Under the pieces are notes generated by a model. The model ran no database searches and was not told where the DNA came from. It worked only from the letters and a program-made list of their open reading frames with translations. A stretch of 64,000 nt of DNA, taken from Latilactobacillus sakei. GTDB taxonomy: Bacteria; Bacillota; Bacilli; Lactobacillales; Lactobacillaceae. Within the stretch, counting starts at the first letter, position 1; every line of letters begins with the position of its first letter. The DNA lies in assembly GCA_002953655.1 (NCBI GenBank), contig CP025839.1, forward strand, positions 868,001-932,000. The letters are read 5' to 3'. Shown one piece after another: positions 1 to 64,000 of this stretch. The position numbers were made by a program, and so were the translations under genes.

Positions 1-276
1 GCTTTAGCTCAGATTTCCAAGCAAGTTGGTCAACCCGACGAACTTGTCTTTCAGATTACACCGCAATCAATTACAGTGACTAAGGCTGAAAAGCAAGTAT
101 ATACTGAACGATTCTTATGGTTTTTCTTGCCTCGAGAACGAACAAATTATCAGATGACATTAGCAGTAGAAGTTGCGGTCAAGTTACTCGATCTTCAAGC
201 AATTCCGTTTCATGAGCAACGTGTACAGGCGCCCGATAATATGCCACTGCCAAAACTTAAATTTAAAAGGGAATAG
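1..276 (+). CDS. DUF4312-like protein, C-terminal part (5' end outside window)
   Basis: The frame is open from the first base to a TAA at 274-276, giving 91 visible residues; an internal GTG at 76 is probably not the true start because the upstream codons are sensible protein. No membrane segment is visible. Identification rests mainly on context: 11 bases downstream begins a DUF4311 protein followed by a DUF4310 protein, and in Enterococcus, Salmonella and others these follow a small DUF4312 protein. Function is unknown in the family. The fragment could instead be another small protein of the same operon. Confidence 0.6.
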   Translation, partial: ALAQISKQVGQPDELVFQITPQSITVTKAEKQVYTERFLWFFLPRERTNYQMTLAVEVAVKLLDLQAIPFHEQRVQAPDNMPLPKLKFKRE

Positions 277-287
277 GAGGCTGTAAA

Positions 288-1067
288 ATGACAATCATCA
301 TAATTTTAATGAAATCTATTCTAATTGGTGGCTTGGTTGGTTTTGCTGCCGGAATGGGTGCCGCACGAATGTTCAACGCACCGACAGTACAAGCCTTGGG
401 TGCTTTTAGAACGTTAGGTGAAATGAATGCTTGTGAAGGTGATCCTGCGTCACATTTCTCATTTGGACTAGGTTTTTTCTTCAATGCTTGGGCGTCAACG
501 GTTGGCGCTGGAGCATTCACGCAAGATGTGACGCACCGGGTTATTCCCAATTGGGCGGCTGCTTCATTGTTGATTAGGAATAAGAAACTAGAAGAAACGG
601 TGCATAATCCACGGAAAATGGCCATTTCAGGTGGCTTGATTGGGATTGTTGTCGTGTCCTTCTTAAATACAACTGCTTCAGCAATTCCTAAGTCATTGCA
701 AGTGACTGCTGTGAAGGTTTTAGTGCCGGCAGCTGATTTATTGATTAATATCGTCATGCCAATTATTTTCTTATTGGCAGCAATTGATGCGGGTAAACGT
801 TCTGGCCTTTGGGCAATCATTTTTGGTGGCTTATCAGCGATGATTATGGGGAATGCCGTACCAGGAATTGTTTTAGGTATTTTGATTGGTAAAGGTGTTG
901 ATGATTTAGGCTGGACTAAAACAACCAAAATGATGTTAGGCGCTATTATTTTACTGTTTATCCTTAGTGGTTTCTTTAGAGGATTTGATGTTGAAATGAT
1001 CCAGAGTTTTAAACTATCAGTACCAGATTGGTTAACAAATATGCATGGTGTATTCAAAGTTAAATAG
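288..1067 (+). CDS. DUF4311 family membrane protein
   Basis: This 259-residue hydrophobic protein starts at ATG 288 after AGGAGG. It has an N-terminal membrane segment (about residues 5-22) and further ones near 110-135, 155-180, 185-210 and 228-247. The segment CEGDPASHFSFGLGFFFNAW (about residues 47-66) is the kind of strongly conserved stretch I associate with DUF4311. The family is found with DUF4310, DUF4312 and KDG(P) enzymes and is thought, without proof, to form a transporter. The next gene starts 10 bases after its stop. Family assignment is good; transport function is inference. Confidence 0.8.
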   Translation: MTIIIILMKSILIGGLVGFAAGMGAARMFNAPTVQALGAFRTLGEMNACEGDPASHFSFGLGFFFNAWASTVGAGAFTQDVTHRVIPNWAAASLLIRNKKLEETVHNPRKMAISGGLIGIVVVSFLNTTASAIPKSLQVTAVKVLVPAADLLINIVMPIIFLLAAIDAGKRSGLWAIIFGGLSAMIMGNAVPGIVLGILIGKGVDDLGWTKTTKMMLGAIILLFILSGFFRGFDVEMIQSFKLSVPDWLTNMHGVFKVK

Positions 1068-1077
1068 GAGGTTGGCA

Positions 1078-1734
1078 ATGGACACAATTGAGATTAATAA
1101 AAAAAGCTTTTGGTATTCCGAATGGTCATTCCCAATTCTAGTTGGCTTAATGTCCGCCGGTGTTTTTGCGGGAACCCATATGTATTACCAATACGGTGTT
1201 GGGGCGTTTAATGAAGTTGCCATTGTTGCGATGCTAAAAGCGGGGATGGATGGTGGTTCTTACGGTGCTGCCGCAGCGTTTGGGGCTAGTTTCTTATTCG
1301 CGAGAATTCTAGAAGGGTCACTTGTTGGGATCTTAGATTTAGGTGGTTCAATTCTGACGGGTGTTGGAATTGGGATTCCTGCAATTTTATTGAGTATTGG
1401 TTGGAAGGCACCGATTGAAAATTTTGCTTTTGCAATTGTTATGGGCCTTTTCTTGGGGATTGTGATTGGAATCATCATTACAACCGTACGTAAATACACA
1501 ATTAATCAATCGAATGCCACTTTTGGTGCTGATGTGATGATGGGGGCCGGGAATTCATCAGGACGATTTTTAGGGCCATTAATTATCTTGAGTGCGGCCA
1601 GTGCTTCAATTCCGATTGGGATTGGGGCCACAATTGGAGCAGTAATCTTCTATCTATGGAAGAAACCAATCGCAGGTGGCGCAATTTTAGGGGCGATGAT
1701 CTTAGGTGCATTTTTCCCAATTGCTTTAAAATAG
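1078..1734 (+). CDS. DUF4310 family membrane protein
   Basis: The start is placed at ATG 1078, directly after TAGGAGGTTGGCA, rather than at an upstream in-frame ATG at 1045 that overlaps the previous gene. The product has 218 residues. Its N-terminal block (FWYSEWSFPILVGLMSAGVF, then GTHMYYQYGVGAFNEVA) matches my memory of DUF4310, and about six hydrophobic segments follow. It is the presumed partner of the DUF4311 protein in an uncharacterised membrane complex. The aldolase gene follows almost at once, which ties the complex to a 2-keto-3-deoxy sugar acid or an amino-sugar acid. Confidence 0.8.
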   Translation: MDTIEINKKSFWYSEWSFPILVGLMSAGVFAGTHMYYQYGVGAFNEVAIVAMLKAGMDGGSYGAAAAFGASFLFARILEGSLVGILDLGGSILTGVGIGIPAILLSIGWKAPIENFAFAIVMGLFLGIVIGIIITTVRKYTINQSNATFGADVMMGAGNSSGRFLGPLIILSAASASIPIGIGATIGAVIFYLWKKPIAGGAILGAMILGAFFPIALK

Positions 1735-1752
1735 ATGAAAAGAGGAAAAATA

Positions 1753-2496
1753 ATGACTTTACAACCACAATTTTACAAGGACCGCGTTTGTTTAAACGTG
1801 TTAGCTAATTCTGTTGAGAATGCACAAGATTGTTATGAAGCAGCAAAAGGAAATATTGTTTTAGGGGTACTCTCTAAAAATTATGCGACAGATGAAGCCG
1901 CCATTACGGATATGAAACGTTATCAGGCAGCAACTAATAATGCACTATCGGTTGGCTTGGGAGCAGGAGATCCTAATCAAAGTACGATGGTCACGCGCTT
2001 AGTTGGTACGTTACAACCACAACACGTTAATCAAGTTTTTACAGGTGTTGGGGCTTCAAGACAAGCATTGGGTCAGACCGAAACGTTCATTAATGGCTTA
2101 GTATCGCCAACTGGTCGGGTTGGTTTTGTCAATATTGCAACGGGTCCTTTAAGTAGTCGTAGCTCACAGGCAGTGGTTCCAATTGAAACGGCAATCGCAC
2201 TTCTGAAGGATATGGGGGGAAGTTCAATTAAATTTTTCCCTATGAAGGGCCTAGCTTGCAAGGCAGAATATGAAGTAATTGCTAAAGCATGTTCTGATAA
2301 TGATTTTAGTCTAGAACCTACTGGTGGAATTGATTTAGATAACTTTGAAGAAATTCTACAGATTGCGTTAGACGCAGGCGTGAAAAAGGTGATTCCACAC
2401 ATTTATAGTTCGATCATCGATCAAACGACAGGGGATACACGACCATCTGATGTGGCACGCTTATTTGAAATCGTTCAACGCTTAGTAATAGCATAA
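1753..2496 (+). CDS. KDGP aldolase family protein (DgaF-like)
   Basis: ATG 1753 is preferred to ATG 1735 because AAGAGG lies just upstream of it; the product is then 247 residues. The sequence (start MTLQPQFYKDRVCLNVLAN, later GGSSIKFFPMKGL with a lysine suited to a Schiff base, then EPTGGIDLDNF) fits the KDGP_aldolase family. Its best-known member, DgaF, cleaves 2-keto-3-deoxygluconate-6-phosphate to pyruvate and glyceraldehyde-3-phosphate in D-glucosaminate catabolism. It is the last gene of the DUF4312-4311-4310 operon. It is unrelated in sequence to the classical KDPG aldolase at 3255-3893, so the window has two aldolases for this type of substrate. Confidence 0.8.
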   Translation: MTLQPQFYKDRVCLNVLANSVENAQDCYEAAKGNIVLGVLSKNYATDEAAITDMKRYQAATNNALSVGLGAGDPNQSTMVTRLVGTLQPQHVNQVFTGVGASRQALGQTETFINGLVSPTGRVGFVNIATGPLSSRSSQAVVPIETAIALLKDMGGSSIKFFPMKGLACKAEYEVIAKACSDNDFSLEPTGGIDLDNFEEILQIALDAGVKKVIPHIYSSIIDQTTGDTRPSDVARLFEIVQRLVIA

Positions 2497-2502
2497 AAAA
2501 AG

Positions 2503-2540
2503 AGTACGCCTAAAAAAATTTAGGCGTACTTTATTTATGG
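2503..2540 (+). terminator. Rho-independent terminator after KDGP aldolase
   Basis: AGTACGCCTA pairs with TAGGCGTACT (2503-2512 with 2521-2530), followed by a T-rich stretch. It closes the first operon, 10 bases before the phosphatase gene. Confidence 0.85.
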
Positions 2541-2550
2541 TGGAGGGAAA

Positions 2551-3192
2551 ATGAAAACAGTAGACATTTATTTTGTACGACATGGGCAAACATACTTTAA
2601 TTTAATGCATAAAATGCAAGGTTGGTCAGATTCACCCTTAACGGCAGAAGGAGTTGATTGTGTAACCACTACAGGGCAGTCTTTAAAAACGATTGATTTT
2701 GATGCTGTATATAGTTCAGATTTGAAACGAGCTCTGGATACAGCAATCATTATTTGTCAGCAAAGCAAACATGAATTACCTAAGATTCAGCAGTTACCAA
2801 CTCTTCGGGAAGTATTTTTCGGCGGCTTTGAAGGTTTAAATAACTTAGAAACTTGGGCGATTGTTGGAAAACCACTGGGTTGTAAAACTCAGGCTGAGAT
2901 TATTGAGCGATATTCAATCGATATTGCCCGAGATGTGATGCATCAAGCAGATCCGTTTGGTTATGCAGAAGATGCAGCCGCATTTTGGTCACGTTTTGAA
3001 AGTGCTCGGCAAATATTACTGAGTGAAAACAGGAATCATGCTAGAATATTAGTGGTTACGCACGGGACATTTTTAAAAATGTTGCTATTGAAATATTTTG
3101 GCGATGTTATTTCAATTGAATCGGCTTTTCCAGAAAATGGTAGTGTGACGAAAATCAGAATTAGTCATGAAAAGATGGTATTATTAAAATAA
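2551..3192 (+). CDS. Histidine phosphatase family protein
   Basis: This 213-residue protein has the phosphoglycerate-mutase-like phosphatase core. The catalytic RHG motif is in YFVRHGQT (His11), an acidic residue is in LREVFFGGFEG (about Glu87), and the second catalytic His is in VVTHGTF (about His171). TGGAGGG lies before ATG 2551. The gene stands alone between two terminators, so its link to the sugar-acid genes is only positional. The substrate cannot be told from sequence; sugar-phosphate or nucleotide phosphatase activity is plausible. Confidence 0.85.
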   Translation: MKTVDIYFVRHGQTYFNLMHKMQGWSDSPLTAEGVDCVTTTGQSLKTIDFDAVYSSDLKRALDTAIIICQQSKHELPKIQQLPTLREVFFGGFEGLNNLETWAIVGKPLGCKTQAEIIERYSIDIARDVMHQADPFGYAEDAAAFWSRFESARQILLSENRNHARILVVTHGTFLKMLLLKYFGDVISIESAFPENGSVTKIRISHEKMVLLK

Positions 3193-3201
3193 CCCTAAAA
3201 A

Positions 3202-3245
3202 AGGCGCTCCAGACAAAGATTTATTTGTCCGGAGCGCCTCATATT
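3202..3245. terminator. Bidirectional terminator
   Basis: AGGCGCTCCAGACAAA pairs with TTTGTCCGGAGCGCCT (one mismatch). On the minus strand it is followed by a T tract, so it best serves the convergent aldolase gene; it can also stop the phosphatase transcript. Confidence 0.8.
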
Positions 3246-3254
3246 GTTTAATTT

Positions 3255-3893
3255 TTAAGCATGCATAATTCTTTCGAATTCTGCATGGTATGCTTTGGCA
3301 TTTTCAGTTACTTTGGCAAAATCACCTTTTTCAGCAGGGCCAACAAGGTTCCCACCAGCACCAACGACGACTACGCCTTTAGCAAACCAGTCTTTCATAT
3401 TTTCTAAGTTAACACCGCCAGTTGGCATGATGTTGACATATGGGAATGGGGCTTTAACAGCTGAGATGAAGCCTTGGCCAACAACACTACCAGGGAAGAC
3501 TTTCACGATATCAGAACCAAATGACATTGCTGTTTGGATTTCAGTAATTGTCATGCAGCCTGGCATATAAGGGATTTGGTAGAGGTTACACATTTTAGCA
3601 ACTTCTTCGTTGAAGGAAGGGCTTACAATGAATTCCGCACCAGCCATGATTGCGATCCGAGCTGTAATTGGTTCTAAAACAGTACCGGCACCGATACAAA
3701 CTTCAGGGTCATCCTTGAATTCTTGTTTCAATTCAGCGATAATTTTATCAGCTTCTGGGGCAGTGAATGTTAATTCGATACCTTTAACGCCACCGACGAT
3801 ACATGCCTTGGCTGCTTGATAGGCTTCGTCCTTAGAAGCACCACGAACAACAGCTACCACACCAGTGTTTTTAACCTTTTGAAGAATATCCAT
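3255..3893 (-). CDS. eda: KDPG/KHG aldolase
   Basis: It cleaves 2-keto-3-deoxy-6-phosphogluconate to pyruvate and glyceraldehyde-3-phosphate, the final step of the galacturonate and unsaturated-uronate routes. Seen: GVVAVVRG near the N-terminus, GIELTFT (Glu40), and IVKVFPGS with the Schiff-base Lys131. The start is put at the ATG giving MDILQKVKN (212 residues) because the family usually has about ten residues before the GVVAVVR strand; an upstream ATG at 3923 adds ten residues and has no better ribosome site. It is divergent from an IclR regulator that probably controls it. Confidence 0.9.
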   Translation of the reverse strand: MDILQKVKNTGVVAVVRGASKDEAYQAAKACIVGGVKGIELTFTAPEADKIIAELKQEFKDDPEVCIGAGTVLEPITARIAIMAGAEFIVSPSFNEEVAKMCNLYQIPYMPGCMTITEIQTAMSFGSDIVKVFPGSVVGQGFISAVKAPFPYVNIMPTGGVNLENMKDWFAKGVVVVGAGGNLVGPAEKGDFAKVTENAKAYHAEFERIMHA

Positions 3894-3939
3894 TTTTTGC
3901 AAAAAAATCAGCTCCATTTCCATATAATAAATTTACTTT

Positions 3940-3972
3940 TTGATAAAGAAACTATATAATAGTTATATTATA
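3940..3972. promoter_or_regulatory. Promoter with embedded palindrome between eda and the IclR gene
   Basis: A 15-bp perfect palindrome AACTATATAATAGTT (3950-3964) sits between a possible -35 TTGATA (3940-3945) and an AT-rich -10 region (about 3963-3969) reading towards the IclR gene. Its placement suits an IclR operator controlling both divergent genes. A weak cre-like TGAAAGCGTTATAA (minus strand, about 3970-3983) lies beside it. Confidence 0.5.
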
Positions 3973-4010
3973 ACGCTTTCATTCTAGAAAACAAGTAGGA
4001 GATTGTAAAA

Positions 4011-4766
4011 ATGACAGAAACAAAATCGTATGGCACCGTCTTAATTAAGGCCAAACAAATTCTAGATTATTTAATGGATCAGCCGGCAGGGCAGACATTA
4101 AAAGAAATTAGTGATGGCTTACAAAGTACTAAATCAACCACTTTAAAAGTGCTCGCAACAATGTGTGAGTTGAATTTGTTGTGGCGCTCAGAAAATGATA
4201 AACGTTATTTTTTGGGATCGGAATTGATTGGTTACGGGCAAAAAGCATTGTCTGAGTTTGATATTAAGAATGTTGCGGTCCCATACCTACAAGAATTGCG
4301 CGATGAAACTGGTGAAACAGTCCATCTGGGCATTCATGCCGGTGATTTTGTTGTTTTCTTGGAAAAACTAGAAAGTCCCCGCAGCGTTAACTTGAAATCA
4401 AAAGTTGGGGGGAAGCTAAACCTCTTTAGTTCGGCCATGGGCAAGGCCTTTTTGGCGACAATGCCGGATGAACAAGTAACGGCTTATTTGAATCGGGTGG
4501 CGTTAACTGCACTCACAACGCATACGATTACCGATCCAAACGAGCTCCAAAGGCAGATTAACCAGGTTAAAGAACGCCATTATTCAATTGACGATCGTGA
4601 AAATGAAGAAGAAGTTTTCTGTGTGGGTGCCGTTTTGGAAAAGCACAATCGTGTTTTTGGGGCATTTAGTGTCAGCACACCGGATTATCGGTTAGATGCC
4701 AAACGGAAAAAGGCGATTACCACAGCGGTTTTGAAAACGAAAGAAATGATTGAAAGACATCTTTAA
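4011..4766 (+). CDS. IclR family transcriptional regulator (KdgR-like)
   Basis: The 251-residue protein has an N-terminal winged helix (about residues 8-65, with SDGLQSTKSTTLKVLATMCELNLLWR) and a C-terminal IclR effector domain (about 75-250, with GETVHLGIHAGDFVVFLEK and SSAMGKAFLATMP). ATG 4011 follows TAGGAG. IclR proteins of the KdgR group respond to 2-keto-3-deoxygluconate or related acids. Divergence from the KDPG aldolase gene, with a palindrome between them, supports that role here. The effector is inferred. Confidence 0.87.
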   Translation: MTETKSYGTVLIKAKQILDYLMDQPAGQTLKEISDGLQSTKSTTLKVLATMCELNLLWRSENDKRYFLGSELIGYGQKALSEFDIKNVAVPYLQELRDETGETVHLGIHAGDFVVFLEKLESPRSVNLKSKVGGKLNLFSSAMGKAFLATMPDEQVTAYLNRVALTALTTHTITDPNELQRQINQVKERHYSIDDRENEEEVFCVGAVLEKHNRVFGAFSVSTPDYRLDAKRKKAITTAVLKTKEMIERHL

Positions 4767-4770
4767 AAAA

Positions 4771-4799
4771 AGAATCCTAATTAGGATTCTTTTTTTTAT
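4771..4799. terminator. Bidirectional terminator
   Basis: AGAATCCTAATTAGGATTCT (4772-4791) is a perfect hairpin flanked by A and T tracts on both sides, placed between convergent genes. Confidence 0.85.
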
Positions 4800-5035
4800 T
4801 GATTTTCTGAAATTTTAGAGAGACTAGTAAACAGTTTCTGCTTATCATCATCTTTAAAATAACTAAATTGATTTGCTTCAAGTTGATTAAATTGTGATGT
4901 TAAGTAATATGCTTGTAAGAACAAGGTCAGATGATCTTTAGCAATCCTTTGGTTGTCTGTAGCGTCAGATTGAAAGTTATTAATAACAGCATATGCGAAT
5001 TTTTCAGGATCAATTTCTAATTTCTCATTTTTCAT
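4796..5035 (-). CDS. Small hypothetical protein, family of four in this window
   Basis: The 79-residue acidic, probably helical and soluble protein begins MKNEKLEIDPEKFAYAVINN and contains LTLFLQAYYLTSQFNQLEAN. It is clearly related to the small proteins at 32878-33111, 33304-33540 and 34812-35069. Shared features are (K/E)IDPxxFA near the N-terminus, a lysine-containing linker, a LxxYLxAYYLxxxFNxxE helix and a short variable tail. AGGAG precedes the ATG. It lies 24 bases downstream of the GH105 gene and is almost surely co-transcribed with it. I do not recognise a characterised family. A small regulatory or scaffolding partner of sugar-catabolic enzymes is one guess. Confidence 0.75.
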   Translation of the reverse strand: MKNEKLEIDPEKFAYAVINNFQSDATDNQRIAKDHLTLFLQAYYLTSQFNQLEANQFSYFKDDDKQKLFTSLSKISENQ

Positions 5036-5059
5036 AATTATTACAGAACTCCTTTCAGT

Positions 5060-6181
5060 TTATAGGTATTGTTGCATTTCACAAATTAGTAATAAGAAGG
5101 GGCCAACCCCTTTGTGATCATTGGTAACAATTGGTTCACTCATATAATAGGCAAAAGAGCCATCTCGTTTAGATGGTCCACCAAGTCCACCTACATGAGC
5201 GATTTTGTTAACGTTAACGTAATTTTCTTTAGTAACACTGATAAATTGACGTAAGGCTTGTTTATAGCCTTCCAGTAAGAACGGTAACCAATTGTCTTTA
5301 TTAATATAGTTTAAACGAATTGATTTGGCAATAGCTGTTAGAATCATTAAGCTACCTGACGATTCTAAATAATTTAATGGTCGATCCCCTTCATCCGGAA
5401 TTTGATACCAAAGATTTGTTTTAGAATCTGCAACTTTACGTAAGGAATTTAAAAGATTATTAAGGTTATTTAGGATATCGATACGTTGTGGATTGCTTGC
5501 TGGAATGTATTCCAATACATCAACCATGGCCATTACAAACCAGCCTATACTTCGTGTCCAAAAATGTGGAGAGTGTCCATTAATAGTATTAGCCCAAGGC
5601 TGGGTCTTTTTTGCATCATAAGCATGATAACATAGACCAGTTTTTGAATCTAAGGTAACATTGTAAGCAGTAATAAATTGGTGCACAACATCAGCAAGAT
5701 CATTATCTGATTTAAATTGGCTAAGATATCGCCCATAGAATACAGATCCCATATACAGACCATCTAACCATACTTGATTGGGATAGATTTTTTTATGCCA
5801 AAAGGTCCCTTCTGGTGTCCGGGGTTGTTCTGATAACTGATTATATAATTTATCTGCAGCTTTTTTATATTTTAAATCATGCGTTTGTTCAAATAAGTCG
5901 AGCAGGATTTTTCCATTATTAATATGATCTAGATTGAATTCTGAAAAAGAGTAGCCGTCGATGTTACCATCATCGTCTAAATAGGCGTCAATATTATTCT
6001 TGATATAGTTAAAATATTTTTTATCGCCACTGGCTAAGAATATCTGGAACATTCCAGATAACATTAAGCCATCTTCATATTCCCACTTGTGTTTTAAGTT
6101 CATATTAGGTTCGCGGTTAATTAGCGTATCCCCTGCAAGTTGAATCCAGTTAGTTTGTAAATTACCATAATTATTATACAT
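5060..6181 (-). CDS. GH105 unsaturated rhamnogalacturonyl/glucuronyl hydrolase
   Basis: At 373 residues it has the usual length for YteR/YesR-type enzymes, which hydrate the double bond of unsaturated galacturonyl ends and release 4-deoxy-5-keto-uronate. Seen: (alpha/alpha)6-barrel style sequence, VWLDGLYMGSVF with the likely catalytic Asp140, HFWTRSIGWFVMAM (about 208-221) and a GGLGGPSKRDGSFAYYMSEP segment near the C-terminus. There is no signal peptide, so it acts in the cytoplasm. It follows the symporter gene by 13 bases and is followed by the small protein; the three form one operon. Confidence 0.9.
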   Translation of the reverse strand: MYNNYGNLQTNWIQLAGDTLINREPNMNLKHKWEYEDGLMLSGMFQIFLASGDKKYFNYIKNNIDAYLDDDGNIDGYSFSEFNLDHINNGKILLDLFEQTHDLKYKKAADKLYNQLSEQPRTPEGTFWHKKIYPNQVWLDGLYMGSVFYGRYLSQFKSDNDLADVVHQFITAYNVTLDSKTGLCYHAYDAKKTQPWANTINGHSPHFWTRSIGWFVMAMVDVLEYIPASNPQRIDILNNLNNLLNSLRKVADSKTNLWYQIPDEGDRPLNYLESSGSLMILTAIAKSIRLNYINKDNWLPFLLEGYKQALRQFISVTKENYVNVNKIAHVGGLGGPSKRDGSFAYYMSEPIVTNDHKGVGPFLLLICEMQQYL

Positions 6182-6194
6182 AGATTAAATCCTC

Positions 6195-7715
6195 CTAGTG
6201 ATCTATAACTTGATTATTTTCTTCGCTTGACTGGTAGCCAACGGTATTGTTACCAAAACAGTCTTCATATTTAAACCCAGTTAGTTCTTCTACAACACTA
6301 CGCGTTCTTGGGTTTACGTCTGACATTGAGCCACCTTTATGAATTCTATCAAGCTCATCTAAAATAATTTGATGTGTTTCGTGATTAAGTTTCATTTTAT
6401 GTGATGAATACATGCCCAATAATGCAAGACCGATGACACCTATTAATAAAACACCAACAATAGCATGAACAGCGGATAATGGCTGCGTGGTTGCCCCTGC
6501 TTTAAAGCCGAACTGGGAGAGAACAACTCCTAAAATAAAGACAATTGTTGCGCGAATTAATTTACCAGCCATAGTCATTGCGCCAGAGTATACACCTTCT
6601 CGTCTTCGGTTAGTCACAACTTCGTCAACGTCAGCTAAGAATGTATAAACAGTCCAAGGGATATAATATACACCACCTGTGCCAATCCCGAATACTGCGG
6701 TCACACCGACTACTAGCCATGTAAGATGTGGAATTTGAAGGAAATAAATAAGTGAATATGAAATAACTGAAAGAATAACAATTGAAAGAGCACCACTGAA
6801 TGGTTTTGTAAATCCTTTTTTGGCACAAATAACGATAAAAATAGCTGTAGAGATAAGTTGGAGAATACTACTCATACTATTTAATTCCGATACAAGAGTA
6901 GAAGGACGTTGTAACACAAACACAATAAAGTAAGTAAATGTCGCAGTAAATAACCATTCAGCACCAAATCCAAAAAGGTACATACCCATATGATGTCTAA
7001 AAGTTCTAACTCTAAAGGTCGATAAAATATCGATAAATAGTTTTTTAATAGCTTCAAATACATTTTTAACATGTTCATCGGTTACTTCTGATGCTGATTT
7101 TTCCCATGAGTTGAGATAAAGGAAAGTTAAGGCGATCACCATAATTAGGCAATAAACGGTACCAGTTGCTAAAAAGGAATAAGGAGATGATTTACCAAGA
7201 ATACCAAAAAAGATCCCTGGAAGAGCCGCACCTAAAAAGTTAGCAACCTTACCGAACATCGCTTTATAGCCAGTTAAATATGTTCGTTCATCGAAATCAG
7301 TGGTCATTTCGACAGCTAATGTTTCGTATGGAATCATAACCATGGTATAAGTTATTTCAAAGCCAACGTAGGTTAATAAATAGTAAAAGAAATCCATACC
7401 AGTAACCCATAAAGCAGGATAAATAAGCATTAAAGGAATTCCTAACAAAATAAAAAAGCGACGACGACCAAATCTTTGGCCTAATCGTGTTTGATAGAAA
7501 CCATCTGTTATGAAACCCATTAGTGGATTTAAAATAACATCTAGATAGGTTGCTATGGAGAAAATTAAGGATGCTTTAATAACTGAGAGACCACAAAATG
7601 TTGTGTAAAAGAATAATAGCCAAGCACCGGAAATTGCTAACGCACCGCTACCTAATAAATTACCACTACCGTAAGCTAATCGGGTTAAAAGTGTAATTTT
7701 ATGTTTTTTTATCAT
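6195..7715 (-). CDS. GPH-type sugar:cation symporter (MFS)
   Basis: This 506-residue protein has about 12 membrane segments and a cytoplasmic C-terminal tail. The pattern (LAYGSGNLLGSGALAISGAWLLFFYTTFCGLS; YLDVILNPLMGFITD; RFGRRRFFILLG) is that of the glycoside-pentoside-hexuronide symporters. The ATG giving MIKKHKITLL is chosen because GGAG lies 10 bases upstream; an in-frame GTG at 7724 has no room for a ribosome site. As first gene before GH105, it probably imports short unsaturated rhamnogalacturonides or galacturonides. The exact substrate is inferred. The 16-bp operator at 7742 should control it. Confidence 0.88.
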   Translation of the reverse strand: MIKKHKITLLTRLAYGSGNLLGSGALAISGAWLLFFYTTFCGLSVIKASLIFSIATYLDVILNPLMGFITDGFYQTRLGQRFGRRRFFILLGIPLMLIYPALWVTGMDFFYYLLTYVGFEITYTMVMIPYETLAVEMTTDFDERTYLTGYKAMFGKVANFLGAALPGIFFGILGKSSPYSFLATGTVYCLIMVIALTFLYLNSWEKSASEVTDEHVKNVFEAIKKLFIDILSTFRVRTFRHHMGMYLFGFGAEWLFTATFTYFIVFVLQRPSTLVSELNSMSSILQLISTAIFIVICAKKGFTKPFSGALSIVILSVISYSLIYFLQIPHLTWLVVGVTAVFGIGTGGVYYIPWTVYTFLADVDEVVTNRRREGVYSGAMTMAGKLIRATIVFILGVVLSQFGFKAGATTQPLSAVHAIVGVLLIGVIGLALLGMYSSHKMKLNHETHQIILDELDRIHKGGSMSDVNPRTRSVVEELTGFKYEDCFGNNTVGYQSSEENNQVIDH

Positions 7716-7741
7716 GAATACCACGCTCCAATCAGATAATT

Positions 7742-7757
7742 ATGTTATCGTTAACAT
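7742..7757. promoter_or_regulatory. LacI-type operator, copy 1
   Basis: ATGTTATCGTTAACAT has 6-bp arms (ATGTTA/TAACAT) around a 4-base core with central CG. It lies 27 bases before the symporter start. The same arms occur at 8689-8704. Confidence 0.65.
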
Positions 7758-7781
7758 TTACAGATAAAAGATATCACATTA

Positions 7782-7795
7782 GTTAAGCGCTTACA
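7782..7795. promoter_or_regulatory. cre-like site
   Basis: On the minus strand it reads TGTAAGCGCTTAAC, close to the catabolite-responsive consensus TGWAANCGNTNWCA. It lies upstream of the symporter-GH105 operon, consistent with CcpA repression. Confidence 0.6.
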
Positions 7796-7825
7796 AGGGT
7801 AAAGTTAAATAGTTCACATAAAAAG

Positions 7826-8641
7826 TTAGAATATATCCTTAATATCTTTAATGTCAGATAGGGAGGTTGATTCTAAGAAGTAATTTAAATTAATGCTTTT
7901 TTTGTTTATTAAACTAAAAAGGTACGATTTATCAAGTAATCCTTTCCCAAAGGGAACAACAACTAATTTATGATTGATTATCTTAAAATCCTTAAGATGA
8001 CAGGCAGTAATTGAGTCACCATACAGACTGAAAGCCTCAGTAATAATATCTTTTTGATTAAGATAGTTTTTAGGAGTTAGTAAGTTTACAGGATCAAAAA
8101 TAATTTTTAAATGTTGAGGATTTGCGATTATATCAAGTAATTCTTTAGTTAATTGATTGGTGTATAAGGGATGGTTAATACCTGGCTCTATAGCAACAAT
8201 TGTATTTTGATGCGTAGCATAACTAACAAGTGTTTTGACAGAACTTACGACTTTTTGAAAAGCATAGTCGGTAAAATTCTTTTCTGTATAACCGTCATCA
8301 CTTAGACTGCCTGTCTCGGTTGCAACAACACTTCCAGGAAAATACCGTGATAAATCGAGAAATTTTTTAAAAAGATTAAGATTCAAATCACGTTGATAGA
8401 TATTAGAATCGATTATGTTAGTATAGCAGCCAAGAATGGGAACCGATATTTGGTGTAATTGTAATTGGTTAACTATAACATGCAAATAATTTTGATCTAT
8501 CGTTTGAAAATTAAAATTATTTGGGAACGATTTTGTTAGAGCAAGTTGAATTTGCGACATATTGAGTGATTCTAAAATACTTATTAATTCTTCAAGGTTA
8601 TTCTTGTTGAGATCATGGGCACGAACACCAAGGTTTTTCAA
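7826..8641 (-). CDS. Sugar phosphate isomerase/epimerase-like TIM barrel protein
   Basis: The 271-residue protein resembles the xylose-isomerase-like TIM barrel superfamily: GVRAHDL at the start, VATETGSLSDDGYT and VAIEPGINHPLYT with metal-ligand glutamates, IIFDPVNLL with an Asp, and CHLKDF with a His/Asp pair. The start is TTG 8641, eight bases after GGAGG. It is a paralogue of 19035-19877, and both sit beside a GH28 gene. The substrate is unknown; an isomerase or epimerase step for a uronate or deoxysugar would fit, perhaps replacing the missing uronate isomerase. Confidence 0.75.
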   Translation of the reverse strand: MKNLGVRAHDLNKNNLEELISILESLNMSQIQLALTKSFPNNFNFQTIDQNYLHVIVNQLQLHQISVPILGCYTNIIDSNIYQRDLNLNLFKKFLDLSRYFPGSVVATETGSLSDDGYTEKNFTDYAFQKVVSSVKTLVSYATHQNTIVAIEPGINHPLYTNQLTKELLDIIANPQHLKIIFDPVNLLTPKNYLNQKDIITEAFSLYGDSITACHLKDFKIINHKLVVVPFGKGLLDKSYLFSLINKKSINLNYFLESTSLSDIKDIKDIF

Positions 8642-8659
8642 AATAAACGCCTCCAGATA

Positions 8660-8704
8660 TTGACATATTGTGAAAAAATGATTTAATTATGTTAACGCTA
8701 ACAT
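8660..8704 (+). promoter_or_regulatory. Promoter and LacI-type operator, copy 2
   Basis: TTGACA (8660-8665) is followed after about 17-18 bases by an AT-rich -10 (TTAATTA, about 8683-8689). The operator ATGTTAACGCTAACAT (8689-8704) overlaps the start region, an ideal repressor position. It controls the GH28-uxaB-uxaA operon and may also affect the divergent isomerase-like gene. Confidence 0.65.
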
Positions 8705-8719
8705 AAAGGAGTGTAAACC

Positions 8720-10003
8720 ATGCCTAATATAAAATCAATAGTTGACTATGGGGCAGATCCAACTGGAAGAGTAGATTCAACTAAGGCAATTAAGAGATGT
8801 ATTCAAGCAATCAAAGATGAGTCTGGTGGGTGCTTAGTTATTCCAAGTGGTGAATATATAACAGGTGCCATCCAACTTTGTAGCAACCTAACAATCGAAG
8901 TTTGTGCAGGTGCGACCTTAAAGTTTGTAGCAGACTCAAAGCGATATCCTTTAGTTACATCCAGATGGGAGGGTGCAGATTCAATTGTTCATCAAGCTTG
9001 CATTTATGGAACCCAGGTACACAATATTACGATTAAAGGACAAGGAACGATTGATGGGAATGGTCGGTATTGGTGGGATAACTTTAAGTCGAAAAGTTTG
9101 AATAATCCTCGTCCGTATTTAATTTCAATTGAACATTCAAATAATATAAAAATTCAGGATATTCAATTAGTTAATTCTCCGAGTTGGACAGTTCATCCGA
9201 TGGAATCAACTAGAATATTGATTCAAAATATTTTAGTAGAGAATCCGATTGATTCTCCCAATACTGATGGGATTAATCCAGAATCATGCCGTGATGTCCG
9301 GATTGAAAATTGCATTTTTAATGTCGGTGATGACTGTATTGCGATTAAATCTGGAACTGAAGATGCAATTCGTAAAAGTCCATGCGAAGATATTATTATA
9401 ACAAATTGTACAATGAATCATGGTCATGGTGGCGTTGTGATAGGGAGTGAAATGAGTGGTGATATTCGAAGAGTGATGATTACGGATTGTATCTTTAACG
9501 ACACTGACAGAGGTATACGAATGAAGACACGTCGTGGTCGAGGTGGAAAAGTAAGCGATATTACTGTTGATAATATATTAATGACAAATACAATTTGCCC
9601 ATTGGTTATCAATTCTTATTATTTCTGTGGTCCAGGTGGGAAATATAGTGTAGTTGCTGATAAAGAAAAACAACCGATAAATAATCAAACGCCTTATTAT
9701 GAAAATATTACAATTAGTAATATCACGGCTAGAAAGACAAGAGCATGTGCTGCATTTATTTATGGGCTACCTGAAGCACCAATTCGTAATTTGAGATTAA
9801 CAAATATAGCAATTGATTTAGTTAAAGATCATACATTGCCAGCTGTAGAGCCCGCTATGATTCAAGATGGTCAAAAAATGAGAGCAGAGAAACTGTTTAT
9901 GGTTAATACTGAGAATACTAAAATAACAAATATGACAGTCGACGGCATGAATACACAATTATTTTATACTGAAAAGAATAATTTAAACTTAAAAAATGAT
10001 TGA
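8720..10003 (+). CDS. GH28 glycoside hydrolase (exo-polygalacturonase-like)
   Basis: This 427-residue parallel beta-helix protein has all classical GH28 elements: SPNTDG (Asp183), GDDC (Asp204/Asp205), GHGGVVIGSE (His236) and RMK (Arg267, Lys269). There is no signal peptide, so it probably acts in the cytoplasm on imported oligogalacturonides and frees galacturonate. AAAGGAGTG precedes ATG 8720. It heads an operon with uxaB and uxaA, the next steps for galacturonate. It could also act on rhamnogalacturonan ends. Confidence 0.9.
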   Translation: MPNIKSIVDYGADPTGRVDSTKAIKRCIQAIKDESGGCLVIPSGEYITGAIQLCSNLTIEVCAGATLKFVADSKRYPLVTSRWEGADSIVHQACIYGTQVHNITIKGQGTIDGNGRYWWDNFKSKSLNNPRPYLISIEHSNNIKIQDIQLVNSPSWTVHPMESTRILIQNILVENPIDSPNTDGINPESCRDVRIENCIFNVGDDCIAIKSGTEDAIRKSPCEDIIITNCTMNHGHGGVVIGSEMSGDIRRVMITDCIFNDTDRGIRMKTRRGRGGKVSDITVDNILMTNTICPLVINSYYFCGPGGKYSVVADKEKQPINNQTPYYENITISNITARKTRACAAFIYGLPEAPIRNLRLTNIAIDLVKDHTLPAVEPAMIQDGQKMRAEKLFMVNTENTKITNMTVDGMNTQLFYTEKNNLNLKND

Positions 10004-10021
10004 TAAAGGGGAACATATTAA

Positions 10022-11446
10022 ATGGAAATGATAAATGCGGTTATTAAGCGAGAAAAAGAATTGCCAACTAAAGTCCTACAATTTGGCGAAGGGAATTTTC
10101 TAAGAGCTTTCGTTGATTGGCAAATTCAACAGATGAATAATCAAGGTTTATTTAACGGTGGGGTGAAGGTCATTCAACCAATTGAACACGGCATGGTTAA
10201 TCGACTAGCGGATCAAGATAATCTCTATACGGTTTTACTGGAAGGGTTATTAGCAGGAAAAAAAATTCAATCTTCGGAAGTCATCACTGCTATTAATGGG
10301 ACTGTTAACCCGTATGCTGATTTTGCAGCCTATCTTGATTTGGCACAAGATGATAATCTTGCGTTTATTTTCTCCAATACGACTGAAGCCGGTATTCAGT
10401 TTGATCCAACAGACCAATTGACGACTAGCACACCAAATACTTATCCAGGCAAATTGACAGCGCTATTATACGAACGCTTTAAGTTACAAAAGGCCGGCTT
10501 TGACATCATTCCTTGCGAATTGATTAACCATAATGGTGATCAATTGAAAGATTGTGTTTTGAAATACGCCGATCTTTGGTCACTCGGAGCTGACTTTAAG
10601 CAATGGGTCAACACAGAAAATCGGTTCTATTCAACATTGGTTGACCGGATTGTACCCGGTTATCCTAAGGAACGGGCTGCCGAATTATGTGAACAATTCG
10701 GTTACCAAGATGATTTAATTGTTAAGGCTGAACCCTTTTTAATCTTTGTCATTGAAGGGGATGCCAGCTTAGCGGAACGATTACCATTAAAAGCGGCCGG
10801 CATTAATGTTGTCATCACCGACGATATGCAACCTTATCGTGAACGCAAAGTACGCTTGCTAAACGGCCCGCATAGTACGATGGCTCCTATTGCGCGCTTA
10901 GCTGGCTTAGAAACGGTGGGTCAAGTGATGGCTGATCCTGATTTTAGCCAGTTTATTAACGATGAAATGTATACCGAAATTATGCCAGTAATCGATTTGC
11001 CTCACCAAGAATTGGCTGATTATGCGGAAGGCATTAAGGAACGTTTTGCTAATCCGTATGTTAAACACGAATTGGCATCAATCGCGTTAAATAGCATTTC
11101 TAAATTTAAAGCGCGCCTCTTACCTAGCTTACAACAAAATATTGAACAACAGCATCAAGTTCCCGTTCGAATGGCACTCGCCTTAGCCGCTTTATTAGTC
11201 ATTTATGGGGACTATCCTGATATTGCAATTGAACCTAACGATACACCGGAAACAATCGCTTTTTTCAAAACTATTCAACAACAACCAGATTATATCGAAA
11301 AGGCATTGGCTGCTGAAGCCTTATGGGGAGTGGATTTAACGCAATTACCTGGCTTAGAGGCAACTGTTAAAGCTGATATGGCACAAATTTTGAATCAACA
11401 AACACGGCAATTAGTACGTGCGATTAATAAAGGAGAAACACTATGA
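10022..11446 (+). CDS. uxaB: Tagaturonate reductase
   Basis: It reduces D-tagaturonate to D-altronate with NADH. The 474-residue length and sequence fit the UxaB branch of the long-chain mannitol dehydrogenase family: LQFGEGNFLRAFVDWQI forms the N-terminal nucleotide-binding segment (about 19-35), and KVRLLNGPHSTMAPIA is the conserved active-site block. It lies 18 bases after the GH28 gene and overlaps uxaA by four bases. No uxaC (uronate isomerase) gene is in the window, so tagaturonate must come from an enzyme encoded elsewhere or from a non-orthologous isomerase. Confidence 0.93.
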   Translation: MEMINAVIKREKELPTKVLQFGEGNFLRAFVDWQIQQMNNQGLFNGGVKVIQPIEHGMVNRLADQDNLYTVLLEGLLAGKKIQSSEVITAINGTVNPYADFAAYLDLAQDDNLAFIFSNTTEAGIQFDPTDQLTTSTPNTYPGKLTALLYERFKLQKAGFDIIPCELINHNGDQLKDCVLKYADLWSLGADFKQWVNTENRFYSTLVDRIVPGYPKERAAELCEQFGYQDDLIVKAEPFLIFVIEGDASLAERLPLKAAGINVVITDDMQPYRERKVRLLNGPHSTMAPIARLAGLETVGQVMADPDFSQFINDEMYTEIMPVIDLPHQELADYAEGIKERFANPYVKHELASIALNSISKFKARLLPSLQQNIEQQHQVPVRMALALAALLVIYGDYPDIAIEPNDTPETIAFFKTIQQQPDYIEKALAAEALWGVDLTQLPGLEATVKADMAQILNQQTRQLVRAINKGETL

Positions 11447-12942
11447 ATCAATACGTCATTTTAAACGCGAATGATAACGTTGCAGTAGCTTTGCAAGATC
11501 TAACGGCTGGAACTGTGATAGCAGATCTTGAAACACCGGTCACGCTGCAAGAGGACGTCAAACGCGGGCATAAATTCACACTACAAGCACTCTCAAAAAA
11601 TGCCGATGTCATTAAATATGGTTATCCAATTGGCCATGTGACTGAAGATGTTGTGGCTGGACAATGGGTGCATACGCATAATCTGGCCACTAACTTGAAG
11701 GACCAACTGGCTTATGATTATCAACCAATGACCATTCCCAACCATTATCAAAAGGAACCAGAACGGTATTTTATGGGGTATCAGCGCGATAACGGAAAAG
11801 TCGGCATTCGAAATAACCTCTACATTATTCCAACCGTAGGCTGTATCAATCCCTTGTTGGACATCTTTGTACAACAATTTAAGGCGCTTCATCCAGATAA
11901 TGGCTCATTTGATAACATCATCGTTTTGAAACATCCCTATGGTTGTTCACAATTGGGTGACGATTTTGAAATGACCCGCCGAATTTTAGTGGATGCCGCG
12001 CTTCAACCAAATGCTGGTGGGGTCTTAGTCTTTGGTCTCGGTTGTGAAAATAACCAGATGGACGGGATGAAAGCGGCCATCGAAGCCTACGAACCGATTA
12101 ATCCAGATCGTATGAAATTTATCATTTCACAAGAAGTGAAAGATGAACTAGGTGATGCACTAGATTTATTGGAAGAACTAAATGAAGCCGCTAAAGATGA
12201 TCATCGTGTGAAATGTCCGCTAAGTGATTTGAAGATTGGCTTGAAATGTGGCGGTTCAGATGGGCTATCCGGGGTCACTGCCAACCCGTTATTAGGCCGC
12301 TTATCAGATTATATTGTGGCCCAAGGTGGTTCAACGGTTTTAACGGAAGTCCCAGAAATGTTTGGCGCTGAACAAATCTTAATGTCACGGGCTAAGGATC
12401 AACCGACTTTTGAAAAAATTGTCGAATTGATTAATGATTTTAAAGCTTACTTTGAATCTTATCACCAACCTATTTATGAAAACCCATCACCAGGTAATAA
12501 AGAAGGTGGGATTTCAACTTTAGAGGATAAATCGCTAGGGTGTACGCAAAAATCAGGGACTTCACCAGTATGCGATGTTTTACAATACGGCGATAAATTG
12601 AAGACTAATGGCTTGTCACTATTACAAGCACCCGGAAATGATTTAGTCTCATCATCAGCATTGGCTTCTGCTGATTGTCAGATGGTGCTCTTTACAACCG
12701 GTCGGGGGACACCGTTTGCGACTTATGTCCCAACTGTTAAAGTGGCGTCAAATTCCTACATTGCAGATAAGAAACCACGTTGGATTGACTTTGATGCTGG
12801 CCAATTAATGAACAAATCAATGGATGATTTGGCGGATCAATTCATCGATTTTATTATCGAAACAGCAAGTGGCCGTCCAACTAATAACGAACAATTTGGG
12901 ATTCACGGGATTGCTATTTTTAAAAATGGTGTCACGGAATAA
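11443..12942 (+). CDS. uxaA: Altronate dehydratase
   Basis: It dehydrates D-altronate to 2-keto-3-deoxygluconate. The 499-residue protein has the N-terminal SAF domain (about 1-90) and the large UxaA domain, with KHPYGCSQLGDD, GLGCENNQ, GLKCGGSDGLSGVTANPLLG and LEDKSLGCTQKSG; its cysteines suit an iron-dependent active site. The four-base overlap with uxaB indicates coupled translation. A terminator follows directly. Confidence 0.94.
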   Translation: MNQYVILNANDNVAVALQDLTAGTVIADLETPVTLQEDVKRGHKFTLQALSKNADVIKYGYPIGHVTEDVVAGQWVHTHNLATNLKDQLAYDYQPMTIPNHYQKEPERYFMGYQRDNGKVGIRNNLYIIPTVGCINPLLDIFVQQFKALHPDNGSFDNIIVLKHPYGCSQLGDDFEMTRRILVDAALQPNAGGVLVFGLGCENNQMDGMKAAIEAYEPINPDRMKFIISQEVKDELGDALDLLEELNEAAKDDHRVKCPLSDLKIGLKCGGSDGLSGVTANPLLGRLSDYIVAQGGSTVLTEVPEMFGAEQILMSRAKDQPTFEKIVELINDFKAYFESYHQPIYENPSPGNKEGGISTLEDKSLGCTQKSGTSPVCDVLQYGDKLKTNGLSLLQAPGNDLVSSSALASADCQMVLFTTGRGTPFATYVPTVKVASNSYIADKKPRWIDFDAGQLMNKSMDDLADQFIDFIIETASGRPTNNEQFGIHGIAIFKNGVTE

Positions 12943-12959
12943 AATTAGGAATCAAAAAA

Positions 12960-12993
12960 AGAGTCACAATTATTAATTGTGACTCTTTTTTTA
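12960..12993. terminator. Bidirectional terminator
   Basis: AGAGTCACAATTATTAATTG with GTGACTCT closes a perfect hairpin followed by seven T; it serves uxaA and the convergent AraC gene. Confidence 0.88.
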
Positions 12994-12994
12994 G

Positions 12995-13978
12995 TTACAG
13001 TAAATTATCGTCTGTCTTATGTTTGCGTGTTTCCGATGGGAGTTCATGGTAGGCCTTCTTATATTCCTTGTAGAAGTAGTTCTTGTTCGTATAGCCGATT
13101 TCAGCGATGATATCGTCGATTGTTCGCTGCGTCGAGCTGATCAAAAGATGGGCTTTCAGTAGCTTTTGCTTATTGAGTAACTCTGTAAAGGTGACGTGTG
13201 TTTCAGCCTTAATGAAGTTACTGAGGTAGTTTTTGGTGTAGCTTAGCTTCTCTGCTAAGGCAGTGAGGGTTAGTGTTGTATAGTCCTTTTCAATAATCGC
13301 AAAAATCCGGTTTAAAAGATCGTTGGGCATCTGATTGGTGTCCCGGACCATGCTGGGATCATAGTTGCGCATTAATTCAGTTAGCAAAATGATTAAATAA
13401 TGGCTGATAATCACATCCGAAAAATCGGCTGGAAAGTAGTACTCGGTCAGTAATTGTTCAATGACATTACTAATTTTAGGCAAGTTATCTTGGAAGAGTA
13501 AGAAGTTCTTCTGCGCCTCGGTATGGTTGTTGATTAAGAAATCAAATAAAATACTGCGGTTTGATTTCATCTGTTCGAGCCAGTGAAGATTGATATTTTG
13601 ATTTTGAAAGAGAATGTTGATCAAGATATCATTCTCGCCTAATGGTTCAATTGAATGTTCACTACCGATATCAATTAAGAGAATATCATGTTGTTTTAAA
13701 TGCACTTTTTGTCCATCGATAATTTCGGTACACTCACCGGAATAGATATAGTTGAGCTCCATAAAATCGTGAGAGTGTTTTGGATAGGCAGCATAGCGAT
13801 TGTGTTTATTGATGTAAATATCTTTATTTTTGAAGAAGTACTGACTTTCCAGTTTAAATTCGGCTGGTGACTCAGGGACCGTAGCCGTGGGAAAGTCGGG
13901 GACAAAGCGGTGGCTGGTTCGTTGTAGTGTCTCAATCGGTGTTTCTTGTTTTAAAAAAGTGGCTAAAGTTTGTTCCAT
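12995..13978 (-). CDS. AraC family transcriptional regulator (RhaS/RhaR-like candidate)
   Basis: The 327-residue protein has an N-terminal cupin sensor domain (about 60-150, HSHDFMELNYIYSGECTEII) and a C-terminal double helix-turn-helix (about 225-320, TLTALAEKLSYTKNYLSNFI and IIAEIGYTNKNYFYKEYKKAY). AGGAG lies eight bases before the ATG. It sits beside the second symporter and the GH105/GH28 genes, so it is the best local candidate for the activator reading the TAATCTGTATAT elements at 16423, 25187 and 32777. The inducer, perhaps rhamnose, is inferred. Confidence 0.87.
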   Translation of the reverse strand: MEQTLATFLKQETPIETLQRTSHRFVPDFPTATVPESPAEFKLESQYFFKNKDIYINKHNRYAAYPKHSHDFMELNYIYSGECTEIIDGQKVHLKQHDILLIDIGSEHSIEPLGENDILINILFQNQNINLHWLEQMKSNRSILFDFLINNHTEAQKNFLLFQDNLPKISNVIEQLLTEYYFPADFSDVIISHYLIILLTELMRNYDPSMVRDTNQMPNDLLNRIFAIIEKDYTTLTLTALAEKLSYTKNYLSNFIKAETHVTFTELLNKQKLLKAHLLISSTQRTIDDIIAEIGYTNKNYFYKEYKKAYHELPSETRKHKTDDNLL

Positions 13979-14008
13979 TTAGAGGTCTCCTAAAACAAAT
14001 TATCAGTA

Positions 14009-14024
14009 ATGTAACTGATTACAT
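14009..14024. promoter_or_regulatory. Palindrome upstream of the AraC gene
   Basis: ATGTAACTGATTACAT has perfect 6-bp arms around CTGA, 30 bases before the AraC start. It is a possible operator for autoregulation; the core differs from the ATGTTA...TAACAT operators. Confidence 0.35.
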
Positions 14025-14093
14025 CGTAGCATAAGATTAAAAAAAACGCTAAGTAAAATGAGATTTACTTAGCGTCTTAAAGATTAGTTGAGA

Positions 14094-15542
14094 TTAATCT
14101 TGGTTGTTAATTTCTTTAAGTTTAGCATCAACATCATCAATTGTCTTCTTGTTAAGTGGGTATAAGAAGGCAAGGATTAATGCAGCGATTAATAATAATG
14201 CGGCTGGTAATAAGTTCGCTAAACCATAAATCCGGTTTTCAACGGCGATACTTTGAACGGCACCACCATTTGTTGATGATTGGTAGCCGATTAATTGAAG
14301 CATGAAACCACCGATCCCACCAGCTAAGGCTTGGCCAACTTTACGAGCGAATGAATTTACACCGTAAACGGTACCGTCTTCACGATAGCCAGTCACGTAT
14401 TGATGGTAATCAATAACGTCAGTGATGAAAGCCCAGACCATTAAGTTGAAAAGTGAAAAACCTAAAGTTGCGATGAACATGAAGACAAGGTAAACCCAAG
14501 CATTGTGAATGTGCATGAAGTACATGATGAAATATAAAGCAGATGAGAAAACTAAGGTCACAACACTGGCTTCTTTCTTACCAAAACGTTTGATCACCCA
14601 AGTTGCAAAAGGTGCAAGCAAGATAACTGTCCCGTAAGTGAAGAGAAGGGCGATTGACATCGCTTCTTTGTTATGGAAATAGTCATTGAAAAGATAAGTA
14701 GTGGTTGTGCCTGATAAGATTTGGTTGATAACGATGAATAAATCGACAGCAACAAGGGCAAGTAATGCTTTGTTTTTAGCCATTCCTTTTAATAAATCTT
14801 TAGCGCTTACTTTTTCATGTTTTTGAATTTGAACCCGTTCAGTTGTTAGTTTGTATGTCATATTGTATGACAAGAAGGCAAGTAATGAACAAACGATTGC
14901 GATAATGAAGAAACGCATGTTTGAAACAACTTGGCGACCATCAGCAGCTTGTGCGTACATGAAGATAGGGATTAAGAACCCAGTTGAAGCACCACCGATA
15001 GCTGAGCCTAAACTTCTGAAAGTTGATAATGAAGCACGGTGATCGGGGTCAGCACTAATTGCTGAAGCCATTGAACCGTAAGGGATATTGATTGCTGATA
15101 AGAAAATCCCATAAACCAGGTATGAAATGAAGATGTAGACAATCTTTAAGGTCATTGGTAATGAGTGCATGAATGGTAAGAACATGATGATTGTAATTAA
15201 GCAGAAAGGATATTTCATCCGACGAATCCAAGGACGGAAACGACCTTCACTGGTTAAGGCCGTTGTGTCGGCAATCCGGCCCACTGTAACATCAGCAAAA
15301 GCATCGATAATTCTAGCTGTTAAGAATAAAATCCCAACTACCCCACCGGCAATCCCGAGCACGTTCGTGTAATAAATCATTAGGAAACTATTCACAAGGC
15401 CGAGTATAAAACAATTCCCTAAATCACCGAACATGTAACCAATTTTGTCGCGAAGACCAAATGGTTTGGCGTTAGTTTTCACAGCTTCGTGTTGCGCTGT
15501 GGTTGATTGAGTACCTGGATGAGTCGCTGTAGGTGCTTTCAT
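14094..15542 (-). CDS. GPH-type sugar:cation symporter (MFS), second copy
   Basis: The 482-residue protein has about 12 membrane segments and the GPH signature (KIGYMFGDLGNCFILGLVNSFLMIYYTN; RIIDAFADVTVGRIAD; GRFRPWIRR). The ATG giving MKAPTATHPG is used because AAGGAG lies nine bases upstream; the ATG at 15551 abuts the ribosome site. Two cre-like boxes lie upstream. It probably imports rhamnogalacturonan-derived oligosaccharides for the GH105 and GH28 enzymes encoded divergently. It resembles the symporter at 6195-7715 only in general pattern. Confidence 0.88.
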   Translation of the reverse strand: MKAPTATHPGTQSTTAQHEAVKTNAKPFGLRDKIGYMFGDLGNCFILGLVNSFLMIYYTNVLGIAGGVVGILFLTARIIDAFADVTVGRIADTTALTSEGRFRPWIRRMKYPFCLITIIMFLPFMHSLPMTLKIVYIFISYLVYGIFLSAINIPYGSMASAISADPDHRASLSTFRSLGSAIGGASTGFLIPIFMYAQAADGRQVVSNMRFFIIAIVCSLLAFLSYNMTYKLTTERVQIQKHEKVSAKDLLKGMAKNKALLALVAVDLFIVINQILSGTTTTYLFNDYFHNKEAMSIALLFTYGTVILLAPFATWVIKRFGKKEASVVTLVFSSALYFIMYFMHIHNAWVYLVFMFIATLGFSLFNLMVWAFITDVIDYHQYVTGYREDGTVYGVNSFARKVGQALAGGIGGFMLQLIGYQSSTNGGAVQSIAVENRIYGLANLLPAALLLIAALILAFLYPLNKKTIDDVDAKLKEINNQD

Positions 15543-15578
15543 ATTATGCATCTCCTTAAAAAATTATGAATGATTTCT

Positions 15579-15592
15579 GGTAAACGCTTACA
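15579..15592. promoter_or_regulatory. cre-like site
   Basis: Minus strand TGTAAGCGTTTACC is a near-perfect match to the cre consensus, 37 bases before the symporter start. Confidence 0.65.
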
Positions 15593-15684
15593 GTCTTATT
15601 GAACAATATCCACCGGTCCGTCGCAATATGTTTTTTTATGTTTATTTGTATCACTTATACATATTAGGTATTTTTAAGCAGAAA

Positions 15685-15698
15685 ATAAAGCGCTAACA
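15685..15698. promoter_or_regulatory. cre-like site
   Basis: ATAAAGCGCTAACA (minus strand TGTTAGCGCTTTAT) is a weaker cre match, 50 bases before the YczE-like gene in the divergent region. Confidence 0.45.
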
Positions 15699-15747
15699 CT
15701 GTACAATTAAGGCATAGCCAATTTTTAATTGTGAGGAGGAGAATACT

Positions 15748-16422
15748 GTGTATGCTGAAAATGGGGCATTAAGGAAACTAACTGTGTTTGAAACGTTATT
15801 TTATTTTATTATTTCGATCTTATTGAACGGATTGGCGAATGCCTTAACAGTTGCTACTAATCTAGGGAGTGCAATCTGGACAGCTTCGGCAGCTAATTTA
15901 GCGAGTTACTTACACAGCGGATTGGGATTGATTTTATTCTTATATGGAATTATTGTTATTTTTGTCAATATCATCTTGTTGCGCCGAGTCGATATGCGCC
16001 GGATTATTGGCAACTTGATTTTCATTATGCCGTTTAGTTACTTGGTTCAGCAATTTACTAAGATGTTTGTTGAACTCGGAGTAGGGCGCTTGCCTTTTGG
16101 TCCCAGAATCGCCTTGGACTTAGTCGGGGTTGTATTGATTGGCGTTGCGGTGTCAATCTATCAACGGGTTCGGATTGTGTTACATCCCAATGATGACTTA
16201 TCGTATATTCTGCGATTCAGTTTTTTCCATGGGAATGCAGCGATTGGGCAGTATGTTAGCTACACGTTACCCTTGTTAGTTGTTTTATTCTGTTGGCTCC
16301 AAACTAAAAGTCTAGTCGCAATCAATATTGGGACTGCGATTTCGTTAGTTATTCAAGGCCCAATTACCGGCTGGTCGGATAAGCACGTCTTTACACACTT
16401 GAAACACCGGCCAACGATTTAG
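15748..16422 (+). CDS. YczE/YitT-like integral membrane protein
   Basis: The 224-residue protein starts at GTG 15748 behind GAGGAGG. It has five or six membrane segments. The start (FYFIISILLNGLANALTVATNLGSAIWTASAANLA) and VDMRRIIGNLIFIMPFSYLV resemble the YczE/YyaS membrane family, which has no settled function. It lies between the symporter and the GH105 gene. A role in transport or in the sugar pathway is possible but not shown. Confidence 0.7.
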   Translation: MYAENGALRKLTVFETLFYFIISILLNGLANALTVATNLGSAIWTASAANLASYLHSGLGLILFLYGIIVIFVNIILLRRVDMRRIIGNLIFIMPFSYLVQQFTKMFVELGVGRLPFGPRIALDLVGVVLIGVAVSIYQRVRIVLHPNDDLSYILRFSFFHGNAAIGQYVSYTLPLLVVLFCWLQTKSLVAINIGTAISLVIQGPITGWSDKHVFTHLKHRPTI

Positions 16423-16464
16423 TTATCTGTATATTTGTTAATGCCATCTTAATAATCTGTATTG
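16423..16464 (+). promoter_or_regulatory. Direct repeats, candidate AraC-activator site
   Basis: TTATCTGTATAT (16423-16434) and TAATCTGTATTG (16453-16464) are direct repeats 30 bases apart, upstream of the GH105-GH28 operon. The same element occurs before rhaB and before the small protein at 32878. AraC proteins typically read such direct repeats. Confidence 0.5.
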
Positions 16465-16496
16465 TGGCTTCCTTGTGAAGTTTGTATGATAATCAG

Positions 16497-16510
16497 TGAA
16501 AGCGGTTGCT
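16497..16510. promoter_or_regulatory. cre-like site
   Basis: TGAAAGCGGTTGCT, downstream of the direct repeats and 28 bases before the GH105 start. Nearly the same box (TGAAAGCGGTTGCC) lies before rhaB. Confidence 0.6.
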
Positions 16511-16537
16511 AAAGACCGTAAGCTAGGAGGAAAAATT

Positions 16538-17635
16538 ATGACACAATTAATTTCAAAAAAGAATCTTGAAGGTAAAATTGATTTATTAATCGACAACTTA
16601 GTGCATTTAAGCGATCCAACTGGTGAATTTTCAATCAAAGTCGCTGATGGCTCAATCATTGATAACAAGAGTTTTAACTACTGGGAATGGACATCAGGCA
16701 TTGGTTTATACGGGATGACGAAATACTACGAATTAACCCGTAAACCAGAAATCTTAGCGCAAATGATCAAATGGTTTGATGATCAATTCGAAAAAGAACC
16801 AGTTGAAAAAAATATCAATACCATGGTTCAAATGCAAACACTCGCATTTTTATACGAAGAAACTGGCGATAAAAAATACTTACCATATCTTAAATCATGG
16901 GGCAAATGGTTATACGAAGACCTCCCAAGAACAGAACGCGGTGGCTTCCAACACGTTACTTTCGGTGATTTAAACGAAAATGAAATGTGGGATGATACCT
17001 TAATGATGAGTGTCTTAACACTTGCCAAATTAGGGAAACTTTTCAAAAATGATGATTATATTGAAGAAGCTAAGAAACAATTCTTATTACACATTCAATT
17101 CTTAGCAGACAAGAAAACAGGCCTTTGGTATCACGGTTGGAACTTCAACGAACGCAATAACTTCTCAGGCGCTTTCTGGGGCCGTGGTAACTCATGGATT
17201 ACAATTGCGATTCCTGAATTCTTAGAATTAGTTGACTTCAAAGAAAACGATGCGGTTAAATCATTCTTAGAAATGAACCTCCAATATCAAATCGATACAT
17301 TGGCAAAATACCAAGCTGATAATGGCTTCTGGCACACTCTAGTGGATGATCCAGACTCATATATTGAAGGTTCAGCAACCGCTGGCTTTGCGTATGGGAT
17401 TTTGAAATCAATTCATAATCACTATATCAGCGAAGACTATCGTGAAATGGGCTTAAAAGCGGTGAAAGCGGTACTTGATAATATTGATGAAACGGGCGCT
17501 TTAGCTTACGTTTCAGCTGGGACACCAATGGGCGAAACCAAAGACTTCTATAAGAATATCAAGATTTCAGTGATGCCTTATGGTCAATCAATGGCGACCC
17601 TTTGTCTCTGCGAATACTTGAGTGAATTCTATTAA
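16538..17635 (+). CDS. GH105 unsaturated rhamnogalacturonyl hydrolase, second copy
   Basis: The start is ATG 16538 behind AGGAGG, giving 365 residues; a longer GTG frame from 16496 would cover the cre box. Family features are MWDDTLMMSVLTLAKLG (likely catalytic Asp152), FWGRGNSWITIAIPEFLEL (about 218-236) and EGSATAGFAYGILKSI. It hydrolyses unsaturated galacturonyl-rhamnose units in the cytoplasm. It is followed after 22 bases by a GH28 gene, suggesting sequential attack on rhamnogalacturonan fragments. It shares only family-level similarity with the GH105 at 5060-6181. Confidence 0.92.
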   Translation: MTQLISKKNLEGKIDLLIDNLVHLSDPTGEFSIKVADGSIIDNKSFNYWEWTSGIGLYGMTKYYELTRKPEILAQMIKWFDDQFEKEPVEKNINTMVQMQTLAFLYEETGDKKYLPYLKSWGKWLYEDLPRTERGGFQHVTFGDLNENEMWDDTLMMSVLTLAKLGKLFKNDDYIEEAKKQFLLHIQFLADKKTGLWYHGWNFNERNNFSGAFWGRGNSWITIAIPEFLELVDFKENDAVKSFLEMNLQYQIDTLAKYQADNGFWHTLVDDPDSYIEGSATAGFAYGILKSIHNHYISEDYREMGLKAVKAVLDNIDETGALAYVSAGTPMGETKDFYKNIKISVMPYGQSMATLCLCEYLSEFY

Positions 17636-17657
17636 TCATCATTAAGAAGGTGAGTCG

Positions 17658-18956
17658 ATGCGCGTTCAACTGACAGATTATGAAACTTATGCGGATGGTC
17701 AAACATTGAGTACGGTTTACTTGCAACAAGCGATTGATGCTTGTGAGCCGTTTGATACGCTGGTCATTCCGGCGGGGCGTTACTTAGTGGGGTCACTCTT
17801 TTTAAAAAGTCATCTAACGCTTTATTTTGAAAAAGGTGCAACCTTAATTGGTTCAACTGACTTACAGGATTATCCTGAAATTCAGACGCGTGTCGCGGGC
17901 GTTGAAATGCAATGGCCCGCTGCGATTTTGAACTTAATCGGCGTAACTGATGTGACGCTTAAAGGACCTGGCTTGATTGACGGTCAGGGACCCGTTTGGT
18001 GGGACCGTTATTGGGGCGCTGATCAAAAAGGTGGTGCGCGTGCCGATTATGACGCGCGTCAATTGCGCTGGATTGTCGATTACGAAGTGCGCCGGCCCCG
18101 CGAAATTTTGGTTTATGAATCACAGCAGATTAGTATTAATGACTTAACGTTGCGGCAGTCTGGTTTTTGGAACTTGCAGATTACCTATTCGCAACATGTG
18201 CATGTGGCAGGGATTACCATTTGTGATAACAATGGTCCTAGTACGGATGGAATTGATATTGATTCATCGCAATATGTTTTGGTTGAAGATTGTCAATTGG
18301 CTTGTGGGGATGATTGTATTGTTATTAAGTCTGGCCGAGACGGTGACGGATTGCGTGTCAATCGGCCATCTGAACATATCGAAATCAAGAACTGTCAAAT
18401 CAACGGTGGTTATGGGATTGTGATTGGGAGTGAAATTTCAGCAGGTGTTCAACATGTGCATATTCATGATATTGTTTATCAAAACAGTGGTTGTGGCTTT
18501 CGCATGAAATCATCGGCTGCTCGGGGTGGCTTCATCCGCGATGTCCGCGTCGAACGCCTAACAATGATTAATGTCCAATTTCCGTTTTCATGGTTATTAA
18601 ATTGGCACCCCAGTTATAATCAAAAAGAATTCGACCGACCAGTTAGCGAGATGCCGGTCGCTTGGCAGGCAGTCGCCGCTCAAATTCCAGAGGATCAACA
18701 AAAGAGTTTGGTTGAAGACATCGTCGTTCAAGATGTGCAGGCGACGCTGACGGCAGACTATCAATTGCCATCACGGGCCTTTGATATTGGCGCTTATCCT
18801 GATAAACCAATGACCAATATCACTTTCCGGCACGTGGCAATTGAGGCCAAGGAATTTGGAAAAATCATCGCTGTTAAACAATTACAGTTTGATGATGTCG
18901 TTGTTTCGGTTGAAAATGCCAATAATGATGCCAATGATCACTACGATAATCGTTAA
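17658..18956 (+). CDS. GH28 family glycoside hydrolase, rhamnogalacturonan-type candidate
   Basis: The 432-residue beta-helix protein carries PSTDG (Asp197), GDDC (Asp218/Asp219), GGYGIVIGSE and RMKSSAARGG. In the third motif the histidine usual in GH28 (GHG) is replaced by Tyr252. The N-terminal region has a GPVWWDRYWGADQKGG insertion that the GH28 at 8720 lacks. There is no signal peptide. Co-transcription with GH105 suggests an exo-enzyme removing galacturonate from rhamnogalacturonan oligomers. Family is sure, specificity is not. Confidence 0.87.
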   Translation: MRVQLTDYETYADGQTLSTVYLQQAIDACEPFDTLVIPAGRYLVGSLFLKSHLTLYFEKGATLIGSTDLQDYPEIQTRVAGVEMQWPAAILNLIGVTDVTLKGPGLIDGQGPVWWDRYWGADQKGGARADYDARQLRWIVDYEVRRPREILVYESQQISINDLTLRQSGFWNLQITYSQHVHVAGITICDNNGPSTDGIDIDSSQYVLVEDCQLACGDDCIVIKSGRDGDGLRVNRPSEHIEIKNCQINGGYGIVIGSEISAGVQHVHIHDIVYQNSGCGFRMKSSAARGGFIRDVRVERLTMINVQFPFSWLLNWHPSYNQKEFDRPVSEMPVAWQAVAAQIPEDQQKSLVEDIVVQDVQATLTADYQLPSRAFDIGAYPDKPMTNITFRHVAIEAKEFGKIIAVKQLQFDDVVVSVENANNDANDHYDNR

Positions 18957-18974
18957 AAATAAACACAAATGAGG

Positions 18975-19014
18975 AGGTACTGAAATCTGCAGTTGGGTTT
19001 TAGTACCTTTTTTA
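18975..19014 (+). terminator. Hairpin with T tract between GH28 and isomerase-like gene
   Basis: AGGTACT (18975-18981) pairs with AGTACCT (19002-19008), followed by TTTTTTA. It may be a terminator or an attenuator, since the next gene starts only 20 bases later without an obvious promoter. Confidence 0.6.
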
Positions 19015-19034
19015 TTGAAAAGGAGTTATAAAAG

Positions 19035-19877
19035 ATGTTAACACTTGGATTAAGAGCACATGATTTTATGATTAGTGATGATTTAGAGCAATTAACACAA
19101 ACCATTGCCGATAACGGCGTGCGCGTCGTCCAATTTGCCAATGGGATTTCATTACCGCACTTGAGTCAAAATGGGCGCGGTATTTCAGCGGGATTAGGGT
19201 TCCAAGTTAATCAAATGATGCAAGCCCAAAAGATTCAAATCGGCGTTTTAAGTAGCTATATTAATCTCATTGATCCTGATGAAACCAAACAAGCGGCTAA
19301 TATTGCGCAATTCAAACAATATTTAACGTTGGCCGGGACTTATGGGGCCCATTTAGTCGCGACCGAACCGGGCAGCTTAGATCCTGAGTTTAAACCCACA
19401 ACACGCAATTACACACCAGAAGTGGTTCAAAAGACAATCGCCAATGTCCAAGCATTAGTGACGACTGCTGAAAAGGTGGGCCAATTGGTCGGAATTGAAG
19501 CCGGCATTAATCATCCGATTCATTCTTTAGAGACAATCGACCAATTGTTAAAGACGGTTGATTCACCCAATCTGAAGATTATTTTAGATCCCGTCAATTT
19601 ATTGAATGAAGACAATAAAGGCGACCTTTATCAAATTTTGGAAGAGGGCTTGGCCCGCTTTGGCGATGCGATTTATGCGGTTCATGTGAAGGACTATCAA
19701 TTTGAAACGACTAAAGATATTATGGCCCCTGGGACCGGCGTCATGGATTTTGAACGGTTCTTTAAAATCATGGCGCACTATCAACCGGCAGGACTTGTTA
19801 TTTTAGACGAAGCCCCAAGAGAAGGCTTGGAAGCAGGGATTCAATTGTTGCAACAAACGATTGAACGCATAGCTTAA
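19035..19877 (+). CDS. Sugar phosphate isomerase/epimerase-like TIM barrel protein, second copy
   Basis: The 280-residue protein is a paralogue of 7826-8641: it shares LGLRAHDF, SSYINLIDPDE, VATEPGSLDPEF, VGIEAGINHPIHS, IILDPVNLLNEDN and YAVHVKDYQFE. The metal-ligand pattern of two Glu, an Asp and a His is intact. AAAGGAG precedes ATG 19035. Its place after GH105 and GH28, mirroring its paralogue beside GH28-uxaBA, suggests that each copy serves a sugar freed by the adjacent hydrolases. The substrate is unknown. Confidence 0.75.
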   Translation: MLTLGLRAHDFMISDDLEQLTQTIADNGVRVVQFANGISLPHLSQNGRGISAGLGFQVNQMMQAQKIQIGVLSSYINLIDPDETKQAANIAQFKQYLTLAGTYGAHLVATEPGSLDPEFKPTTRNYTPEVVQKTIANVQALVTTAEKVGQLVGIEAGINHPIHSLETIDQLLKTVDSPNLKIILDPVNLLNEDNKGDLYQILEEGLARFGDAIYAVHVKDYQFETTKDIMAPGTGVMDFERFFKIMAHYQPAGLVILDEAPREGLEAGIQLLQQTIERIA

Positions 19878-19924
19878 GCTAATAAGGGAACTGAAAGAAT
19901 GAAATACGAGTAGGTACAGTTTTA

Positions 19925-20069
19925 TCAGTATAATAAAAGCATACAAAAAGGAGCCATGCGGTAACATGACCCCTTTAAGTTAAGCAGACCGTTTCGACGG
20001 TGGCAGTAAAACTAAATTAAATTATCTTAAAATAGCCGACACCGCTAAGTGGACGGCTATTTTTTTTGT
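19925..20069 (+). ncRNA. Possible antisense RNA of a type I toxin-like locus
   Basis: A TATAAT-like box lies at about 19930-19936. The stretch after it holds short inverted repeats (GGAGCCATGCGGTAACATG; GACCGTTTCGACGG) and ends in a strong terminator. It runs convergently into a short minus-strand toxin-like frame. This layout recalls Gram-positive type I toxin-antitoxin loci, where toxin mRNA and antisense RNA overlap at their 3' ends. No known RNA is identified with certainty. Confidence 0.3.
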
Positions 20070-20130
20070 TAAATTTCAAGATTTCAACGACCAACGTAGC
20101 CAAGGCGATTGCTAATATTAAAAGTACAAT
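20017..20130 (-). pseudogene. Remnant of a small hydrophobic (holin-like toxin) peptide
   Basis: The minus frame encodes IVLLILAIALATLVVEILK, then FNKKN and a short tail: one membrane span followed by a basic end, typical of small type I toxins. There is no ATG, GTG or TTG start in frame; the frame opens at a stop at 20131-20133 and the first codon is ATT. It therefore looks decayed at its 5' end. It overlaps the candidate antisense RNA. Confidence 0.35.
20031..20069 (+). terminator. Terminator of the candidate antisense RNA
   Basis: AATAGCCG (20031-20038) pairs with CGGCTATT (20054-20061), followed by T8. Confidence 0.7.
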
Positions 20131-20183
20131 TTAACTTAAACTCCAGTTATTAAAGTAAAAACTTTAACAATTGGCGTATTTTT

Positions 20184-20237
20184 ATGACTAAAATCTCTAA
20201 ACAGACGAAGTTAAAAGTATTACTTGAGTATGAATAA
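20184..20237 (+). pseudogene. Possible transposase OrfA N-terminal scrap
   Basis: An ATG frame encodes MTKISKQTKLKVLLEYE before a stop. This recalls the opening helix-turn-helix of IS3-type OrfA proteins. Nothing else of an insertion sequence and no terminal repeats were seen, so it would be a relic. The rest of 20131-20305 shows no gene. Confidence 0.3.
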
Positions 20238-20305
20238 GAAAATCTTGAACTACGTATTAAAAATAGAGTATTTGCGATACAAATCAATGATGATTTGAGG
20301 AATAA

Positions 20306-21256
20306 TTAAGAAAATGACTTTTCAAGCATAGTGATGTTTTGTTGCAGTAAGTGTAAGTTTTGTTTGCGTTTTAAAGCAATTAATAATAACCGTAGAAAAT
20401 GATCATTATTTGTTGTGAAAGATAGGTACATAGAACGTATGTAAGCTCTCTCTGCTTCCTTTGGTTTTTCTTGAAGAATTAGAATTTCTCCTAACTCAAA
20501 TAAGATTTCTGCCGATCTGTATATTGTCTTTCGAGAAGACTCAAATAAGATACCCTTTTCAGCGATTTCAACGGCATCATCGTATTTTTCTAATGCTTTT
20601 AAATTTTTGCAAGCATTATAATAAATTGTTCCTAGTGTTTGAGTAGACATTTGCATTTTAATATGGTCGATATTTTTATAGGCAATTTCAAACAGAACGG
20701 AAGCCTTCTCGTATTTAGAGGTCAAATAATAGCAACTTGCAGCACCTGCGATAAGCAAAGTTTCGATTTTGGAGAATTCTTTTTTATGTTTTGGGAAGTC
20801 AAAAATAGACTGAAATGACGTTATATTTGTTTCTTGTAATGCGAGCCTATAGATCTCCAAAGCTTTTGACGGCTTTTTTTCGTAGTAATTTATGTAAATT
20901 CCTTTATAACAAAGAAATTGTTGTTTTGAAATTGGATTATTACAATATTTATTTAGGATATTGTCTGTCAATAAGAATGCCATTTTACGGTAATTACGGC
21001 AATTAACTAAGGATTCAAGTTCATTTAATATAACGTTAACCTGACGTTCTTGATTTTCGTAGAAGTCACTTTTTTCGAAGACATCTAAAGAAATCCCCAA
21101 TTTGTTACTTATTGATGTAACTACCTCGATAGAGGGAACCCTCAATCCTTTTTCAATCAAACTGATATTTCCTTGGGAACAGATTCCTTGAGCCAACTCA
21201 GCTTGAGTTAGATTTTGGTACTTACGATAGAAACTGATTATTTCCCCAATGTTCAT
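20306..21256 (-). CDS. HTH-TPR transcriptional regulator (RRNPP-like)
   Basis: The 316-residue protein has an N-terminal XRE helix-turn-helix (about 5-60, LTQAELAQGICSQGNISLIEKGLRVPS) and a long helical remainder with TPR-like repeats (GAASCYYLTSKYEKASVLFEIAY; KNLKALEKYDDAVEIAEKGILFE; ILILQEKPKEAERAYIRSMY). This is the architecture of PlcR/PrgX/Rgg-type regulators, many of which bind a short peptide pheromone. It is divergent from the operon starting at 21362. No pheromone precursor was recognised nearby, so peptide control is inferred. Confidence 0.75.
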   Translation of the reverse strand: MNIGEIISFYRKYQNLTQAELAQGICSQGNISLIEKGLRVPSIEVVTSISNKLGISLDVFEKSDFYENQERQVNVILNELESLVNCRNYRKMAFLLTDNILNKYCNNPISKQQFLCYKGIYINYYEKKPSKALEIYRLALQETNITSFQSIFDFPKHKKEFSKIETLLIAGAASCYYLTSKYEKASVLFEIAYKNIDHIKMQMSTQTLGTIYYNACKNLKALEKYDDAVEIAEKGILFESSRKTIYRSAEILFELGEILILQEKPKEAERAYIRSMYLSFTTNNDHFLRLLLIALKRKQNLHLLQQNITMLEKSFS

Positions 21257-21274
21257 CGAATTAACCCCTTAAAT

Positions 21275-21290
21275 TATTACGATTGTAATA
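21275..21290. promoter_or_regulatory. Palindrome in the divergent regulatory region
   Basis: TATTACGATTGTAATA has perfect 6-bp arms around a GATT core. It lies between the HTH-TPR gene and the reductase operon and is a natural candidate operator for that regulator. Confidence 0.45.
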
Positions 21291-21361
21291 TGATGTTTTC
21301 CTTTCCATTGATTATACTCGTTTAGTATGTAAATTGTTAGATAGGTAAGGGAGAACTTAAG

Positions 21362-21919
21362 ATGAAGATTTTATTAGTTAATGGATATGCAGAACATGTT
21401 GATAGTAATGGCGGGTTAAATAAATTATTATTTCACACATTTTTGAATAGAGTTAGACAAGAAAATGAGGTAAGAGTTTCTACTGTAGAAGATTATCGAC
21501 CAATTGATGAGGTAAATAAGTTTTTATGGGCGGATTTAGTGTTTTTTCAGTTTCCAATTTATTGGTTTCAAGTGCCCGGTAAGTTAAAAAAATATTTGGA
21601 CGATGTATTTATGTACAATGAATTTTACGGATCATCTAATCATTATGGTGATGGCGGCATGATGGGTGATACTAAATATATTGTATCGACTACTTGGAAT
21701 GCTCCAGAATATGCGTTTAATAATTCAAGTGAATTTTTTGAAGGGAAAAATGTAGATGATGTGCTATTCCCACTATATTGTGCCTTCAAATACTGTGGAT
21801 TTAAACCACTAGTTCCTGAAGAACGCGCTTTATCGTTTCACGACGTTGTAAAGAATCCTAATGCTAAAGAATATGTCAATGTAATGCAGAAATTTATCAA
21901 CGACAATATTGTTAAATAA
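21362..21919 (+). CDS. Flavodoxin-like NAD(P)H:quinone oxidoreductase (MdaB/KefF-like)
   Basis: The 185-residue protein has the flavodoxin_2 fold pattern: [12 protein letters not shown] at the N-terminus and [28 protein letters not shown] (about 58-85), the signature of MdaB-type FMN or FAD reductases that make two-electron reductions of quinones or electrophiles. AGGGAG precedes ATG 21362. It heads an operon with a GalE paralogue and methylglyoxal synthase. A part in handling reactive carbonyls is possible but unproven. Confidence 0.85.
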
Positions 21920-21933
21920 ATGGAGGAATTATC

Positions 21934-22926
21934 ATGGATACAATTCTAGTTGCCGGTGGTGCAGGCTATATTGGCTCACATATGGTTTATTACTTAATTG
22001 ATAAAGGTTTTGATGTCGTAGTCGCGGATAACCTCTCTACTGGTTTTAGAGAGGCAGTTCATTCTAAAGCTAGGTTTTACCAAGGAGATACTAGAGATAA
22101 AGAATTTTTAAGAGGTTTGTTTAAAAAAGAAAAGATTGATGCTGTGATTCATATGGATGCATACTCAATTGTGCCAGAGTCCGTCGCAAGTCCGCTCAAA
22201 TATTTCGACAATAACGTTATTGGTGTCATTTCATTATTGGAAGTAATGGAGGAATATAGCATAAAGAGAATTGTATTTTCGACGACTGCTGCAGTTTATG
22301 GTATTCCAGAGGCAAAATATATACAAGAAGATGATGCGAAAAATCCAATCAATCCATATGGTGATAGTAAATTAATGATGGAACGTATTATGCAATGGGT
22401 AGATCAAGCTGATGGCATTAAGTATGTTGCTCTTAGGTATTTTAATGCAGCAGGTGCTCATCCAAACGGACAGATTGGTGAAGCGCACAGTAAGGAGACG
22501 CATCTCATTCCAAACATTTTAAAGGTAGCGGCTGATGATAGTCGTACGTTCCATATCTACGGTGATGATTATAATACGCCTGATGGCACCAACGTCAGAG
22601 ATTACGTTCATATATTAGATTTGGCTCAAGCGCATGTATTGGCACTCGAATATATGAAATTGGGTCACTCAAGCACTGCATTTAATTTAGGCTCTAATCA
22701 GGGCTATTCGGTTAAAGAAATACTTGATGCGACTCGAGAAGTGACTGGTAAGGCAATACCTACAACTATTTCACCTCGAAGACCGGGGGACCCAGATGTA
22801 TTGGTAGCGGACAGTACGAAAGCAAGAGAAGTTCTTGGTTGGAAACCAAAACATAGCGACGTCAAAGATATCATTGAAACAGCCTGGAACTGGCACAAAA
22901 ATAACCCCGAAGGATATAAGAAATGA
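21934..22926 (+). CDS. galE: UDP-glucose 4-epimerase-like protein (GalE paralogue)
   Basis: The 330-residue short-chain epimerase has GGAGYIGSH (NAD site, about 7-15), TTAAVYG with a Thr at the catalytic Ser/Thr place, and YGDSK (YxxxK). It is the same length as the galE at 60979 and similar along its whole length. The usual HFAAYS segment reads [11 protein letters not shown] here, an unusual Asp next to the nucleotide site. It lies 14 bases after the reductase and overlaps mgsA by four bases. It may act on another UDP-hexose than the gal-cluster enzyme. Confidence 0.85.
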
Positions 22927-23297
22927 AAATCGCTTTAGTTGCACATAATGAAAAAAAACAAGAATTATTGAATATTACCAAACAATACAGTCAAATTTTA
23001 AAAAAACAAGAGTTATTCTCAACAAAGCATACTGGAATGGAAATTGAAAAAATGGGAATTTCCGACATTAAGTTATTTGAAAGTGGTCCAGATGGTGGTG
23101 ATATTGAGGTAGCAAATATGATATTGAAACATGACTTGGATATTTTAATATTTCTAATCAATCCATTGAGCTCACATCCTCATGAGAATGATATCCAAAT
23201 GTTGGTCAGAATATCAAATCTTCATGATGTCGTGTTTGCGACTAATAGTGCAACAGCAAGAGTGGTACTAGATTCACTACAAAAGCATTGTCAATGA
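22923..23297 (+). CDS. mgsA: Methylglyoxal synthase
   Basis: It converts dihydroxyacetone phosphate to methylglyoxal and phosphate. The 124-residue protein shows [10 protein letters not shown], the GPDGGD motif with catalytic Asp60, the HPHEND segment (His87) and ATNSATA near the C-terminus. It starts inside the end of galE, which implies coupled translation. Methylglyoxal synthase relieves sugar-phosphate overload, which fits an organism with rhamnulose-1-phosphate and KDPG aldolases that produce triose phosphates. Confidence 0.9.
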
Positions 23298-23306
23298 GGT
23301 GAGTGC

Positions 23307-24059
23307 ATGAGTAAAAATATACTAACTTTTGTTGCAACAACAGGCATTCGGAAAACTAAGATAAAACATGAGTGTCCGTTTTGCTCTACAAACAAATTGA
23401 GTGGTGTGATCGACACACAGGGAGAAATGATTCTACTAGAGAATAAGTATCCGACACTTGAAAATACTACTCAGTTGGTACTGATAGAATCGGAAAAGCA
23501 TGATGGCGATATATCAAATTACGAAATAAATGAATGGGAATGTATACTAAACTATGCTGTAAGTAGCTGGGAAGAATTAATAAATTCAGGAGAGTTCAAA
23601 AGCGTTTTATTGTATAAAAATTTTGGGCCGGAATCTGGAGGTTCACAAGATCATCCACACATGCAAATAGTTGGATTGAAAAATTCAAATGGCTACAAAA
23701 GTATTACGGGAGATGACTTCAGTGGTCCAATACTTTATCAAGAGGCAGGTGTGATAGCAAGTATATCGGAATCCCCAATTATGGGTTTTTTCGAGACAAA
23801 TATTATCTGGCACACTGATGAAAAATTGCCGATAGCTGCAAAAATAATCCAAAACACCGTCAAATTCGTTTTGAATCAGTATTATCAAGGCCTTTGTAAT
23901 TCCTACAATCTTTTTTTCTATAAGATTGAAAACCAATATATTTGTAAGGTTGTTCCAAGGTTTATTGCATCCCCATATTTTGTTGGATATAGAATTGGAC
24001 AAAAATTCGATAATCATTATGTACAGCATATCAAAGAAGATTTTTTAAAATTTTGCTAG
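23307..24059 (+). CDS. DUF4931 / GalT-HIT-like protein
   Basis: The 250-residue protein has a zinc-type CPFC (residues 23-26), ENKYPTLENTTQLVLIES, and GPESGGSQDHPHMQIVG with a His-Pro-His (116-118), like the nucleotidyl-accepting histidines of galactose-1-phosphate uridylyltransferase. DUF4931 proteins are short GalT relatives of unproven function. Standing directly after galE and mgsA, it probably transfers a nucleotide between sugar phosphates. The substrate is unknown. Confidence 0.75.
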   Translation: MSKNILTFVATTGIRKTKIKHECPFCSTNKLSGVIDTQGEMILLENKYPTLENTTQLVLIESEKHDGDISNYEINEWECILNYAVSSWEELINSGEFKSVLLYKNFGPESGGSQDHPHMQIVGLKNSNGYKSITGDDFSGPILYQEAGVIASISESPIMGFFETNIIWHTDEKLPIAAKIIQNTVKFVLNQYYQGLCNSYNLFFYKIENQYICKVVPRFIASPYFVGYRIGQKFDNHYVQHIKEDFLKFC

Positions 24060-24113
24060 CAATTTAACTATTAGTAAATCAGTGTTTTTAATAAAAAAAG
24101 GAGAAACACAAAG

Positions 24114-24788
24114 ATGTTTTTAAGAAAAATGAATTCTCATATTTCAAACATGAAAGTGCATGGGTTCATAATATCGGGGTTTAACTTTACGTTTAATGGG
24201 GTGGAATATCCTACTGTCGTTAGCATAGCGGCGTCAGATTTGAGTGACTATGACCAGCAAGGAATACTTTGTGCCATTATAGTTGTCAATCCTCAGAATG
24301 ATCAGCAGCACTTCAATATGATATATTCTGAAACTAATGGCCTTCGTGCAGGAAAACATAATGGTGATTTCTATGATTTTTTTGGAATCGACACTAACAA
24401 TTCCCAAGAAAATCATTTTGGTAGATTAATTGGCTCCATTGGAATCTCAATGAATGAAGCAATATCTCCGATTTATACAGGCATCTTTCCAGCAAAGGTA
24501 AAGGCAGCAATAAGGGATAACGCTGCTAATAGCGACCCTGAAAACCCTAATAAGAAGTATTGCATCGGTATTAGGTTAAACCCTCAAAATCAATTTGGTG
24601 TTTATGGCCAACGATCAGAATTTAATACTGAAAAAACCCACAAGATGCGGCCGGATTTATTTGCGCTTTATGCCAATGATTCTCGTATAAGTTTTTTATA
24701 TTCAGAAAATCCAGATCAAGAAAAAACAGATTCTGAGATTGTTTTGAATTTCAATCAAAATCAAGCAAACATGCGAAACAGACCATAA
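24114..24788 (+). CDS. Hypothetical protein
   Basis: I do not recognise this 224-residue soluble protein. It starts at ATG 24114 behind AAAAGGAG, 54 bases after the DUF4931 gene. Seen: a beta-rich N-terminal half (GFIISGFNFTFNGVEYPTVV), an acidic DFYDFFGID segment, a FGRLIGSIGISMNEAISPIY helix region and a hydrophilic Asn/Gln-rich C-terminus. There is no signal peptide or membrane segment. It is probably the last gene of the divergent operon. Confidence 0.6.
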   Translation: MFLRKMNSHISNMKVHGFIISGFNFTFNGVEYPTVVSIAASDLSDYDQQGILCAIIVVNPQNDQQHFNMIYSETNGLRAGKHNGDFYDFFGIDTNNSQENHFGRLIGSIGISMNEAISPIYTGIFPAKVKAAIRDNAANSDPENPNKKYCIGIRLNPQNQFGVYGQRSEFNTEKTHKMRPDLFALYANDSRISFLYSENPDQEKTDSEIVLNFNQNQANMRNRP

Positions 24789-24822
24789 CTTTCATTGTAA
24801 CTGTAATTATAATGAAAGTTAT
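24785..24822. repeat. Perfect 12-bp inverted repeat after the unknown gene
   Basis: ATAACTTTCATT (24785-24796) and AATGAAAGTTAT (24811-24822) form a stem across a 14-base loop. It overlaps the stop of the unknown gene and lacks a T tract. It may be an mRNA end-stabilising hairpin or an operator. Confidence 0.45.
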
Positions 24823-25030
24823 AGAGTACGCTATTTTCAAATGAATATGTATCATATAACTACTTTCAGGGAACTAATAATAATGATATTTTCCGGATTC
24901 TCCTGAATTGCTGTACCTTTTATGAATTTAAAAAACAATTTTAGGTGTAGATGACACAAAATATATCTATACAGAAATAATTGTAAAAGTATGTCATAGT
25001 TCTAACAAAGTAAATATGTAGTTGTCTTGT

Positions 25031-25083
25031 CTAGGCGGTATGTTGTCGATATTTTATCGACGATGTGTCGCCTAGTTTTATTT
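25031..25083 (+). terminator. Long hairpin with wobble pairs and T tract
   Basis: CTAGGCG (25031-25037) pairs with CGCCTAG (25069-25075) and GTCGAT with ATCGAC; between them GTATGTT faces GATGTGT so that every position pairs in RNA if G-U is allowed. TTTTATTT follows. The wobble pairs form only in plus-strand RNA. It is either the end of the 21362-24788 transcript or of a separate small RNA. No other gene is seen in 24823-25186. Confidence 0.6.
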
Positions 25084-25186
25084 CGATCCGTTTTGTAGTG
25101 TCATTTTGCTCTTTCAGAATAGATTAAGTTTTTGTTGGTTAGAGTTACTAAAGGGTTTTGCTTATATTCTAGAGCAAAAATTAACA

Positions 25187-25198
25187 TAATCTGTATAT
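25187..25198 (+). promoter_or_regulatory. TAATCTGTATAT element upstream of rhaB
   Basis: It is identical to the element at 32777-32788 and close to those at 16423 and 16453; a candidate half-site for the AraC-type regulator. Confidence 0.5.
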
Positions 25199-25226
25199 AT
25201 GATATTTTTACGATTTTAAGTGTTAT

Positions 25227-25240
25227 TGAAAGCGGTTGCC
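25227..25240. promoter_or_regulatory. cre-like site upstream of rhaB
   Basis: TGAAAGCGGTTGCC, followed by a second AGCGGTT. The overlapping TTGCCGCAA is itself palindromic. It lies about 55 bases before the rhaB start. Confidence 0.6.
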
Positions 25241-25293
25241 GCAAGCGGTTTAATAAGACTATGAGCTAAGCAATAAGATAGAAGGTGACGATT

Positions 25294-26763
25294 TTGGGAA
25301 AGAAATACATTGCAATCGATATCGGTGCTTCAAGTGGCCGATTAATGCTAGGTTACTTACAAAATGAACAATTAAAAATTCAAGAACTGCATCGCTTCAA
25401 AAATGATTTTCATAAAGAAAATGAACGTGATTGTTGGGACATTGATTATTTAGTCCAACAAATTCTATTGGGTTTAGAAAAAGCCAAAGCGCAAGGTATC
25501 GATTCAGCAACGCTTGGTATTGATACTTGGGGTGTTGATTATATCTTGGTCGGTGACGACGGACAGAAACTGGCAGATCCAGTAAGCTATCGTGATCACC
25601 GGACACAAAGCGCCTTTAATGAGCTAACAGCGCAATATTCAAAAGACTATATTTACGAAAAAACAGGGATTCAATTTTTAAACTTTAATACGTTGTATCA
25701 ACTCTATTCTGAAAACCAAAAGATGTTGCAAGCGACGGATAAAATTTTGATGGTACCCGATTACCTAGGTTATGTTTTAACCGGCAATTCGGTAACTGAG
25801 GTCACAAACGCATCAACGACGCAAATGTTGAACTTGCGAGAAGGGCTTTTCGATAATCATTTATTGGAAAAACTAAAGGTTTCGGCCCATCAATTCCCAC
25901 ATTTAGTTGAGGCTGGCACCTATCTGGGTAAGATTACGAATAAATGGCACCGCCAATATGCCATTCCAGAATGCGACGTGATTACAGTAGCGACCCACGA
26001 CACAGCTTCGGCGGTTGTTGGGACACCAGGTGTTGGCGATAAATGGGCTTTTCTAAGCTCAGGCACTTGGTCGTTGATTGGCCGTGAATTGAACGTTCCG
26101 GAAAATGGGCAAGCGGCCTTTGAACAAAACTACACCAATGAATGGGGCGCATATGGCACTTACCGTTTCTTGAAGAACATCATGGGTTTGTGGATGGTCC
26201 AACGAATCAAAGCAGAGCTTAAGAATAAATACAGTTTTGCAGAGATGGCGGCATTAGCGGCTAAGGAGAAACCATTCCAGCAATTTATGGACGTCAACGA
26301 CGACTGTTTCATTAACCCTGAGAGCATGATTCAAGCTATTCAAGACTATTGTCAAAAAACGGGGCAAAAAATGCCTCATTCAGTTGGCGAACTCGTCAAC
26401 GCAGTTTATTCCAACTTAGCACTTGATTATGCGACCCAATTAGGCGTTCTAGCAGAGATCACCGCTAAACCCGTTGAGCAACTCAATATCGTCGGTGGTG
26501 GTAGCAATGTCGCTTACCTCAATCAATTAACCAGTGACTTGGCACAAATGCCAGTCGTCGCTGGACCGGGTGAAGCAACTGCCATCGGGAATTTAATCGT
26601 CCAGATGATTAGTACCCACGAACTACAAGATGTCGCAGCGGGTCGAAAAGTTATTCAAGCCTCATTTGATCTGAAGACTTTCACGCCACAAACCACTTAC
26701 AGTGATGTCTTAACCAATTACCAACAATTTCTTAAAACACTTAAAGAGGTGGCCAGCAATTGA
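25294..26763 (+). CDS. rhaB: Rhamnulokinase
   Basis: It phosphorylates L-rhamnulose to rhamnulose-1-phosphate. The roughly 489-residue FGGY kinase shows [11 protein letters not shown] (N-terminal phosphate site), [24 protein letters not shown] and [18 protein letters not shown] 25294 is chosen as start because GAAGGTGA lies just upstream; the GTG at 25285 falls inside that ribosome site. The gene heads rhaB-rhaM-rhaA-rhaD, and its stop overlaps the rhaM start. Confidence 0.94.
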
Positions 26764-27089
26764 AACGAATCGCACAAATTATGTATTTAAAACCAGATCA
26801 GGCGGCCGAATATGAAAAACGGCACGCGCAGTTATGGCCAGAAATGCAACAAGCACTTAACCAATATGGTGCCCGCAATTATTCGATCTTTTTAGAACAT
26901 GCAACCGGCCATTTATTCGCCTATTTAGAAGTAAAAGACGAGGCGCAATATCAAAAAATCGCCGATACCGATATTTGTCGAAAATGGTGGCATTATATGG
27001 CACCACTCATGAAAACTAACACCGACGAAAGTCCGGTAGCAGTCGACCTACAAGAAGTATTTCATTTAGAGGAGGAGCATCATGAATAA
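26760..27089 (+). CDS. rhaM: L-rhamnose mutarotase
   Basis: It interconverts alpha- and beta-L-rhamnose for the isomerase. The 109-residue alpha/beta-barrel protein matches RhaM in length and sequence: [22 protein letters not shown] near the N-terminus (with the catalytic-type His), and [11 protein letters not shown]. The start is TTG 26760 overlapping the rhaB stop, with AGAGGTGG upstream. The end overlaps rhaA by eight bases. Confidence 0.93.
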
Positions 27090-28335
27090 AGTCGCATCAG
27101 CATATGAAATCGCAAAAGAACGCTACGCAGCAATTGGCGTTGATACCGAAGCCGTTTTAAAGGCACTAGGACAAGTTAAATTATCAATCCATAGTTGGCA
27201 AGGGGATGACGTTCATGGCTTCTTGTTCCCCAACCAAGAATTAACCGGTGGGATCGGTGTTAGTGGTAATTACCCAGGAGTTGCGACCACCCCTGATCAA
27301 TTGAGCAGTGATTTATCAAAAGCACTCTCATTGATTCCTGGCCAACATAAAGTCCAATTACACGCCATTTACGCGGTAACTGATCAAAAGAAAGATTTAG
27401 ACGAATTAGAACCAGAAGATTTCAAATATTGGGTAGATTGGGCTAAAAAAGAAGGTGTAGGCCTTGATATGAACGGCACATTCTTCTCACATCCCATGTT
27501 AAAAGATGGCTTTACATTAGCTAGTCCTGACAAAGCGGTTCGCGATTTCTGGATTGAACATGGTAAACGAAGCCGTAAAATTGCTAACTATTTTGGTAAA
27601 GAATTAGGCCAACAATCCGTTAATAATTTCTGGATTCCAGATGGTTACAAAGATAATCCAATTGATAAATTAACACCGCGGTTACGTTTAATTGATTCAT
27701 TGGATGAAATTATTAAAGACCCATTACCAGAACAAAATACGATTGAAACTTTCGAAGGTAAGTTATTCGGAACCGGGGTCGAATCTTACACAGTTGGCTC
27801 ACATGAATTCTATGCCAACTACGCCTTAACGCGTCAAAAACTCTGGACAATCGATGCTGGTCATTTCCACCCAACAGAAGATGTTTCTGATAAGTTCTCA
27901 GCCTTCTTGCCATTTGGTAAAGGTTTGATGCTCCACGTTTCACGGCCAGTACGTTGGGATAGTGACCACGTGGTTATCATGGACGATGCTTTGATTCGCA
28001 TGATGCGCTCATTAGTTCGCGATGATTTATTAAGCAAAACAAATATCGGTTTAGATTTCTTCGATGCCACAATCAACCGAATTGCTGGTTGGGTAATCGG
28101 TGCACGTGCAACACAAAAGGCCGTTTTAATGGGCATGTTAGCCCCAATCGACACGCTTAAAGCAATGGAAATTGATGGTGATTTAACGAAACGCCTTGCG
28201 ATTACCGAAGAATTGAAATCATATCCATTTGGTGCTGTTTGGGATGAATTCTGTGCACGTCAAAACGTACCAGTTGGCACAGATTGGCTGGCTGATGTTG
28301 ATCAATATGAAAAAGATGTTTTACTAAAACGCTAA
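27082..28335 (+). CDS. rhaA: L-rhamnose isomerase
   Basis: It converts L-rhamnose to L-rhamnulose. At 417 residues it has the normal length. Seen are [14 protein letters not shown] near the N-terminus, [27 protein letters not shown], and the metal-binding region [26 protein letters not shown] precedes the ATG. It is the third gene of the rha operon. Confidence 0.96.
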
Positions 28336-28355
28336 GCGAAAGAGGAATGAGAGAA

Positions 28356-29171
28356 ATGACAAAATTTATTAATTCACCACTTGTAAAAGAAGTTGCTAAA
28401 ATTACCTTTAGATTATACGATCACGGTTGGGATGAACGAAATGGTGGTAACGTCAGCTATCGGATTCTCCCTGAAGAATTAACGGATTATGATGACATCC
28501 AAACAGTTAAAAGAACAATTCCAATTAACTTTGATGGCCGCGATTTAGCCGGTATGTATTTCTTGGTCTCAGCAACTGGTCGTTATTTCAAAAATATCAT
28601 CGATTTCCCAGAACGTGATTTAGGCTTAGTACGCATCACAGAAGACGGTAAAGCAGTAGACTTGTTATGGGGCTATTCAGACGGGGCAGCACCTACTAGT
28701 GAATTCCCAACGCATTTGATGGGTCATCAAGCCCGTTTGGCAGAACACAGCGACCAACGAGTAGTTATGCATTGTCACCCAACAAACTTAATCGCTATGA
28801 CATTTACGCAAAAATTAGACGAAAAAATCTTCAGCCGGATTTTATGGAAGATGCAAACTGAATCATTAGTGGTCTTCCCAGAAGGTATCGGCATCATTCC
28901 TTGGATGGTACCCGGTACGAACCAAATTGGTGAAGCTACAGCTGCTAAATTGAAAGATTTCCGGGCTGTTATCTGGCCACAACATGGCTTATTCGGCACT
29001 GGTGCAACGATTGACGAAGCTTTTGGCTTAATCGAAACAATTGAAAAAGCAGCTCAAATTTGGACTGTCATTCAACAACAAGGTGGCAAGATTGAACAAA
29101 CTATTACTGATCAAGACCTCTTAGACCTTGCTAAAGTCTTCAATGTTCAACCAAATCGGGCATTTATTTAA
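28356..29171 (+). CDS. rhaD: Rhamnulose-1-phosphate aldolase
   Basis: It cleaves rhamnulose-1-phosphate to dihydroxyacetone phosphate and L-lactaldehyde. The 271-residue class II aldolase has DERNGGNVSYR, the zinc-binding HCHPTNLIAM and WPQHGLFGTGATIDEAFGLIE. ATG 28356 is preferred over ATG 28347 for spacing to AGAGGA. It is the last gene of the rha operon; the lactaldehyde-handling enzyme is not in the window. Confidence 0.95.
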   Translation: MTKFINSPLVKEVAKITFRLYDHGWDERNGGNVSYRILPEELTDYDDIQTVKRTIPINFDGRDLAGMYFLVSATGRYFKNIIDFPERDLGLVRITEDGKAVDLLWGYSDGAAPTSEFPTHLMGHQARLAEHSDQRVVMHCHPTNLIAMTFTQKLDEKIFSRILWKMQTESLVVFPEGIGIIPWMVPGTNQIGEATAAKLKDFRAVIWPQHGLFGTGATIDEAFGLIETIEKAAQIWTVIQQQGGKIEQTITDQDLLDLAKVFNVQPNRAFI

Positions 29172-29177
29172 TCCGAC

Positions 29178-29191
29178 TGAAAACGCTTGTA
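29178..29191. promoter_or_regulatory. cre-like site before kduI
   Basis: TGAAAACGCTTGTA just after the rhaD stop and about 90 bases before kduI. Confidence 0.5.
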
Positions 29192-29232
29192 TTTTTCGAA
29201 CAAATGCGTTATATTTACAATATAATTTATTT

Positions 29233-29254
29233 ATAGAGAATTAGGTTTCTCTAT
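29233..29254 (+). promoter_or_regulatory. Leader hairpin or operator before kduI
   Basis: ATAGAGAA pairs with TTCTCTAT across a six-base loop (29233-29240 with 29247-29254), downstream of a TATAAT (29220-29225) and 26 bases before kduI. It could be a repressor site at the promoter or a 5' leader stem. Confidence 0.4.
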
Positions 29255-29279
29255 AAGAAATATTTTGAGGAGGATTATC

Positions 29280-30125
29280 ATGACTTTTTCAATGCAAACA
29301 AACTACTCACACAGCCCGGAAGATATTCGCCACTATTCAACCGAAAAATTACGGGAACAATTCTTAGTTGAAAAATTATTCAACGCAGGCGACATTCTCT
29401 TAACTTATACTTACAACGATCGGATGATCTTTGGTGGGGTCACACCTGCTGCTGAACCACTTGAAATCAAATTAGACAAAGACTTAGGTGTTGATTATTT
29501 CTTACAACGCCGTGAATTAGGCATTATCAACATTGGTGGTGCTGGTTCAATCACAATCGATGGTCAAAAAGAATCAATGGTTCAACACGATGGTTACTAC
29601 GTCGGTATGGGAATCAAACATGTGGTCTTTGAATCAGACGACATTAACAATCCTGCTAAATTCTACGTGGTTTCAACACCAGCCCACAAAAACTATCCTA
29701 ACAAGAAATTGCCATTTGCCAATGCTTTAGCTAAACCAATTGGCGATCAAGCACATATGAACAAACGGACAATTTACAAGTATATCGATGCAACGCAAAT
29801 GGATACTTGTCAATTACAAATGGGCTACACAGTCTTAGAACCAGGTTCATCATGGAATACAATGCCAGCGCACACCCATGCACGTCGGATGGAAACATAC
29901 ATGTACTTCGAATTCTCAGAACCTGATACAAAAGTTTTCCACTACATGGGTGCCCCTGAAGAATCAAAACATATTGTGATGGGCAATGAACAAGCCGTTG
30001 TTAACCCAAGTTGGTCAATTCACTGTGGTGTTGGGACAACCAACTATTCATTCATCTGGGCAATGTGTGGCGAAAACCAAACATATGATGATATGGATGC
30101 CGTTTCAATGGACGACTTAAAATAA
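29280..30125 (+). CDS. kduI: 5-keto-4-deoxyuronate isomerase
   Basis: It isomerises 4-deoxy-L-threo-5-hexosulose uronate, the product freed by GH105/GH88 enzymes, to 2,5-diketo-3-deoxygluconate. The 281-residue cupin shows AHTHARRMETYMYFEF, a His-His-Glu metal site, and PSWSIHCGVGTTNYSFIWAM. ATG 29280 sits seven bases after GAGGAGG; a TTG at 29265 lies before the ribosome site and is rejected. kduD follows after 33 bases. Confidence 0.95.
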   Translation: MTFSMQTNYSHSPEDIRHYSTEKLREQFLVEKLFNAGDILLTYTYNDRMIFGGVTPAAEPLEIKLDKDLGVDYFLQRRELGIINIGGAGSITIDGQKESMVQHDGYYVGMGIKHVVFESDDINNPAKFYVVSTPAHKNYPNKKLPFANALAKPIGDQAHMNKRTIYKYIDATQMDTCQLQMGYTVLEPGSSWNTMPAHTHARRMETYMYFEFSEPDTKVFHYMGAPEESKHIVMGNEQAVVNPSWSIHCGVGTTNYSFIWAMCGENQTYDDMDAVSMDDLK

Positions 30126-30158
30126 AAATTAACCATATATAAAGGAGTTTACCTAATC

Positions 30159-30974
30159 ATGGCACAATCAATTGAAGAAATTAAAGCAAACGAAGCAGCA
30201 CTAGATCAATTCAAAATGAACTTTTTCGACTTAACTGGTAAAGTTGCCGTTGTGACTGGTGGTAATACTGGTTTAGGCCAAGGCTATGCCGTTGCATTAG
30301 CTGAAGCTGGCGCAGACATTTTCATCCCAACATTCGGGACTGCCGAATGGGACGAAACACGCGCAATGATCGAAAAACGTGGCCGCAAGGTTGAATTCAT
30401 GGATGTTGATTTAACAAAAGAAGGCGTTGCTGAAGAAGTTGTTAAAACAGTTATCGAAAAATTCGGTCACATTGATATCTTAGTTAATAACGCTGGTATG
30501 ATTCGTCGTAACCCATTACTTGAATCATCAGATAAAGATTGGGATATGGTGATTAACATCAACTTGAACGCTGTTTACCACATGTCAATGGCCGCTGCTA
30601 AAGAAATGGCTAAACAAAAATCAGGTAAGATTATCAACATTGGTTCAATGTTATCATTCCAAGGTGGTAAGTTCATTCCTTCATACACTGCTTCAAAACA
30701 TGGTGTTGCTGGTTTAACAAAATCATTTGCAAGTGAACTTGGCGAATACAACATCCAAGTAAACGCGATTGCACCTGGTTACATCAAGACTGCTAACACA
30801 GCACCAATTCGTGCCGACAAAGCACGTAATAAAGAAATTCTTGATCGGATTCCTGCTGGACACTGGGCAGAACCACATGAATTAATGGGCGTTGCTGTCT
30901 TCTTAGCAAGCAAAGCATCAGATTACGTTACTGGACATATCTTAGCCGTAGATGGTGGCTACTTAGTACGTTAA
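30159..30974 (+). CDS. kduD: 2-keto-3-deoxy-gluconate 5-dehydrogenase
   Basis: It reduces 2,5-diketo-3-deoxygluconate to 2-keto-3-deoxygluconate. The 271-residue short-chain dehydrogenase has TGGNTGLGQGYA (cofactor site, about 35-46), NNAG, the YTASK catalytic motif and DGGYLVR at the C-terminus. AAAGGAG precedes ATG 30159. It pairs with kduI. Confidence 0.93.
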   Translation: MAQSIEEIKANEAALDQFKMNFFDLTGKVAVVTGGNTGLGQGYAVALAEAGADIFIPTFGTAEWDETRAMIEKRGRKVEFMDVDLTKEGVAEEVVKTVIEKFGHIDILVNNAGMIRRNPLLESSDKDWDMVININLNAVYHMSMAAAKEMAKQKSGKIINIGSMLSFQGGKFIPSYTASKHGVAGLTKSFASELGEYNIQVNAIAPGYIKTANTAPIRADKARNKEILDRIPAGHWAEPHELMGVAVFLASKASDYVTGHILAVDGGYLVR

Positions 30975-30983
30975 AAACTTAGA

Positions 30984-31010
30984 AGGCGGCCAGTTGGTCG
31001 CCTTTTTTTA
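30984..31010 (+). terminator. Terminator after kduD
   Basis: AGGCGGCC and GGTCGCCT form a hairpin followed by TTTTTTTA. It lies 16 bases before the kinase start, so read-through is likely needed if the genes share a promoter. Confidence 0.7.
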
Positions 31011-31025
31011 TGGTGGGTGAGAACA

Positions 31026-31982
31026 ATGACAAAAAGCTTTTTAACAATCGGTGAACCAATGGCGGTTTTTAGTGCAGACGAACCAGATGTTAGTTTAGAA
31101 GCAGCCAAACATTTTACACGTTACATCGCTGGCGCAGAATTGAACGTTGCGATTGGTTTAGCACGTCTAAAACATCAAGCCACTTATCTAACTGCATTAG
31201 GCGAAGATCCATTCGGAGTTTCAATTAAACAAGAAATTAAAGATAACCAAATTGATACGCAATATATCGAAACAATGCCGGATTATTGGACGGGCTTTTA
31301 TTTGAAACAACGCGTTACAACTGGTGATCCTGCGGTTTATTTCTACCGGAAGAATTCGGCCGCTGCTCATTTTAATCAACAGATTATTGATCAGGTTGAT
31401 TTCAGTCAGGTAGGATTAATTCATCTTTCTGGGATTATGGCTGGTATTTCGGAAAACGGCCTTGTGGCGGTTCAAAAACTTTTTGAAAAAGCCCAAGCCA
31501 ACCAGATTACGACGACTTTCGATCCGAATATTCGCAAACCACTTTGGTCTTCGGAAGAAAAAATGATTACCACCCTTAATGCGCTTGCTAAGGAAGCGAC
31601 TATCATTTTGCCAGGCATCAATGAAGGTGAATTATTGATGGGCTCGCGCGATCCGAAGGCGATTGCTGATTTTTATTTGAACCGAAGTGACATCACCCAG
31701 ACCGTGATTGTCAAATTAGGACCAGCCGGTGCTTATATTCAAACCAAAGCAGGCGAATCGATAACGGTTAGTGGCTATCACGTTGCCCACGTCGTCGATA
31801 CTGTCGGGGCTGGCGATGGCTTTGCGGTTGGTTTAATATCCGGACTATTGGAAGGGCTATCATTGCCTGATGCCGCCAAACGGGCTTGTGCGATTGGGGC
31901 GTTGGCCGTGCAAAGTGCCGGCGATAGTGAAGGCTATCCAACAAACGATCAATTAAAACAATTCATGGAGGCGCAAAAATGA
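31026..31982 (+). CDS. kdgK: 2-keto-3-deoxygluconate kinase
   Basis: It phosphorylates 2-keto-3-deoxygluconate to KDPG, the substrate of the aldolase at 3255-3893. The 318-residue PfkB kinase shows AGAELNVAIGLARL, FDPNIRKPLW and the catalytic DTVGAGDGFAVG (anion hole and Asp). ATG 31026 is preferred to the GTG at 31017. Its end overlaps the next gene by four bases. Confidence 0.9.
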   Translation: MTKSFLTIGEPMAVFSADEPDVSLEAAKHFTRYIAGAELNVAIGLARLKHQATYLTALGEDPFGVSIKQEIKDNQIDTQYIETMPDYWTGFYLKQRVTTGDPAVYFYRKNSAAAHFNQQIIDQVDFSQVGLIHLSGIMAGISENGLVAVQKLFEKAQANQITTTFDPNIRKPLWSSEEKMITTLNALAKEATIILPGINEGELLMGSRDPKAIADFYLNRSDITQTVIVKLGPAGAYIQTKAGESITVSGYHVAHVVDTVGAGDGFAVGLISGLLEGLSLPDAAKRACAIGALAVQSAGDSEGYPTNDQLKQFMEAQK

Positions 31983-32776
31983 CAGTTACGCTACAATTAT
32001 TAGATGCCAACCAAAAAGTGGTCAAAGAACGCAGCGGGCAAACCGAAACGTATCTTGATTATCATTCACAATATACCTTTGGGGATGCTTATCAAGTCAT
32101 TTGTGACCAAGCACCTTGCCATTTAATGGTGCAATTAGATCCTAGTTTGCAACCCGCACTAATTTATGTTGCTGGGGCACACTGGCGGTATCAAGTCCCC
32201 TTTAATTTGCAACGCGAATGGCCTTATCCTGATGGTGCCTTTTTAGGGAAGAACCACTACGCAACTGTCCGCCTAGCAACAGACGCCGAGATTCAAGCTG
32301 ACAGAAACGTGGCTCAAAATAGTCATGATCAACACGATGATTCAGGTGCCTACCCACACGCGTCAGCAAACGCAGAAACACGCGGTGAAACAGTTTTTTA
32401 CGCTAAAAATGCGATTGACGGCCTTGTGGCTAATGAAAGTCATGGTAATTATCCGTACCAATCATGGGGAATTGATCAGCAAGATGATGCTGAATTAACA
32501 CTTGAATTTGGCCGCCCAGTCGTGCTTAATCGTGTGGGTATCGTTTTACGCGCTGATTATCCGCACGATAGTTATTGGACCGCAATGACAATTGTCTTTT
32601 CGGATGGTAGCCAAGAAGTGCTCGCACCACAAAAAGTCAGTGAAATGCAAAATTTTAGCTTCTCGGAACGAACGGTCACAAGTCTTAAATTAACAAACTT
32701 ACAAAAGGATCAAGACTCATCAACTTTCCCAGCCTTAACTGAAATTGCTTGTTTTGGGCATGACGTTTTAGCCTAA
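31979..32776 (+). CDS. Cytosolic discoidin-like (F5/8 type C-like) protein
   Basis: I do not recognise a named family for this 265-residue protein. The C-terminal part (about 130-260: NAIDGLVANESHGNYPYQSWGIDQQDDAELTLEFGRPVVLNRVGIVLR, then FSDGSQEVL) has the order and key residues of galactose-binding or discoidin domains. The N-terminal part (about 1-110) is beta-rich. There is no signal peptide. It is translationally coupled to kdgK, so an intracellular sugar-binding, mutarotase-like or hydrolytic role in uronide breakdown is plausible. Confidence 0.6.
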   Translation: MTVTLQLLDANQKVVKERSGQTETYLDYHSQYTFGDAYQVICDQAPCHLMVQLDPSLQPALIYVAGAHWRYQVPFNLQREWPYPDGAFLGKNHYATVRLATDAEIQADRNVAQNSHDQHDDSGAYPHASANAETRGETVFYAKNAIDGLVANESHGNYPYQSWGIDQQDDAELTLEFGRPVVLNRVGIVLRADYPHDSYWTAMTIVFSDGSQEVLAPQKVSEMQNFSFSERTVTSLKLTNLQKDQDSSTFPALTEIACFGHDVLA

Positions 32777-32844
32777 TAATCTGTATATCTGTTAAATCGT
32801 TCTTAAAATAGGGTATTGCTAAATCAATCGATAATCTGTAACAT
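32777..32844 (+). promoter_or_regulatory. Two TAATCTGTA elements before the small-protein gene
   Basis: TAATCTGTATAT (32777-32788) and TAATCTGTAACA (32832-32843) are direct repeats 55 bases apart, 34 bases before the small-protein start. They match the elements before rhaB and the second GH105. Confidence 0.5.
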
Positions 32845-32877
32845 ATTTCTTTATTCGGCAAAGTGGGGTAATGAATT

Positions 32878-33111
32878 GTGAATAAGAAGATGAAGATTGA
32901 TCCAAACGAGTTTGCGCTTGCCGTGATTGGTGGCTCACCAATTACTGCTAGTGATGACACACGTGCCAGTAAAGACGCGTTGAAGCGCTACTTAACAGCC
33001 TATTATTTAATTGAACAGTTTAATGAATTGGAAGCAAGCCAATTTACGCTTGCTAAAAATCCTGATTTTAAATTATTGATGAAGGCTTTTGAGACGTTAA
33101 AATTTGACTAG
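32878..33111 (+). CDS. Small hypothetical protein, same family as 4796-5035
   Basis: The 77-residue protein starts at GTG 32878: MNKKMKIDPNEFALAVIGGS, then TRASKDALKRYLTAYYLIEQ and FNELEASQF. It is very close to 33304-33540 and recognisably related to 4796-5035 and 34812-35069. It has its own promoter region with two TAATCTGTA elements and its own terminator, so it is expressed as a single small gene. It is probably soluble and helical. Function unknown. Confidence 0.75.
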   Translation: MNKKMKIDPNEFALAVIGGSPITASDDTRASKDALKRYLTAYYLIEQFNELEASQFTLAKNPDFKLLMKAFETLKFD

Positions 33112-33120
33112 CACGGACTA

Positions 33121-33162
33121 AAAAGCGCTGAGAATCGTAAAATGAATCGCAGCGCTTTTTGG
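33121..33162 (+). terminator. Terminator after first small-protein gene
   Basis: AAAAGCGCTG (33121-33130) pairs with CAGCGCTTTT (33150-33159), with trailing T. Confidence 0.75.
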
Positions 33163-33258
33163 TATGGAGACTGTCGTTTAAGAGAATAACAGTATATTTG
33201 ATACTTAAATCATAAAATGGATGATTGGGAAAGTCTGTCAAAGGGGCTATATTAAACC

Positions 33259-33272
33259 TGTAAACGCTTACT
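33259..33272. promoter_or_regulatory. cre-like site
   Basis: TGTAAACGCTTACT, 31 bases before the second small-protein gene; 13 of 14 positions fit the cre consensus. Confidence 0.65.
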
Positions 33273-33303
33273 TGAATTATCTTATTTAAAAGGGGATTAC
33301 GTC

Positions 33304-33540
33304 ATGATTGATAAAAAAATGAAGATTGATCCAAACGAATTTGCACTCGCTGTTGTTGGCGGAACAACATTACCAGAAGGTGACGATACAAGAGCTAGCA
33401 AAACAGCTTTGAAGCGTTATTTATCAGCTTATATGTTGATTGAAGAATTCAACGATTTAGAAGCAAGCCAATTCAGTATGCTAAAAAAAGCCGACAGAGA
33501 ATTGTTGGCAAAAGCGTTGGATGGGATGAAGTTTGATTAA
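33304..33540 (+). CDS. Small hypothetical protein, same family, tandem copy
   Basis: The 78-residue protein begins MIDKKMKIDPNEFALAVVGG and contains TRASKTALKRYLSAYMLIEE and FNDLEASQF. It differs from its neighbour at 32878-33111 mainly in the linker and the last 20 residues. AAAGGGG precedes ATG 33304. A separate cre box and terminator show that the two copies are independently transcribed, a sign of maintained function rather than chance duplication. Confidence 0.75.
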   Translation: MIDKKMKIDPNEFALAVVGGTTLPEGDDTRASKTALKRYLSAYMLIEEFNDLEASQFSMLKKADRELLAKALDGMKFD

Positions 33541-33564
33541 TTAAAGAGGTCAAAATAAATAATT

Positions 33565-33603
33565 AAAGCCACGACAAATTTATGATTTGTCGTGGCTTTT
33601 TGT
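33565..33603 (+). terminator. Terminator after second small-protein gene
   Basis: AAAGCCACGACAAAT and ATTTGTCGTGGCTTT form a perfect 15-bp stem followed by a short T run. Confidence 0.88.
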
Positions 33604-33620
33604 ATGCTTAAATGCGTCAT

Positions 33621-33634
33621 TGAAAACGTTTGCA
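33621..33634. promoter_or_regulatory. cre-like site before kdgT
   Basis: TGAAAACGTTTGCA is a good cre match about 150 bases before kdgT. Confidence 0.6.
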
Positions 33635-33681
33635 AAGAATGCTTGCGAGGTGTATATTAAAGTTATAATTTTGATATCAGC

Positions 33682-33710
33682 AAACAAGTTTCCGTATAAG
33701 AAATTTGTTT
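33682..33710 (+). promoter_or_regulatory. Inverted repeat in the kdgT leader
   Basis: AAACAA...TTGTTT with inner TTTC...GAAA forms an interrupted stem (about 33682-33710), 70 bases before kdgT. It may be an operator or a leader structure. The rest of 33635-33781 shows no gene. Confidence 0.35.
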
Positions 33711-33781
33711 AGAAGGGTGGTGCCAACAATCAAATTAGTGTTTTTTGTTTTTGAAATTCAAAATAATATGTTGGGGGCATC

Positions 33782-34792
33782 ATGATGGAGATTAAAAAAA
33801 CGATTGAAAAGATACCTGGTGGGATGATGGTTGTACCACTATTTTTAGGAACCCTTGTTAATACAATTTGGCCGGGTGTTGATAAATTTTACGGCGGTTT
33901 TACTGGCAATTATTTGGTTGGCACTTCTGTTATTTTATTCATGTTTTTCTTCAGTGTTGGCACTACAATTGATCTCAAATCAACAGGTTATATCGCAAAA
34001 AAAGGCTTATCATTATTAATCTTTAAAGTATTGTTAGCGGGGTTACTAGGTGTTATTATTAATCATTTCCTACCGCGTTCAGGTGTCCAGGGGGGCCTCT
34101 TTGCCGGATTTTCAGTTTTAGCGGTGATTGCATCATTTAATGAAACCAATGGTGGTCTTTATATGGCTTTGATGACAACGTTAGGGCGTGAGGAAGATGC
34201 TGCGGGGTTCCCATTCATCAGTATTGAATCTGGGCCATTTATGACGATGGTGACCATGGGGGTTGCCGGAATTGCAGCTTTCCCATGGCAATCATTAGTG
34301 TCAACGTTGATTCCATTTGTACTAGGGATTACATTAGGCTCACTCGATCATGAATTCAGAAAAATGTTTAAACCAATTGTTCCTGCGATGGTCCCATTTT
34401 TCGCATTCACATTGGGTTATAGCTTAAACTTTGGTATGATCTTCAAGTCAGGTTTCATGGGAATTTTCATGGGTTTTGCAGTCGTTTTAGTTTCAGGATC
34501 TGTTTTATCATTTGTCGATCGGGTCTTCACCCATTCAGATGGGGTTGCCGGTTGGGCTGCTTCATCAACCGCCGGCGCAGCGGTTGCCGTTCCATATGCA
34601 ATCGCTGAAACCAATCCAAGTTTTGCATCAACCGCAAGTTCAGCAACAGCGATTGTGGCAACCAGTGTGTTGGTAACGTCAATTTTAACACCGATTGTGA
34701 CGATGTACTTCGAGAGACGGGCGCGCGCTAAAGGCTTGCCAATTGTACCTGAAAAGTACAAGAATCAGTTCCAAGAAGCTAAAAATAGATAA
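33782..34792 (+). CDS. kdgT: 2-keto-3-deoxygluconate permease
   Basis: The 336-residue protein with about ten membrane segments matches KdgT: IEKIPGGMMVVPLFLGTLVNTIWPG at the N-terminus, GGFTGNYLVGTSVI, SFNETNGGLYMALM and GWAASSTAGAAVAVPYAIAE. It imports 2-keto-3-deoxygluconate by proton symport. GGGGGC precedes the first ATG; the second ATG at 33785 is equally possible. A small-protein gene follows after 19 bases. Confidence 0.93.
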   Translation: MMEIKKTIEKIPGGMMVVPLFLGTLVNTIWPGVDKFYGGFTGNYLVGTSVILFMFFFSVGTTIDLKSTGYIAKKGLSLLIFKVLLAGLLGVIINHFLPRSGVQGGLFAGFSVLAVIASFNETNGGLYMALMTTLGREEDAAGFPFISIESGPFMTMVTMGVAGIAAFPWQSLVSTLIPFVLGITLGSLDHEFRKMFKPIVPAMVPFFAFTLGYSLNFGMIFKSGFMGIFMGFAVVLVSGSVLSFVDRVFTHSDGVAGWAASSTAGAAVAVPYAIAETNPSFASTASSATAIVATSVLVTSILTPIVTMYFERRARAKGLPIVPEKYKNQFQEAKNR

Positions 34793-34811
34793 TTAGAAAG
34801 TGGGGACGATG

Positions 34812-35069
34812 ATGAATAATAAAAAAATAAATATTGATCCCGAAAAATTTGCTTATCATTTCATTGATTCAATTGCGGTACCAAATGAAAAGGATCAAAT
34901 GGAAAAGAATGCTAAAAACAAACTCGTTGGTTTTTTAACCGCTTATTACCTAATCAATAATTTCAATCAAATGGAAAACGGCATGTTTGACCAGGTGAAG
35001 GCTAAGAAAGTTGAAAACATGAGTTATAAGGAATTATTGGAAGAAGTATCGAAGTTGACGTATTTTTAG
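34812..35069 (+). CDS. Small hypothetical protein, divergent member of the family
   Basis: From ATG 34812 it is an 85-residue protein beginning MNNKKINIDPEKFAYHFIDS with LVGFLTAYYLINNFNQMENG. IDPEKFAY is identical to the first eight-residue block of 4796-5035, while the tail is longer and lysine-rich. GTGGGG lies five bases before the chosen ATG. It is co-transcribed with kdgT and followed by a terminator. So one copy of this family sits with a symporter-GH105 operon, one with kdgT and two stand alone. Function unknown. Confidence 0.72.
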   Translation: MNNKKINIDPEKFAYHFIDSIAVPNEKDQMEKNAKNKLVGFLTAYYLINNFNQMENGMFDQVKAKKVENMSYKELLEEVSKLTYF

Positions 35070-35107
35070 AGGAGATGGTTTATAAAATACGTTCAGACTA
35101 CAAAAGA

Positions 35108-35152
35108 GGCGTTAAGGCAAAATTAATTTTTGCCTTAACGTCTATTTTTTAT
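35108..35152 (+). terminator. Terminator after kdgT and small protein
   Basis: GGCGTTAAGGCAAAA pairs with TTTTGCCTTAACGTC (one G-U), followed by a T-rich tail. Confidence 0.85.
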
Positions 35153-35162
35153 TTTATTATCA

Positions 35163-35223
35163 ATAAACCGTTTACAAAACGTTCGGCATGCGTTATATTT
35201 TACTTATAAGGTTAACCGGTTAA
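35163..35223 (+). promoter_or_regulatory. Promoter with cre site and GntR palindrome
   Basis: The -35 TTTACA (35171-35176) and -10 TATATT (35194-35199) are separated by exactly 17 bases. A cre-like box (minus strand TGTAAACGGTTTAT, 35163-35176) covers the -35. The perfect palindrome TTAACCGGTTAA (35212-35223) lies just after the -10 and is the obvious operator for the GntR protein encoded next. Confidence 0.7.
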
Positions 35224-35239
35224 GTGGAGGAGATTGATA

Positions 35240-35944
35240 ATGAAACCTAAATATCAGCAAGTTGAACAGTTTTTATTGTATCAATTGAAAAATGGTGAAT
35301 TTAAGGAAGGCGATAAGTTCTATTCCGAAGCGGAATTGAAAGAAAAATTTTCGGTTAGTTCTGCAACCGTTATCAAGGCGATTAACGAATTGGTGACAAA
35401 AGGCTTACTGGTTCGTCAACAAGGAAAAGGGACTTTTGTTTCAAAGGCTAGACAGGGAAAGCTTGTTAAATTCTTTGATCACGAAAAAGTAACCGATGCG
35501 GATGAACAAGTTCAGGTGTATTCAATTGAAAAAGAGCATGAACCGCGAATTTTAAGCGAACTACGGTTAGAAGATGATCAGGATTATTATCATATTACGC
35601 GAATTCGGATGGTTAATCAGTTACCGGTTTATGTCCAACACACATATCTGTTGAGCGAATATTTTAATGATTTAGCATTATTTGATCAGGACTATTATTC
35701 ATCAATCTATGAACGGATTCGTGAAGATAGTGGGATTGATTTATTTAATATTGATATGGACGAAACAACCGAAATCGTCTTTCCAGTGCCGGCGCTTGAA
35801 CAAAAATTAATGGCGCTAGAAGACGAGCACCAGCCTGCAGCTTTTATTAAACGCCATAGTTATCTTTTTGATAATAAGGTGATTGAATATGTCGAAAGTT
35901 ATAAACGTTGGGATTATTTTGAGTTTCAGATTAAAACAATCTAG
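35240..35944 (+). CDS. GntR family (HutC/UTRA) transcriptional regulator
   Basis: The 234-residue protein has an N-terminal winged helix (about 1-70: FYSEAELKEKFSVSSATVIKAINELVTKGLLVRQQGKGTF) and a C-terminal UTRA effector domain (about 85-230: YYHITRIRMVNQLPVYVQHTYLL). ATG 35240 follows GGAGGAG. It heads the PTS operon and probably represses it through TTAACCGGTTAA, with a sugar phosphate as inducer. Confidence 0.9.
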   Translation: MKPKYQQVEQFLLYQLKNGEFKEGDKFYSEAELKEKFSVSSATVIKAINELVTKGLLVRQQGKGTFVSKARQGKLVKFFDHEKVTDADEQVQVYSIEKEHEPRILSELRLEDDQDYYHITRIRMVNQLPVYVQHTYLLSEYFNDLALFDQDYYSSIYERIREDSGIDLFNIDMDETTEIVFPVPALEQKLMALEDEHQPAAFIKRHSYLFDNKVIEYVESYKRWDYFEFQIKTI

Positions 35945-35955
35945 GAGGAGACAAC

Positions 35956-36744
35956 ATGCATATTGAGTGGTGGCAAATTTTATTATTAACGCTTTATTCT
36001 GGTTTTGCAATTTATGATGGCAATAATACAACTTTTGGAGCCGTTAAACCGACAATGGCTGGTTTTTTCGCTGGTTTAATCTTAGGGGATGTTCAAACCG
36101 GCTTAATTGTTGGGGGAACGCTGAATTTACTAGTTCTCGGTGTTGGAAATTTTGGGGGCTCATCAATGCCCGATTATATGACGGGCGCGTTATTAGGAAC
36201 GGCTTTTGCGGTTATGAGTGGTAAAGGCGCAGAATTTGGGGCAACTTTAGCTGTGCCAATTGGCTTATTAATGATTCAACTAGATGTCTTGGCGCGTTTT
36301 TGTAACACATTCATTCAACATCGTGCCGAAACATTAGTCAGTGAACAGCATTTGAAACGAGCGACTTATATGAATTTAATGGGGATTATTCCAACTTCCC
36401 TCTCGAGAATGTTACCTGTTTTCTTAGCATTAGTTTTCGGTTCACAATTCGTTCAAGGGGTTGTTGACAGTTTACCAATGTGGTTAATGAATGGTTTGAA
36501 GACGGCCGGCGGTATTTTACCAGCTTTAGGGATTGCGATTTTGTTGCGTTACTTACCGGTTCAAAAAAATATGGCCTTTTTATTAGTGGGCTTTTTCTTA
36601 GCAGCTTTCCTAAAAGTACCGGTGATTGGTGCAGCAATGATCGGTTTAGCCATGGCTTTAGTAGCCTTTAACTTTGATTCACCACGTGCACAAGTCGCTA
36701 CTGGCGAAAATTCAGTAAACGGAGATGACATGGAAGATGAATAA
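35956..36744 (+). CDS. PTS mannose-class permease, EIIC component
   Basis: The 262-residue membrane protein has the EIIC-Man pattern (LTLYSGFAIYDGNNTTFGAVKPTMAGFFAGLILGD; GGTLNLLVLGVGNFGGSSMPDYMTGALLGTAFAV). It forms the membrane channel with the IID subunit. It follows the GntR gene by 11 bases. Its operon partners, GH88 and GH35 enzymes, suggest transport of a galactose- and uronate-containing oligosaccharide. Confidence 0.9.
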   Translation: MHIEWWQILLLTLYSGFAIYDGNNTTFGAVKPTMAGFFAGLILGDVQTGLIVGGTLNLLVLGVGNFGGSSMPDYMTGALLGTAFAVMSGKGAEFGATLAVPIGLLMIQLDVLARFCNTFIQHRAETLVSEQHLKRATYMNLMGIIPTSLSRMLPVFLALVFGSQFVQGVVDSLPMWLMNGLKTAGGILPALGIAILLRYLPVQKNMAFLLVGFFLAAFLKVPVIGAAMIGLAMALVAFNFDSPRAQVATGENSVNGDDMEDE

Positions 36745-37537
36745 TGAACAAATTAAATTAAGTCCAGAAATGAAAAAAGTCTTTTGGCGTTGGTATTTCT
36801 TTGGACAAGCGGGCTGGAACTACGAAAAAATGCAAGGGCTTGGCTATTATTACAGTATTTATCCATTAATTGATAATTTGTACGGTGCTAGCGATGAAGG
36901 CGCTCGGGTGGCAGTCAGTGAATTACAATTTTTCAATACGAACAACTCAATGGCTCCCATTATTTTAGGGGTCGATGGTGCGATTCAAGAAAGCCAAGGC
37001 GAGTCTTCTAAAGATGCAGTTGCGTCATTAAAAACCGGGATGATGGGCCCACTAGCCGGAATCGGCGATACGTTATTTGCGGTTATTCCCAATACAATCA
37101 TCGGTTCAATTGCCTCTTACATGGCTTTAAAGGGGAATCCGTTTGCGTTAATTCTATGGATTGCGTTTGGGTTCTTACGTTTGGCTGTCATGCGTAGTTT
37201 CTTCTTCATGGGTTATAAAGAAGGCGTTAAGTTAATCAATTCATTGGGCGATCGGCTGAAGAAAATTACGAGTGCCGCTAATGTTTTAGGGATGACCGTT
37301 ATTGGGGCCTTAATTCCATCGGTCATTACAGCTGGGTTTGTTTATCAATTCAAAAATGGTGGCGTTAAAATTTCGATTCAAAGTTTGGCAGATCAAATCA
37401 TGCCAGGTTTAGCGCCAGCATTAGTTGTTTTATTCACTTATTGGTTACTTGGTCGGAAACATATGAATTCGACACGGGTGACATTAATTTTAATTCTAGT
37501 GGGCATTTTAGCCTATAACTTGAAAGTTTTTGCTTAG
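36737..37537 (+). CDS. PTS mannose-class permease, EIID component
   Basis: The start is put at ATG 36737 (MNNEQIKLSPEMKKV, 266 residues); an ATG at 36725 adds four residues and is also possible. EIID-Man features are WNYEKMQGLGYYYSIYPLI, FFNTNNSMAPIILG and TGMMGPLAGIGDTLFAVIPN. It overlaps the EIIC gene by eight bases and precedes EIIB by nine. Confidence 0.9.
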   Translation: MNNEQIKLSPEMKKVFWRWYFFGQAGWNYEKMQGLGYYYSIYPLIDNLYGASDEGARVAVSELQFFNTNNSMAPIILGVDGAIQESQGESSKDAVASLKTGMMGPLAGIGDTLFAVIPNTIIGSIASYMALKGNPFALILWIAFGFLRLAVMRSFFFMGYKEGVKLINSLGDRLKKITSAANVLGMTVIGALIPSVITAGFVYQFKNGGVKISIQSLADQIMPGLAPALVVLFTYWLLGRKHMNSTRVTLILILVGILAYNLKVFA

Positions 37538-37546
37538 GAGGCAGTT

Positions 37547-38029
37547 ATGATGAAAGGTTTTGTAAATATTAGAATCGATGATCGGTTAATTCATGGGCAG
37601 GTCGCTACGCGCTGGTCAACCGGCTTGAGAGCAACACGGATTATGGTCATTGATAATGACGTCGCCAATGATGATGTTCAAAAAAGCGTGCTTAGAATGG
37701 CAGCGCCTTCTGGCATCAGTACATCAATTATTACGGAAGAAAAAGCCATCACGAATATCAAAGCAGGTAAATATGAAAATCAACGCGTGTTATTAGTTGT
37801 GAGACGTCCCAAAGTACTCTTAAATTTAATCAATGCGGGCTTACCAATTGATAAAATTAATGTCGGTAACATGTCTAATCGTGATAATACAACTCAAGTT
37901 AAGAAGTCGGTTAGTTTGACCGCTGAAGAACGGGCTGATATTGAAGCAATCATGGCTAAAGGTGTCTTAGTGACTGCTCAAATGGTCCCAGATGATCCTG
38001 AAACTGACTTTAAACAATTCTTGAAGTAG
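37547..38029 (+). CDS. PTS mannose-class EIIB component
   Basis: The 160-residue cytoplasmic protein has the phosphorylation site IRIDDRLIHGQV (His16). GGAGG precedes the ATG pair at 37547/37550. It passes phosphate from EIIA (40968-41375) to the incoming sugar. The GH88 gene starts 20 bases later. Confidence 0.9.
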   Translation: MMKGFVNIRIDDRLIHGQVATRWSTGLRATRIMVIDNDVANDDVQKSVLRMAAPSGISTSIITEEKAITNIKAGKYENQRVLLVVRRPKVLLNLINAGLPIDKINVGNMSNRDNTTQVKKSVSLTAEERADIEAIMAKGVLVTAQMVPDDPETDFKQFLK

Positions 38030-38049
38030 TCATACGAGGAGGATGATTG

Positions 38050-39192
38050 ATGACTGATAAGTTACTAATGAAAGGGCAACTGGTAACGGATGAATGGCTT
38101 GATAGTCACTTACAAAAGTGTGTTACTCAAATCAAACGGGAAATACCGAGATTTGCAGACCATTTTCCATCCGCTTGTACGACCCACATGCAATATCGGA
38201 TTAAAGGAAATGATGATTGGACCAACGGCTTTTGGACGGCAATGGTCTGGCAAGCCTATGAACTAACGGGTGATACTGTATTTAAAGCAACTGCGCAAGA
38301 ACATTTACGTAGTTTTGACCAACGATTACGTGAGCATTTTGTTTTGGACCATCATGATATTGGTTTTTTGTATTCATTGTCAGCTTTTGCTGGCTATCGG
38401 ATTACACAACAATCATCAGCTAAACAGCAAGTCTTGCAAGCAGCAGATGTGTTGATGAGTCGCTATCAAGAAAAAGGCGGCTTCATTCAAGCTTGGGGCG
38501 CATTAGATGATCCTAAAGAATATCGGTTAATTATTGACTCCTTGCTAAATTTACCGTTGCTGTTTGAAGCCAGTCGCATTTCAGGCGATGAACGGTATCA
38601 AAAAGTAGGGCAAGCACATTATCAAAAGGTTTTAGCTAACATTGTGCGGTCAGATTACTCGACCTATCATACCTTTTATTTTGACCCTGAAACTGGGGCG
38701 CCGGTTAAAGGGATGACCCACCAAGGCTTTTCAGATGAATCGTGTTGGGCACGGGGCCAAGCCTGGATTTTACTAGGGATTCCTTTGCATCATCGGTTCT
38801 TCCCTGATAGCGATGATCAGGCATTGTATCAAAAATTATTAGCATATTATTTTAAGCAGTTACCAGAAGACGGGATACCTTATTGGGATTTAATTTTTAC
38901 CGCCCAAGATGGTGAACCGCGGGATAGTTCGGCCGCTGCGATTGTTGCGTGTGGTTTAATTGAAGCGCAGGAACAAGGCTATTTAAGTAACGGGATTGAA
39001 TTGGCAAAGGGCATTCTTTATGAATTAGGAATGCATTATGAGACGCAAGGGACTGAAGAAGGGCTTTTGCGCCACGGCGTGTATGCCTATGCGGAACATA
39101 AAGGTGTTGATGAAGCTAACTTATGGGGCGATTATTTCTATATGGAAGCCCTGATGCGCTTGCGAAGAAGTGATTGGAAGACTTATTGGTGA
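38050..39192 (+). CDS. GH88 unsaturated glucuronyl hydrolase
   Basis: The 380-residue protein fits GH88 (UGL): DDWTNGFWTAMVWQAYE, HHDIGFLYSLSAFAGYR (Asp103) and RLIIDSLLNLPLLF (Asp163), the two aspartates used in enol-ether hydration, plus ESCWARGQAWILLG. ATG 38050 follows GAGGAGG. It removes unsaturated uronate from imported, probably phosphorylated, di- or oligosaccharides. There is no signal peptide. Confidence 0.88.
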   Translation: MTDKLLMKGQLVTDEWLDSHLQKCVTQIKREIPRFADHFPSACTTHMQYRIKGNDDWTNGFWTAMVWQAYELTGDTVFKATAQEHLRSFDQRLREHFVLDHHDIGFLYSLSAFAGYRITQQSSAKQQVLQAADVLMSRYQEKGGFIQAWGALDDPKEYRLIIDSLLNLPLLFEASRISGDERYQKVGQAHYQKVLANIVRSDYSTYHTFYFDPETGAPVKGMTHQGFSDESCWARGQAWILLGIPLHHRFFPDSDDQALYQKLLAYYFKQLPEDGIPYWDLIFTAQDGEPRDSSAAAIVACGLIEAQEQGYLSNGIELAKGILYELGMHYETQGTEEGLLRHGVYAYAEHKGVDEANLWGDYFYMEALMRLRRSDWKTYW

Positions 39193-39204
39193 GAAGGTAG
39201 GCTT

Positions 39205-40971
39205 ATGACGACTTTTGAAATTGGAACAGATTTTTTATTGGATCAACAGCCATTTAAGATTTATGCCGGCGCAATCCATTATTTCAGAATTGCACCAGGA
39301 CAATGGCGCTATACGTTAAAAAAAGCAAAAGCAGCCGGATTAAATACGATTGAAACCTATGTACCGTGGAATATGCACGAACCGGTTGAGCAGCAATTTG
39401 ATTTTTCAGGGGCGCTCGATTTAAAGCGCTTTATTAAAATAGCCGCTGAAGAAGGCCTCTACGTGATTGTCCGTCCCAGTCCGTATATTTGTGCTGAATG
39501 GGAATTTGGTGGTTTTCCAGCGTGGTTACTAAAATATCCAGATATGATTGTCCGGTCCAACACACCACTGTTTATTAGTAAAGTAGCAGCTTATTATCAC
39601 CGTTTATTTCAAGAATTGGTACCACTGCAAGTGACGCACGGGGGACCAATTTTGATGATGCAAGTTGAAAATGAATATGGGTCTTTTGGTAATGACAAAT
39701 CTTATTTGCGCCAGATCAAGCAATTAATGCTAAATAATGGTGTTGATGTGCCGTTATTTACTTCTGATGGCAGTTGGCTGCAAGCACTAGAAGCTGGCAG
39801 TCTGATTGAAGATGGTATATTAGCAACGGCTAATTTTGGCTCCCATGCTAAAGAAAATTTAACGGTTTTACAACAATTCTTTGAACAACATGATCAGAAA
39901 TGGCCGTTAATGTGTATGGAATTTTGGGATGGCTGGTTTAGTCGCTGGCAGGAACCAGTTGTGCAAAGAGCAAGTGCTGATTTTGAACACGATTTACGAG
40001 AATTAGTTGATTTTGGTGCCAGTTTCAACCTTTACATGTTCCGCGGCGGCAGTAACTGGGGTTTTTGGAACGGGTGCTCATCTAGAAATAATGTTGATTT
40101 ACCGCAAGTAACATCATATGATTACGACGCCATTTTACATGAAGATGGTACTGAAAATGGTAAGTTTGCGGCGTTGCAACATGTGCTGGGTGTTACTGGT
40201 GAGATTGGGGTGGCTGAAGAACGAGCTATCCAACCGCGACAATTGCCGTCAATCGCCGTTCAAAAGACGGTCCGTTTAGTTGATGTGTTAGATGATTTAG
40301 CGCAACCAGTGACTTCATTGGCACCACAATTAATGCCGGCTATTGGCTCGGGTTATGGCTATATTTTCTATCGAACAACAGTCCACGGTCAGGGAAAACC
40401 TGAGACATTACGTTTAGTTGACGCCTCCGATCGCGCTGATATTTATCTCAATCAACAGTTGTTAGACACGCAATACCAAGCCACTTTAGGCACCGATTTA
40501 ACGCCAACTTTGGAAGCAGATAACCAGCTAGAAATATTAGTTGAAAACATGGGGCGGGTTAATTATGGCACGCGTTTATTATCCCCAACCCAGAAAAAGG
40601 GAATCCGGACCGGGGTCGTGATTGATCGTCACCTTCATTTTGGTTGGCAACAGTGGGCACTGGATTTTAAATCAATTACGCATATCGATTGGACCAAGCA
40701 ACTCTCTAATTATGGTCCCACTTTAAATCGATTTACTTTTGATTTAGACCAGACAGTGAATACGTATCTAAACTGTGCTGCTTTTGGGAAGGGAATCGTC
40801 TTGGTGAATGGGCATCATATTGGGCGTTACTGGTCAGTCGGACCAATTGCAACGCTCTATGTTCCTAGCGACTTTTTGAACGTTGGCCATAACGAAATTG
40901 TTGTTTTTGAAACAACGACGACCCCCATCACACAGTTAGAATTTACAGATAAAAGGATGATTAGCGAATGA
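39205..40971 (+). CDS. GH35 beta-galactosidase
   Basis: The 588-residue enzyme has the GH35 barrel with VENEYGSFG (acid/base Glu157) and CMEFWDGW (nucleophile Glu239), then C-terminal jelly-roll domains (about 370-585, VLVNGHHIGRYWSVGP). It is intracellular (no signal). It should cleave beta-galactosyl ends of imported oligosaccharides such as galactan side-chain fragments of pectin. Its stop overlaps the EIIA start by four bases, so it is an integral part of the PTS operon. Confidence 0.92.
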   Translation: MTTFEIGTDFLLDQQPFKIYAGAIHYFRIAPGQWRYTLKKAKAAGLNTIETYVPWNMHEPVEQQFDFSGALDLKRFIKIAAEEGLYVIVRPSPYICAEWEFGGFPAWLLKYPDMIVRSNTPLFISKVAAYYHRLFQELVPLQVTHGGPILMMQVENEYGSFGNDKSYLRQIKQLMLNNGVDVPLFTSDGSWLQALEAGSLIEDGILATANFGSHAKENLTVLQQFFEQHDQKWPLMCMEFWDGWFSRWQEPVVQRASADFEHDLRELVDFGASFNLYMFRGGSNWGFWNGCSSRNNVDLPQVTSYDYDAILHEDGTENGKFAALQHVLGVTGEIGVAEERAIQPRQLPSIAVQKTVRLVDVLDDLAQPVTSLAPQLMPAIGSGYGYIFYRTTVHGQGKPETLRLVDASDRADIYLNQQLLDTQYQATLGTDLTPTLEADNQLEILVENMGRVNYGTRLLSPTQKKGIRTGVVIDRHLHFGWQQWALDFKSITHIDWTKQLSNYGPTLNRFTFDLDQTVNTYLNCAAFGKGIVLVNGHHIGRYWSVGPIATLYVPSDFLNVGHNEIVVFETTTTPITQLEFTDKRMISE

Positions 40972-41375
40972 GACAATTAATATTAGTCAGTCATGGTGAT
41001 TTGGCTAAAAGTTATTTAACGAGCTTAGATATGATTGCCGGTGGGCATGATAATGTAACGGCCATCACCTTCGATGGTGAAATTAGTAAGACGTTATTGG
41101 GGGATCAAATTGAAGTCGCGCTTAACCCAGATGCACAAGAAGTGATTATCGTCGTTGATTTACCAGGCGGGACACCATGTAATGTTGTACTAGAACGCTA
41201 CTTAACGGATGAGCGCATCACAATTTTAGCCAGTTTGAACTTACCAATGATTTTAGAGCTTTATTTAAATCTTGGTCAGGCGGATTATCAAATGACACAA
41301 GCAATTAAAACGGCTATTAGTAATACCTATGATGTGAAGCAACAACTCAGTAACCAAACTGAAGACGATGAATAA
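40968..41375 (+). CDS. PTS mannose-class EIIA component
   Basis: The 135-residue protein shows LILVSHGDLAKS with phosphorylation site His9, and VDLPGGTPCNVVLERYL. It completes the IIC-IID-IIB-IIA set of this operon. It is translationally coupled to the GH35 gene and followed by a bidirectional terminator. Confidence 0.9.
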   Translation: MRQLILVSHGDLAKSYLTSLDMIAGGHDNVTAITFDGEISKTLLGDQIEVALNPDAQEVIIVVDLPGGTPCNVVLERYLTDERITILASLNLPMILELYLNLGQADYQMTQAIKTAISNTYDVKQQLSNQTEDDE

Positions 41376-41380
41376 AACTA

Positions 41381-41427
41381 AAAGAGCCAGCCAAACATCT
41401 AGTAAGATGAAGGGCTGGCTCTTTTTA
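41381..41427. terminator. Bidirectional terminator
   Basis: AAAGAGCCAGCC (41381-41392) pairs with GGCTGGCTCTTT (41413-41424) between convergent genes. Confidence 0.88.
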
Positions 41428-43023
41428 ATGTTTTTCAACATAATTAAAGTATTTAAAATCAGCAAATGAAGCGTGGTGGTCAAGATCTTGCGTACAGATA
41501 CCGACCATTGCGCCGGTAAATGCTAATTTACCATGGGCTTTAATAAAATCATCACTTAATTGATCTGCGGGTAAGACGTCACCGATTGGCTGTAGGTCTT
41601 GTTTGCCAAGCGCATAATAAAATTGTGCTTGGTTACGGTTAACTGTAACTGCTAATCGAATTGATTGATGTTCGGGGATACTAATTCGTTCGGAATGGTA
41701 GGCAAATTGATTAATCGTATCACTTTCAACTTGGATTGTTTTTTCATGACGTTCTTCATCGTAAGAAACTTGCAGATAGTGCCAATTATCCGTGTCATAA
41801 AAGAGCACTAAGCCAGCAAGTTGTTGAAAAGAAGTTGGGTCAAAGGTCATTTCGGTTTCTACACGGAAGTTAAAATGTTGCCATCGGCGGGCAATCAGTG
41901 TTTGTTGGTGTAAGCTGGTAATACTTTGTTCACCATAAAGTCGTAAATAGCCAGGATGATCCGATAGTGAGATACACCGTTGATTAGCAGTGGGTGCTTG
42001 GCGAAGTCCTTTAAAATAATTTGGTAATTGTGTTGTATTAAAATCACAGAATGTACTAAAATCGCTTTTTTGACGACTATTCTTAGCGATTGATGGGACT
42101 GGCACTGCTAAATCTGGGAAGATAGTGCCATTAGTTAGTCGGGGCCACTCATCAATCCAATCGATTTTTTGGAGGGCGGTTTCTCGGCCTAATGGGCAAT
42201 TTCCACGTTCAGTTAACGGGCGAGCGCAAATATGCGTGATATACCATTCATCAGGGGCGACTTCAATAAAAGAAGCATGCCCACTTTTTTGAAGGGGGTT
42301 AGTCGGATCAGGTTTAGTTGTTAGTAACGGGTGGTATGGCGATTGTTCATAAGGGCCCATAATTTGTCGCGACCGACAGACGGTTGCGGCGTGACTATAG
42401 CCGGTGCCACCGGCAGCACATAATAAATAATACCAGCCGTCTTTTTTTAATATCTGAGGCCCCTCGCAAACGCCTAAATCAGTGCCGGTAAAGAAATGAT
42501 GGCGTGTCCCTGTCAATTCTAATGTCTCAGCATTAAATTCTTGAATGACTAGGCCAGCAAAATTGGGCTTTTCGAGGCGATGATCAAATAACATACTCAT
42601 AAGGTAATGTTTGCCATCGTCGTCATGGAAAAAGGCGGGATCGAAACCAGAAGCCGTGACAAAATGCGGCTGACTCCAGGGACCGGTGATTTCTGGCGCA
42701 AACATAACATAATTCAAAGTGTCCTTAAAAGCTGTGCCGGTTTTAACATCGGTGATGAGTAACCAAAATTGACTATCGGCGTAACTAAGGTGAGGGGCCC
42801 AGATACTACCGGAATTATAATTACCCGTTAAATCGATAACGGCGTCGTTTTCTAGCGGGGAACTGACTAATTCCCAATTGATGAGATCAATTGAGTGATA
42901 GATTTCAACACCAGGTAGCCATTCAAACGTTGAAGTTGCCAGATAGTAATCTTGACCGACCTTTACAACGGAAGCATCGGGATTAAAACCGGGTAGGATT
43001 GGATTTTTAAAAGTTTTCATCAT
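41425..43023 (-). CDS. GH43 beta-xylosidase/alpha-arabinofuranosidase-like enzyme
   Basis: The 532-residue protein has the five-bladed GH43 domain (about 1-310: NPILPGFNPDASVV with Asp16, GFDPAFFHDDDGKHYL, VCEGPQIL with the acid Glu) and a C-terminal beta-sandwich (about 325-525) as in GH43 subfamily 11 xylosidases. It is intracellular. It is the last gene of the minus-strand operon but is separated from EIID by a hairpin. Xylose or arabinose side groups of pectin or hemicellulose are likely targets. Confidence 0.88.
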   Translation of the reverse strand: MMKTFKNPILPGFNPDASVVKVGQDYYLATSTFEWLPGVEIYHSIDLINWELVSSPLENDAVIDLTGNYNSGSIWAPHLSYADSQFWLLITDVKTGTAFKDTLNYVMFAPEITGPWSQPHFVTASGFDPAFFHDDDGKHYLMSMLFDHRLEKPNFAGLVIQEFNAETLELTGTRHHFFTGTDLGVCEGPQILKKDGWYYLLCAAGGTGYSHAATVCRSRQIMGPYEQSPYHPLLTTKPDPTNPLQKSGHASFIEVAPDEWYITHICARPLTERGNCPLGRETALQKIDWIDEWPRLTNGTIFPDLAVPVPSIAKNSRQKSDFSTFCDFNTTQLPNYFKGLRQAPTANQRCISLSDHPGYLRLYGEQSITSLHQQTLIARRWQHFNFRVETEMTFDPTSFQQLAGLVLFYDTDNWHYLQVSYDEERHEKTIQVESDTINQFAYHSERISIPEHQSIRLAVTVNRNQAQFYYALGKQDLQPIGDVLPADQLSDDFIKAHGKLAFTGAMVGICTQDLDHHASFADFKYFNYVEKH

Positions 43024-43043
43024 TAATATGCTCCTATCAATGC

Positions 43044-43076
43044 TAAAAAAGAGGTGGCAACTGCCCCTCTTTTTAG
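43044..43076 (-). terminator. Terminator or attenuator between EIID and GH43
   Basis: On the minus strand AAAAAGAGG and CCTCTTTTTT bracket an inner GGCAGTTGCC. It could reduce expression of the GH43 gene relative to the permease. Confidence 0.65.
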
Positions 43077-43090
43077 CGTCTATTCAATAA

Positions 43091-43948
43091 TTAACCAGTG
43101 ATTCCTAAGACAGTTAGGATAATTGCGATTAAAAAGACAGTTAATAATGCGCGTACAGGACGATTATGTTTACGCAGGTAAGCGAAACAAAGCATTGTTA
43201 AGGTTAGTGGTAATAGACCAGGTAAAATGGAATCTAAAATTTGTTGAAGATTAAATTCGGTGCCACCAATCTTTTGTGAGAAGGTAGTTGTAAAGGTTAC
43301 AAATTGTGCTGTCATTGCGCCGGTCATGATTAAACCTAAAACAGTACAACCTTTAGTAATCGCATTGAAAGAACCGCTCTTCATGGCCTTAGAGATGAAG
43401 GCGCCACCTGATTTATAGCCTAATACGCCACCAAACCAACGAATCAGTGCATTAGGGATACTAGCAACGACTAAGAAGAGGATAGGGCCCAGAATATTTC
43501 CTTGTTGACTAAGCCCTAGGGCAACACCCGTTGCGACAACTCGGATAACTGAAAGATAAACCGAATCACCAATACCGGCAAGTGGGCCCATTAAAGCTGT
43601 TTTAAGTGCGCTAATCGAAGTTTCATCGAATGGCGTACCGTTATCAGTCGCTAATTTATTTTCTTCTTCCATTGAAATCGTTAAAGCAGCGATGAAGTTA
43701 TTCATTCCGGTATTAGTATTGTAAAAATCTTGATGGCGGGCCATAGCCGCATAGAACGCGTCAGTACCTTTACCATATATATTCTCTAGGAAGGGTTCCA
43801 TAACCCACGAATAAGTAATGCCCTGCTGTTTGGTATAGCTAGCACAAAACATAAGATAGTTACTGCGCCAAAAGAGCTTCCAGAGTAGCTTACGTTCTTT
43901 TTTATCGAGTTTAGTCGATAATACTTTTGTTTCTGTTGGATTAGTCAT
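43091..43948 (-). CDS. PTS mannose-class permease, EIID component (sigma-54 operon)
   Basis: The start is put at the ATG giving MTNPTETK, with GAGGA eight bases upstream; it overlaps the EIIC gene by eight bases. The 285-residue protein has SNYLMFCASYTKQQGITYSWVMEPF, FYNTNTGMNNFIAALTISME and TALMGPLAGIGDSVYLSVIR. It belongs with the EIIC and EIIB genes immediately upstream; the EIIA is encoded in the opposite operon at 48395. Confidence 0.9.
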   Translation of the reverse strand: MTNPTETKVLSTKLDKKERKLLWKLFWRSNYLMFCASYTKQQGITYSWVMEPFLENIYGKGTDAFYAAMARHQDFYNTNTGMNNFIAALTISMEEENKLATDNGTPFDETSISALKTALMGPLAGIGDSVYLSVIRVVATGVALGLSQQGNILGPILFLVVASIPNALIRWFGGVLGYKSGGAFISKAMKSGSFNAITKGCTVLGLIMTGAMTAQFVTFTTTFSQKIGGTEFNLQQILDSILPGLLPLTLTMLCFAYLRKHNRPVRALLTVFLIAIILTVLGITG

Positions 43949-44807
43949 TGAAAAAATCCTCACTTTCATCGTTAGAATCAACCGTTTCGGTTGCAGTTTG
44001 TTTATTATTGTTGTTGTGGCGTAATTCGGCCATTACAACAAGAGCTGCGATAATAAAACCAATGAAGGCAATTTGAATTAGGGAAAGCATTTTAGTTGGC
44101 GCAGTTGTTAATGCAACTGCACCTTTAGTTAAGCGACCATCTGTTGCTTTGTCGTAGGTGAAGAATGCACCTAATGCGAATCCTAAGAAGTAAAATGGGA
44201 TGAGGCTCTTTTCCCAAAGCATTTTAAGTAGCAAGGCAATCCCGATAGCGGGTAACATAGTTGCAGCAACGGTCATTGAGCTTTGAATCCAAGTTGGAAT
44301 AGCTTCAATTAAAGCTTTAATGGCATTAGTACCAACCATAATTGAAATGAAACCAAGTAGAAAATAAACTAATTCAAAACCCCAAAACTGAAGTGACCAG
44401 AGTCGATTAAAAGCTTTAATATTTTTATCTTTAATATGTTTTTCAAAACGTGGGACAAGGGATGTAATAACCATTTTCATAACTGTATAGATTAAAGTTC
44501 CTAATAATGAAATTGGAACGGCTAAGGCAATTGCGGTTTCGATTTTAGAACCTAAGATCATTGCAAATGCGCCGCCGAAAATGGATCCCAATGTAAAATC
44601 GGATGGCATAACGCCACCGAGATTGACGTTTCCTAGGAAAATTAATTCTAATTGAGCCCCAAGAATAATCCCTTCAGTGGGGTGACCAAGTAAAATCCCT
44701 AGTAGAGCAACGATAAAAATTGGCCGAGAAAGTTGAGAACTAAACCACCAATCTAAAAACTTAGCGAGTGCGACAACAAAACCAACAATGAGTGCGTTCA
44801 TTAACAT
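43941..44807 (-). CDS. PTS mannose-class permease, EIIC component (sigma-54 operon)
   Basis: The 288-residue membrane protein has the EIIC-Man pattern (FWFSSQLSRPIFIVALLGILLGH-like start with PTEGIILGAQLELIFLGNVNLGGVMPSDFTLGSIFGGAFAMILG). AGGAGG lies eight bases before ATG 44807, directly after the EIIB stop. It has an Asn/Thr-rich, acidic C-terminal tail (about 262-288) that the other EIIC lacks. Confidence 0.9.
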   Translation of the reverse strand: MLMNALIVGFVVALAKFLDWWFSSQLSRPIFIVALLGILLGHPTEGIILGAQLELIFLGNVNLGGVMPSDFTLGSIFGGAFAMILGSKIETAIALAVPISLLGTLIYTVMKMVITSLVPRFEKHIKDKNIKAFNRLWSLQFWGFELVYFLLGFISIMVGTNAIKALIEAIPTWIQSSMTVAATMLPAIGIALLLKMLWEKSLIPFYFLGFALGAFFTYDKATDGRLTKGAVALTTAPTKMLSLIQIAFIGFIIAALVVMAELRHNNNNKQTATETVDSNDESEDFFND

Positions 44808-44808
44808 A

Positions 44809-45300
44809 TTAATGGCCTCCTAGTAATTGATTTAATGATTGTTCAGGATCGCTGGGAAGCGGTTGATAAGTAAAATCATAGCCATCAGCGAACATCTTTT
44901 GGAAAATTTGTTCATCTGTTTTTGATAGGTAAACGGTTTCTGTCACTTTGCGCTTATCACTTAGGACACCACCGATTCGGCCATAGTTAGCAATATTTAA
45001 ACGTGGTTTCTGAGTGAGATGTGGGACTAGTCCAGCAACATATTTTGGATCGTTGGTAACAACTAATATTTTGAGTGCTTCTGAACGTGGGTCATTTAAG
45101 ATCTTAATGGCTTTATCAAGTGGTAAGATAGCTGCTTTTACGCCAGCAGGAGCTGCCATTTTAAGCGCGCTAATCTGAATTTCATTGGTAGCAATTTTGT
45201 CACTGATAACGACAATGCGACTAATTCCTAATTCCTTTGACCATTTAACCGCCACCTGTCCATGGATAAGTCGATCGTCAATTCTAATCATACTAATCAT
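44809..45300 (-). CDS. PTS mannose-class EIIB component (sigma-54 operon)
   Basis: The start is the ATG giving MISMIRIDDRLIHGQ, with AGGAGG seven bases before it; the upstream frame to 45363 is untranslated leader. The 163-residue protein has phospho-acceptor His13. It is the first gene of the operon transcribed from the -24/-12 promoter at 45372-45389. Confidence 0.9.
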   Translation of the reverse strand: MISMIRIDDRLIHGQVAVKWSKELGISRIVVISDKIATNEIQISALKMAAPAGVKAAILPLDKAIKILNDPRSEALKILVVTNDPKYVAGLVPHLTQKPRLNIANYGRIGGVLSDKRKVTETVYLSKTDEQIFQKMFADGYDFTYQPLPSDPEQSLNQLLGGH

Positions 45301-45371
45301 TGTAAAACCTCCTAATATAAAATAAATAATGTGAATGATGCCATGCTTGTTGTAAGCCTGCAAATTACTAT

Positions 45372-45389
45372 AAGCAAGTAACGTGCCAA
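45372..45389 (-). promoter_or_regulatory. Sigma-54 promoter for the EIIB-IIC-IID operon
   Basis: On the minus strand it reads TTGGCACGTTACTTGCTT, an excellent match to the -24/-12 consensus TGGCAC-N5-TTGCW. It lies about 70 bases before the EIIB start. Confidence 0.88.
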
Positions 45390-45390
45390 G

Positions 45391-45400
45391 TTGTGTCGAC
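45391..45400. promoter_or_regulatory. GTCGACACAA element abutting the -24 box
   Basis: Minus strand GTCGACACAA ends one base before the -24 element. The same element (TTCGACACAA) lies in the same place at the other sigma-54 promoter (48327-48336). Confidence 0.5.
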
Positions 45401-45459
45401 TGGATGAATCAGCTTTTTATCACAGGGATTGCAATTTAAACGCGGCGTGGTATAGTAAA

Positions 45460-45495
45460 TTCGACAGAAATAAAAACGGTTACAATTGTGTCGAA
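45460..45495. promoter_or_regulatory. Inverted TTCGACA elements before the levR-like gene
   Basis: TTCGACAGAA (45460-45469) and TTGTGTCGAA (45486-45495) face each other 16-26 bases before the activator start, with a cre-like AACGGTTACA between them. This suggests an operator for the same factor that touches the two sigma-54 promoters. Confidence 0.5.
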
Positions 45496-45511
45496 GAAAA
45501 GGAATGAGTCG

Positions 45512-48253
45512 ATGAGCCTAGATAAAGTAAAAAATGAAGTCGTTAAAGAAACGTTAGCATTACGGACGATTGCAGATATTAAAAATATAACAACTGAAAA
45601 AATTGCGACGCAAGTCCAGTTGAGCCGCAATACGGTTAGTCAGTATTTGAATGAATTATTAAAATCTGGTGCGGTGGTTCAGGTTAAATCGCGACCGGCT
45701 AATTTTTTTGATCGAGAAACTTTTACGGAATTATTTTTTAAACCGCAAACGCTAATATACAGTACCTTAGCCGCTTTAACGGCTGAACAGAGTGCGACAC
45801 AAAGCGTCTTTCAATCTTTTATTGGTAGTCAAGAGAGTATGCGCATCGGGATTGAACATATTACGACAGCCATTAATTATCCACCAAACGGGCTACCGAT
45901 GATTTTTTCTGGTAGTACCGGTGTGGGGAAGAGTTATCTGGCCAAACTAACCTATGATTATTGTGTTGAAAAAGGAATTTTGAGTGAACAAGCTCCTTTT
46001 ATGACGCTCAATTGTGCGCAGTATTATCATAATCCGGAGTTACTTTCGAGCAATCTTTTTGGTTATGCCAAAGGGAGTTTTACCGGGGCAACAACTGATT
46101 TTAAAGGGTTACTAGAATCGGCTGATGGAGGCGTTTTGTTTTTAGATGAATGTCACCGCTTAGATCCTGAAAGCCAAGAAAAACTTTTTTCGTTTATGGA
46201 TACGGGTACTTTTCAACGGATGGGGGAAAATAATGTGACTCGGCGGGCAAACGTGCGCCTGATATTTGCGACCACTGAGGATTTAAACGAAACATTCCTA
46301 AAAACCTTTATGCGGCGTATTCCAGTGTCGGTTAAGGTGCCTGATTTAAATAATCGCTCTAAAACGGAATTGAAATTACACATCTTCAAAGCCTTTATTC
46401 AAGAAAGTGAACGGTTAGGGCGGCCTATCACGGTGAGTGCCTGGGTGATCAATCGGCTTTATAATTTAAAATATAAGAGTAACGTTGGTGAGTTAAAGAC
46501 TAATATTCGACTATTATGCGCGCGCGTTTTCAGTCAGGAGAAGACTGCGGAGACGATTGTTATCAATTCAGAAAGTATTGGCAATACTTTTTTAACAAAT
46601 CTAATGGCTTCTAAAGAGCAAGAAGTTGTAGTCAAAGAAGCCGTTAACTTCAGTCCGACAAGTCAACTGACAGATTTTGAAGATCAATTGCAGGATGAAA
46701 ATTCATTGCTATTAAATGGCTTACAAAAAATATTAGGCTTAGTTGAGCAATATCAACAGCGCACATTATCGTTAGAGAATGTCAAACGACAACTGGCTCG
46801 TGAAGCGGCTGCCCTAATCGATCGTATTGTGCATGGCGATCAGCAATTTCAAGATGAATCTTTAAAATATATGACCGCCGTGATTCAAGGGTTATTTGAT
46901 TATCTTGAGTCATCTTTCTTCGTTAAAATTAAGGGAAATGCGATTGTTGCGATTGCTAACTATATTTACCGGAAGAATGATTTTGAAATTAAAATAACGC
47001 CTAAGGAAACGATCTTGTTAGAACGACTGTTAGGTTTAATCTCAGAGAATGCGGGGATTGAGACCCAGTTGTTGAAATCATTCTTAGACTTAGTTAAGAC
47101 AAAACTGGACTTTAAATTAGATTTGTTTAGCCAAGTTTTACTGATGGGTTATTTAATTAGCTTGGAAATTGATTATCAACGCTCAGGCCAATCAGCGATT
47201 ATCTTAGCGCATGGTTTTTCAACCGCTAGTAGTATCGCGGATGTTGCCAACCAATTTTTGGATTATAAGGTTTTTGATGCGTTTGATATGCCGTTATCAA
47301 TTTCAGTCAATCAAGTGCGGGAATTTATGGACCAGTATTTGAAGAAATACGATTGTTCAAAGGGACTGGTTATTCTAGTGGATATGGGGTCTTTAATGGT
47401 CTTGCCGGAATCGCTAGAAGAAGTTGTCGACGGACCACTTTTAGTTATTAGTAATGTTTCAACTCAAGAAGCGCTGTATGTGGGGGAATTAATTCGTAGT
47501 GGGACCGCAATTGATGAAATTGGGCGCAAGGTTCAAGAAAAACTGCGGCCAACGTATCGACTGAGTTACCCAATTGTTAAAAAAGCCCCGATGATTATTA
47601 CGACTTGTCATACTGGCGTTGGTTCAGCAAAACAAATTCAAAAATTCTTAGAGAATAGTATGCCTCAGAATCTCGATTATCGCATTGAGGCAGTTGATTA
47701 TGCCTATTTAACGCAATACGCAGATCAAAGTCCGTACTTTAATCAATATGATGTCGTTTCGATTGTCGGAACAAGTGATCCTCAAATTCCGGGAATGCCG
47801 TTTATTTCATTAGAAAAATTGGTATCGACAGGAGACAAGGAAATTGTTCACCAAATTTTTCCAACGATCGAAGATTCGACGGTGTTAGATCAAATTAATG
47901 ATAAGTTAATTCAAAACATGTCAATTGAGCGTCTATTATCGGCAGTCACGATTTTAGATGTCAAAAAAGTGATTGAATCAGTGAGCCAATTAATTGGCCG
48001 CCTTGAAGAAGGCTCACAAATTAAATTATCTAACAATCAGAAGGCTATTTTATACGTGCACATTAGCGCACTAATTGAACGTTTAATTCGGAATGAAAAG
48101 CCCCTGGAATATCATCCTGATAATGAAGCAGAACGTGTTCAGGGTCTCCAGCAGATTGCCAGAGCACTGGGGACGATTGAGTCGAGCTATGGCATTAATG
48201 TTTCAGATGGTGAACGTAATTATTTATACGATATTATTTTTGAAGGTGAATAA
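45512..48253 (+). CDS. LevR/ManR-type sigma-54 activator with PRD and PTS-like domains
   Basis: From ATG 45512 (AAGGA upstream; the GTG at 45488 lies inside a regulatory element) it has 913 residues. An N-terminal HTH (about 28-60) is followed by an AAA+ sigma-54 domain with Walker A GSTGVGKS (134-141), GSFTGA (188-193) and VLFLDE (208-213). Two PRD-like regions (about 420-530 and 800-910) frame an EIIA-Man-like domain (IILAHGFSTASS, His about 567) and an EIIB-like segment (TCHTGVGSAKQ). Such proteins activate mannose-class PTS operons from -24/-12 promoters in response to PTS phosphorylation. Confidence 0.93.
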   Translation: MSLDKVKNEVVKETLALRTIADIKNITTEKIATQVQLSRNTVSQYLNELLKSGAVVQVKSRPANFFDRETFTELFFKPQTLIYSTLAALTAEQSATQSVFQSFIGSQESMRIGIEHITTAINYPPNGLPMIFSGSTGVGKSYLAKLTYDYCVEKGILSEQAPFMTLNCAQYYHNPELLSSNLFGYAKGSFTGATTDFKGLLESADGGVLFLDECHRLDPESQEKLFSFMDTGTFQRMGENNVTRRANVRLIFATTEDLNETFLKTFMRRIPVSVKVPDLNNRSKTELKLHIFKAFIQESERLGRPITVSAWVINRLYNLKYKSNVGELKTNIRLLCARVFSQEKTAETIVINSESIGNTFLTNLMASKEQEVVVKEAVNFSPTSQLTDFEDQLQDENSLLLNGLQKILGLVEQYQQRTLSLENVKRQLAREAAALIDRIVHGDQQFQDESLKYMTAVIQGLFDYLESSFFVKIKGNAIVAIANYIYRKNDFEIKITPKETILLERLLGLISENAGIETQLLKSFLDLVKTKLDFKLDLFSQVLLMGYLISLEIDYQRSGQSAIILAHGFSTASSIADVANQFLDYKVFDAFDMPLSISVNQVREFMDQYLKKYDCSKGLVILVDMGSLMVLPESLEEVVDGPLLVISNVSTQEALYVGELIRSGTAIDEIGRKVQEKLRPTYRLSYPIVKKAPMIITTCHTGVGSAKQIQKFLENSMPQNLDYRIEAVDYAYLTQYADQSPYFNQYDVVSIVGTSDPQIPGMPFISLEKLVSTGDKEIVHQIFPTIEDSTVLDQINDKLIQNMSIERLLSAVTILDVKKVIESVSQLIGRLEEGSQIKLSNNQKAILYVHISALIERLIRNEKPLEYHPDNEAERVQGLQQIARALGTIESSYGINVSDGERNYLYDIIFEGE

Positions 48254-48261
48254 GAAATACA

Positions 48262-48300
48262 AAAGCTGGGATAAATAGCATTTTATCGGCAGCTTTTTTT
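48262..48300 (+). terminator. Terminator after the levR-like gene
   Basis: AAAGCTG pairs with CAGCTTT and GATAAA with TTTATC inside it; TTTTTTT follows. It isolates the activator gene from the sigma-54 operon that starts just downstream. Confidence 0.85.
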
Positions 48301-48326
48301 GATGCTATAACATTATGGGGCGTTAC

Positions 48327-48336
48327 TTCGACACAA
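48327..48336. promoter_or_regulatory. TTCGACACAA element abutting the -24 box
   Basis: The element ends three bases before the -24 box at 48340 and matches those at 45391 and 45486. Confidence 0.5.
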
Positions 48337-48339
48337 AAG

Positions 48340-48355
48340 TGGCATGAAACTTGCT
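48340..48355 (+). promoter_or_regulatory. Sigma-54 promoter for the EIIA-GH88-HAD-rpoN-GH36-GH28 operon
   Basis: TGGCATGAAACTTGCT matches the -24/-12 consensus with correct spacing. The bases after it (TTATAG) are the same as after the opposite promoter. It lies 40 bases before the EIIA start. Confidence 0.87.
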
Positions 48356-48394
48356 TATAGAAAAGTGTAAGTGAAAGATGAAGGGGTAATAGCG

Positions 48395-48799
48395 ATGAAC
48401 AGAATTATTTTGATATCACACAATCGGTTAGCAGAAGGGATGAAACGTGCGGTAGAAATGATCGCAGGCCCGCAAGCTAATTTAGAATGTTTGGGTCTGA
48501 TGCCAGGAGAACAACCAGATGCATTAATTGACAGTTTTAAACAAACCATCCAACCAGAACAAAATATTATTATTTTGGCCGATATTGTTGGAGGTAGTAT
48601 GTGTAACGCAGCAATGGCTTTGTTACCACTCCCTAATGTCAGGATAATTGGTGGGATGAATCTAGCATTGGTGTTAGAAGTCGTTTTAGCTACACCACAA
48701 ACTGAAGCGGAAATCCAACACGTTATTGAAAGTGCTTCGCAAAATATGCACGAGATTCAATTGGTAGCAAATCAAGAACGAGAAGAAGACTTTTTCTAA
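48395..48799 (+). CDS. PTS mannose-class EIIA component (sigma-54 operon)
   Basis: ATG 48395 lies eight bases after GAAGGGG; the product has 134 residues with IILISHNRLAEG (His9) and ADIVGGSMCNAAMALL. It is the missing IIA for the divergent EIIB-IIC-IID operon. Upstream frame to 48371 overlaps leader sequence. A GH88 gene follows after 21 bases. Confidence 0.9.
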   Translation: MNRIILISHNRLAEGMKRAVEMIAGPQANLECLGLMPGEQPDALIDSFKQTIQPEQNIIILADIVGGSMCNAAMALLPLPNVRIIGGMNLALVLEVVLATPQTEAEIQHVIESASQNMHEIQLVANQEREEDFF

Positions 48800-48820
48800 A
48801 TTAAAGGAGTGTTGAAATTA

Positions 48821-49936
48821 ATGGATAAGCAACAATGGGCAACACAAATACTCAGTAAAATTGAATTAAAGGTTGATCAAGAACTTCAGCGTTTAGGAGA
48901 CCAAATTCCCTATATGGCCGTTGATGGGCATTACACTGATATGGGCGCTAAAGACATTACTTGGTGGACAAATGGCTTTTGGTCAGGCATTTTATGGCAG
49001 TTATACCACGCTACAGGTAAGCCAATTTACAAAGAAACGGCTCAAAAAAATGAAGAACGCTTAGATCAAGCTTTTTTAAACTTCAAGGGCTTACATCACG
49101 ATGTTGGCTTTATGTGGTTGCATACTGCAGTCGCAAACTATCGCCTGACACAAAATCCAAAATCATTACAACGGGGCTTACATGCCGCTGAGTTGTTAGC
49201 GGGTCGCTATAATCCACGCGGGCAATTTATTCGTTCGTGGAATCGCGATCGAGCAGGATGGGTCATTATCGATAGTATGTTAAATATTCCGTTATTGTAC
49301 TGGGCGCAAGAAGCCCTAGACGATCCGCGGTTTGGTTTTATTGCGGAAGATCATGCGGATAAAGTAATGACTAATATTGTGCGAGCAGACGGTTCGGTCG
49401 CACACATTGGTGTCTTTGACCCACAGGATGGTACCTTGCTAGAAACCTTAGGTGGTCAAGGTTACGGTGTTGGCTCTTCTTGGTCACGCGGACAAGCATG
49501 GGCCATTTATGGTTTTGCGCTTAGTTATCGGCATACTCACAAGGCGGTATATCTTGATACAGCTAAAAAAGTCGCGAATTACTTTATTGCTAATATTCAA
49601 AAAACAGGTTACATTCCGGTATCAGATTTTAGAGCGCCACAAACACCAGTGAAAGTTGATACTTCTGCGGCAACGTGTGCTGCTTGTGGGTTCTTAGAAA
49701 TTGCGCGGCATGTACCTGAAAATGAACGACCACTTTATGAAGAGGCGGCCGTTAATATCTTGAAGGCGATTGTTGAAAAGCATGTTGATTGGCGTACTGA
49801 GGCAGATGGCATTGTTTTGGATGCGACACCAGCTTATCATGAGGAAGAAACTGTCCAAACCCCAATCATCTATTCGGATTATTATTTTATTGAAGCTATT
49901 TTACGTTTGCTGAATCAGGACTTTCTAATCTGGTAA
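48821..49936 (+). CDS. GH88 unsaturated glucuronyl hydrolase, second copy
   Basis: The 371-residue protein has WWTNGFWSGILWQLYHATG, HHDVGFMWLHTAVANYR (Asp94) and WVIIDSMLNIPLLYWAQ (Asp151), the two catalytic aspartates of UGL enzymes, then SSWSRGQAWAIYGFALSYRHT. ATG 48821 is chosen; an in-frame TTG at 48809 sits too close to AAAGGAG. It is homologous to 38050-39192 but clearly distinct, so the two PTSs each carry their own hydrolase. It acts in the cytoplasm on unsaturated uronide ends. Confidence 0.9.
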   Translation: MDKQQWATQILSKIELKVDQELQRLGDQIPYMAVDGHYTDMGAKDITWWTNGFWSGILWQLYHATGKPIYKETAQKNEERLDQAFLNFKGLHHDVGFMWLHTAVANYRLTQNPKSLQRGLHAAELLAGRYNPRGQFIRSWNRDRAGWVIIDSMLNIPLLYWAQEALDDPRFGFIAEDHADKVMTNIVRADGSVAHIGVFDPQDGTLLETLGGQGYGVGSSWSRGQAWAIYGFALSYRHTHKAVYLDTAKKVANYFIANIQKTGYIPVSDFRAPQTPVKVDTSAATCAACGFLEIARHVPENERPLYEEAAVNILKAIVEKHVDWRTEADGIVLDATPAYHEEETVQTPIIYSDYYFIEAILRLLNQDFLIW

Positions 49937-49951
49937 AAAGGAGCTAAGTAT

Positions 49952-50776
49952 TTGATAAAAATGGTAGGAACGGATTTAGATGGCACATTATTAAATCGTC
50001 AGAATCAGATTTCAACTATTAATCGCCAAACAATTCAGGGATTGGCACAACAGCAAGTTGTATTTGCAATTACTTCGGGGCGAAAGGCGGACTCTATCCA
50101 AGCCGTTTTTAAGGATTTGAACGTTAGTGGCTATAAAGTCTGCTTAAATGGTAGTTATGTATTAGGACCAGCTGATGAAGTCCTCTATGAGGCGCCTTTA
50201 TCAATTACAACGATTCGCCAAATATTGGGGATTGGCTTACAAAATCAAGTGCAGGTCTTTTTTAATAGCGCCGCTGTTTCATTTTATTACCAACCAACTA
50301 CTTCTCAAATTGCAATTCCTGAATTTGTTCATGGTAATCCCAGTATCGTACAGATTCAATCAGAGCAAGCATTGCTAGCAACGATTGAAAAACAAGGTCT
50401 TAATATCTATAAAGCGGCTTTTACAACCACCGATACTGAAGCGTTAACCACATGTTTAAAGACCCTAGAGCAACAGCAAATTGTCAATCAAGTTTGGTCA
50501 GATCGTAATTACTTGGAGATGACCGCTAAGGGGGTTACCAAGTTAACAGGCATCAAGAAAATTGCCGAGTACCTGGCGCTTGATTTAACCGAGATTGCTT
50601 GTTTTGGTGATTATGATAATGATATTGAAATGTTAGCTGGGGTTGGTTATGGGGTGGCAATGAGTAATGCGGTTCAAAAAGTTAAACAAGCCAGTTATTT
50701 GATAATTGATAATCAGCATGCAGAGGGTGTCGGTAATGGTATTAAACAGTTAATGGGTGAGCAAAATGGCGCTTAA
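49952..50776 (+). CDS. HAD superfamily Cof-type phosphatase
   Basis: The 274-residue protein starts at TTG 49952, eight bases after AAAAGGAG. HAD motifs are GTDLDGTLLN (nucleophile Asp), TSGRK, KGVTKLTGIKK and CFGDYDNDIEML. The Cof family dephosphorylates sugar phosphates and similar compounds. Inside a PTS oligosaccharide operon it could remove the phosphate added during uptake so that the glycosidases can act. That role is inferred. It overlaps rpoN by 11 bases. Confidence 0.87.
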   Translation: MIKMVGTDLDGTLLNRQNQISTINRQTIQGLAQQQVVFAITSGRKADSIQAVFKDLNVSGYKVCLNGSYVLGPADEVLYEAPLSITTIRQILGIGLQNQVQVFFNSAAVSFYYQPTTSQIAIPEFVHGNPSIVQIQSEQALLATIEKQGLNIYKAAFTTTDTEALTTCLKTLEQQQIVNQVWSDRNYLEMTAKGVTKLTGIKKIAEYLALDLTEIACFGDYDNDIEMLAGVGYGVAMSNAVQKVKQASYLIIDNQHAEGVGNGIKQLMGEQNGA

Positions 50777-52058
50777 ACAAGGACAACAATTAGCAGAAAA
50801 GCAATCACAACAACTTAAATTGTCGCAGAGTATGCAACAGTCCATCATGATGTTGCAGCTGGATACGATCGATTTACTAAGTTACCTCAAAGAGAGTAGT
50901 TTGGAAAATCCATTATTTGATGTGCAAGAAAAATATGGTCAATACGTTGCGAGTCAAAATACGGCAACGTATCAGATTAAAGATGAACAACGCTCTTTAT
51001 TTGAATACTTGCTAGAGCAAATTCAACTAACGATGCGGCAAACACCGCTTAGGGATTTAGTAATTTATCTAGTCGAACAACTAGATCCCAATGGCTATTT
51101 ACAATTAAGTGATGCGGAGATATTAACTGAGCTAGCAATTGACCCCATTATGCTCCAAGATGCTAAAACATTATTGCAGCGGTTAGATCCACCAGGTGTG
51201 GGGGCTAGTTCTTTACAAGAGTGTTTACTGTTACAAGCACAGCATGCTGAACAATTCGTACCAGTAGGAACAGTGACGATTTTATCGAGCCAATTTGAAG
51301 CATTAGTTGCACATGATTGGCAGGCTATTCAAACCCAGTGTGGCTTAACCGCAAAACAAGTGATAGATTGCCAGCAATATATCCAGCAGCTAACGGCCGC
51401 ACCAGGGCAAATTTATACCAGTCAACGGTCGCAAGTAATTGTGCCAGACTTGATTTTGAAGATTGATGATAAGCACTTGACGTTAAGTTTTTCAAAATAT
51501 GGGAATCCAGAATTGATATTCGCAAATGAAACCTATCAAACCTTAAAACAATCAACAGATCAAGAGGTGCGGCGCTATATCAATGAAAAAGAATCCGATT
51601 ATCAAAAATTGGTCTACAATTTGGAACGCCGCAAAAAGACGATTAGCTTAATTGGTCGCTGTATTATCGCCAAGCAACAGGCATTTTTCTTACAGCAGAC
51701 AACTTCGTTAGCGCCGTTATTACTTCGGGATATAGCAAACGAACTTCAATTAAGTGAATCGACTGTTAGTCGTGCAGTCAATGGTAAATATCTACAAACG
51801 CCGACGGGAACGTTTGAATTAAAAACATTTTTTGCACGGCGGAGTAAAGTTAAGCAAGGTGAAACGATGCGTTCGGTCGATCAAGTGCAGAAAATTATTC
51901 AACAAATGATTGCTAATGAGTTGCCACAGCAGCCGTTGAGTGATCAAAAAATCAGTGAAGCACTTAAGACGCAAGGGCTGCAGCTTGCTAGACGAACTGT
52001 TGCTAAATATCGGGAAGAATTAGCAATTCCCCCAGCAACCAAGAGGAGGAAAAAATGA
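50766..52058 (+). CDS. rpoN: RNA polymerase sigma-54 factor
   Basis: From ATG 50766 it has 430 residues. Region I is Gln-rich (QLAEKQSQQLKLSQSMQQSIMMLQLDTIDLLSYL), followed by the core-binding domain (LVEQLDPNGYLQLSD; QRLDPPGVGASSLQECLLLQ), a helix-turn-helix (RDIANELQLSESTVSRAVNGKYLQTP) and the RpoN box ARRTVAKYREE (about 408-418) that contacts -24. It lies inside the operon read from the -24/-12 promoter at 48340, overlapping the HAD gene and the GH36 gene, so sigma-54 would drive its own synthesis. Confidence 0.95.
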   Translation: MALKQGQQLAEKQSQQLKLSQSMQQSIMMLQLDTIDLLSYLKESSLENPLFDVQEKYGQYVASQNTATYQIKDEQRSLFEYLLEQIQLTMRQTPLRDLVIYLVEQLDPNGYLQLSDAEILTELAIDPIMLQDAKTLLQRLDPPGVGASSLQECLLLQAQHAEQFVPVGTVTILSSQFEALVAHDWQAIQTQCGLTAKQVIDCQQYIQQLTAAPGQIYTSQRSQVIVPDLILKIDDKHLTLSFSKYGNPELIFANETYQTLKQSTDQEVRRYINEKESDYQKLVYNLERRKKTISLIGRCIIAKQQAFFLQQTTSLAPLLLRDIANELQLSESTVSRAVNGKYLQTPTGTFELKTFFARRSKVKQGETMRSVDQVQKIIQQMIANELPQQPLSDQKISEALKTQGLQLARRTVAKYREELAIPPATKRRKK

Positions 52059-54151
52059 TAAAAGAGAGTCGTCAGTATAAAAAGTATACATTTGATTCAA
52101 TCGTTGCAGCATATTCAATTGGTGAAAAGAGTGGTGCAGTAGGACTAGTCATTTATCCCCAAAGCCGTGCTCATGAAGTAAAAATTGCAAAAACGCCAGT
52201 AGACTCTCTAGTCCAGGTGGCCCTAGCTGGAGATACTGCCAGCAAAGGTTTTACGAACGGTTGGAGTATGCATAACAGTGAAACGACACAAACTTTAACC
52301 TACTTAGATCAATCCGTTGAAGAAAATCAACAACAAATTAGCATTACAACCCAAATGCAAGATGCAAAAGGGAATTTAGTGACGCACTTGTTAACGTGGC
52401 ATAAAGGCTATCCAGTTTTAGAAATGCAGTCACGATTTGAAAACCGAACGGCTACAGCCGTCTGGTTGGAAAATTTATCAAGTTTTTCGATCAGTCAACT
52501 ATCGCCGCTTTCAGTGCCCAATCAGCCTAGAACGTTATCTTTAACACGCTTCAGAAGTAAATGGGCGATGGAAGGTCGGCTTGAGCGCCACTATATTGAA
52601 GATTACCAATTGGAACCGAGTTGGAAACCCTCTGGTGGCAGTGTTGAAAAGATTGGTCAAGTGGGTTCGATGCCGGTTAGAGGCTTCTTTCCATATTTGG
52701 GAGTTGCTGATGAAGCGCATCAAGTTTATTGGGCCTTTCAACTTGCGATACCAACGTCTTGGCAAATTGAAGCCTATCGGAAGCAAGATGATTTAATCAT
52801 CACCGGTGGTTTGGCAGATTATAATTACGGTCACTGGCGTAAATCAATTTTACCAGGTACCAGTTTTACCACCCCTGTCGCTAGGGTAACAGTCGGGACG
52901 GGATCGCAAGAAGCAGTTAATCAGCAATTAGCAACTTTAACGCAGGCGAGTTTGGTGCAACATCCCAATTCCGATGCGACTGAATTACCGATTGTGTTTA
53001 ATGAATTCTGTACATCTTGGGGCACACCGCGCCAAGCCGATTTAGAACAAGAATTGGCGATTATTAAGCAACACCAGGTTAAATATTTTGTGATTGATGC
53101 AGGCTGGTATGCTGATCAAGCGGGTTCTTGGGAAAATAAAATGGGGGACTGGACGGTTAGTGAAAATCTATTTCCAAATGGCCTAGCAGCACTTTCTAAA
53201 AAAGTACGCCAAGCTGGGTTAATTCCCGGTATTTGGTTTGAATTTGAGGTCGTTGGTAAGGATAGTACCGCTTTTAATTGGGTGGATCATTTAGTTAAAA
53301 AAGATGGCCTACCAGTGACTGCTGGGACACGTCGCTTTTGGGATATGACGGATCCGTGGGTTCAAGACTATCTCAGACAACACGTTATCCAGTTATTGAA
53401 AGATAATGATATTGGCTATTTGAAAATCGATTATAACGAAAATATCGGTGTTGGTTGTGATGATGAATCCTTAGGTGAGGGGTTACGCAAACAAATACTA
53501 GCAACACAAGCCTTTATTCGGAAAATTAGAACGATGGTGCCAGGAATTGTGATCGAAAACTGCTCTTCTGGCGGTCACCGCTTAGAACCATCTATGATGG
53601 CGCTAACTGATATGTCATCTTATTCCGATGCGCATGAAACGTGGTCGATTCCGATGATTGCCGCTACCTTGCAACAGCATATGTTGCCAGTTCAGGCGCA
53701 AATCTGGGCCGTGTTACATCAGGCTGATTCAATTCAACAGATTCAATATGTGATGAGTGCGACATTCCTCGGGCGTATGTGTCTTTCAGGGGATGTTACG
53801 CATCTATCACAAGCACAATGGCAGAGTGTCGATGACGGGATTGCATTTTATCAACGATTGAAAACAATCCTTAAAAAAGGACAGTCGACATTTTATGGGC
53901 GTGCGCCACAAACATATGGGGAGCCGGATGGTAGCCAACTCGTAATTAGAAAAACTACAGATGAACAATTATTGGTGTTTCATAATTTTAAGACTGACTG
54001 GCAAACATTCAAAATAGAAATTGATTGGCAAAAATGGCAGATTGATAGCCAATATGGTGAAATGACTCAAGTTCAAAAAACAGCAACCGGACTCGTTTTT
54101 ACTGGTCAAAAGACTTATTGTGCGAGTGCCATTTATTTAGTGAGACGCTAA
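52055..54151 (+). CDS. GH36 alpha-galactosidase
   Basis: The 698-residue protein has the N-terminal beta-sandwich (about 1-290), the GH36 barrel with YLKIDYNENIG (nucleophile Asp459) and ENCSSGGHRLEPSMM with SSYSDAHE (acid/base Asp525), and a short C-terminal domain. It is slightly shorter than typical GH36 AgaA enzymes (about 730). It starts four bases before the rpoN stop. It would remove alpha-galactosyl residues in the cytoplasm from sugars brought in by the sigma-54-controlled PTS. Confidence 0.93.
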   Translation: MIKESRQYKKYTFDSIVAAYSIGEKSGAVGLVIYPQSRAHEVKIAKTPVDSLVQVALAGDTASKGFTNGWSMHNSETTQTLTYLDQSVEENQQQISITTQMQDAKGNLVTHLLTWHKGYPVLEMQSRFENRTATAVWLENLSSFSISQLSPLSVPNQPRTLSLTRFRSKWAMEGRLERHYIEDYQLEPSWKPSGGSVEKIGQVGSMPVRGFFPYLGVADEAHQVYWAFQLAIPTSWQIEAYRKQDDLIITGGLADYNYGHWRKSILPGTSFTTPVARVTVGTGSQEAVNQQLATLTQASLVQHPNSDATELPIVFNEFCTSWGTPRQADLEQELAIIKQHQVKYFVIDAGWYADQAGSWENKMGDWTVSENLFPNGLAALSKKVRQAGLIPGIWFEFEVVGKDSTAFNWVDHLVKKDGLPVTAGTRRFWDMTDPWVQDYLRQHVIQLLKDNDIGYLKIDYNENIGVGCDDESLGEGLRKQILATQAFIRKIRTMVPGIVIENCSSGGHRLEPSMMALTDMSSYSDAHETWSIPMIAATLQQHMLPVQAQIWAVLHQADSIQQIQYVMSATFLGRMCLSGDVTHLSQAQWQSVDDGIAFYQRLKTILKKGQSTFYGRAPQTYGEPDGSQLVIRKTTDEQLLVFHNFKTDWQTFKIEIDWQKWQIDSQYGEMTQVQKTATGLVFTGQKTYCASAIYLVRR

Positions 54152-54165
54152 AGTGAGGGTGAGAA

Positions 54166-55368
54166 ATGCGTAATCAAGAATTTAACATTATCGATTTCGG
54201 CGCGCAAGCAGATACGATCCAACTCCAGACCGTTGCAATTCAAGCCTGTATTGAGGCGTGCCGCGAAGCAGGTGGTGGCCAAATAACGGTTCCCACCGGC
54301 CGCTTTTTAATTGGTAGTCTACGATTGTATTCCGATATGACGCTCTATTTGCAGGCGGGTGCACAGCTGATAGGAAGTCCCAATTATCTAGACTACGAGG
54401 ATTTTCAAGTACCGACGACCATAATGTACGCTAATGATGCCTATTATCAGACTAAATGGCACCTACCACCCTATTATTTTTATGGCTTAATCACTGCTTT
54501 TCAGGCTGAAAATATCAGTATTATTGGTGAACCAGGTGCGGTAATCGATGGCTGTGATACTTACGATGCTAACGGAGAAGAACAATTTCGAGGGCCAATG
54601 GGAATTGTCATGTCACAAGTTAAACATTTGCAACTAATAGGTTATACGATGCAAAATAGTGCTAATTGGTCACATTGTTTGGATGGTTGTGAGCAGGTTT
54701 TAATTGAGCGAGTGACAGTTCAAGCAGGCCATGATGGCTTTAATTTGCATCATTCTCGAGCGATTAAAGTCCAAAATTGTCATTTGGAAACGGGTGATGA
54801 TTGCTTTGCAGGCTATGATATTCGACAATTACAGGTGACTAATTGCCAATTAAATACGGCTTGTAATGTTTTTCGAGTAGGGGGACACCAATTAGTAGTT
54901 GATAATTGCCAAATTAAGGGACCAGGGCGTTATCCGCATTTATCGCAAGATACTTATAATACACATGCGTTATTTAAGTATTATTCGATTGATGTCGATC
55001 AGATGACGCCTGTTCAACAAGATATAACGTTTCAAGACTGTTTAATTGATAATATTGGTCAGTTAATCGTCTACGACTTTGGTAATCGAAATTTTATGCA
55101 GACAAATCGCCCATTGGACCAGATTAATTTTAAAAGAACGACAATCAATCACTTAACCCAATCTTCAACGATTAACGGGCAGCATTTGACGGTCTCGTTT
55201 GAAAAAACATTAATTAACTTTAATAGTAAGCAACCATTTTTAACGTTTAAAACGCCAATTACACTTAAGTTGAACGAAGTAACTTTTAAACGGCCAACAA
55301 CAATAATGTTAGCAAACGGCCAACAACTAACGCTTGATTCTCAAATCAATTTAATTGTTACTAAATAA
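54166..55368 (+). CDS. Divergent GH28-like beta-helix protein
   Basis: The 400-residue protein opens with NIIDFGAQADTIQLQTVAIQACIEAC, typical of GH28 and related beta-helix enzymes, and keeps GHDGFN (Asp190) and TGDDC (Asp211/Asp212). The later GHG and RIK motifs are not recognisable; the equivalent region reads TACNVFRVGGHQ. It has a long aromatic insertion (DAYYQTKWHLPPYYFYGL, about 91-108). It is probably a cytosolic enzyme for an unusual galacturonide or other glycan linkage. It is the last gene of the sigma-54 operon. Confidence 0.75.
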   Translation: MRNQEFNIIDFGAQADTIQLQTVAIQACIEACREAGGGQITVPTGRFLIGSLRLYSDMTLYLQAGAQLIGSPNYLDYEDFQVPTTIMYANDAYYQTKWHLPPYYFYGLITAFQAENISIIGEPGAVIDGCDTYDANGEEQFRGPMGIVMSQVKHLQLIGYTMQNSANWSHCLDGCEQVLIERVTVQAGHDGFNLHHSRAIKVQNCHLETGDDCFAGYDIRQLQVTNCQLNTACNVFRVGGHQLVVDNCQIKGPGRYPHLSQDTYNTHALFKYYSIDVDQMTPVQQDITFQDCLIDNIGQLIVYDFGNRNFMQTNRPLDQINFKRTTINHLTQSSTINGQHLTVSFEKTLINFNSKQPFLTFKTPITLKLNEVTFKRPTTIMLANGQQLTLDSQINLIVTK

Positions 55369-55371
55369 AAT

Positions 55372-55418
55372 AGGGAGGCTAGGCAAAAGTAATTCTTGTC
55401 TGGCCCCCCTTGTTTTTA
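55372..55418 (+). terminator. Terminator of the sigma-54 operon
   Basis: AGGGAGGCTAGGCAAAAG and CTTGTCTGGCCCCCCT form an imperfect GC-rich stem followed by TTTTTA. Confidence 0.75.
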
Positions 55419-55494
55419 TGTTTCATTCCCCTTTCAATATGCGTTATACTATTAGTCAGTAACTAATCTGAGCAATTCATTAAGAGGAATTTAA

Positions 55495-57567
55495 ATGCGT
55501 AAAAAACTAGTCATTACTGAAAAACCGAGCGTTGCTAAAGAGCTCGCCAAGGTTCTCGGTACTAATCAGAAAACTAAAACCTATTTTGAAGGCGATCAAT
55601 ACGTGATTACATGGGCGTTTGGTCATCTTTTATCATTACAATTACCGGAAGATATTAAAAAAGAGTGGCAACAATGGCGTTTGGAAGATTTACCGATTAT
55701 TCCTAAGCACATTGGGCTCAAACCACTTCCTAAAACGGGTGGGCAATTAAAGGCTATCAGTCATTTGGCGCATCGTCAGGACATTTCAGGGGCCGTCATT
55801 GCGACTGATTCTGGGCGTGAAGGGGAAGCTGTTGCCCGTTATATTTTGGAATGGATTAAATTTGATAAGCCAGTCGAACGACTTTGGATTTCATCACAAA
55901 CGACTAAGGCGATTAAAGAAGGTTTTGCCAATCTGAAACCAGCTAAGCAGTTTGATAACCTGTACGCTTCAGCGCTTGCGCGGGGCCATGCGGATTGGTT
56001 GATTGGCTTGAACGTCACGCGGGCCTTAACGACGAAATATGAAGATAATTTGTCAGCAGGGCGGGTCCAAACACCAACATTGGCTTTTGTGAACGAAACG
56101 GCACAACAAATTAGTCGTTTTAAACCCGAAAAATATTACACAATTCAATTAAAAGTTGGCCAAGAACAAGCCACGCTCCAAATGGCTAAACCACAGGGCT
56201 TAAAAGACCGTGCGCAAGCCGAAACGTTAGTCGCTAAATTAAAACAGGCACAAGGTAAAGTGGTTAATGTCAAGACGAGTCAAAAATCACAAGCTGCACC
56301 ACTGCCTTATGATTTAACGGAATTACAACAAGTTGCTAATGCAATGTACGGCTTATCGGCTAAAAAGACGTTATCATTGATTCAATCATTATATGAAATT
56401 CATAAAGTTGTTAGTTATCCGCGGACGGATTCTAAATATCTTTCAACAGATATTGAAGGCACATTGAAGGAACGTTTATCGGCCTTAGTGAAGTTTGATC
56501 CGCGCGCCAAACAATACTTAGGGCAAGGCGCTAAGGTGAAACAACCGGCTGTTTTCAACGATCGAAAGGTCACTGATCACTACGCCTTAATTCCGACCGA
56601 AGAACCGGTCAGAGCTGAAAAATTATCAACCGATGAATTGCGGATGTATCGCTTAATTGTCGAACGTTTTATGGGCTTATTTGCGGATCAATATGTCACA
56701 GCCATTACGAAAGCGACTGTTCAGTTTGGGGATTACACCTTTACCTTTAAACAAACTAAAGTCGTTCAACAAGGTTGGCATGCGGATTCCAAAGAGACTC
56801 CAACTACAAGTGTTGATTGGCAAGAAGGCGCAGTGGTGCCTGCCGAATTTTCAATTAAGGAACAATTAACATCTGCACCGAAACCCTTAACTGAAGGGAC
56901 CTTATTAGGTAAGATGGAACACTATGGCTTGGGGACACCAGCAACGCGGGCCGAAATTATCGAAAAATTAGTGCGCAGTGAACTCTTAGAACGCCGGGGT
57001 CATTCCTTAGCAGTGACACCTAAGGGGCAACAACTGTTGAAATTGGTTAATAAAACATTAGTCTCACCAGAATTGACCGGTAAATGGGAAAACTCATTAG
57101 AGGCGATTGCGCGTGGTCAAGAAAATCAAAAAGCGTTCATCACTGAAATCGAAGCGGCCACTAAGACCTTGGTTTCTGAGATTAAAAAGAGTGAAACTGA
57201 ATATCACGATTTCGCGATTACCAACAAGAAATGTCCAGAATGTGACCATCCGTTGAAGGAGCGTAATACGCGTGACGGCAAGGTTTACGTCTGCACAAAC
57301 TGTCATTATCGGCGTCGTAAGGATCCCAAAGTTTCCAACCATCGGTGCCCACAATGTCATAAGAAAATGGTCATCATTGAAGGCCAAGCCGGCGCTTATT
57401 TCCGCTGCTTGAACGATGGGACGACGGAAAAAATGCTCGATAAAAAAGATCGTAAGAAGAAAATTTCAAAACATGAAGAACGCCGCTTAATTCAAAAAGT
57501 GAACCAAGAAGAAGAACCAGCCGAAAGTCCACTAGCAGCAGCATTGCGCAAGGCAATGGAGAAATAA
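55495..57567 (+). CDS. topB: DNA topoisomerase III
   Basis: The 690-residue type IA topoisomerase has an N-terminal Toprim domain (VITEKPSVAKELAKVLG; ATDSGREGEAVARYIL), SAGRVQTPTLAFV, the active-site Tyr308 in VSYPRTDSKYL, and C-terminal zinc-ribbon cysteines (CPECDHPL...CTNC; CPQC). It relaxes or decatenates DNA. It is a housekeeping-type gene and marks the end of the sugar island on this side. AGAGGA precedes ATG 55495. Confidence 0.95.
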   Translation: MRKKLVITEKPSVAKELAKVLGTNQKTKTYFEGDQYVITWAFGHLLSLQLPEDIKKEWQQWRLEDLPIIPKHIGLKPLPKTGGQLKAISHLAHRQDISGAVIATDSGREGEAVARYILEWIKFDKPVERLWISSQTTKAIKEGFANLKPAKQFDNLYASALARGHADWLIGLNVTRALTTKYEDNLSAGRVQTPTLAFVNETAQQISRFKPEKYYTIQLKVGQEQATLQMAKPQGLKDRAQAETLVAKLKQAQGKVVNVKTSQKSQAAPLPYDLTELQQVANAMYGLSAKKTLSLIQSLYEIHKVVSYPRTDSKYLSTDIEGTLKERLSALVKFDPRAKQYLGQGAKVKQPAVFNDRKVTDHYALIPTEEPVRAEKLSTDELRMYRLIVERFMGLFADQYVTAITKATVQFGDYTFTFKQTKVVQQGWHADSKETPTTSVDWQEGAVVPAEFSIKEQLTSAPKPLTEGTLLGKMEHYGLGTPATRAEIIEKLVRSELLERRGHSLAVTPKGQQLLKLVNKTLVSPELTGKWENSLEAIARGQENQKAFITEIEAATKTLVSEIKKSETEYHDFAITNKKCPECDHPLKERNTRDGKVYVCTNCHYRRRKDPKVSNHRCPQCHKKMVIIEGQAGAYFRCLNDGTTEKMLDKKDRKKKISKHEERRLIQKVNQEEEPAESPLAAALRKAMEK

Positions 57568-57646
57568 CGGATTCAAAAAAAGTATGCGGTTAATATTTGA
57601 ATATAAACATAACTCGTATATAAATTAGTATTATTTCAATTTATAA

Positions 57647-57695
57647 AAAGAAGCAGTCCCCGTTAGAAAACCTAACCGTGGCTGCTTCTTTTTTA
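57647..57695. terminator. Bidirectional terminator
   Basis: AAAGAAGCAG...CGGTTAGG-type stem: AAGAAGCAG with CTGCTTCTT and inner GGTTAG/CTAACC partners, flanked by A and T tracts between convergent genes. Confidence 0.8.
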
Positions 57696-58547
57696 GAATC
57701 GATTTTTGATATTATTGACGGTATTTTCTGTCCCTTTTACAATCGGATGATTATCTTTTACTTGAACGTTGGCATCTAAGTGAGACCGACCGGTTGCGTA
57801 GTCAAAGGCGACACCGGGTTCGACGTTCCAGACATAATCGTTGAAATTAAGGGTGCCATCTGTTGAGATGGCTTGGACCCAGTAACCACGGGGCATTAAT
57901 TCATTACCACGAAAGACGGTTGTCACTTTATAGATTACTTTTTTATTAGCGGCCAGTGCGTTGCGAACCTTTTCTTCAAAAATCTGCATCGTCTTTTGAT
58001 TACTATATTCGGTCTGAGTCGCCAGATTTAGCGGATTATCTAAACTACCTGGTTGGCCCGGTTGAAAGTGACCATTTTGATCAAAATTAAAACTAATGGT
58101 GTAAGCAATCAGGTGACCACGGTTTTGAGGCGTGATGCGGCGACCGTTGACGACCAGTGGTTGATTATGCCAACCAGTTGGATGCCAAACTTGGCGTGAA
58201 CGTCCTTCAGATTTTCCGAGGTTGCGGGAAGAAAGGTAAGCTGTGGCTGAAGTCGTTCGATTAAGTTGATCCAGTTGACCGTAATCGATTTTTTCACTGG
58301 TCCAATCGGCACTAGTCAACTGGCTTTTGTCGTTGTTGATGACAAGATAAGCAGCGCTGCCATTTTCAAAGTCGCGGTTAGCAATTGCCTGATAATCAGG
58401 ACTGACTTGTGCCTGTTGCGTGGTGGACTGTGTAACCGCGGGGATTTTCTGGGTGATATCTTGCAGGATATTATTGCGACCACCCAAATAACCAATCGCA
58501 AGGATGGCGACGGTTAATAGTAGCCGACGCATTTTTTTCGTTTTCAA
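57693..58547 (-). CDS. Membrane-anchored DNA/RNA non-specific endonuclease (EndA-like)
   Basis: The start is TTG 58547, eight bases after AGGAG, giving 284 residues: a short basic N-terminus, one membrane or signal segment (LLLTVAILAIGYLGG), a linker, then the nuclease domain with NRGHLIAYTIS (family motif DRGH, here Asn-Arg-Gly-His) and NLATQTEYSNQKTMQIFEEKVR. The His is the general base and the later Asn a metal ligand in this family. It probably degrades DNA at the cell surface for nutrition or competence. It is unrelated to the sugar pathways. Confidence 0.87.
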   Translation of the reverse strand: MKTKKMRRLLLTVAILAIGYLGGRNNILQDITQKIPAVTQSTTQQAQVSPDYQAIANRDFENGSAAYLVINNDKSQLTSADWTSEKIDYGQLDQLNRTTSATAYLSSRNLGKSEGRSRQVWHPTGWHNQPLVVNGRRITPQNRGHLIAYTISFNFDQNGHFQPGQPGSLDNPLNLATQTEYSNQKTMQIFEEKVRNALAANKKVIYKVTTVFRGNELMPRGYWVQAISTDGTLNFNDYVWNVEPGVAFDYATGRSHLDANVQVKDNHPIVKGTENTVNNIKNRF

Positions 58548-58611
58548 AATAGTGACTCCTAACATTATCTGATTTTACTATTATACCGTGGATTGGAACT
58601 AGGAATGATAA

Positions 58612-58648
58612 AAAAAGGCCAGGACAAAATTTATTTTGTCCCAGCCCC
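58612..58648 (-). terminator. Terminator after galR
   Basis: On the minus strand GGCTGGGACAAAAT pairs with ATTTTGTCCTGGCC, followed by TTTTTTTA. Confidence 0.87.
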
Positions 58649-58655
58649 ATACGCG

Positions 58656-59663
<1,008 letters not shown>

Positions 59664-59735
59664 TCAGTGTTTACTACTATCTAGTTTAGCATACTACCTG
59701 AAAATAATGCGCGCGTTAAAAAAATAGTTTGATTT

Positions 59736-59756
59736 TTTAGTAAATGTTTAGTAAAA
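59736..59756. promoter_or_regulatory. Candidate GalR binding region
   Basis: TTTAGTAAA occurs twice with 11-bp spacing (59736-59744 and 59747-59755), and a reverse-oriented TTTACTA lies at about 59670. One helical turn between copies suggests cooperative binding by GalR. Confidence 0.5.
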
Positions 59757-59770
59757 TGAAAGCGATTAAT
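59757..59770. promoter_or_regulatory. cre-like site before galK
   Basis: TGAAAGCGATTAAT directly follows the GalR-like repeats, 16 bases before galK. Confidence 0.55.
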
Positions 59771-59786
59771 AAAGGAGGAATTTACC

Positions 59787-60953
59787 ATGAACATGACAGA
59801 ATTGAATACCGCATTTAAAGCAGCCTACAACAAGGAACCTGAAGCAAGTTACTTTGCCCCTGGTCGGATCAACTTAATTGGTGAACATACAGATTATAAC
59901 GGCGGCCACGTTTTCCCAACAGCAATCACATTAGGGACATACGCAGTCGTTGCTAAACGTGAAGATCAAACAATCAATCTTTTATCAGGCAACTTCGAAG
60001 ATGCTGGTGTCATTTCATTTGACCTTAGCGATTTATCATATCAAAAAGCACACAACTGGGCCAACTATCCTAAAGGCATGATTGTTTACTTACAAGAACA
60101 AGGTTATACAATCGATCATGGTTTGGATATTTATTTAAAAGGTAATATTCCCAATGGTGCTGGTTTATCATCATCAGCTTCCATCGAATTATTAATGGGT
60201 GTTATTTTAGAAGACCAATTTAACTTAGATATCGATCGTGTCGACCTTGTTAAAACAGGGATGATGGTTGAAAATAAATTTATCGGTGTTAACTCAGGTA
60301 TCATGGATCAATTCGCAGTTGGGATGAGCAAGGCTAACCACGCCATTTTACTTGATACCAACACCTTGGATTATGATTTGGTCCCAATCGACTTACAAGA
60401 CAACGTGATCATCATCATGAACACTAACAAACGTCGTGAATTAGCTGATTCTAAATATAACGAACGTCGTAGTGAATGTGAAAAAGCCTTAGCGATTTTA
60501 CAGACTAAAAATGATATCCAATCATTAGGTGATTTAGATAACGAAACATTTGATTTACAAACATACATGTTACAAGACGAAAACTTATTAAAACGTGCTC
60601 GTCACGCTGTATCTGAAAACCAACGGACAATGAAGGCGAGAGAAGCCCTCAAGAACAACGACCTTGAACGCTTCGGCAAGTTAGTGAATGCCTCACACGT
60701 GTCATTACAATTTGATTATGAAGTTACTGGGATTGAATTAGATACCTTGGTTCAATCAGCTTGGCAACAACCTGGCGTCTTAGGTGCTCGGATGACTGGT
60801 GCCGGCTTTGGCGGTTGTGCCATTGCGATTGTTGCAAAAGACCAAGTTGAAAACTTTGAAGAAAATGTTGCGAAGGCTTATACCGATAAAATTGGTTATG
60901 CGCCAAGCTTCTATGTCGCAGAAATCGCTGACGGTGCTAAGAAGTTAGGTTAA
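59787..60953 (+). CDS. galK: Galactokinase
   Basis: It phosphorylates galactose to galactose-1-phosphate. The 388-residue GHMP kinase has [16 protein letters not shown] (galactose signature), [11 protein letters not shown] (ATP loop) and [22 protein letters not shown] precedes ATG 59787. It is the first gene of galKETM; galactose would come from the GH35 and GH36 enzymes above. Confidence 0.97.
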
Positions 60954-60978
60954 TCATTAAATTAGGAGGGGTTTCAAT

Positions 60979-61971
60979 ATGTCAATTCTAGTATTAGGCG
61001 GTGCCGGTTATATCGGTTCCCATACAGTTGATCAATTAATTGAACGCGGTTATGACGTTGCAGTTGTCGATAATTTAGTCACGGGCCACAAGGCGGCGAT
61101 TAACGCTAATGCCCGTTTTTATAAAGGTGACGTGCGCGATCGAGAATTTATGCGCAATGTTTTCCAACAAGAAGACGTTAGTGGTGTCATTCACTTTGCG
61201 GCTTTTTCAATCGTGCCAGAATCAATGCAAGCGCCCTTAAAATATTTTGACAACAATACTTATGGGATGACGGCGCTACTTGAAGTGATGAACGAATTCG
61301 ACGTTAAACGGATCGTCTTTTCATCAACGGCGGCGACTTATGGGGAACCTAAGGCAATTCCAATTAAGGAATCCGACCCCCAAGTCCCAACTAATCCTTA
61401 TGGTGAAAGTAAGTTGATGATGGAAACGATGATGAAGTGGGCCGATAAAGCTTACGGCATCAAGTTTGTCGCCTTGCGCTACTTCAACGTGGTCGGTGCC
61501 AAACCAGATGGTTCAATTGGTGAAGATCATCACCCAGAAACACACTTGTTACCAATCGTATTACAAGTCGCTGCTGGCAAACGTGATCAATTATCAATCT
61601 TTGGTGACGACTACGATACACCAGATGGTACCAACGTCCGTGATTACGTGCACGTTTTAGATTTAGCGGATGCGCACATCTTGGCCTTTGAATATCTCAA
61701 AGACGGCCATGATAGCAACGCCTTTAACTTAGGTTCATCAACTGGCTTTTCAAATATGGAAATTGTCGAAGCTACTCGTAAAGTGACTGGCAAGGCAATT
61801 CCTGTGACGATGGCACCGCGTCGGGCTGGTGATCCAAGTACCTTGATTGCCGCAAGTGACAAAGCGCGTGAAACGCTTGGCTGGGCTCCTAAATATGACA
61901 ATATGGAAGCAATTATTGAAACCGCATGGAATTGGCACTTAAACCATCCTAATGGTTATGCAGATCGGTAG
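60979..61971 (+). CDS. galE: UDP-glucose 4-epimerase
   Basis: The 330-residue epimerase has [28 protein letters not shown] and YGESK (YxxxK). It interconverts UDP-galactose and UDP-glucose. It lies 25 bases after galK with AGGAGG upstream. It is the canonical copy, in contrast to the paralogue at 21934. Confidence 0.96.
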
Positions 61972-61981
61972 AGGAAAGAAT

Positions 61982-63478
61982 ATGCAAGCAAGAGAATTGA
62001 TTCAAAAGTTTATTACAAAAGTCAGCACTTTTCCAGAAACAACTTATACGGCTGAAGATGAACAATATTTATTTAACGTTGTCCTCGATTTAGTTGGCGA
62101 AGGTGATGAGACACCAGTTGTTGCTCAAGAGACAACCACTTTGATTGACTTGAAAGAAGCGTTGGTTCAATTGGCAGTTGACCATCAGCGGATTCAAGAT
62201 TTAGCGGCTGAACGCGATATTTTGGGCGCTAAGTTGATGGATTTGGTGACACCATTGCCAAGTGCCGTTAACAAGCGTTTTTGGACGTTATACGAAAAGG
62301 ACCCCGAAAAGGCGTTGGCTTATTTCTACGAATTAAGCCAAGCCAACGATTATATCAAGGTCGCCGCAATCGCGAAGAATATCGCTTATGATGTACCTAC
62401 TAAATATGGCGATTTAGAAATTACGATTAACCTTTCAAAACCCGAAAAAGATCCTAAACAAATTGCGTTAGCTAAAACGATGAAACAAACGGGTTATCCT
62501 AAATGCCAACTTTGTTTAGAAAATGAAGGGTATGCGGGTCGGTTGGATTTCCCAGCGCGGCGTAATCATCGCATTGTGCGCTTTGATTTAGGCCAACAAA
62601 CATGGGGCTTCCAATATTCGCCCTATGCTTATTTCAATGAACATTCAATCTTCTTGGATGGCAAACACGAACCAATGGTGATTGATCAAACCACGTTTAA
62701 AAACCTACTACAAATTGTTAAACAGTTCCCGGGCTACTTTGCCGGGAGTAACGCTGATTTACCAATCGTAGGGGGTTCAATTTTAACGCATGAACATTAT
62801 CAAGGTGGCCGACATGATTTTCCAATGGCTAAAGCGCCAATCAGCACACCACTTCAATTTGCGGGTTATGATGATATTCAAGCCGGAATTGTTGAATGGC
62901 CAATGTCGGTTATTCGTTTGACGGGTAGCGATGCTAAACGCATTGAAACACTTGCTGCTGACATTTTGACTAAGTGGCAACACTACAGTGATCCAGAAGT
63001 CCAAGTCTTAGCACAAGAAGCAGATGGGACACCGCACCACACGATTACACCGATTGCGAGAATGCGCGGGGATCAATATGAAATTGATTTGGTCTTACGT
63101 GATAATCAAACATCGCCAGAACATCCAGATGGTATTTATCATCCACACGCAGATGTCCAACATATTAAAAAAGAAAATATTGGTTTAATCGAAGTCATGG
63201 GCTTGGCGATTTTACCACCACGTTTGAAGTCTGAAATGGCAGAAGTTGAAAAATGCCTCTGTGATCAACCAAATGAAATGGCCGCTTATCATAAAACATG
63301 GGCCGACCAAATCAAGGCGGAACATTCAGCAATTACACCAGCCAATGTTACGGCATTGGTTCAAAATGAAGTCGGTAAAGTCTTCATGCGTGTTTTAGAA
63401 GATGCGGGTGTCTTCAAGCGTGATGCAAAAGGACAAGCAGCATTTATCAAATTTACAGAGTGTGTCAACAACGGCTAA
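61982..63478 (+). CDS. galT: Galactose-1-phosphate uridylyltransferase (GalT type 2)
   Basis: ATG 61982 follows AGAGGAAAG, 10 bases after galE; the longer frame from 61952 overlaps galE. The 498-residue protein is the long Firmicutes form: PSAVNKRFWTLYEKDPEKALAYFYELS, CQLCLENEGYAGRL, EHSIFLDGKHEPM and ILTHEHYQGGRHDFPM with the catalytic-type histidines. It transfers UMP from UDP-glucose to galactose-1-phosphate. Confidence 0.96.
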   Translation: MQARELIQKFITKVSTFPETTYTAEDEQYLFNVVLDLVGEGDETPVVAQETTTLIDLKEALVQLAVDHQRIQDLAAERDILGAKLMDLVTPLPSAVNKRFWTLYEKDPEKALAYFYELSQANDYIKVAAIAKNIAYDVPTKYGDLEITINLSKPEKDPKQIALAKTMKQTGYPKCQLCLENEGYAGRLDFPARRNHRIVRFDLGQQTWGFQYSPYAYFNEHSIFLDGKHEPMVIDQTTFKNLLQIVKQFPGYFAGSNADLPIVGGSILTHEHYQGGRHDFPMAKAPISTPLQFAGYDDIQAGIVEWPMSVIRLTGSDAKRIETLAADILTKWQHYSDPEVQVLAQEADGTPHHTITPIARMRGDQYEIDLVLRDNQTSPEHPDGIYHPHADVQHIKKENIGLIEVMGLAILPPRLKSEMAEVEKCLCDQPNEMAAYHKTWADQIKAEHSAITPANVTALVQNEVGKVFMRVLEDAGVFKRDAKGQAAFIKFTECVNNG

Positions 63479-63523
63479 AAAGTGTTGCTCACAACCGTTT
63501 AAAAATCAATTGGAGGTCAAGTC

Positions 63524-64000
63524 ATGAAATATTGGCGTCAGGAATTTGGGACGATTAATGGTCAGACTGTTTGGCAACATTGGTTAGAAAATAGTCAGGG
63601 CTATCAACTAGCAGTTATCGATTATGGGGCAACCATCACGAATTTAGTGATGCCCGATAAAGCAGGACAATTTAAAAATGTAGTGATCGGTTACGATAAT
63701 TTAGCGGATTATCTTAAACAAGAAGCTTACTTTGGTGCCACGGTTGGCCGAGTAGCTGGTCGAATTGGTAAAGGGGCCTTCACATTAGACGGCCACGATT
63801 ATCAATTGCCACTTAATAATGGCGAAAACACCAATCATGGTGGCCCTAATAGTTTTGAGTCTCAAGTTTGGCAAGCAAGTGTTGAAGAACAAGCCGACGC
63901 AATTAGTGTTACTTTTAAATTAACCAGTCCTGACGGTGCTAATGGCTTCCCAGGGAACTTGTCAGTTGCGACGACTTACACGTTGAATGAAAAGAATGAA
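63524..64000 (+). CDS. galM: Aldose 1-epimerase (galactose mutarotase), cut by window end
   Basis: The 159 visible residues start at ATG 63524 behind GGAGG. Seen are VIDYGATITNLVMPDKAG, VVIGYDNLADYL, YFGATVGRVAGRIGKGAF and NNGENTNHGGPNSF, the N-terminal half of GalM with the substrate-binding NxxxxxHGG segment. It interconverts galactose anomers for GalK. The C-terminal half with the catalytic Glu lies outside the window. Confidence 0.94.
   Translation, partial: MKYWRQEFGTINGQTVWQHWLENSQGYQLAVIDYGATITNLVMPDKAGQFKNVVIGYDNLADYLKQEAYFGATVGRVAGRIGKGAFTLDGHDYQLPLNNGENTNHGGPNSFESQVWQASVEEQADAISVTFKLTSPDGANGFPGNLSVATTYTLNEKNE

Follow-up and report, generated by a model that had tools for sequence, protein, structure and literature searches.

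Our analysis of the window, i.e., the whole stretch of 64,000 nucleotides from Latilactobacillus sakei, indicates that a short element with the core TCGACA is very probably the half-site recognized by the LevR-like sigma-54 activator (EBP), whose gene lies between two operons. One half-site sits 5 or 6 bp from the -24 box of each of two divergent sigma-54 promoters, and two facing half-sites form a palindrome before the activator gene. For the promoter-proximal half-site we favor a role in activation, by docking of the EBP, with a probability of roughly 0.68.

The activator gene (45512..48253, plus strand) codes for a 913 aa protein with an HTH, an AAA+ domain, an EIIA-Man-like domain and a C-terminal PRD. 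The sigma-54 interaction AAA+ domain scored 132.8 bits against PF00158, with GSFTGA as the GAFTGA-like loop, and PF03610 (EIIA-Man-like) and PF00874 (PRD) were both above cut-off; Pfam did not detect an EIIB-Gat-like domain or a first PRD. At the N-terminus, residues 13-63 gave weak MarR/TrmB winged-helix matches below the Pfam cut-off, and the helix R-N-T-x-S-Q-Y-L-N is conserved in the alignment with relatives. DagR is the nearest full-length NCBIfam model, with a score far under its cut-off. The EBP is the one strong PF00158 match in the genome, the other four being near 35 bits. Mannose-family PTS genes lie directly downstream of both -24/-12 promoters, and are predicted to be controlled by the EBP. 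The left operon (minus strand) starts with the gene for the mannose/sorbose-family PTS EIIB (44809..45300), followed by EIIC, EIID and GH43 genes (41425..44807), while the right operon (48395-55368, plus strand) starts with genes for EIIA and a GH88-family hydrolase (48395..49936) and continues with a HAD hydrolase, rpoN and additional glycosidases. With EIIB, EIIC and EIID on the left and EIIA on the right, one PTS is thus divided over both promoters. The rpoN gene for sigma-54 (50757..52058, plus strand) is the sole copy in the genome and lies downstream of the right sigma-54 promoter, suggesting that sigma-54 may belong to its own regulon. In one related locus (L150) the first gene behind a composite promoter (half-site plus sigma-54 boxes) is rpoN, and in two others (L042 and L153) it comes after the activator gene.

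All four copies of the element that had been reported from the sequence, one at each sigma-54 promoter and two before the activator gene, were confirmed. At the left promoter (TGGCACGTTACTTGC, 45388-45374, minus strand), which drives the EIIB-EIIC-EIID-GH43 operon, the copy at 45391-45400 of the minus strand (GTCGACACAA) has 1 mismatch, and its TCGACA core (45394..45399) is followed by a gap of 5 bp to TGGCA. At the right promoter (TGGCATGAAACTTGC, 48340-48354, plus strand), which drives the EIIA-GH88-HAD-rpoN-glycosidase genes, the copy at 48327-48336 is an exact match and the gap from its core (48328..48333) is 6 bp. Both promoters are well formed. The element had been described as abutting the -24 box; it is indeed very near, but the 5 bp and 6 bp gaps mean that there is no contact. 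The other two copies are the arms of a 36-bp palindrome (45460..45495), TTCGACAgAA-N16-TTGTGTCGAA, i.e., two facing half-sites arranged as TCGACA-N22-TGTCGA. The left arm (45460-45469, TTCGACAGAA) has 1 mismatch, and the right arm (45486-45495, minus strand) is exact. This palindrome extends from about +1 of the EBP transcript up to shortly before the EBP ribosome binding site, behind a sigma-70-type promoter (45429..45456, plus strand; TTGCAA-N16-TATAGT with TG before the -10) that is predicted from its consensus match only.

The bare word is common but not enriched: when 2 mismatches are tolerated the window has 78 matches compared to 78.4 expected, and when 1 is tolerated the genome has 117 compared to 139 for the control. 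Frequency alone was therefore discarded as evidence. An intergenic search of the plasmid collection gave no match. The arrangements, in contrast, are found only here. The exact composite pattern, TCGACA-N4-7-TGGCA-N5-6-TTGC, occurs twice in the genome, at these two promoters, with 0 control matches, and the exact 36-bp palindrome occurs once. A common word falling by chance near two promoters would agree with the lack of enrichment in window and genome, but position, orientation and spacing are kept in 18 loci, and this conservation refutes such an explanation, to which we give almost no weight.

The sequence-only reading had named two grounds for abandoning the shared element: many random occurrences, which applies to the bare word though not to the arrangement, and lack of conservation, which is false, the arrangement being kept in distant relatives. 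EBP orthologues have 60-64% identity in Lacticaseibacillus and Agrilactobacillus, and 44-47% in Enterococcus, Tetragenococcus, Vagococcus and other Lactobacillales. In nearly all of these orthologous loci, TCGACA or a near variant adjoins the -24 box of the linked sigma-54 promoters. Scanning without bias over gaps 0-69, we found the half-site at 41 of 112 sigma-54-like sites in the 18 EBP-clade loci (Lactobacillaceae, Enterococcaceae and relatives) and at none of 105 such sites in loci of other LevR-like EBPs (Fisher, 2e-14); the variants counted were those already seen in the loci, so the fair measures are the offset histogram and the reversed-word control. In that histogram, 27 half-sites have a gap of 5 and 14 a gap of 6, almost none fall elsewhere, and all share a single orientation. 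Among 395 Lactobacillales genomes, the exact composite is present in 6 of 6 genomes of the EBP clade versus 13 of the 389 others (Fisher, 5e-9), the latter count being about that of chance, since a reversed-pattern control gave a similar number. In 12 clade genomes there are degenerate composites at the EBP locus, plus a few scattered single matches elsewhere. The cluster itself is patchy within the genus: five same-genus genomes (G025, G062, G093, G119 and G143) have no close activator orthologue, the best having 28% identity (G062), and therefore the cluster was perhaps horizontally acquired. In two loci the activator gene is not intact as sequenced, with one TGA read through in L146 (G619:C14:19095-21836) and the N-terminal part out of frame in L048, from a draft of Lacticaseibacillus camelliae; this is decay or sequencing error.

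Among the regulators of the window, the EBP is the only one with homologues in all of the loci, based on tblastn of all window proteins against them. The GntR protein (35234-35944) was considered as the binding factor and dropped, as it has a homologue in none of the other loci. That one factor tunes the activator and both operons, as originally suggested from the symmetrical placement, is well supported, with the element tracking the EBP across several families. So is the idea of an atypical LevR site, with the element present both at the promoter of the EBP gene itself and at every promoter of the regulon. An unlinked repressor or activator, distinct from the EBP, that reads the element at all three places would also account for the symmetry, as any single factor for the activator and operons would. 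It is nevertheless improbable: the element follows the EBP clade, the loci have no other window regulator in common, and in a second LevR subfamily a different word occupies the same places (see below).

The position of the palindrome is conserved along with its sequence. The 22 bp between the cores are found near the activator gene in nearly all orthologous loci, and in most of them the palindrome, with its spacing kept, overlaps the sigma-70 promoter or start region of the EBP gene. The layout of the EBP promoter is repeated in other Lactobacillaceae loci, where the palindrome starts 3-4 bp past the -10 box of the EBP gene and ends near the ribosome binding site. In Tetragenococcus there is no divergent operon, and the palindrome overlies a -35/-10 pair. 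No clear palindrome was seen at the EBP gene in two loci (L144 of genome G557 and L146 of genome G619), none was found near the right promoter or near most enterococcal promoters, and the DNA upstream of other LevR-like genes has no consistent perfect wide palindrome of a similar kind. Placement over the -35/-10 or start region fits autoregulation, most simply repression. An EBP dimer or a larger oligomer would sit on the facing half-sites, 28 bp apart, at the EBP promoter and would probably exert negative autoregulation there. In loci with a divergent operon, the positions put the palindrome centre 115-152 bp upstream of the expected sigma-54 start, a distance typical of enhancers, so that in Lactobacillaceae it is probably also a classical enhancer. 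Putative activator sites at classical enhancer distance are the left-promoter palindrome (centred near -116, counting from the expected start) and a second palindrome in an Agrilactobacillus MAG (L042), which is about 138 bp upstream of another composite promoter and not beside an activator gene. The latter suggests that such palindromes can also be enhancers.

The single half-site of the sigma-54 promoters appears to work differently. Each regulon promoter carries one half-site fused to the -24 box and facing the promoter. The fixed gap of 5-6 bp in this orientation puts the centre of the missing palindrome at about -21, between the -24 and -12 boxes (-20.5 for gap 5 and -21.5 for gap 6, as inferred from coordinates), where the EBP must engage sigma-54. 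We propose that one DNA-binding domain of the EBP docks at the half-site and thereby sets the AAA+ domain on the sigma-54 complex, which would make activation promoter-specific and largely or wholly independent of looping. Binding to a single half-site may be weak. EBP activity would be set by PTS phosphorylation, of the LevR/CelR type. A full palindrome at the sigma-54 promoters was also considered, given that TATAGA lies at the 22-bp spacing of the right promoter, and was rejected because TATAGA belongs to the TTGCTTATA that sigma-54 promoters usually have and loses its register in the gap-5 promoters.

The main competitor to docking also has the EBP binding the element, but with a negative effect at the sigma-54 promoters, where inactive or excess EBP would cover the -24 region and thereby keep expression down, and activation would come from the palindrome or from unseen enhancers. 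A site adjoining -24 could obstruct RNA polymerase, and the overlap of the palindrome with the sigma-70 promoter or start region of the EBP gene is repressor-like. Further half-sites are also present upstream of several promoters, and those farther upstream at clade promoters in L047, L144 and L145 make distant enhancers possible there. But blocking needs no rigid spacing and would benefit from a second half, whereas only one half is conserved, in constant orientation and with a 5-6 bp gap. In addition, several composite promoters have no other half-site-like word within 300 bp upstream, and the upstream DNA of such lone half-site promoters is often the end of a coding gene. We consider this alternative rather unlikely, and docking the better explanation of the proximal half-site. 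The repressor site proposed by the sequence-only reading is accordingly divided: it loses ground at the sigma-54 promoters, with their lone, uniformly oriented and rigidly spaced half-site, but at the sigma-70 promoter of the EBP gene the palindrome is placed as a repressor site would be. In Enterococcus florum and Vagococcus there are, in common, two YCGACA direct repeats 22 bp apart (L047, ~8816-8844; L145, ~11642-11669), located about 170-200 bp upstream of the EIIB promoter, a possible second enhancer type.

Other LevR-type activators, examined at 141 loci that yielded 103 distinct promoters, lend independent support to the EBP as the binding factor. Beside the -24 box of these promoters, ACA displays a peak at gap 5 (31 promoters), compared to 6 promoters at gap 6 and 9 at gap 7. 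Similarity within groups goes up at the element, and the flanking DNA of groups A and K is back at background level. In the subfamily with an SKELN helix, TACAC or its reverse complement adjoins -24 in 19 of 19 loci, and copies of ATACAC/GTGTAT are present upstream of the EBP gene, again in 19 of 19. The loci of the ATACAC subfamily are L181-L187, L197, L202, L204, L207, L212, L213, L216, L217, L225, L228, L230-L232 and L235. These data bear on whether the element is simply an extended part of the sigma-54 promoter, recognized by RNA polymerase itself and unrelated to the EBP. Rigid spacing from -24 and the frequent ACA at gaps 5-7 in other LevR-type promoters agree with such an extension, and the LevR-wide ACA peak could partly be a general trait of these sigma-54 promoters. 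Yet at a sigma-70 promoter the same word makes a palindrome, its 5' half varies between EBP subfamilies, and in four SKELN loci the word at the promoter is reversed, which argues against a simple box extension. We thus find it very unlikely, slightly more so than an unlinked factor. Extending docking by the EBP to the whole LevR-type family, each subfamily having its own word 5-7 bp from -24 and docking beside and onto the sigma-54 polymerase, able to activate without a looped enhancer, is a tentative generalization to which we give somewhat less than even odds.

A residue-by-residue recognition code (SxYLN) was dropped, since the SQYLN recognition helix is shared beyond the clade by two loci (L137 and L143) that have the MptR-type element and so break the rule. 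MptR-type promoters have GCCACTA where the clade has YCGACA, and GCCACTA also pairs with the -24 box as a hairpin. Just past the LevR-like gene of MptR-type and related loci (L016, L017, L021-L023 and L120-L143), a hairpin has the -24 box as its right arm and runs into a T-rich stretch (e.g., GCGTGCCACTAAAGTTGGCACGC, preceding TTTTTGC); in four loci (L122, L123, L129 and L134) it spans both sigma-54 boxes. The activator gene's terminator and the sigma-54 promoter that follows therefore seem, in MptR-type and related loci, to be one piece of DNA. Loci of the L213 type have clusters of ATACAC/GTGTAT 68-130 bp upstream of the promoter, like classical enhancers. In Bacilli outside Lactobacillales (L250-L252, L254, L256, L257 and L262), LevR-like promoters share GTGTTT immediately 5' of TGGCA, and several of them have a catabolite-repression-like site upstream (e.g., TGTAAGCGCATACA).

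Sigma-54 activators are the textbook example of bacterial regulation from distant enhancers. For Clostridiales, PMC6615313 places the majority of EBP sites 100-250 bp upstream of the sigma-54 promoter. The closest known system is LevR and the lev operon of B. subtilis, with its activator domain plan, a sigma-54 promoter and a mannose-family PTS operon. The lev UAS is given at -125 in the section of PMC10864463 on this system, and the palindrome of our loci, ~115-152 bp upstream of the divergent promoter, resembles it. Unlike in LevR/lev, there is here a conserved single half-site 5-6 bp from -24, and the palindrome lies at the promoter of the activator gene itself. CelR of Bacillus thuringiensis and C. 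acetobutylicum is likewise a PRD-containing EBP, and binds several sites at its target promoter, as described in the corresponding part of PMC10864463. The PRD-EBP regulons listed there are for beta-glucosides, levan, mannose, pentitols and glucosamine, whereas the cluster here is of uronate/pectin type. MptR and LpoR of Enterococcus faecalis are similar in being LevR-type EBPs adjoining mannose-family PTS operons (PMC8262876), and the UAS of LpoR at the lpt promoter is termed as yet unidentified in the passage of that paper on the promoter. FleQ of Pseudomonas is a sigma-54 activator thought to work near the promoter without looping (PMC6120874, in a passage citing Jyot 2002), but the EBP here is of a different domain family, and that passage describes no fixed half-site adjacent to -24 for FleQ. 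Our literature search, with Nie et al. 2016 (PRD-EBP motifs) outside its scope, returned nothing on a conserved half-site of LevR-type activators that is fused to -24, and we provisionally regard this fusion as new for LevR-type activators.

The sigma-54 system found in this genome, one EBP, one rpoN and two composite promoters, is all in one cluster. If true, a conserved, subfamily-specific activator half-site locked to -24 would change the view of how LevR-type activators choose and fire their promoters, and would provide a sequence rule to match many PTS operons with their activators.

Follow-up and report, generated by a model that had tools for sequence, protein, structure and literature searches.

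The only rpoN gene of the complete Latilactobacillus sakei genome considered here lies within a PTS/glycosidase operon, behind a predicted sigma-54 promoter, and the whole predicted sigma-54 system of this genome, i.e. the sigma factor, one activator and two promoters, is found together with the enzymes under its control within 14 kb of the window (the entire 64,000-nucleotide stretch of contig CP025839.1 that was analysed). This arrangement is probably best explained as a sigma-54 module that is accessory, dedicated to this locus and subject to positive feedback. On this view a transcription factor usually taken to be general would be an optional component of a single sugar pathway, one that amplifies itself.

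Components and promoters of the module

The rpoN product contains the PF00309, PF04963 and PF04552 domains, scores 391 bits against TIGR02395 (cut-off 277) and possesses an RpoN box of the form ARRTVAKYRE, placing it in the sigma-54 family. The second copy elsewhere, which the initial annotation had named as a finding that would count against its reading, is absent from the complete genome; its framing of a general sigma factor placed in an operon gives way to that of a gene without any counterpart in the genome. Similarly, the LevR protein combines PF00158 (132.7 bits), PF03610 and PF00874 domains with a GAFTGA-like loop (GSFTGA), defining it as a LevR-type regulator, and a genome search recovered it as the only strong sigma-54 activator. 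Further PF00158 matches were rejected as a second activator, as they reach about 35 bits versus 136 and, by their size, are probably Clp-type ATPases.

The levR gene is flanked by two divergent operons, each with its own -24/-12 promoter, of which the one at 48340 is positioned downstream of the levR terminator (Table 1). The latter site, upstream of its target gene, conforms to TGGCAY-N5-TTGCW and GG-N10-GC, with the canonical spacing of 10 nt from GG to GC, and thus bears out the textbook promoter described earlier. The gene order EIIA-GH88-HAD-rpoN-GH36-GH28 behind it also holds, with neighbouring genes no more than 21 nt apart and with rpoN overlapped on both sides (by 11 nt between its start and the HAD stop, and by 4 nt between its end and the GH36 start). 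A structure search related the GH88 product to solved unsaturated glucuronyl hydrolases (E 1e-61); the GH36-like product matched alpha-galactosidases in the PDB (E 4e-30), and the GH28-like product also gave a rhamnogalacturonidase-like match, with a score below the cut-off. Terminator-like sites across the region show no excess over chance (6 versus 6.9 expected in shuffles), and from the sigma-54 promoter to rpoN the only plus-strand sigma-70-like site scoring at least 9/12 is at 48620, inside EIIA. This accords with the earlier observation of neither a terminator nor a clear sigma-70 promoter before rpoN; a strong constitutive promoter directly ahead of the gene, another finding named as adverse, did not emerge at 9/12 or above in the plus-strand consensus scan, a method that can overlook weak promoters, such that weak sites might still be present there. 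By its gene order, overlaps and lack of an intervening terminator, rpoN is co-directional and contiguous with its predicted sigma-54 promoter, in the manner of an autoactivated rpoN operon.

Table 1. Features of the module, with coordinates in the window
Feature	Position	Strand	Basis and remarks
Whole module, ~14 kb, absent from sister species	41427..55415		blastn
GH43 glycosidase, final gene of divergent operon	41425..43023	-	PF04616
PTS EIID	43091..43981	-	family search
PTS EIIC	43941..44807	-	family search
PTS EIIB of divergent operon	44809..45300	-	start probably ATG 45300 behind AGGAGG
Second sigma-54 promoter, TGGCACGTTACTTGCT, for EIIB-EIIC-EIID-GH43	45373..45388	-	exact match, 25 nt ahead of EIIB ORF
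Candidate LevR site beside divergent promoter, same element as TTCGACACAA	45391..45400	-	sequence
Probable levR promoter (sigma-70), TTGCAA-16-TATAGT with TG extension	45429..45456	+	consensus scan
Inverted repeat TTCGACAGAA-N16-TTGTGTCGAA, candidate distal LevR site for divergent promoter	45460..45495		sequence
levR-like sigma-54 activator (HTH, AAA+, EIIA-like, PRD)	45488..48253	+	Pfam, genome search; start probably ATG 45512
Intrinsic terminator 3' of levR, splitting it from rpoN operon	48261..48297	+	fold -13.8 kcal/mol, z -2.7, then T run
Candidate promoter-adjacent LevR site, TTCGACACAA	48327..48336	+	TCG[AC]CA pattern
Sigma-54 promoter of rpoN operon, TGGCATGAAACTTGCT	48340..48355	+	exact match, position, family consensus
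PTS EIIA, mannose class	48395..48799	+	PF03610, NCBIfam; likely start ATG 48395
GH88-type unsaturated uronyl hydrolase	48821..49936	+	PF07470; likely start ATG 48821
Cof-type HAD phosphatase	49952..50776	+	PF08282, TIGR00099; likely start TTG 49952
rpoN (sigma-54)	50766..52058	+	AID, core-binding and DNA-binding domains; likely start ATG 50766
GH36-like glycosidase	52055..54151	+	PF02065; likely start ATG 52055
GH28-like glycosidase	54166..55368	+	PF00295; likely start ATG 54166
rpoN-operon terminator	about 55367..55417	+	fold -22.7 kcal/mol, z -4.2

The second perfect sigma-54 promoter, the levR terminator and the terminator at the operon end are additions to the earlier reading of this DNA. 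Among the promoters of this LevR subfamily, 6/7 have a TCG[AC]CA element 11-12 nt ahead of TGGCA, versus 0/34 in other loci, a contrast that serves as a lead and not as a test, since TCGACA was chosen as the LevR site after the sequences had been viewed.

Perfect matches to TGGCA-N6-TTGCW number 20 across the genome, exactly as many as those to the reversed control pattern, so that the bare motif at 48340 is within chance; this would allow the match to be accidental and the operon to be driven by an unseen sigma-70 promoter. However, among the 20 matches (16 inside ORFs, 4 non-coding) a gene start is found 25-31 nt downstream only for the two sites flanking levR, one at each operon start, and hence the position of the 48340 site, unlike the bare motif, exceeds chance. 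Moreover, the extended consensus TGGCAYR-N4-TTGCTTATA, derived from related loci, has perfect sites in the 2.1 Mb genome only beside levR, and the related loci bear -24/-12 sites at the same place as here, making an accidental match exceedingly improbable. Three sites deviate from the extended consensus by one mismatch, two of them with a broken essential GC and the third within an ORF. The other bare matches were discarded as regulon members given their predominance in ORFs and the equal count of the control, as was a non-coding match 105 nt ahead of a groES-like gene, which lacks the extended consensus. The genome search for further -24/-12 promoters that the initial annotation had proposed thus returns, for the extended consensus, only the pair at levR. 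Taken together with one rpoN and one strong activator, this leads to a predicted sigma-54 regulon that comprises no locus but the present one, with its two promoters.

Distribution of rpoN in the Lactobacillaceae and beyond

In blastn comparisons with a sister species (G005), the window aligns at 93.5% identity up to 41426 and at 96.4% from 55416, with 44 bp unmatched between these points, and the sister genome encodes neither rpoN nor a sigma-54 activator. This difference could reflect a deletion in the sister species instead of an insertion here. A plasmid search with the DNA of the window's module found nothing similar. Across 398 Lactobacillaceae genomes rpoN and the activator co-occur in 127, with 6 and 3 singletons (127/6/3/262; Fisher p 3e-92, a family-wide count uncorrected for shared ancestry).

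In this family rpoN either adjoins the gap cluster or is located within mannose-class PTS loci, and it stands behind a sigma-54 promoter in 16 sampled loci, with 6-8 changes on the rpoN tree. An EIIA-(HAD)-rpoN-GH layout is also seen in L070 and L071 (one other genus) and in L073 (another), with RpoN identities of 50-53%; in L068 and L072 rpoN is immediately 3' of the -24/-12 site, and a conjugative plasmid likewise has rpoN behind a sigma-54 promoter, in the order LevR-P54-EIIABCD-GH-GH172-rpoN-ROK. In L044, L047, L050 and L216 the PTS-linked rpoN is either upstream of the promoter or oriented divergently from it, indicating that not every module of this kind has feedback, and in L043 rpoN is nearby yet outside sigma-54 promoter control. 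A wider view of the order took in 18 intact loci outside the Lactobacillaceae, in most of which rpoN adjoins the gap cluster or neighbours a PTS without being placed under the PTS promoter, the exception being L235. Hence the presence of rpoN in a glycosidase operon, earlier regarded as an unusual setting, is not a one-off, as it recurs in operons of the family for a mannose PTS or for glycosidases and on plasmids, and the module is best read as horizontally shared.

Proposed feedback and its alternatives

Under the proposed mechanism LevR would be produced from its own sigma-70 promoter and, with substrate present, would be switched on by the PTS phosphorylation state. Active LevR and basal RpoN might then open both sigma-54 promoters, with EIIBCD-GH43 as the output of one and EIIA-GH88-HAD-rpoN-GH36-GH28 as that of the other. 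Newly made RpoN would raise its own transcription, resulting in a positive-feedback switch, and sigma-54 would be abundant only during use of this oligosaccharide. As a fully self-dependent rpoN cannot start from zero, a source of basal RpoN is required, which could be a weak internal promoter or leakage past the levR terminator. By bringing its own sigma factor and activator the operon would be able to enter genomes that lack sigma-54. The dedicated, self-amplifying RpoN/LevR switch of the initial annotation stands as the natural reading, given the single rpoN, the one strong activator, the one-locus regulon and the lack of a sigma-70 consensus directly before rpoN, while the feedback component we only infer.

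One alternative, which we consider quite unlikely, is that an undetected sigma-70 promoter in GH88 or HAD supplies enough constant RpoN for the operon position to yield little or no feedback. The logical need for a basal source, the two TGnTAnnnT elements inside GH88 and the comparable weak promoter of Rhodobacter capsulatus rpoN (PMC6925177) would be consistent with this, but the scan directly ahead of rpoN argues against it, and sigma-54 transcription would still add RpoN because the gene overlaps its neighbours with no terminator between. It is also possible, if somewhat unlikely, that co-inheritance is all that is at work, with modules that carry their own sigma factor outlasting transfer and feedback being a side effect, an idea compatible with the self-amplifying module. 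The presence or absence of the module as a unit, the plasmid copies and the loci whose rpoN is close to the sigma-54 promoter without being placed under it (L043 and the four with divergent or upstream rpoN) all fit such a scenario. However, co-inheritance accounts for linkage and not for the position of rpoN within the transcript, and the gene has repeatedly ended up downstream of the promoter, directly so in L068 and L072.

Wider implications and comparison with known systems

Sigma-54 is commonly viewed as belonging to the regulatory core, fixed in the chromosome and served by many activators. In contrast, the present module exemplifies a transferable operon that supplies its own polymerase specificity, and a close sister species with ~96% identical flanking DNA lives without any sigma-54 system. 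We tentatively suggest that in the Lactobacillaceae sigma-54 is no longer an inherited factor of general use and has become mobile and specific to single pathways. In this scenario rpoN, along with its single LevR, would be gained and lost with individual sugar operons and rpoN would repeatedly be drawn behind its own promoter, to provide cells otherwise devoid of sigma-54 with a sugar switch that is all-or-none and has memory. Being self-contained in 14 kb and dispensable in the sister species, the system offers a minimal natural test of sigma-factor autoactivation without pleiotropy.

The rpoN genes of B. subtilis and L. plantarum are located elsewhere in the genome and not in the LevR-controlled PTS operon, whereas here the gene is inside the operon. 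Otherwise the locus resembles the LevR/ManR-controlled mannose-class PTS operons of Firmicutes, such as B. subtilis lev, L. plantarum pts and L. casei esu (as cited in PMC3162934), in that a LevR-type activator adjoins a -24/-12 promoter and the genes for EIIABCD. R. capsulatus already provides a known case of an autoactivated rpoN operon, and the locus described here is a variant of that arrangement. In the nifU2-rpoN superoperon of that organism the upstream promoter requires RpoN and an activator, and a weak constitutive promoter supplies basal RpoN (Cullen et al. 1994, as summarized in PMC6925177); the likeness, known here from the sequence, is an rpoN within an operon whose promoter would depend on RpoN. 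The R. capsulatus case concerns an alphaproteobacterial nitrogen-fixation regulon with many targets and NifA as the activator, whereas the present one is a Lactobacillaceae PTS/glycosidase locus with a LevR-type activator, two predicted promoters and an entire sigma-54 system that is accessory.

An rpoN on a mobile island or tied to one function is likewise seen in Mesorhizobium loti R7A, with rpoN2 on the symbiosis island (PMC3538637), and in R. sphaeroides, with rpoN paralogues that are function-specific (PMC12316311); rpoN is present there in more than one copy per genome, while the genome studied here has a single copy. The L. paracasei plasmids pLPCN-2 and p1CACC566 similarly bear a single block that comprises LevR, a mannose-class PTS, a -24/-12 promoter and rpoN, with the latter gene within an operon together with glycosidases in pLPCN-2 and upstream of the promoter in p1CACC566; these blocks differ from the present module in their PTS and enzymes, and their RpoN is ~44% identical to that of the window.

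The rpoN operon and its divergent partner

The window covers positions 868001-932000 of a complete 2.10-Mb chromosome that, to judge by gene content and relatives, belongs to Lactobacillaceae. In it the EIIA, GH88, HAD, rpoN, GH36 and GH28 genes lie, as the initial annotation had proposed, behind an exact match to the sigma-54 (-24/-12) promoter motif. With gene starts picked by ribosome-binding sites, the intergenic gaps are 21, 15 and 14 nt, and HAD/rpoN and rpoN/GH36 overlap by 11 and 4 nt, in agreement with the tight packing described there. The absence of a terminator or clear sigma-70 promoter between the -24/-12 site and rpoN was likewise borne out: terminator-like sites in the operon region show no excess (6 vs 6.9 in shuffles), and the best forward sigma-70-like site upstream of rpoN in a consensus scan scores 9/12, at 48620 within EIIA. 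A strong hairpin closes the 3' end of this operon, whose architecture is well supported.

The earlier reading had overlooked a second, divergent sigma-54 site. The two opposed promoters imply that the PTS genes are divided between two divergent operons with levR, the gene for the PTS-linked sigma-54 activator, in the middle; the consensus scan gave levR a good sigma-70 promoter of its own. Both sigma-54 promoters share the form TCGACACAA-nn(n)-TGGCAYG-nnACTTGCTTATAG.

Promoters and related features in the window
Feature	Position	Strand	Remarks
Sigma-54 promoter of rpoN operon, TGGCATGAAACTTGCT	48340-48355	+	exact motif match
Second perfect sigma-54 site, TGGCACGTTACTTGCT	45388-45373	-	upstream of EIIB-EIIC-EIID-GH43
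levR terminator	48261-48297		-13.8 kcal/mol, z -2.7; 5' of rpoN-operon promoter
TCG[AC]CA-type elements	45391-45400, 45460-45495, 48327-48336		

The bare -24/-12 motif has 20 matches in the genome, no more than its reversed control; 16 of these fall inside ORFs, and only the window's two sites stand 25-31 nt ahead of a gene. An extended consensus derived from related loci recovered the same two as the only perfect sites genome-wide, and 10 sites at up to two mismatches, vs 3 for the reversed control. The genome encodes a single rpoN and a single strong sigma-54 activator, the window's levR; hence its predicted sigma-54 regulon comprises two promoters at one locus.

Candidate LevR sites and proposed mechanism

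Compared with the window's LevR, those of two other loci, L081 and L068, share 64% and 60% identity, and the next best ~33%. A TCG[AC]CA element, a pattern defined post hoc, occurs 11-12 nt upstream of TGGCA in 6/7 promoters of these three loci and at that position in none of 34 promoters of other loci; some promoters of this LevR subfamily carry distal copies 78-142 nt upstream. The element near the -24 box may be recognized by LevR, although it would then lie at an unusually short distance from the promoter.

Known activators of the LevR type are controlled by PTS phosphorylation, and this biology (see Francke et al., PMC3162934) is the starting point of the proposed mechanism. Transport of the substrate would alter LevR phosphorylation by the PTS, upon which LevR and RpoN would open both promoters; we infer a positive feedback, in which RpoN made from the operon would act on its own promoter, and basal RpoN would have to come from a weak internal promoter or from leak through the levR terminator. 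Given the encoded GH88-type unsaturated uronyl hydrolase, GH28-like, GH36-like and GH43 enzymes and Cof phosphatase, our guess from sequence is a plant oligosaccharide, perhaps pectin-derived.

In the Rhodobacter capsulatus nifU2-rpoN superoperon, autoactivation of rpoN, alongside a weak constitutive promoter, is established (PMC6925177); the window's operon, with its predicted feedback, is a variant on this already known theme. According to a survey from 2025, rpoN is a predicted sigma-54 target in Bacilli and several further classes (PMC12316311). The literature searched, which covers a minority of subscription papers, yielded no description of an rpoN inside the LevR-PTS operon that it serves, nor of lactobacilli in which sigma-54 comes and goes as a module; this silence is weak evidence that either is novel.

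A module present or absent at one site

Two of the six genomes of the genus possess rpoN, and the same two alone possess an activator. In the sister species G005, whose neighboring topoisomerase is 99% identical, the DNA aligns with the window through 41426 and resumes at 55416, with 44 unmatched bases between. What G005 lacks corresponds precisely to the two sigma-54 operons together with levR and the terminators of these genes, a difference that may reflect gain in the window genome or loss in G005. Of the PTS operon adjoining the module, G005 retains a lone EIIA beside the topoisomerase gene (L210:4840-5247), which suggests that deletions have occurred at this site. In the window this adjoining operon (35956-41375), a second one of mannose-class PTS/GH88/GH35 type directly beside the module, has no perfect -24/-12 site. 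The congener G001 has two divergent rpoN genes (L042 and L043) but only one activator; one rpoN lies beside LevR-EIIABCD, and the other neighbors a transposase-like gene and has neither PTS nor activator genes in its vicinity.

Distribution and mobility of rpoN

Among 398 Lactobacillaceae genomes, rpoN (E < 1e-30) occurs in 133, a strong activator in 130 and both in 127, shared ancestry being ignored. Six genomes have rpoN without a strong activator, five of them (G104, G129, G244, G259, G332) in genus g4, where sigma-54 is possibly decaying; in G256 (locus L060) rpoN has several in-frame stops and the activator is a weak match, and the system is a decaying one. The 60 rpoN neighborhoods inspected besides the window comprise all the lowest-scoring copies and part of the remainder, so their counts give no frequencies. 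One compact, slow group is flanked by clpP-like genes and a cggR-gap-pgk-tpi-eno-like series, both recognized solely from how the genes are sized and ordered; the remaining sampled copies mostly adjoin LevR and mannose-class EII genes. At 16 loci (window, L048, L049, L052-L054, L056-L059, L068-L073) a -24/-12 site in non-coding DNA precedes a co-directional rpoN, which follows the preceding gene by no more than 42 nt or the promoter itself by 49-61 nt; in L049 two gaps further up the gene run are wider, 69 and 138 nt. L070, L071 and L073 resemble the window in their EIIA-(HAD)-rpoN-GH36/GH43 character. On a quickly built rpoN tree with several long branches this arrangement changes 6 times, or 8 with four looser loci left out. 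In the order's other families most rpoN copies lie at the gap cluster, or close to a PTS without being under its promoter. An exception is L235 (G439, family f9; 1.5-Mb genome), where LevR and a -24/-12 site precede an operon that has rpoN at its tail and that, by gene sizes, resembles a cellobiose-type PTS operon.

Within L. casei, sigma-54 was reported in strain BL23 only (Francke et al., PMC3162934), which is consistent with an accessory system, and in M. loti an rpoN2 located on an island is known (PMC3538637). On a conjugative plasmid of L. paracasei, one tight run comprises LevR, a -24/-12 site, EIIABCD, two glycosidases, rpoN and a ROK protein, and on a mobilizable plasmid LevR is divergent from rpoN-P54-EIIABCD. 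Divergent rpoN and EIIABCD-LevR also occur on Aerococcus tenax CP127381.1 (L218; 592 kb), which is labeled a plasmid but is probably a chromosome fragment, as it has rpmH, rnpA and yidC.
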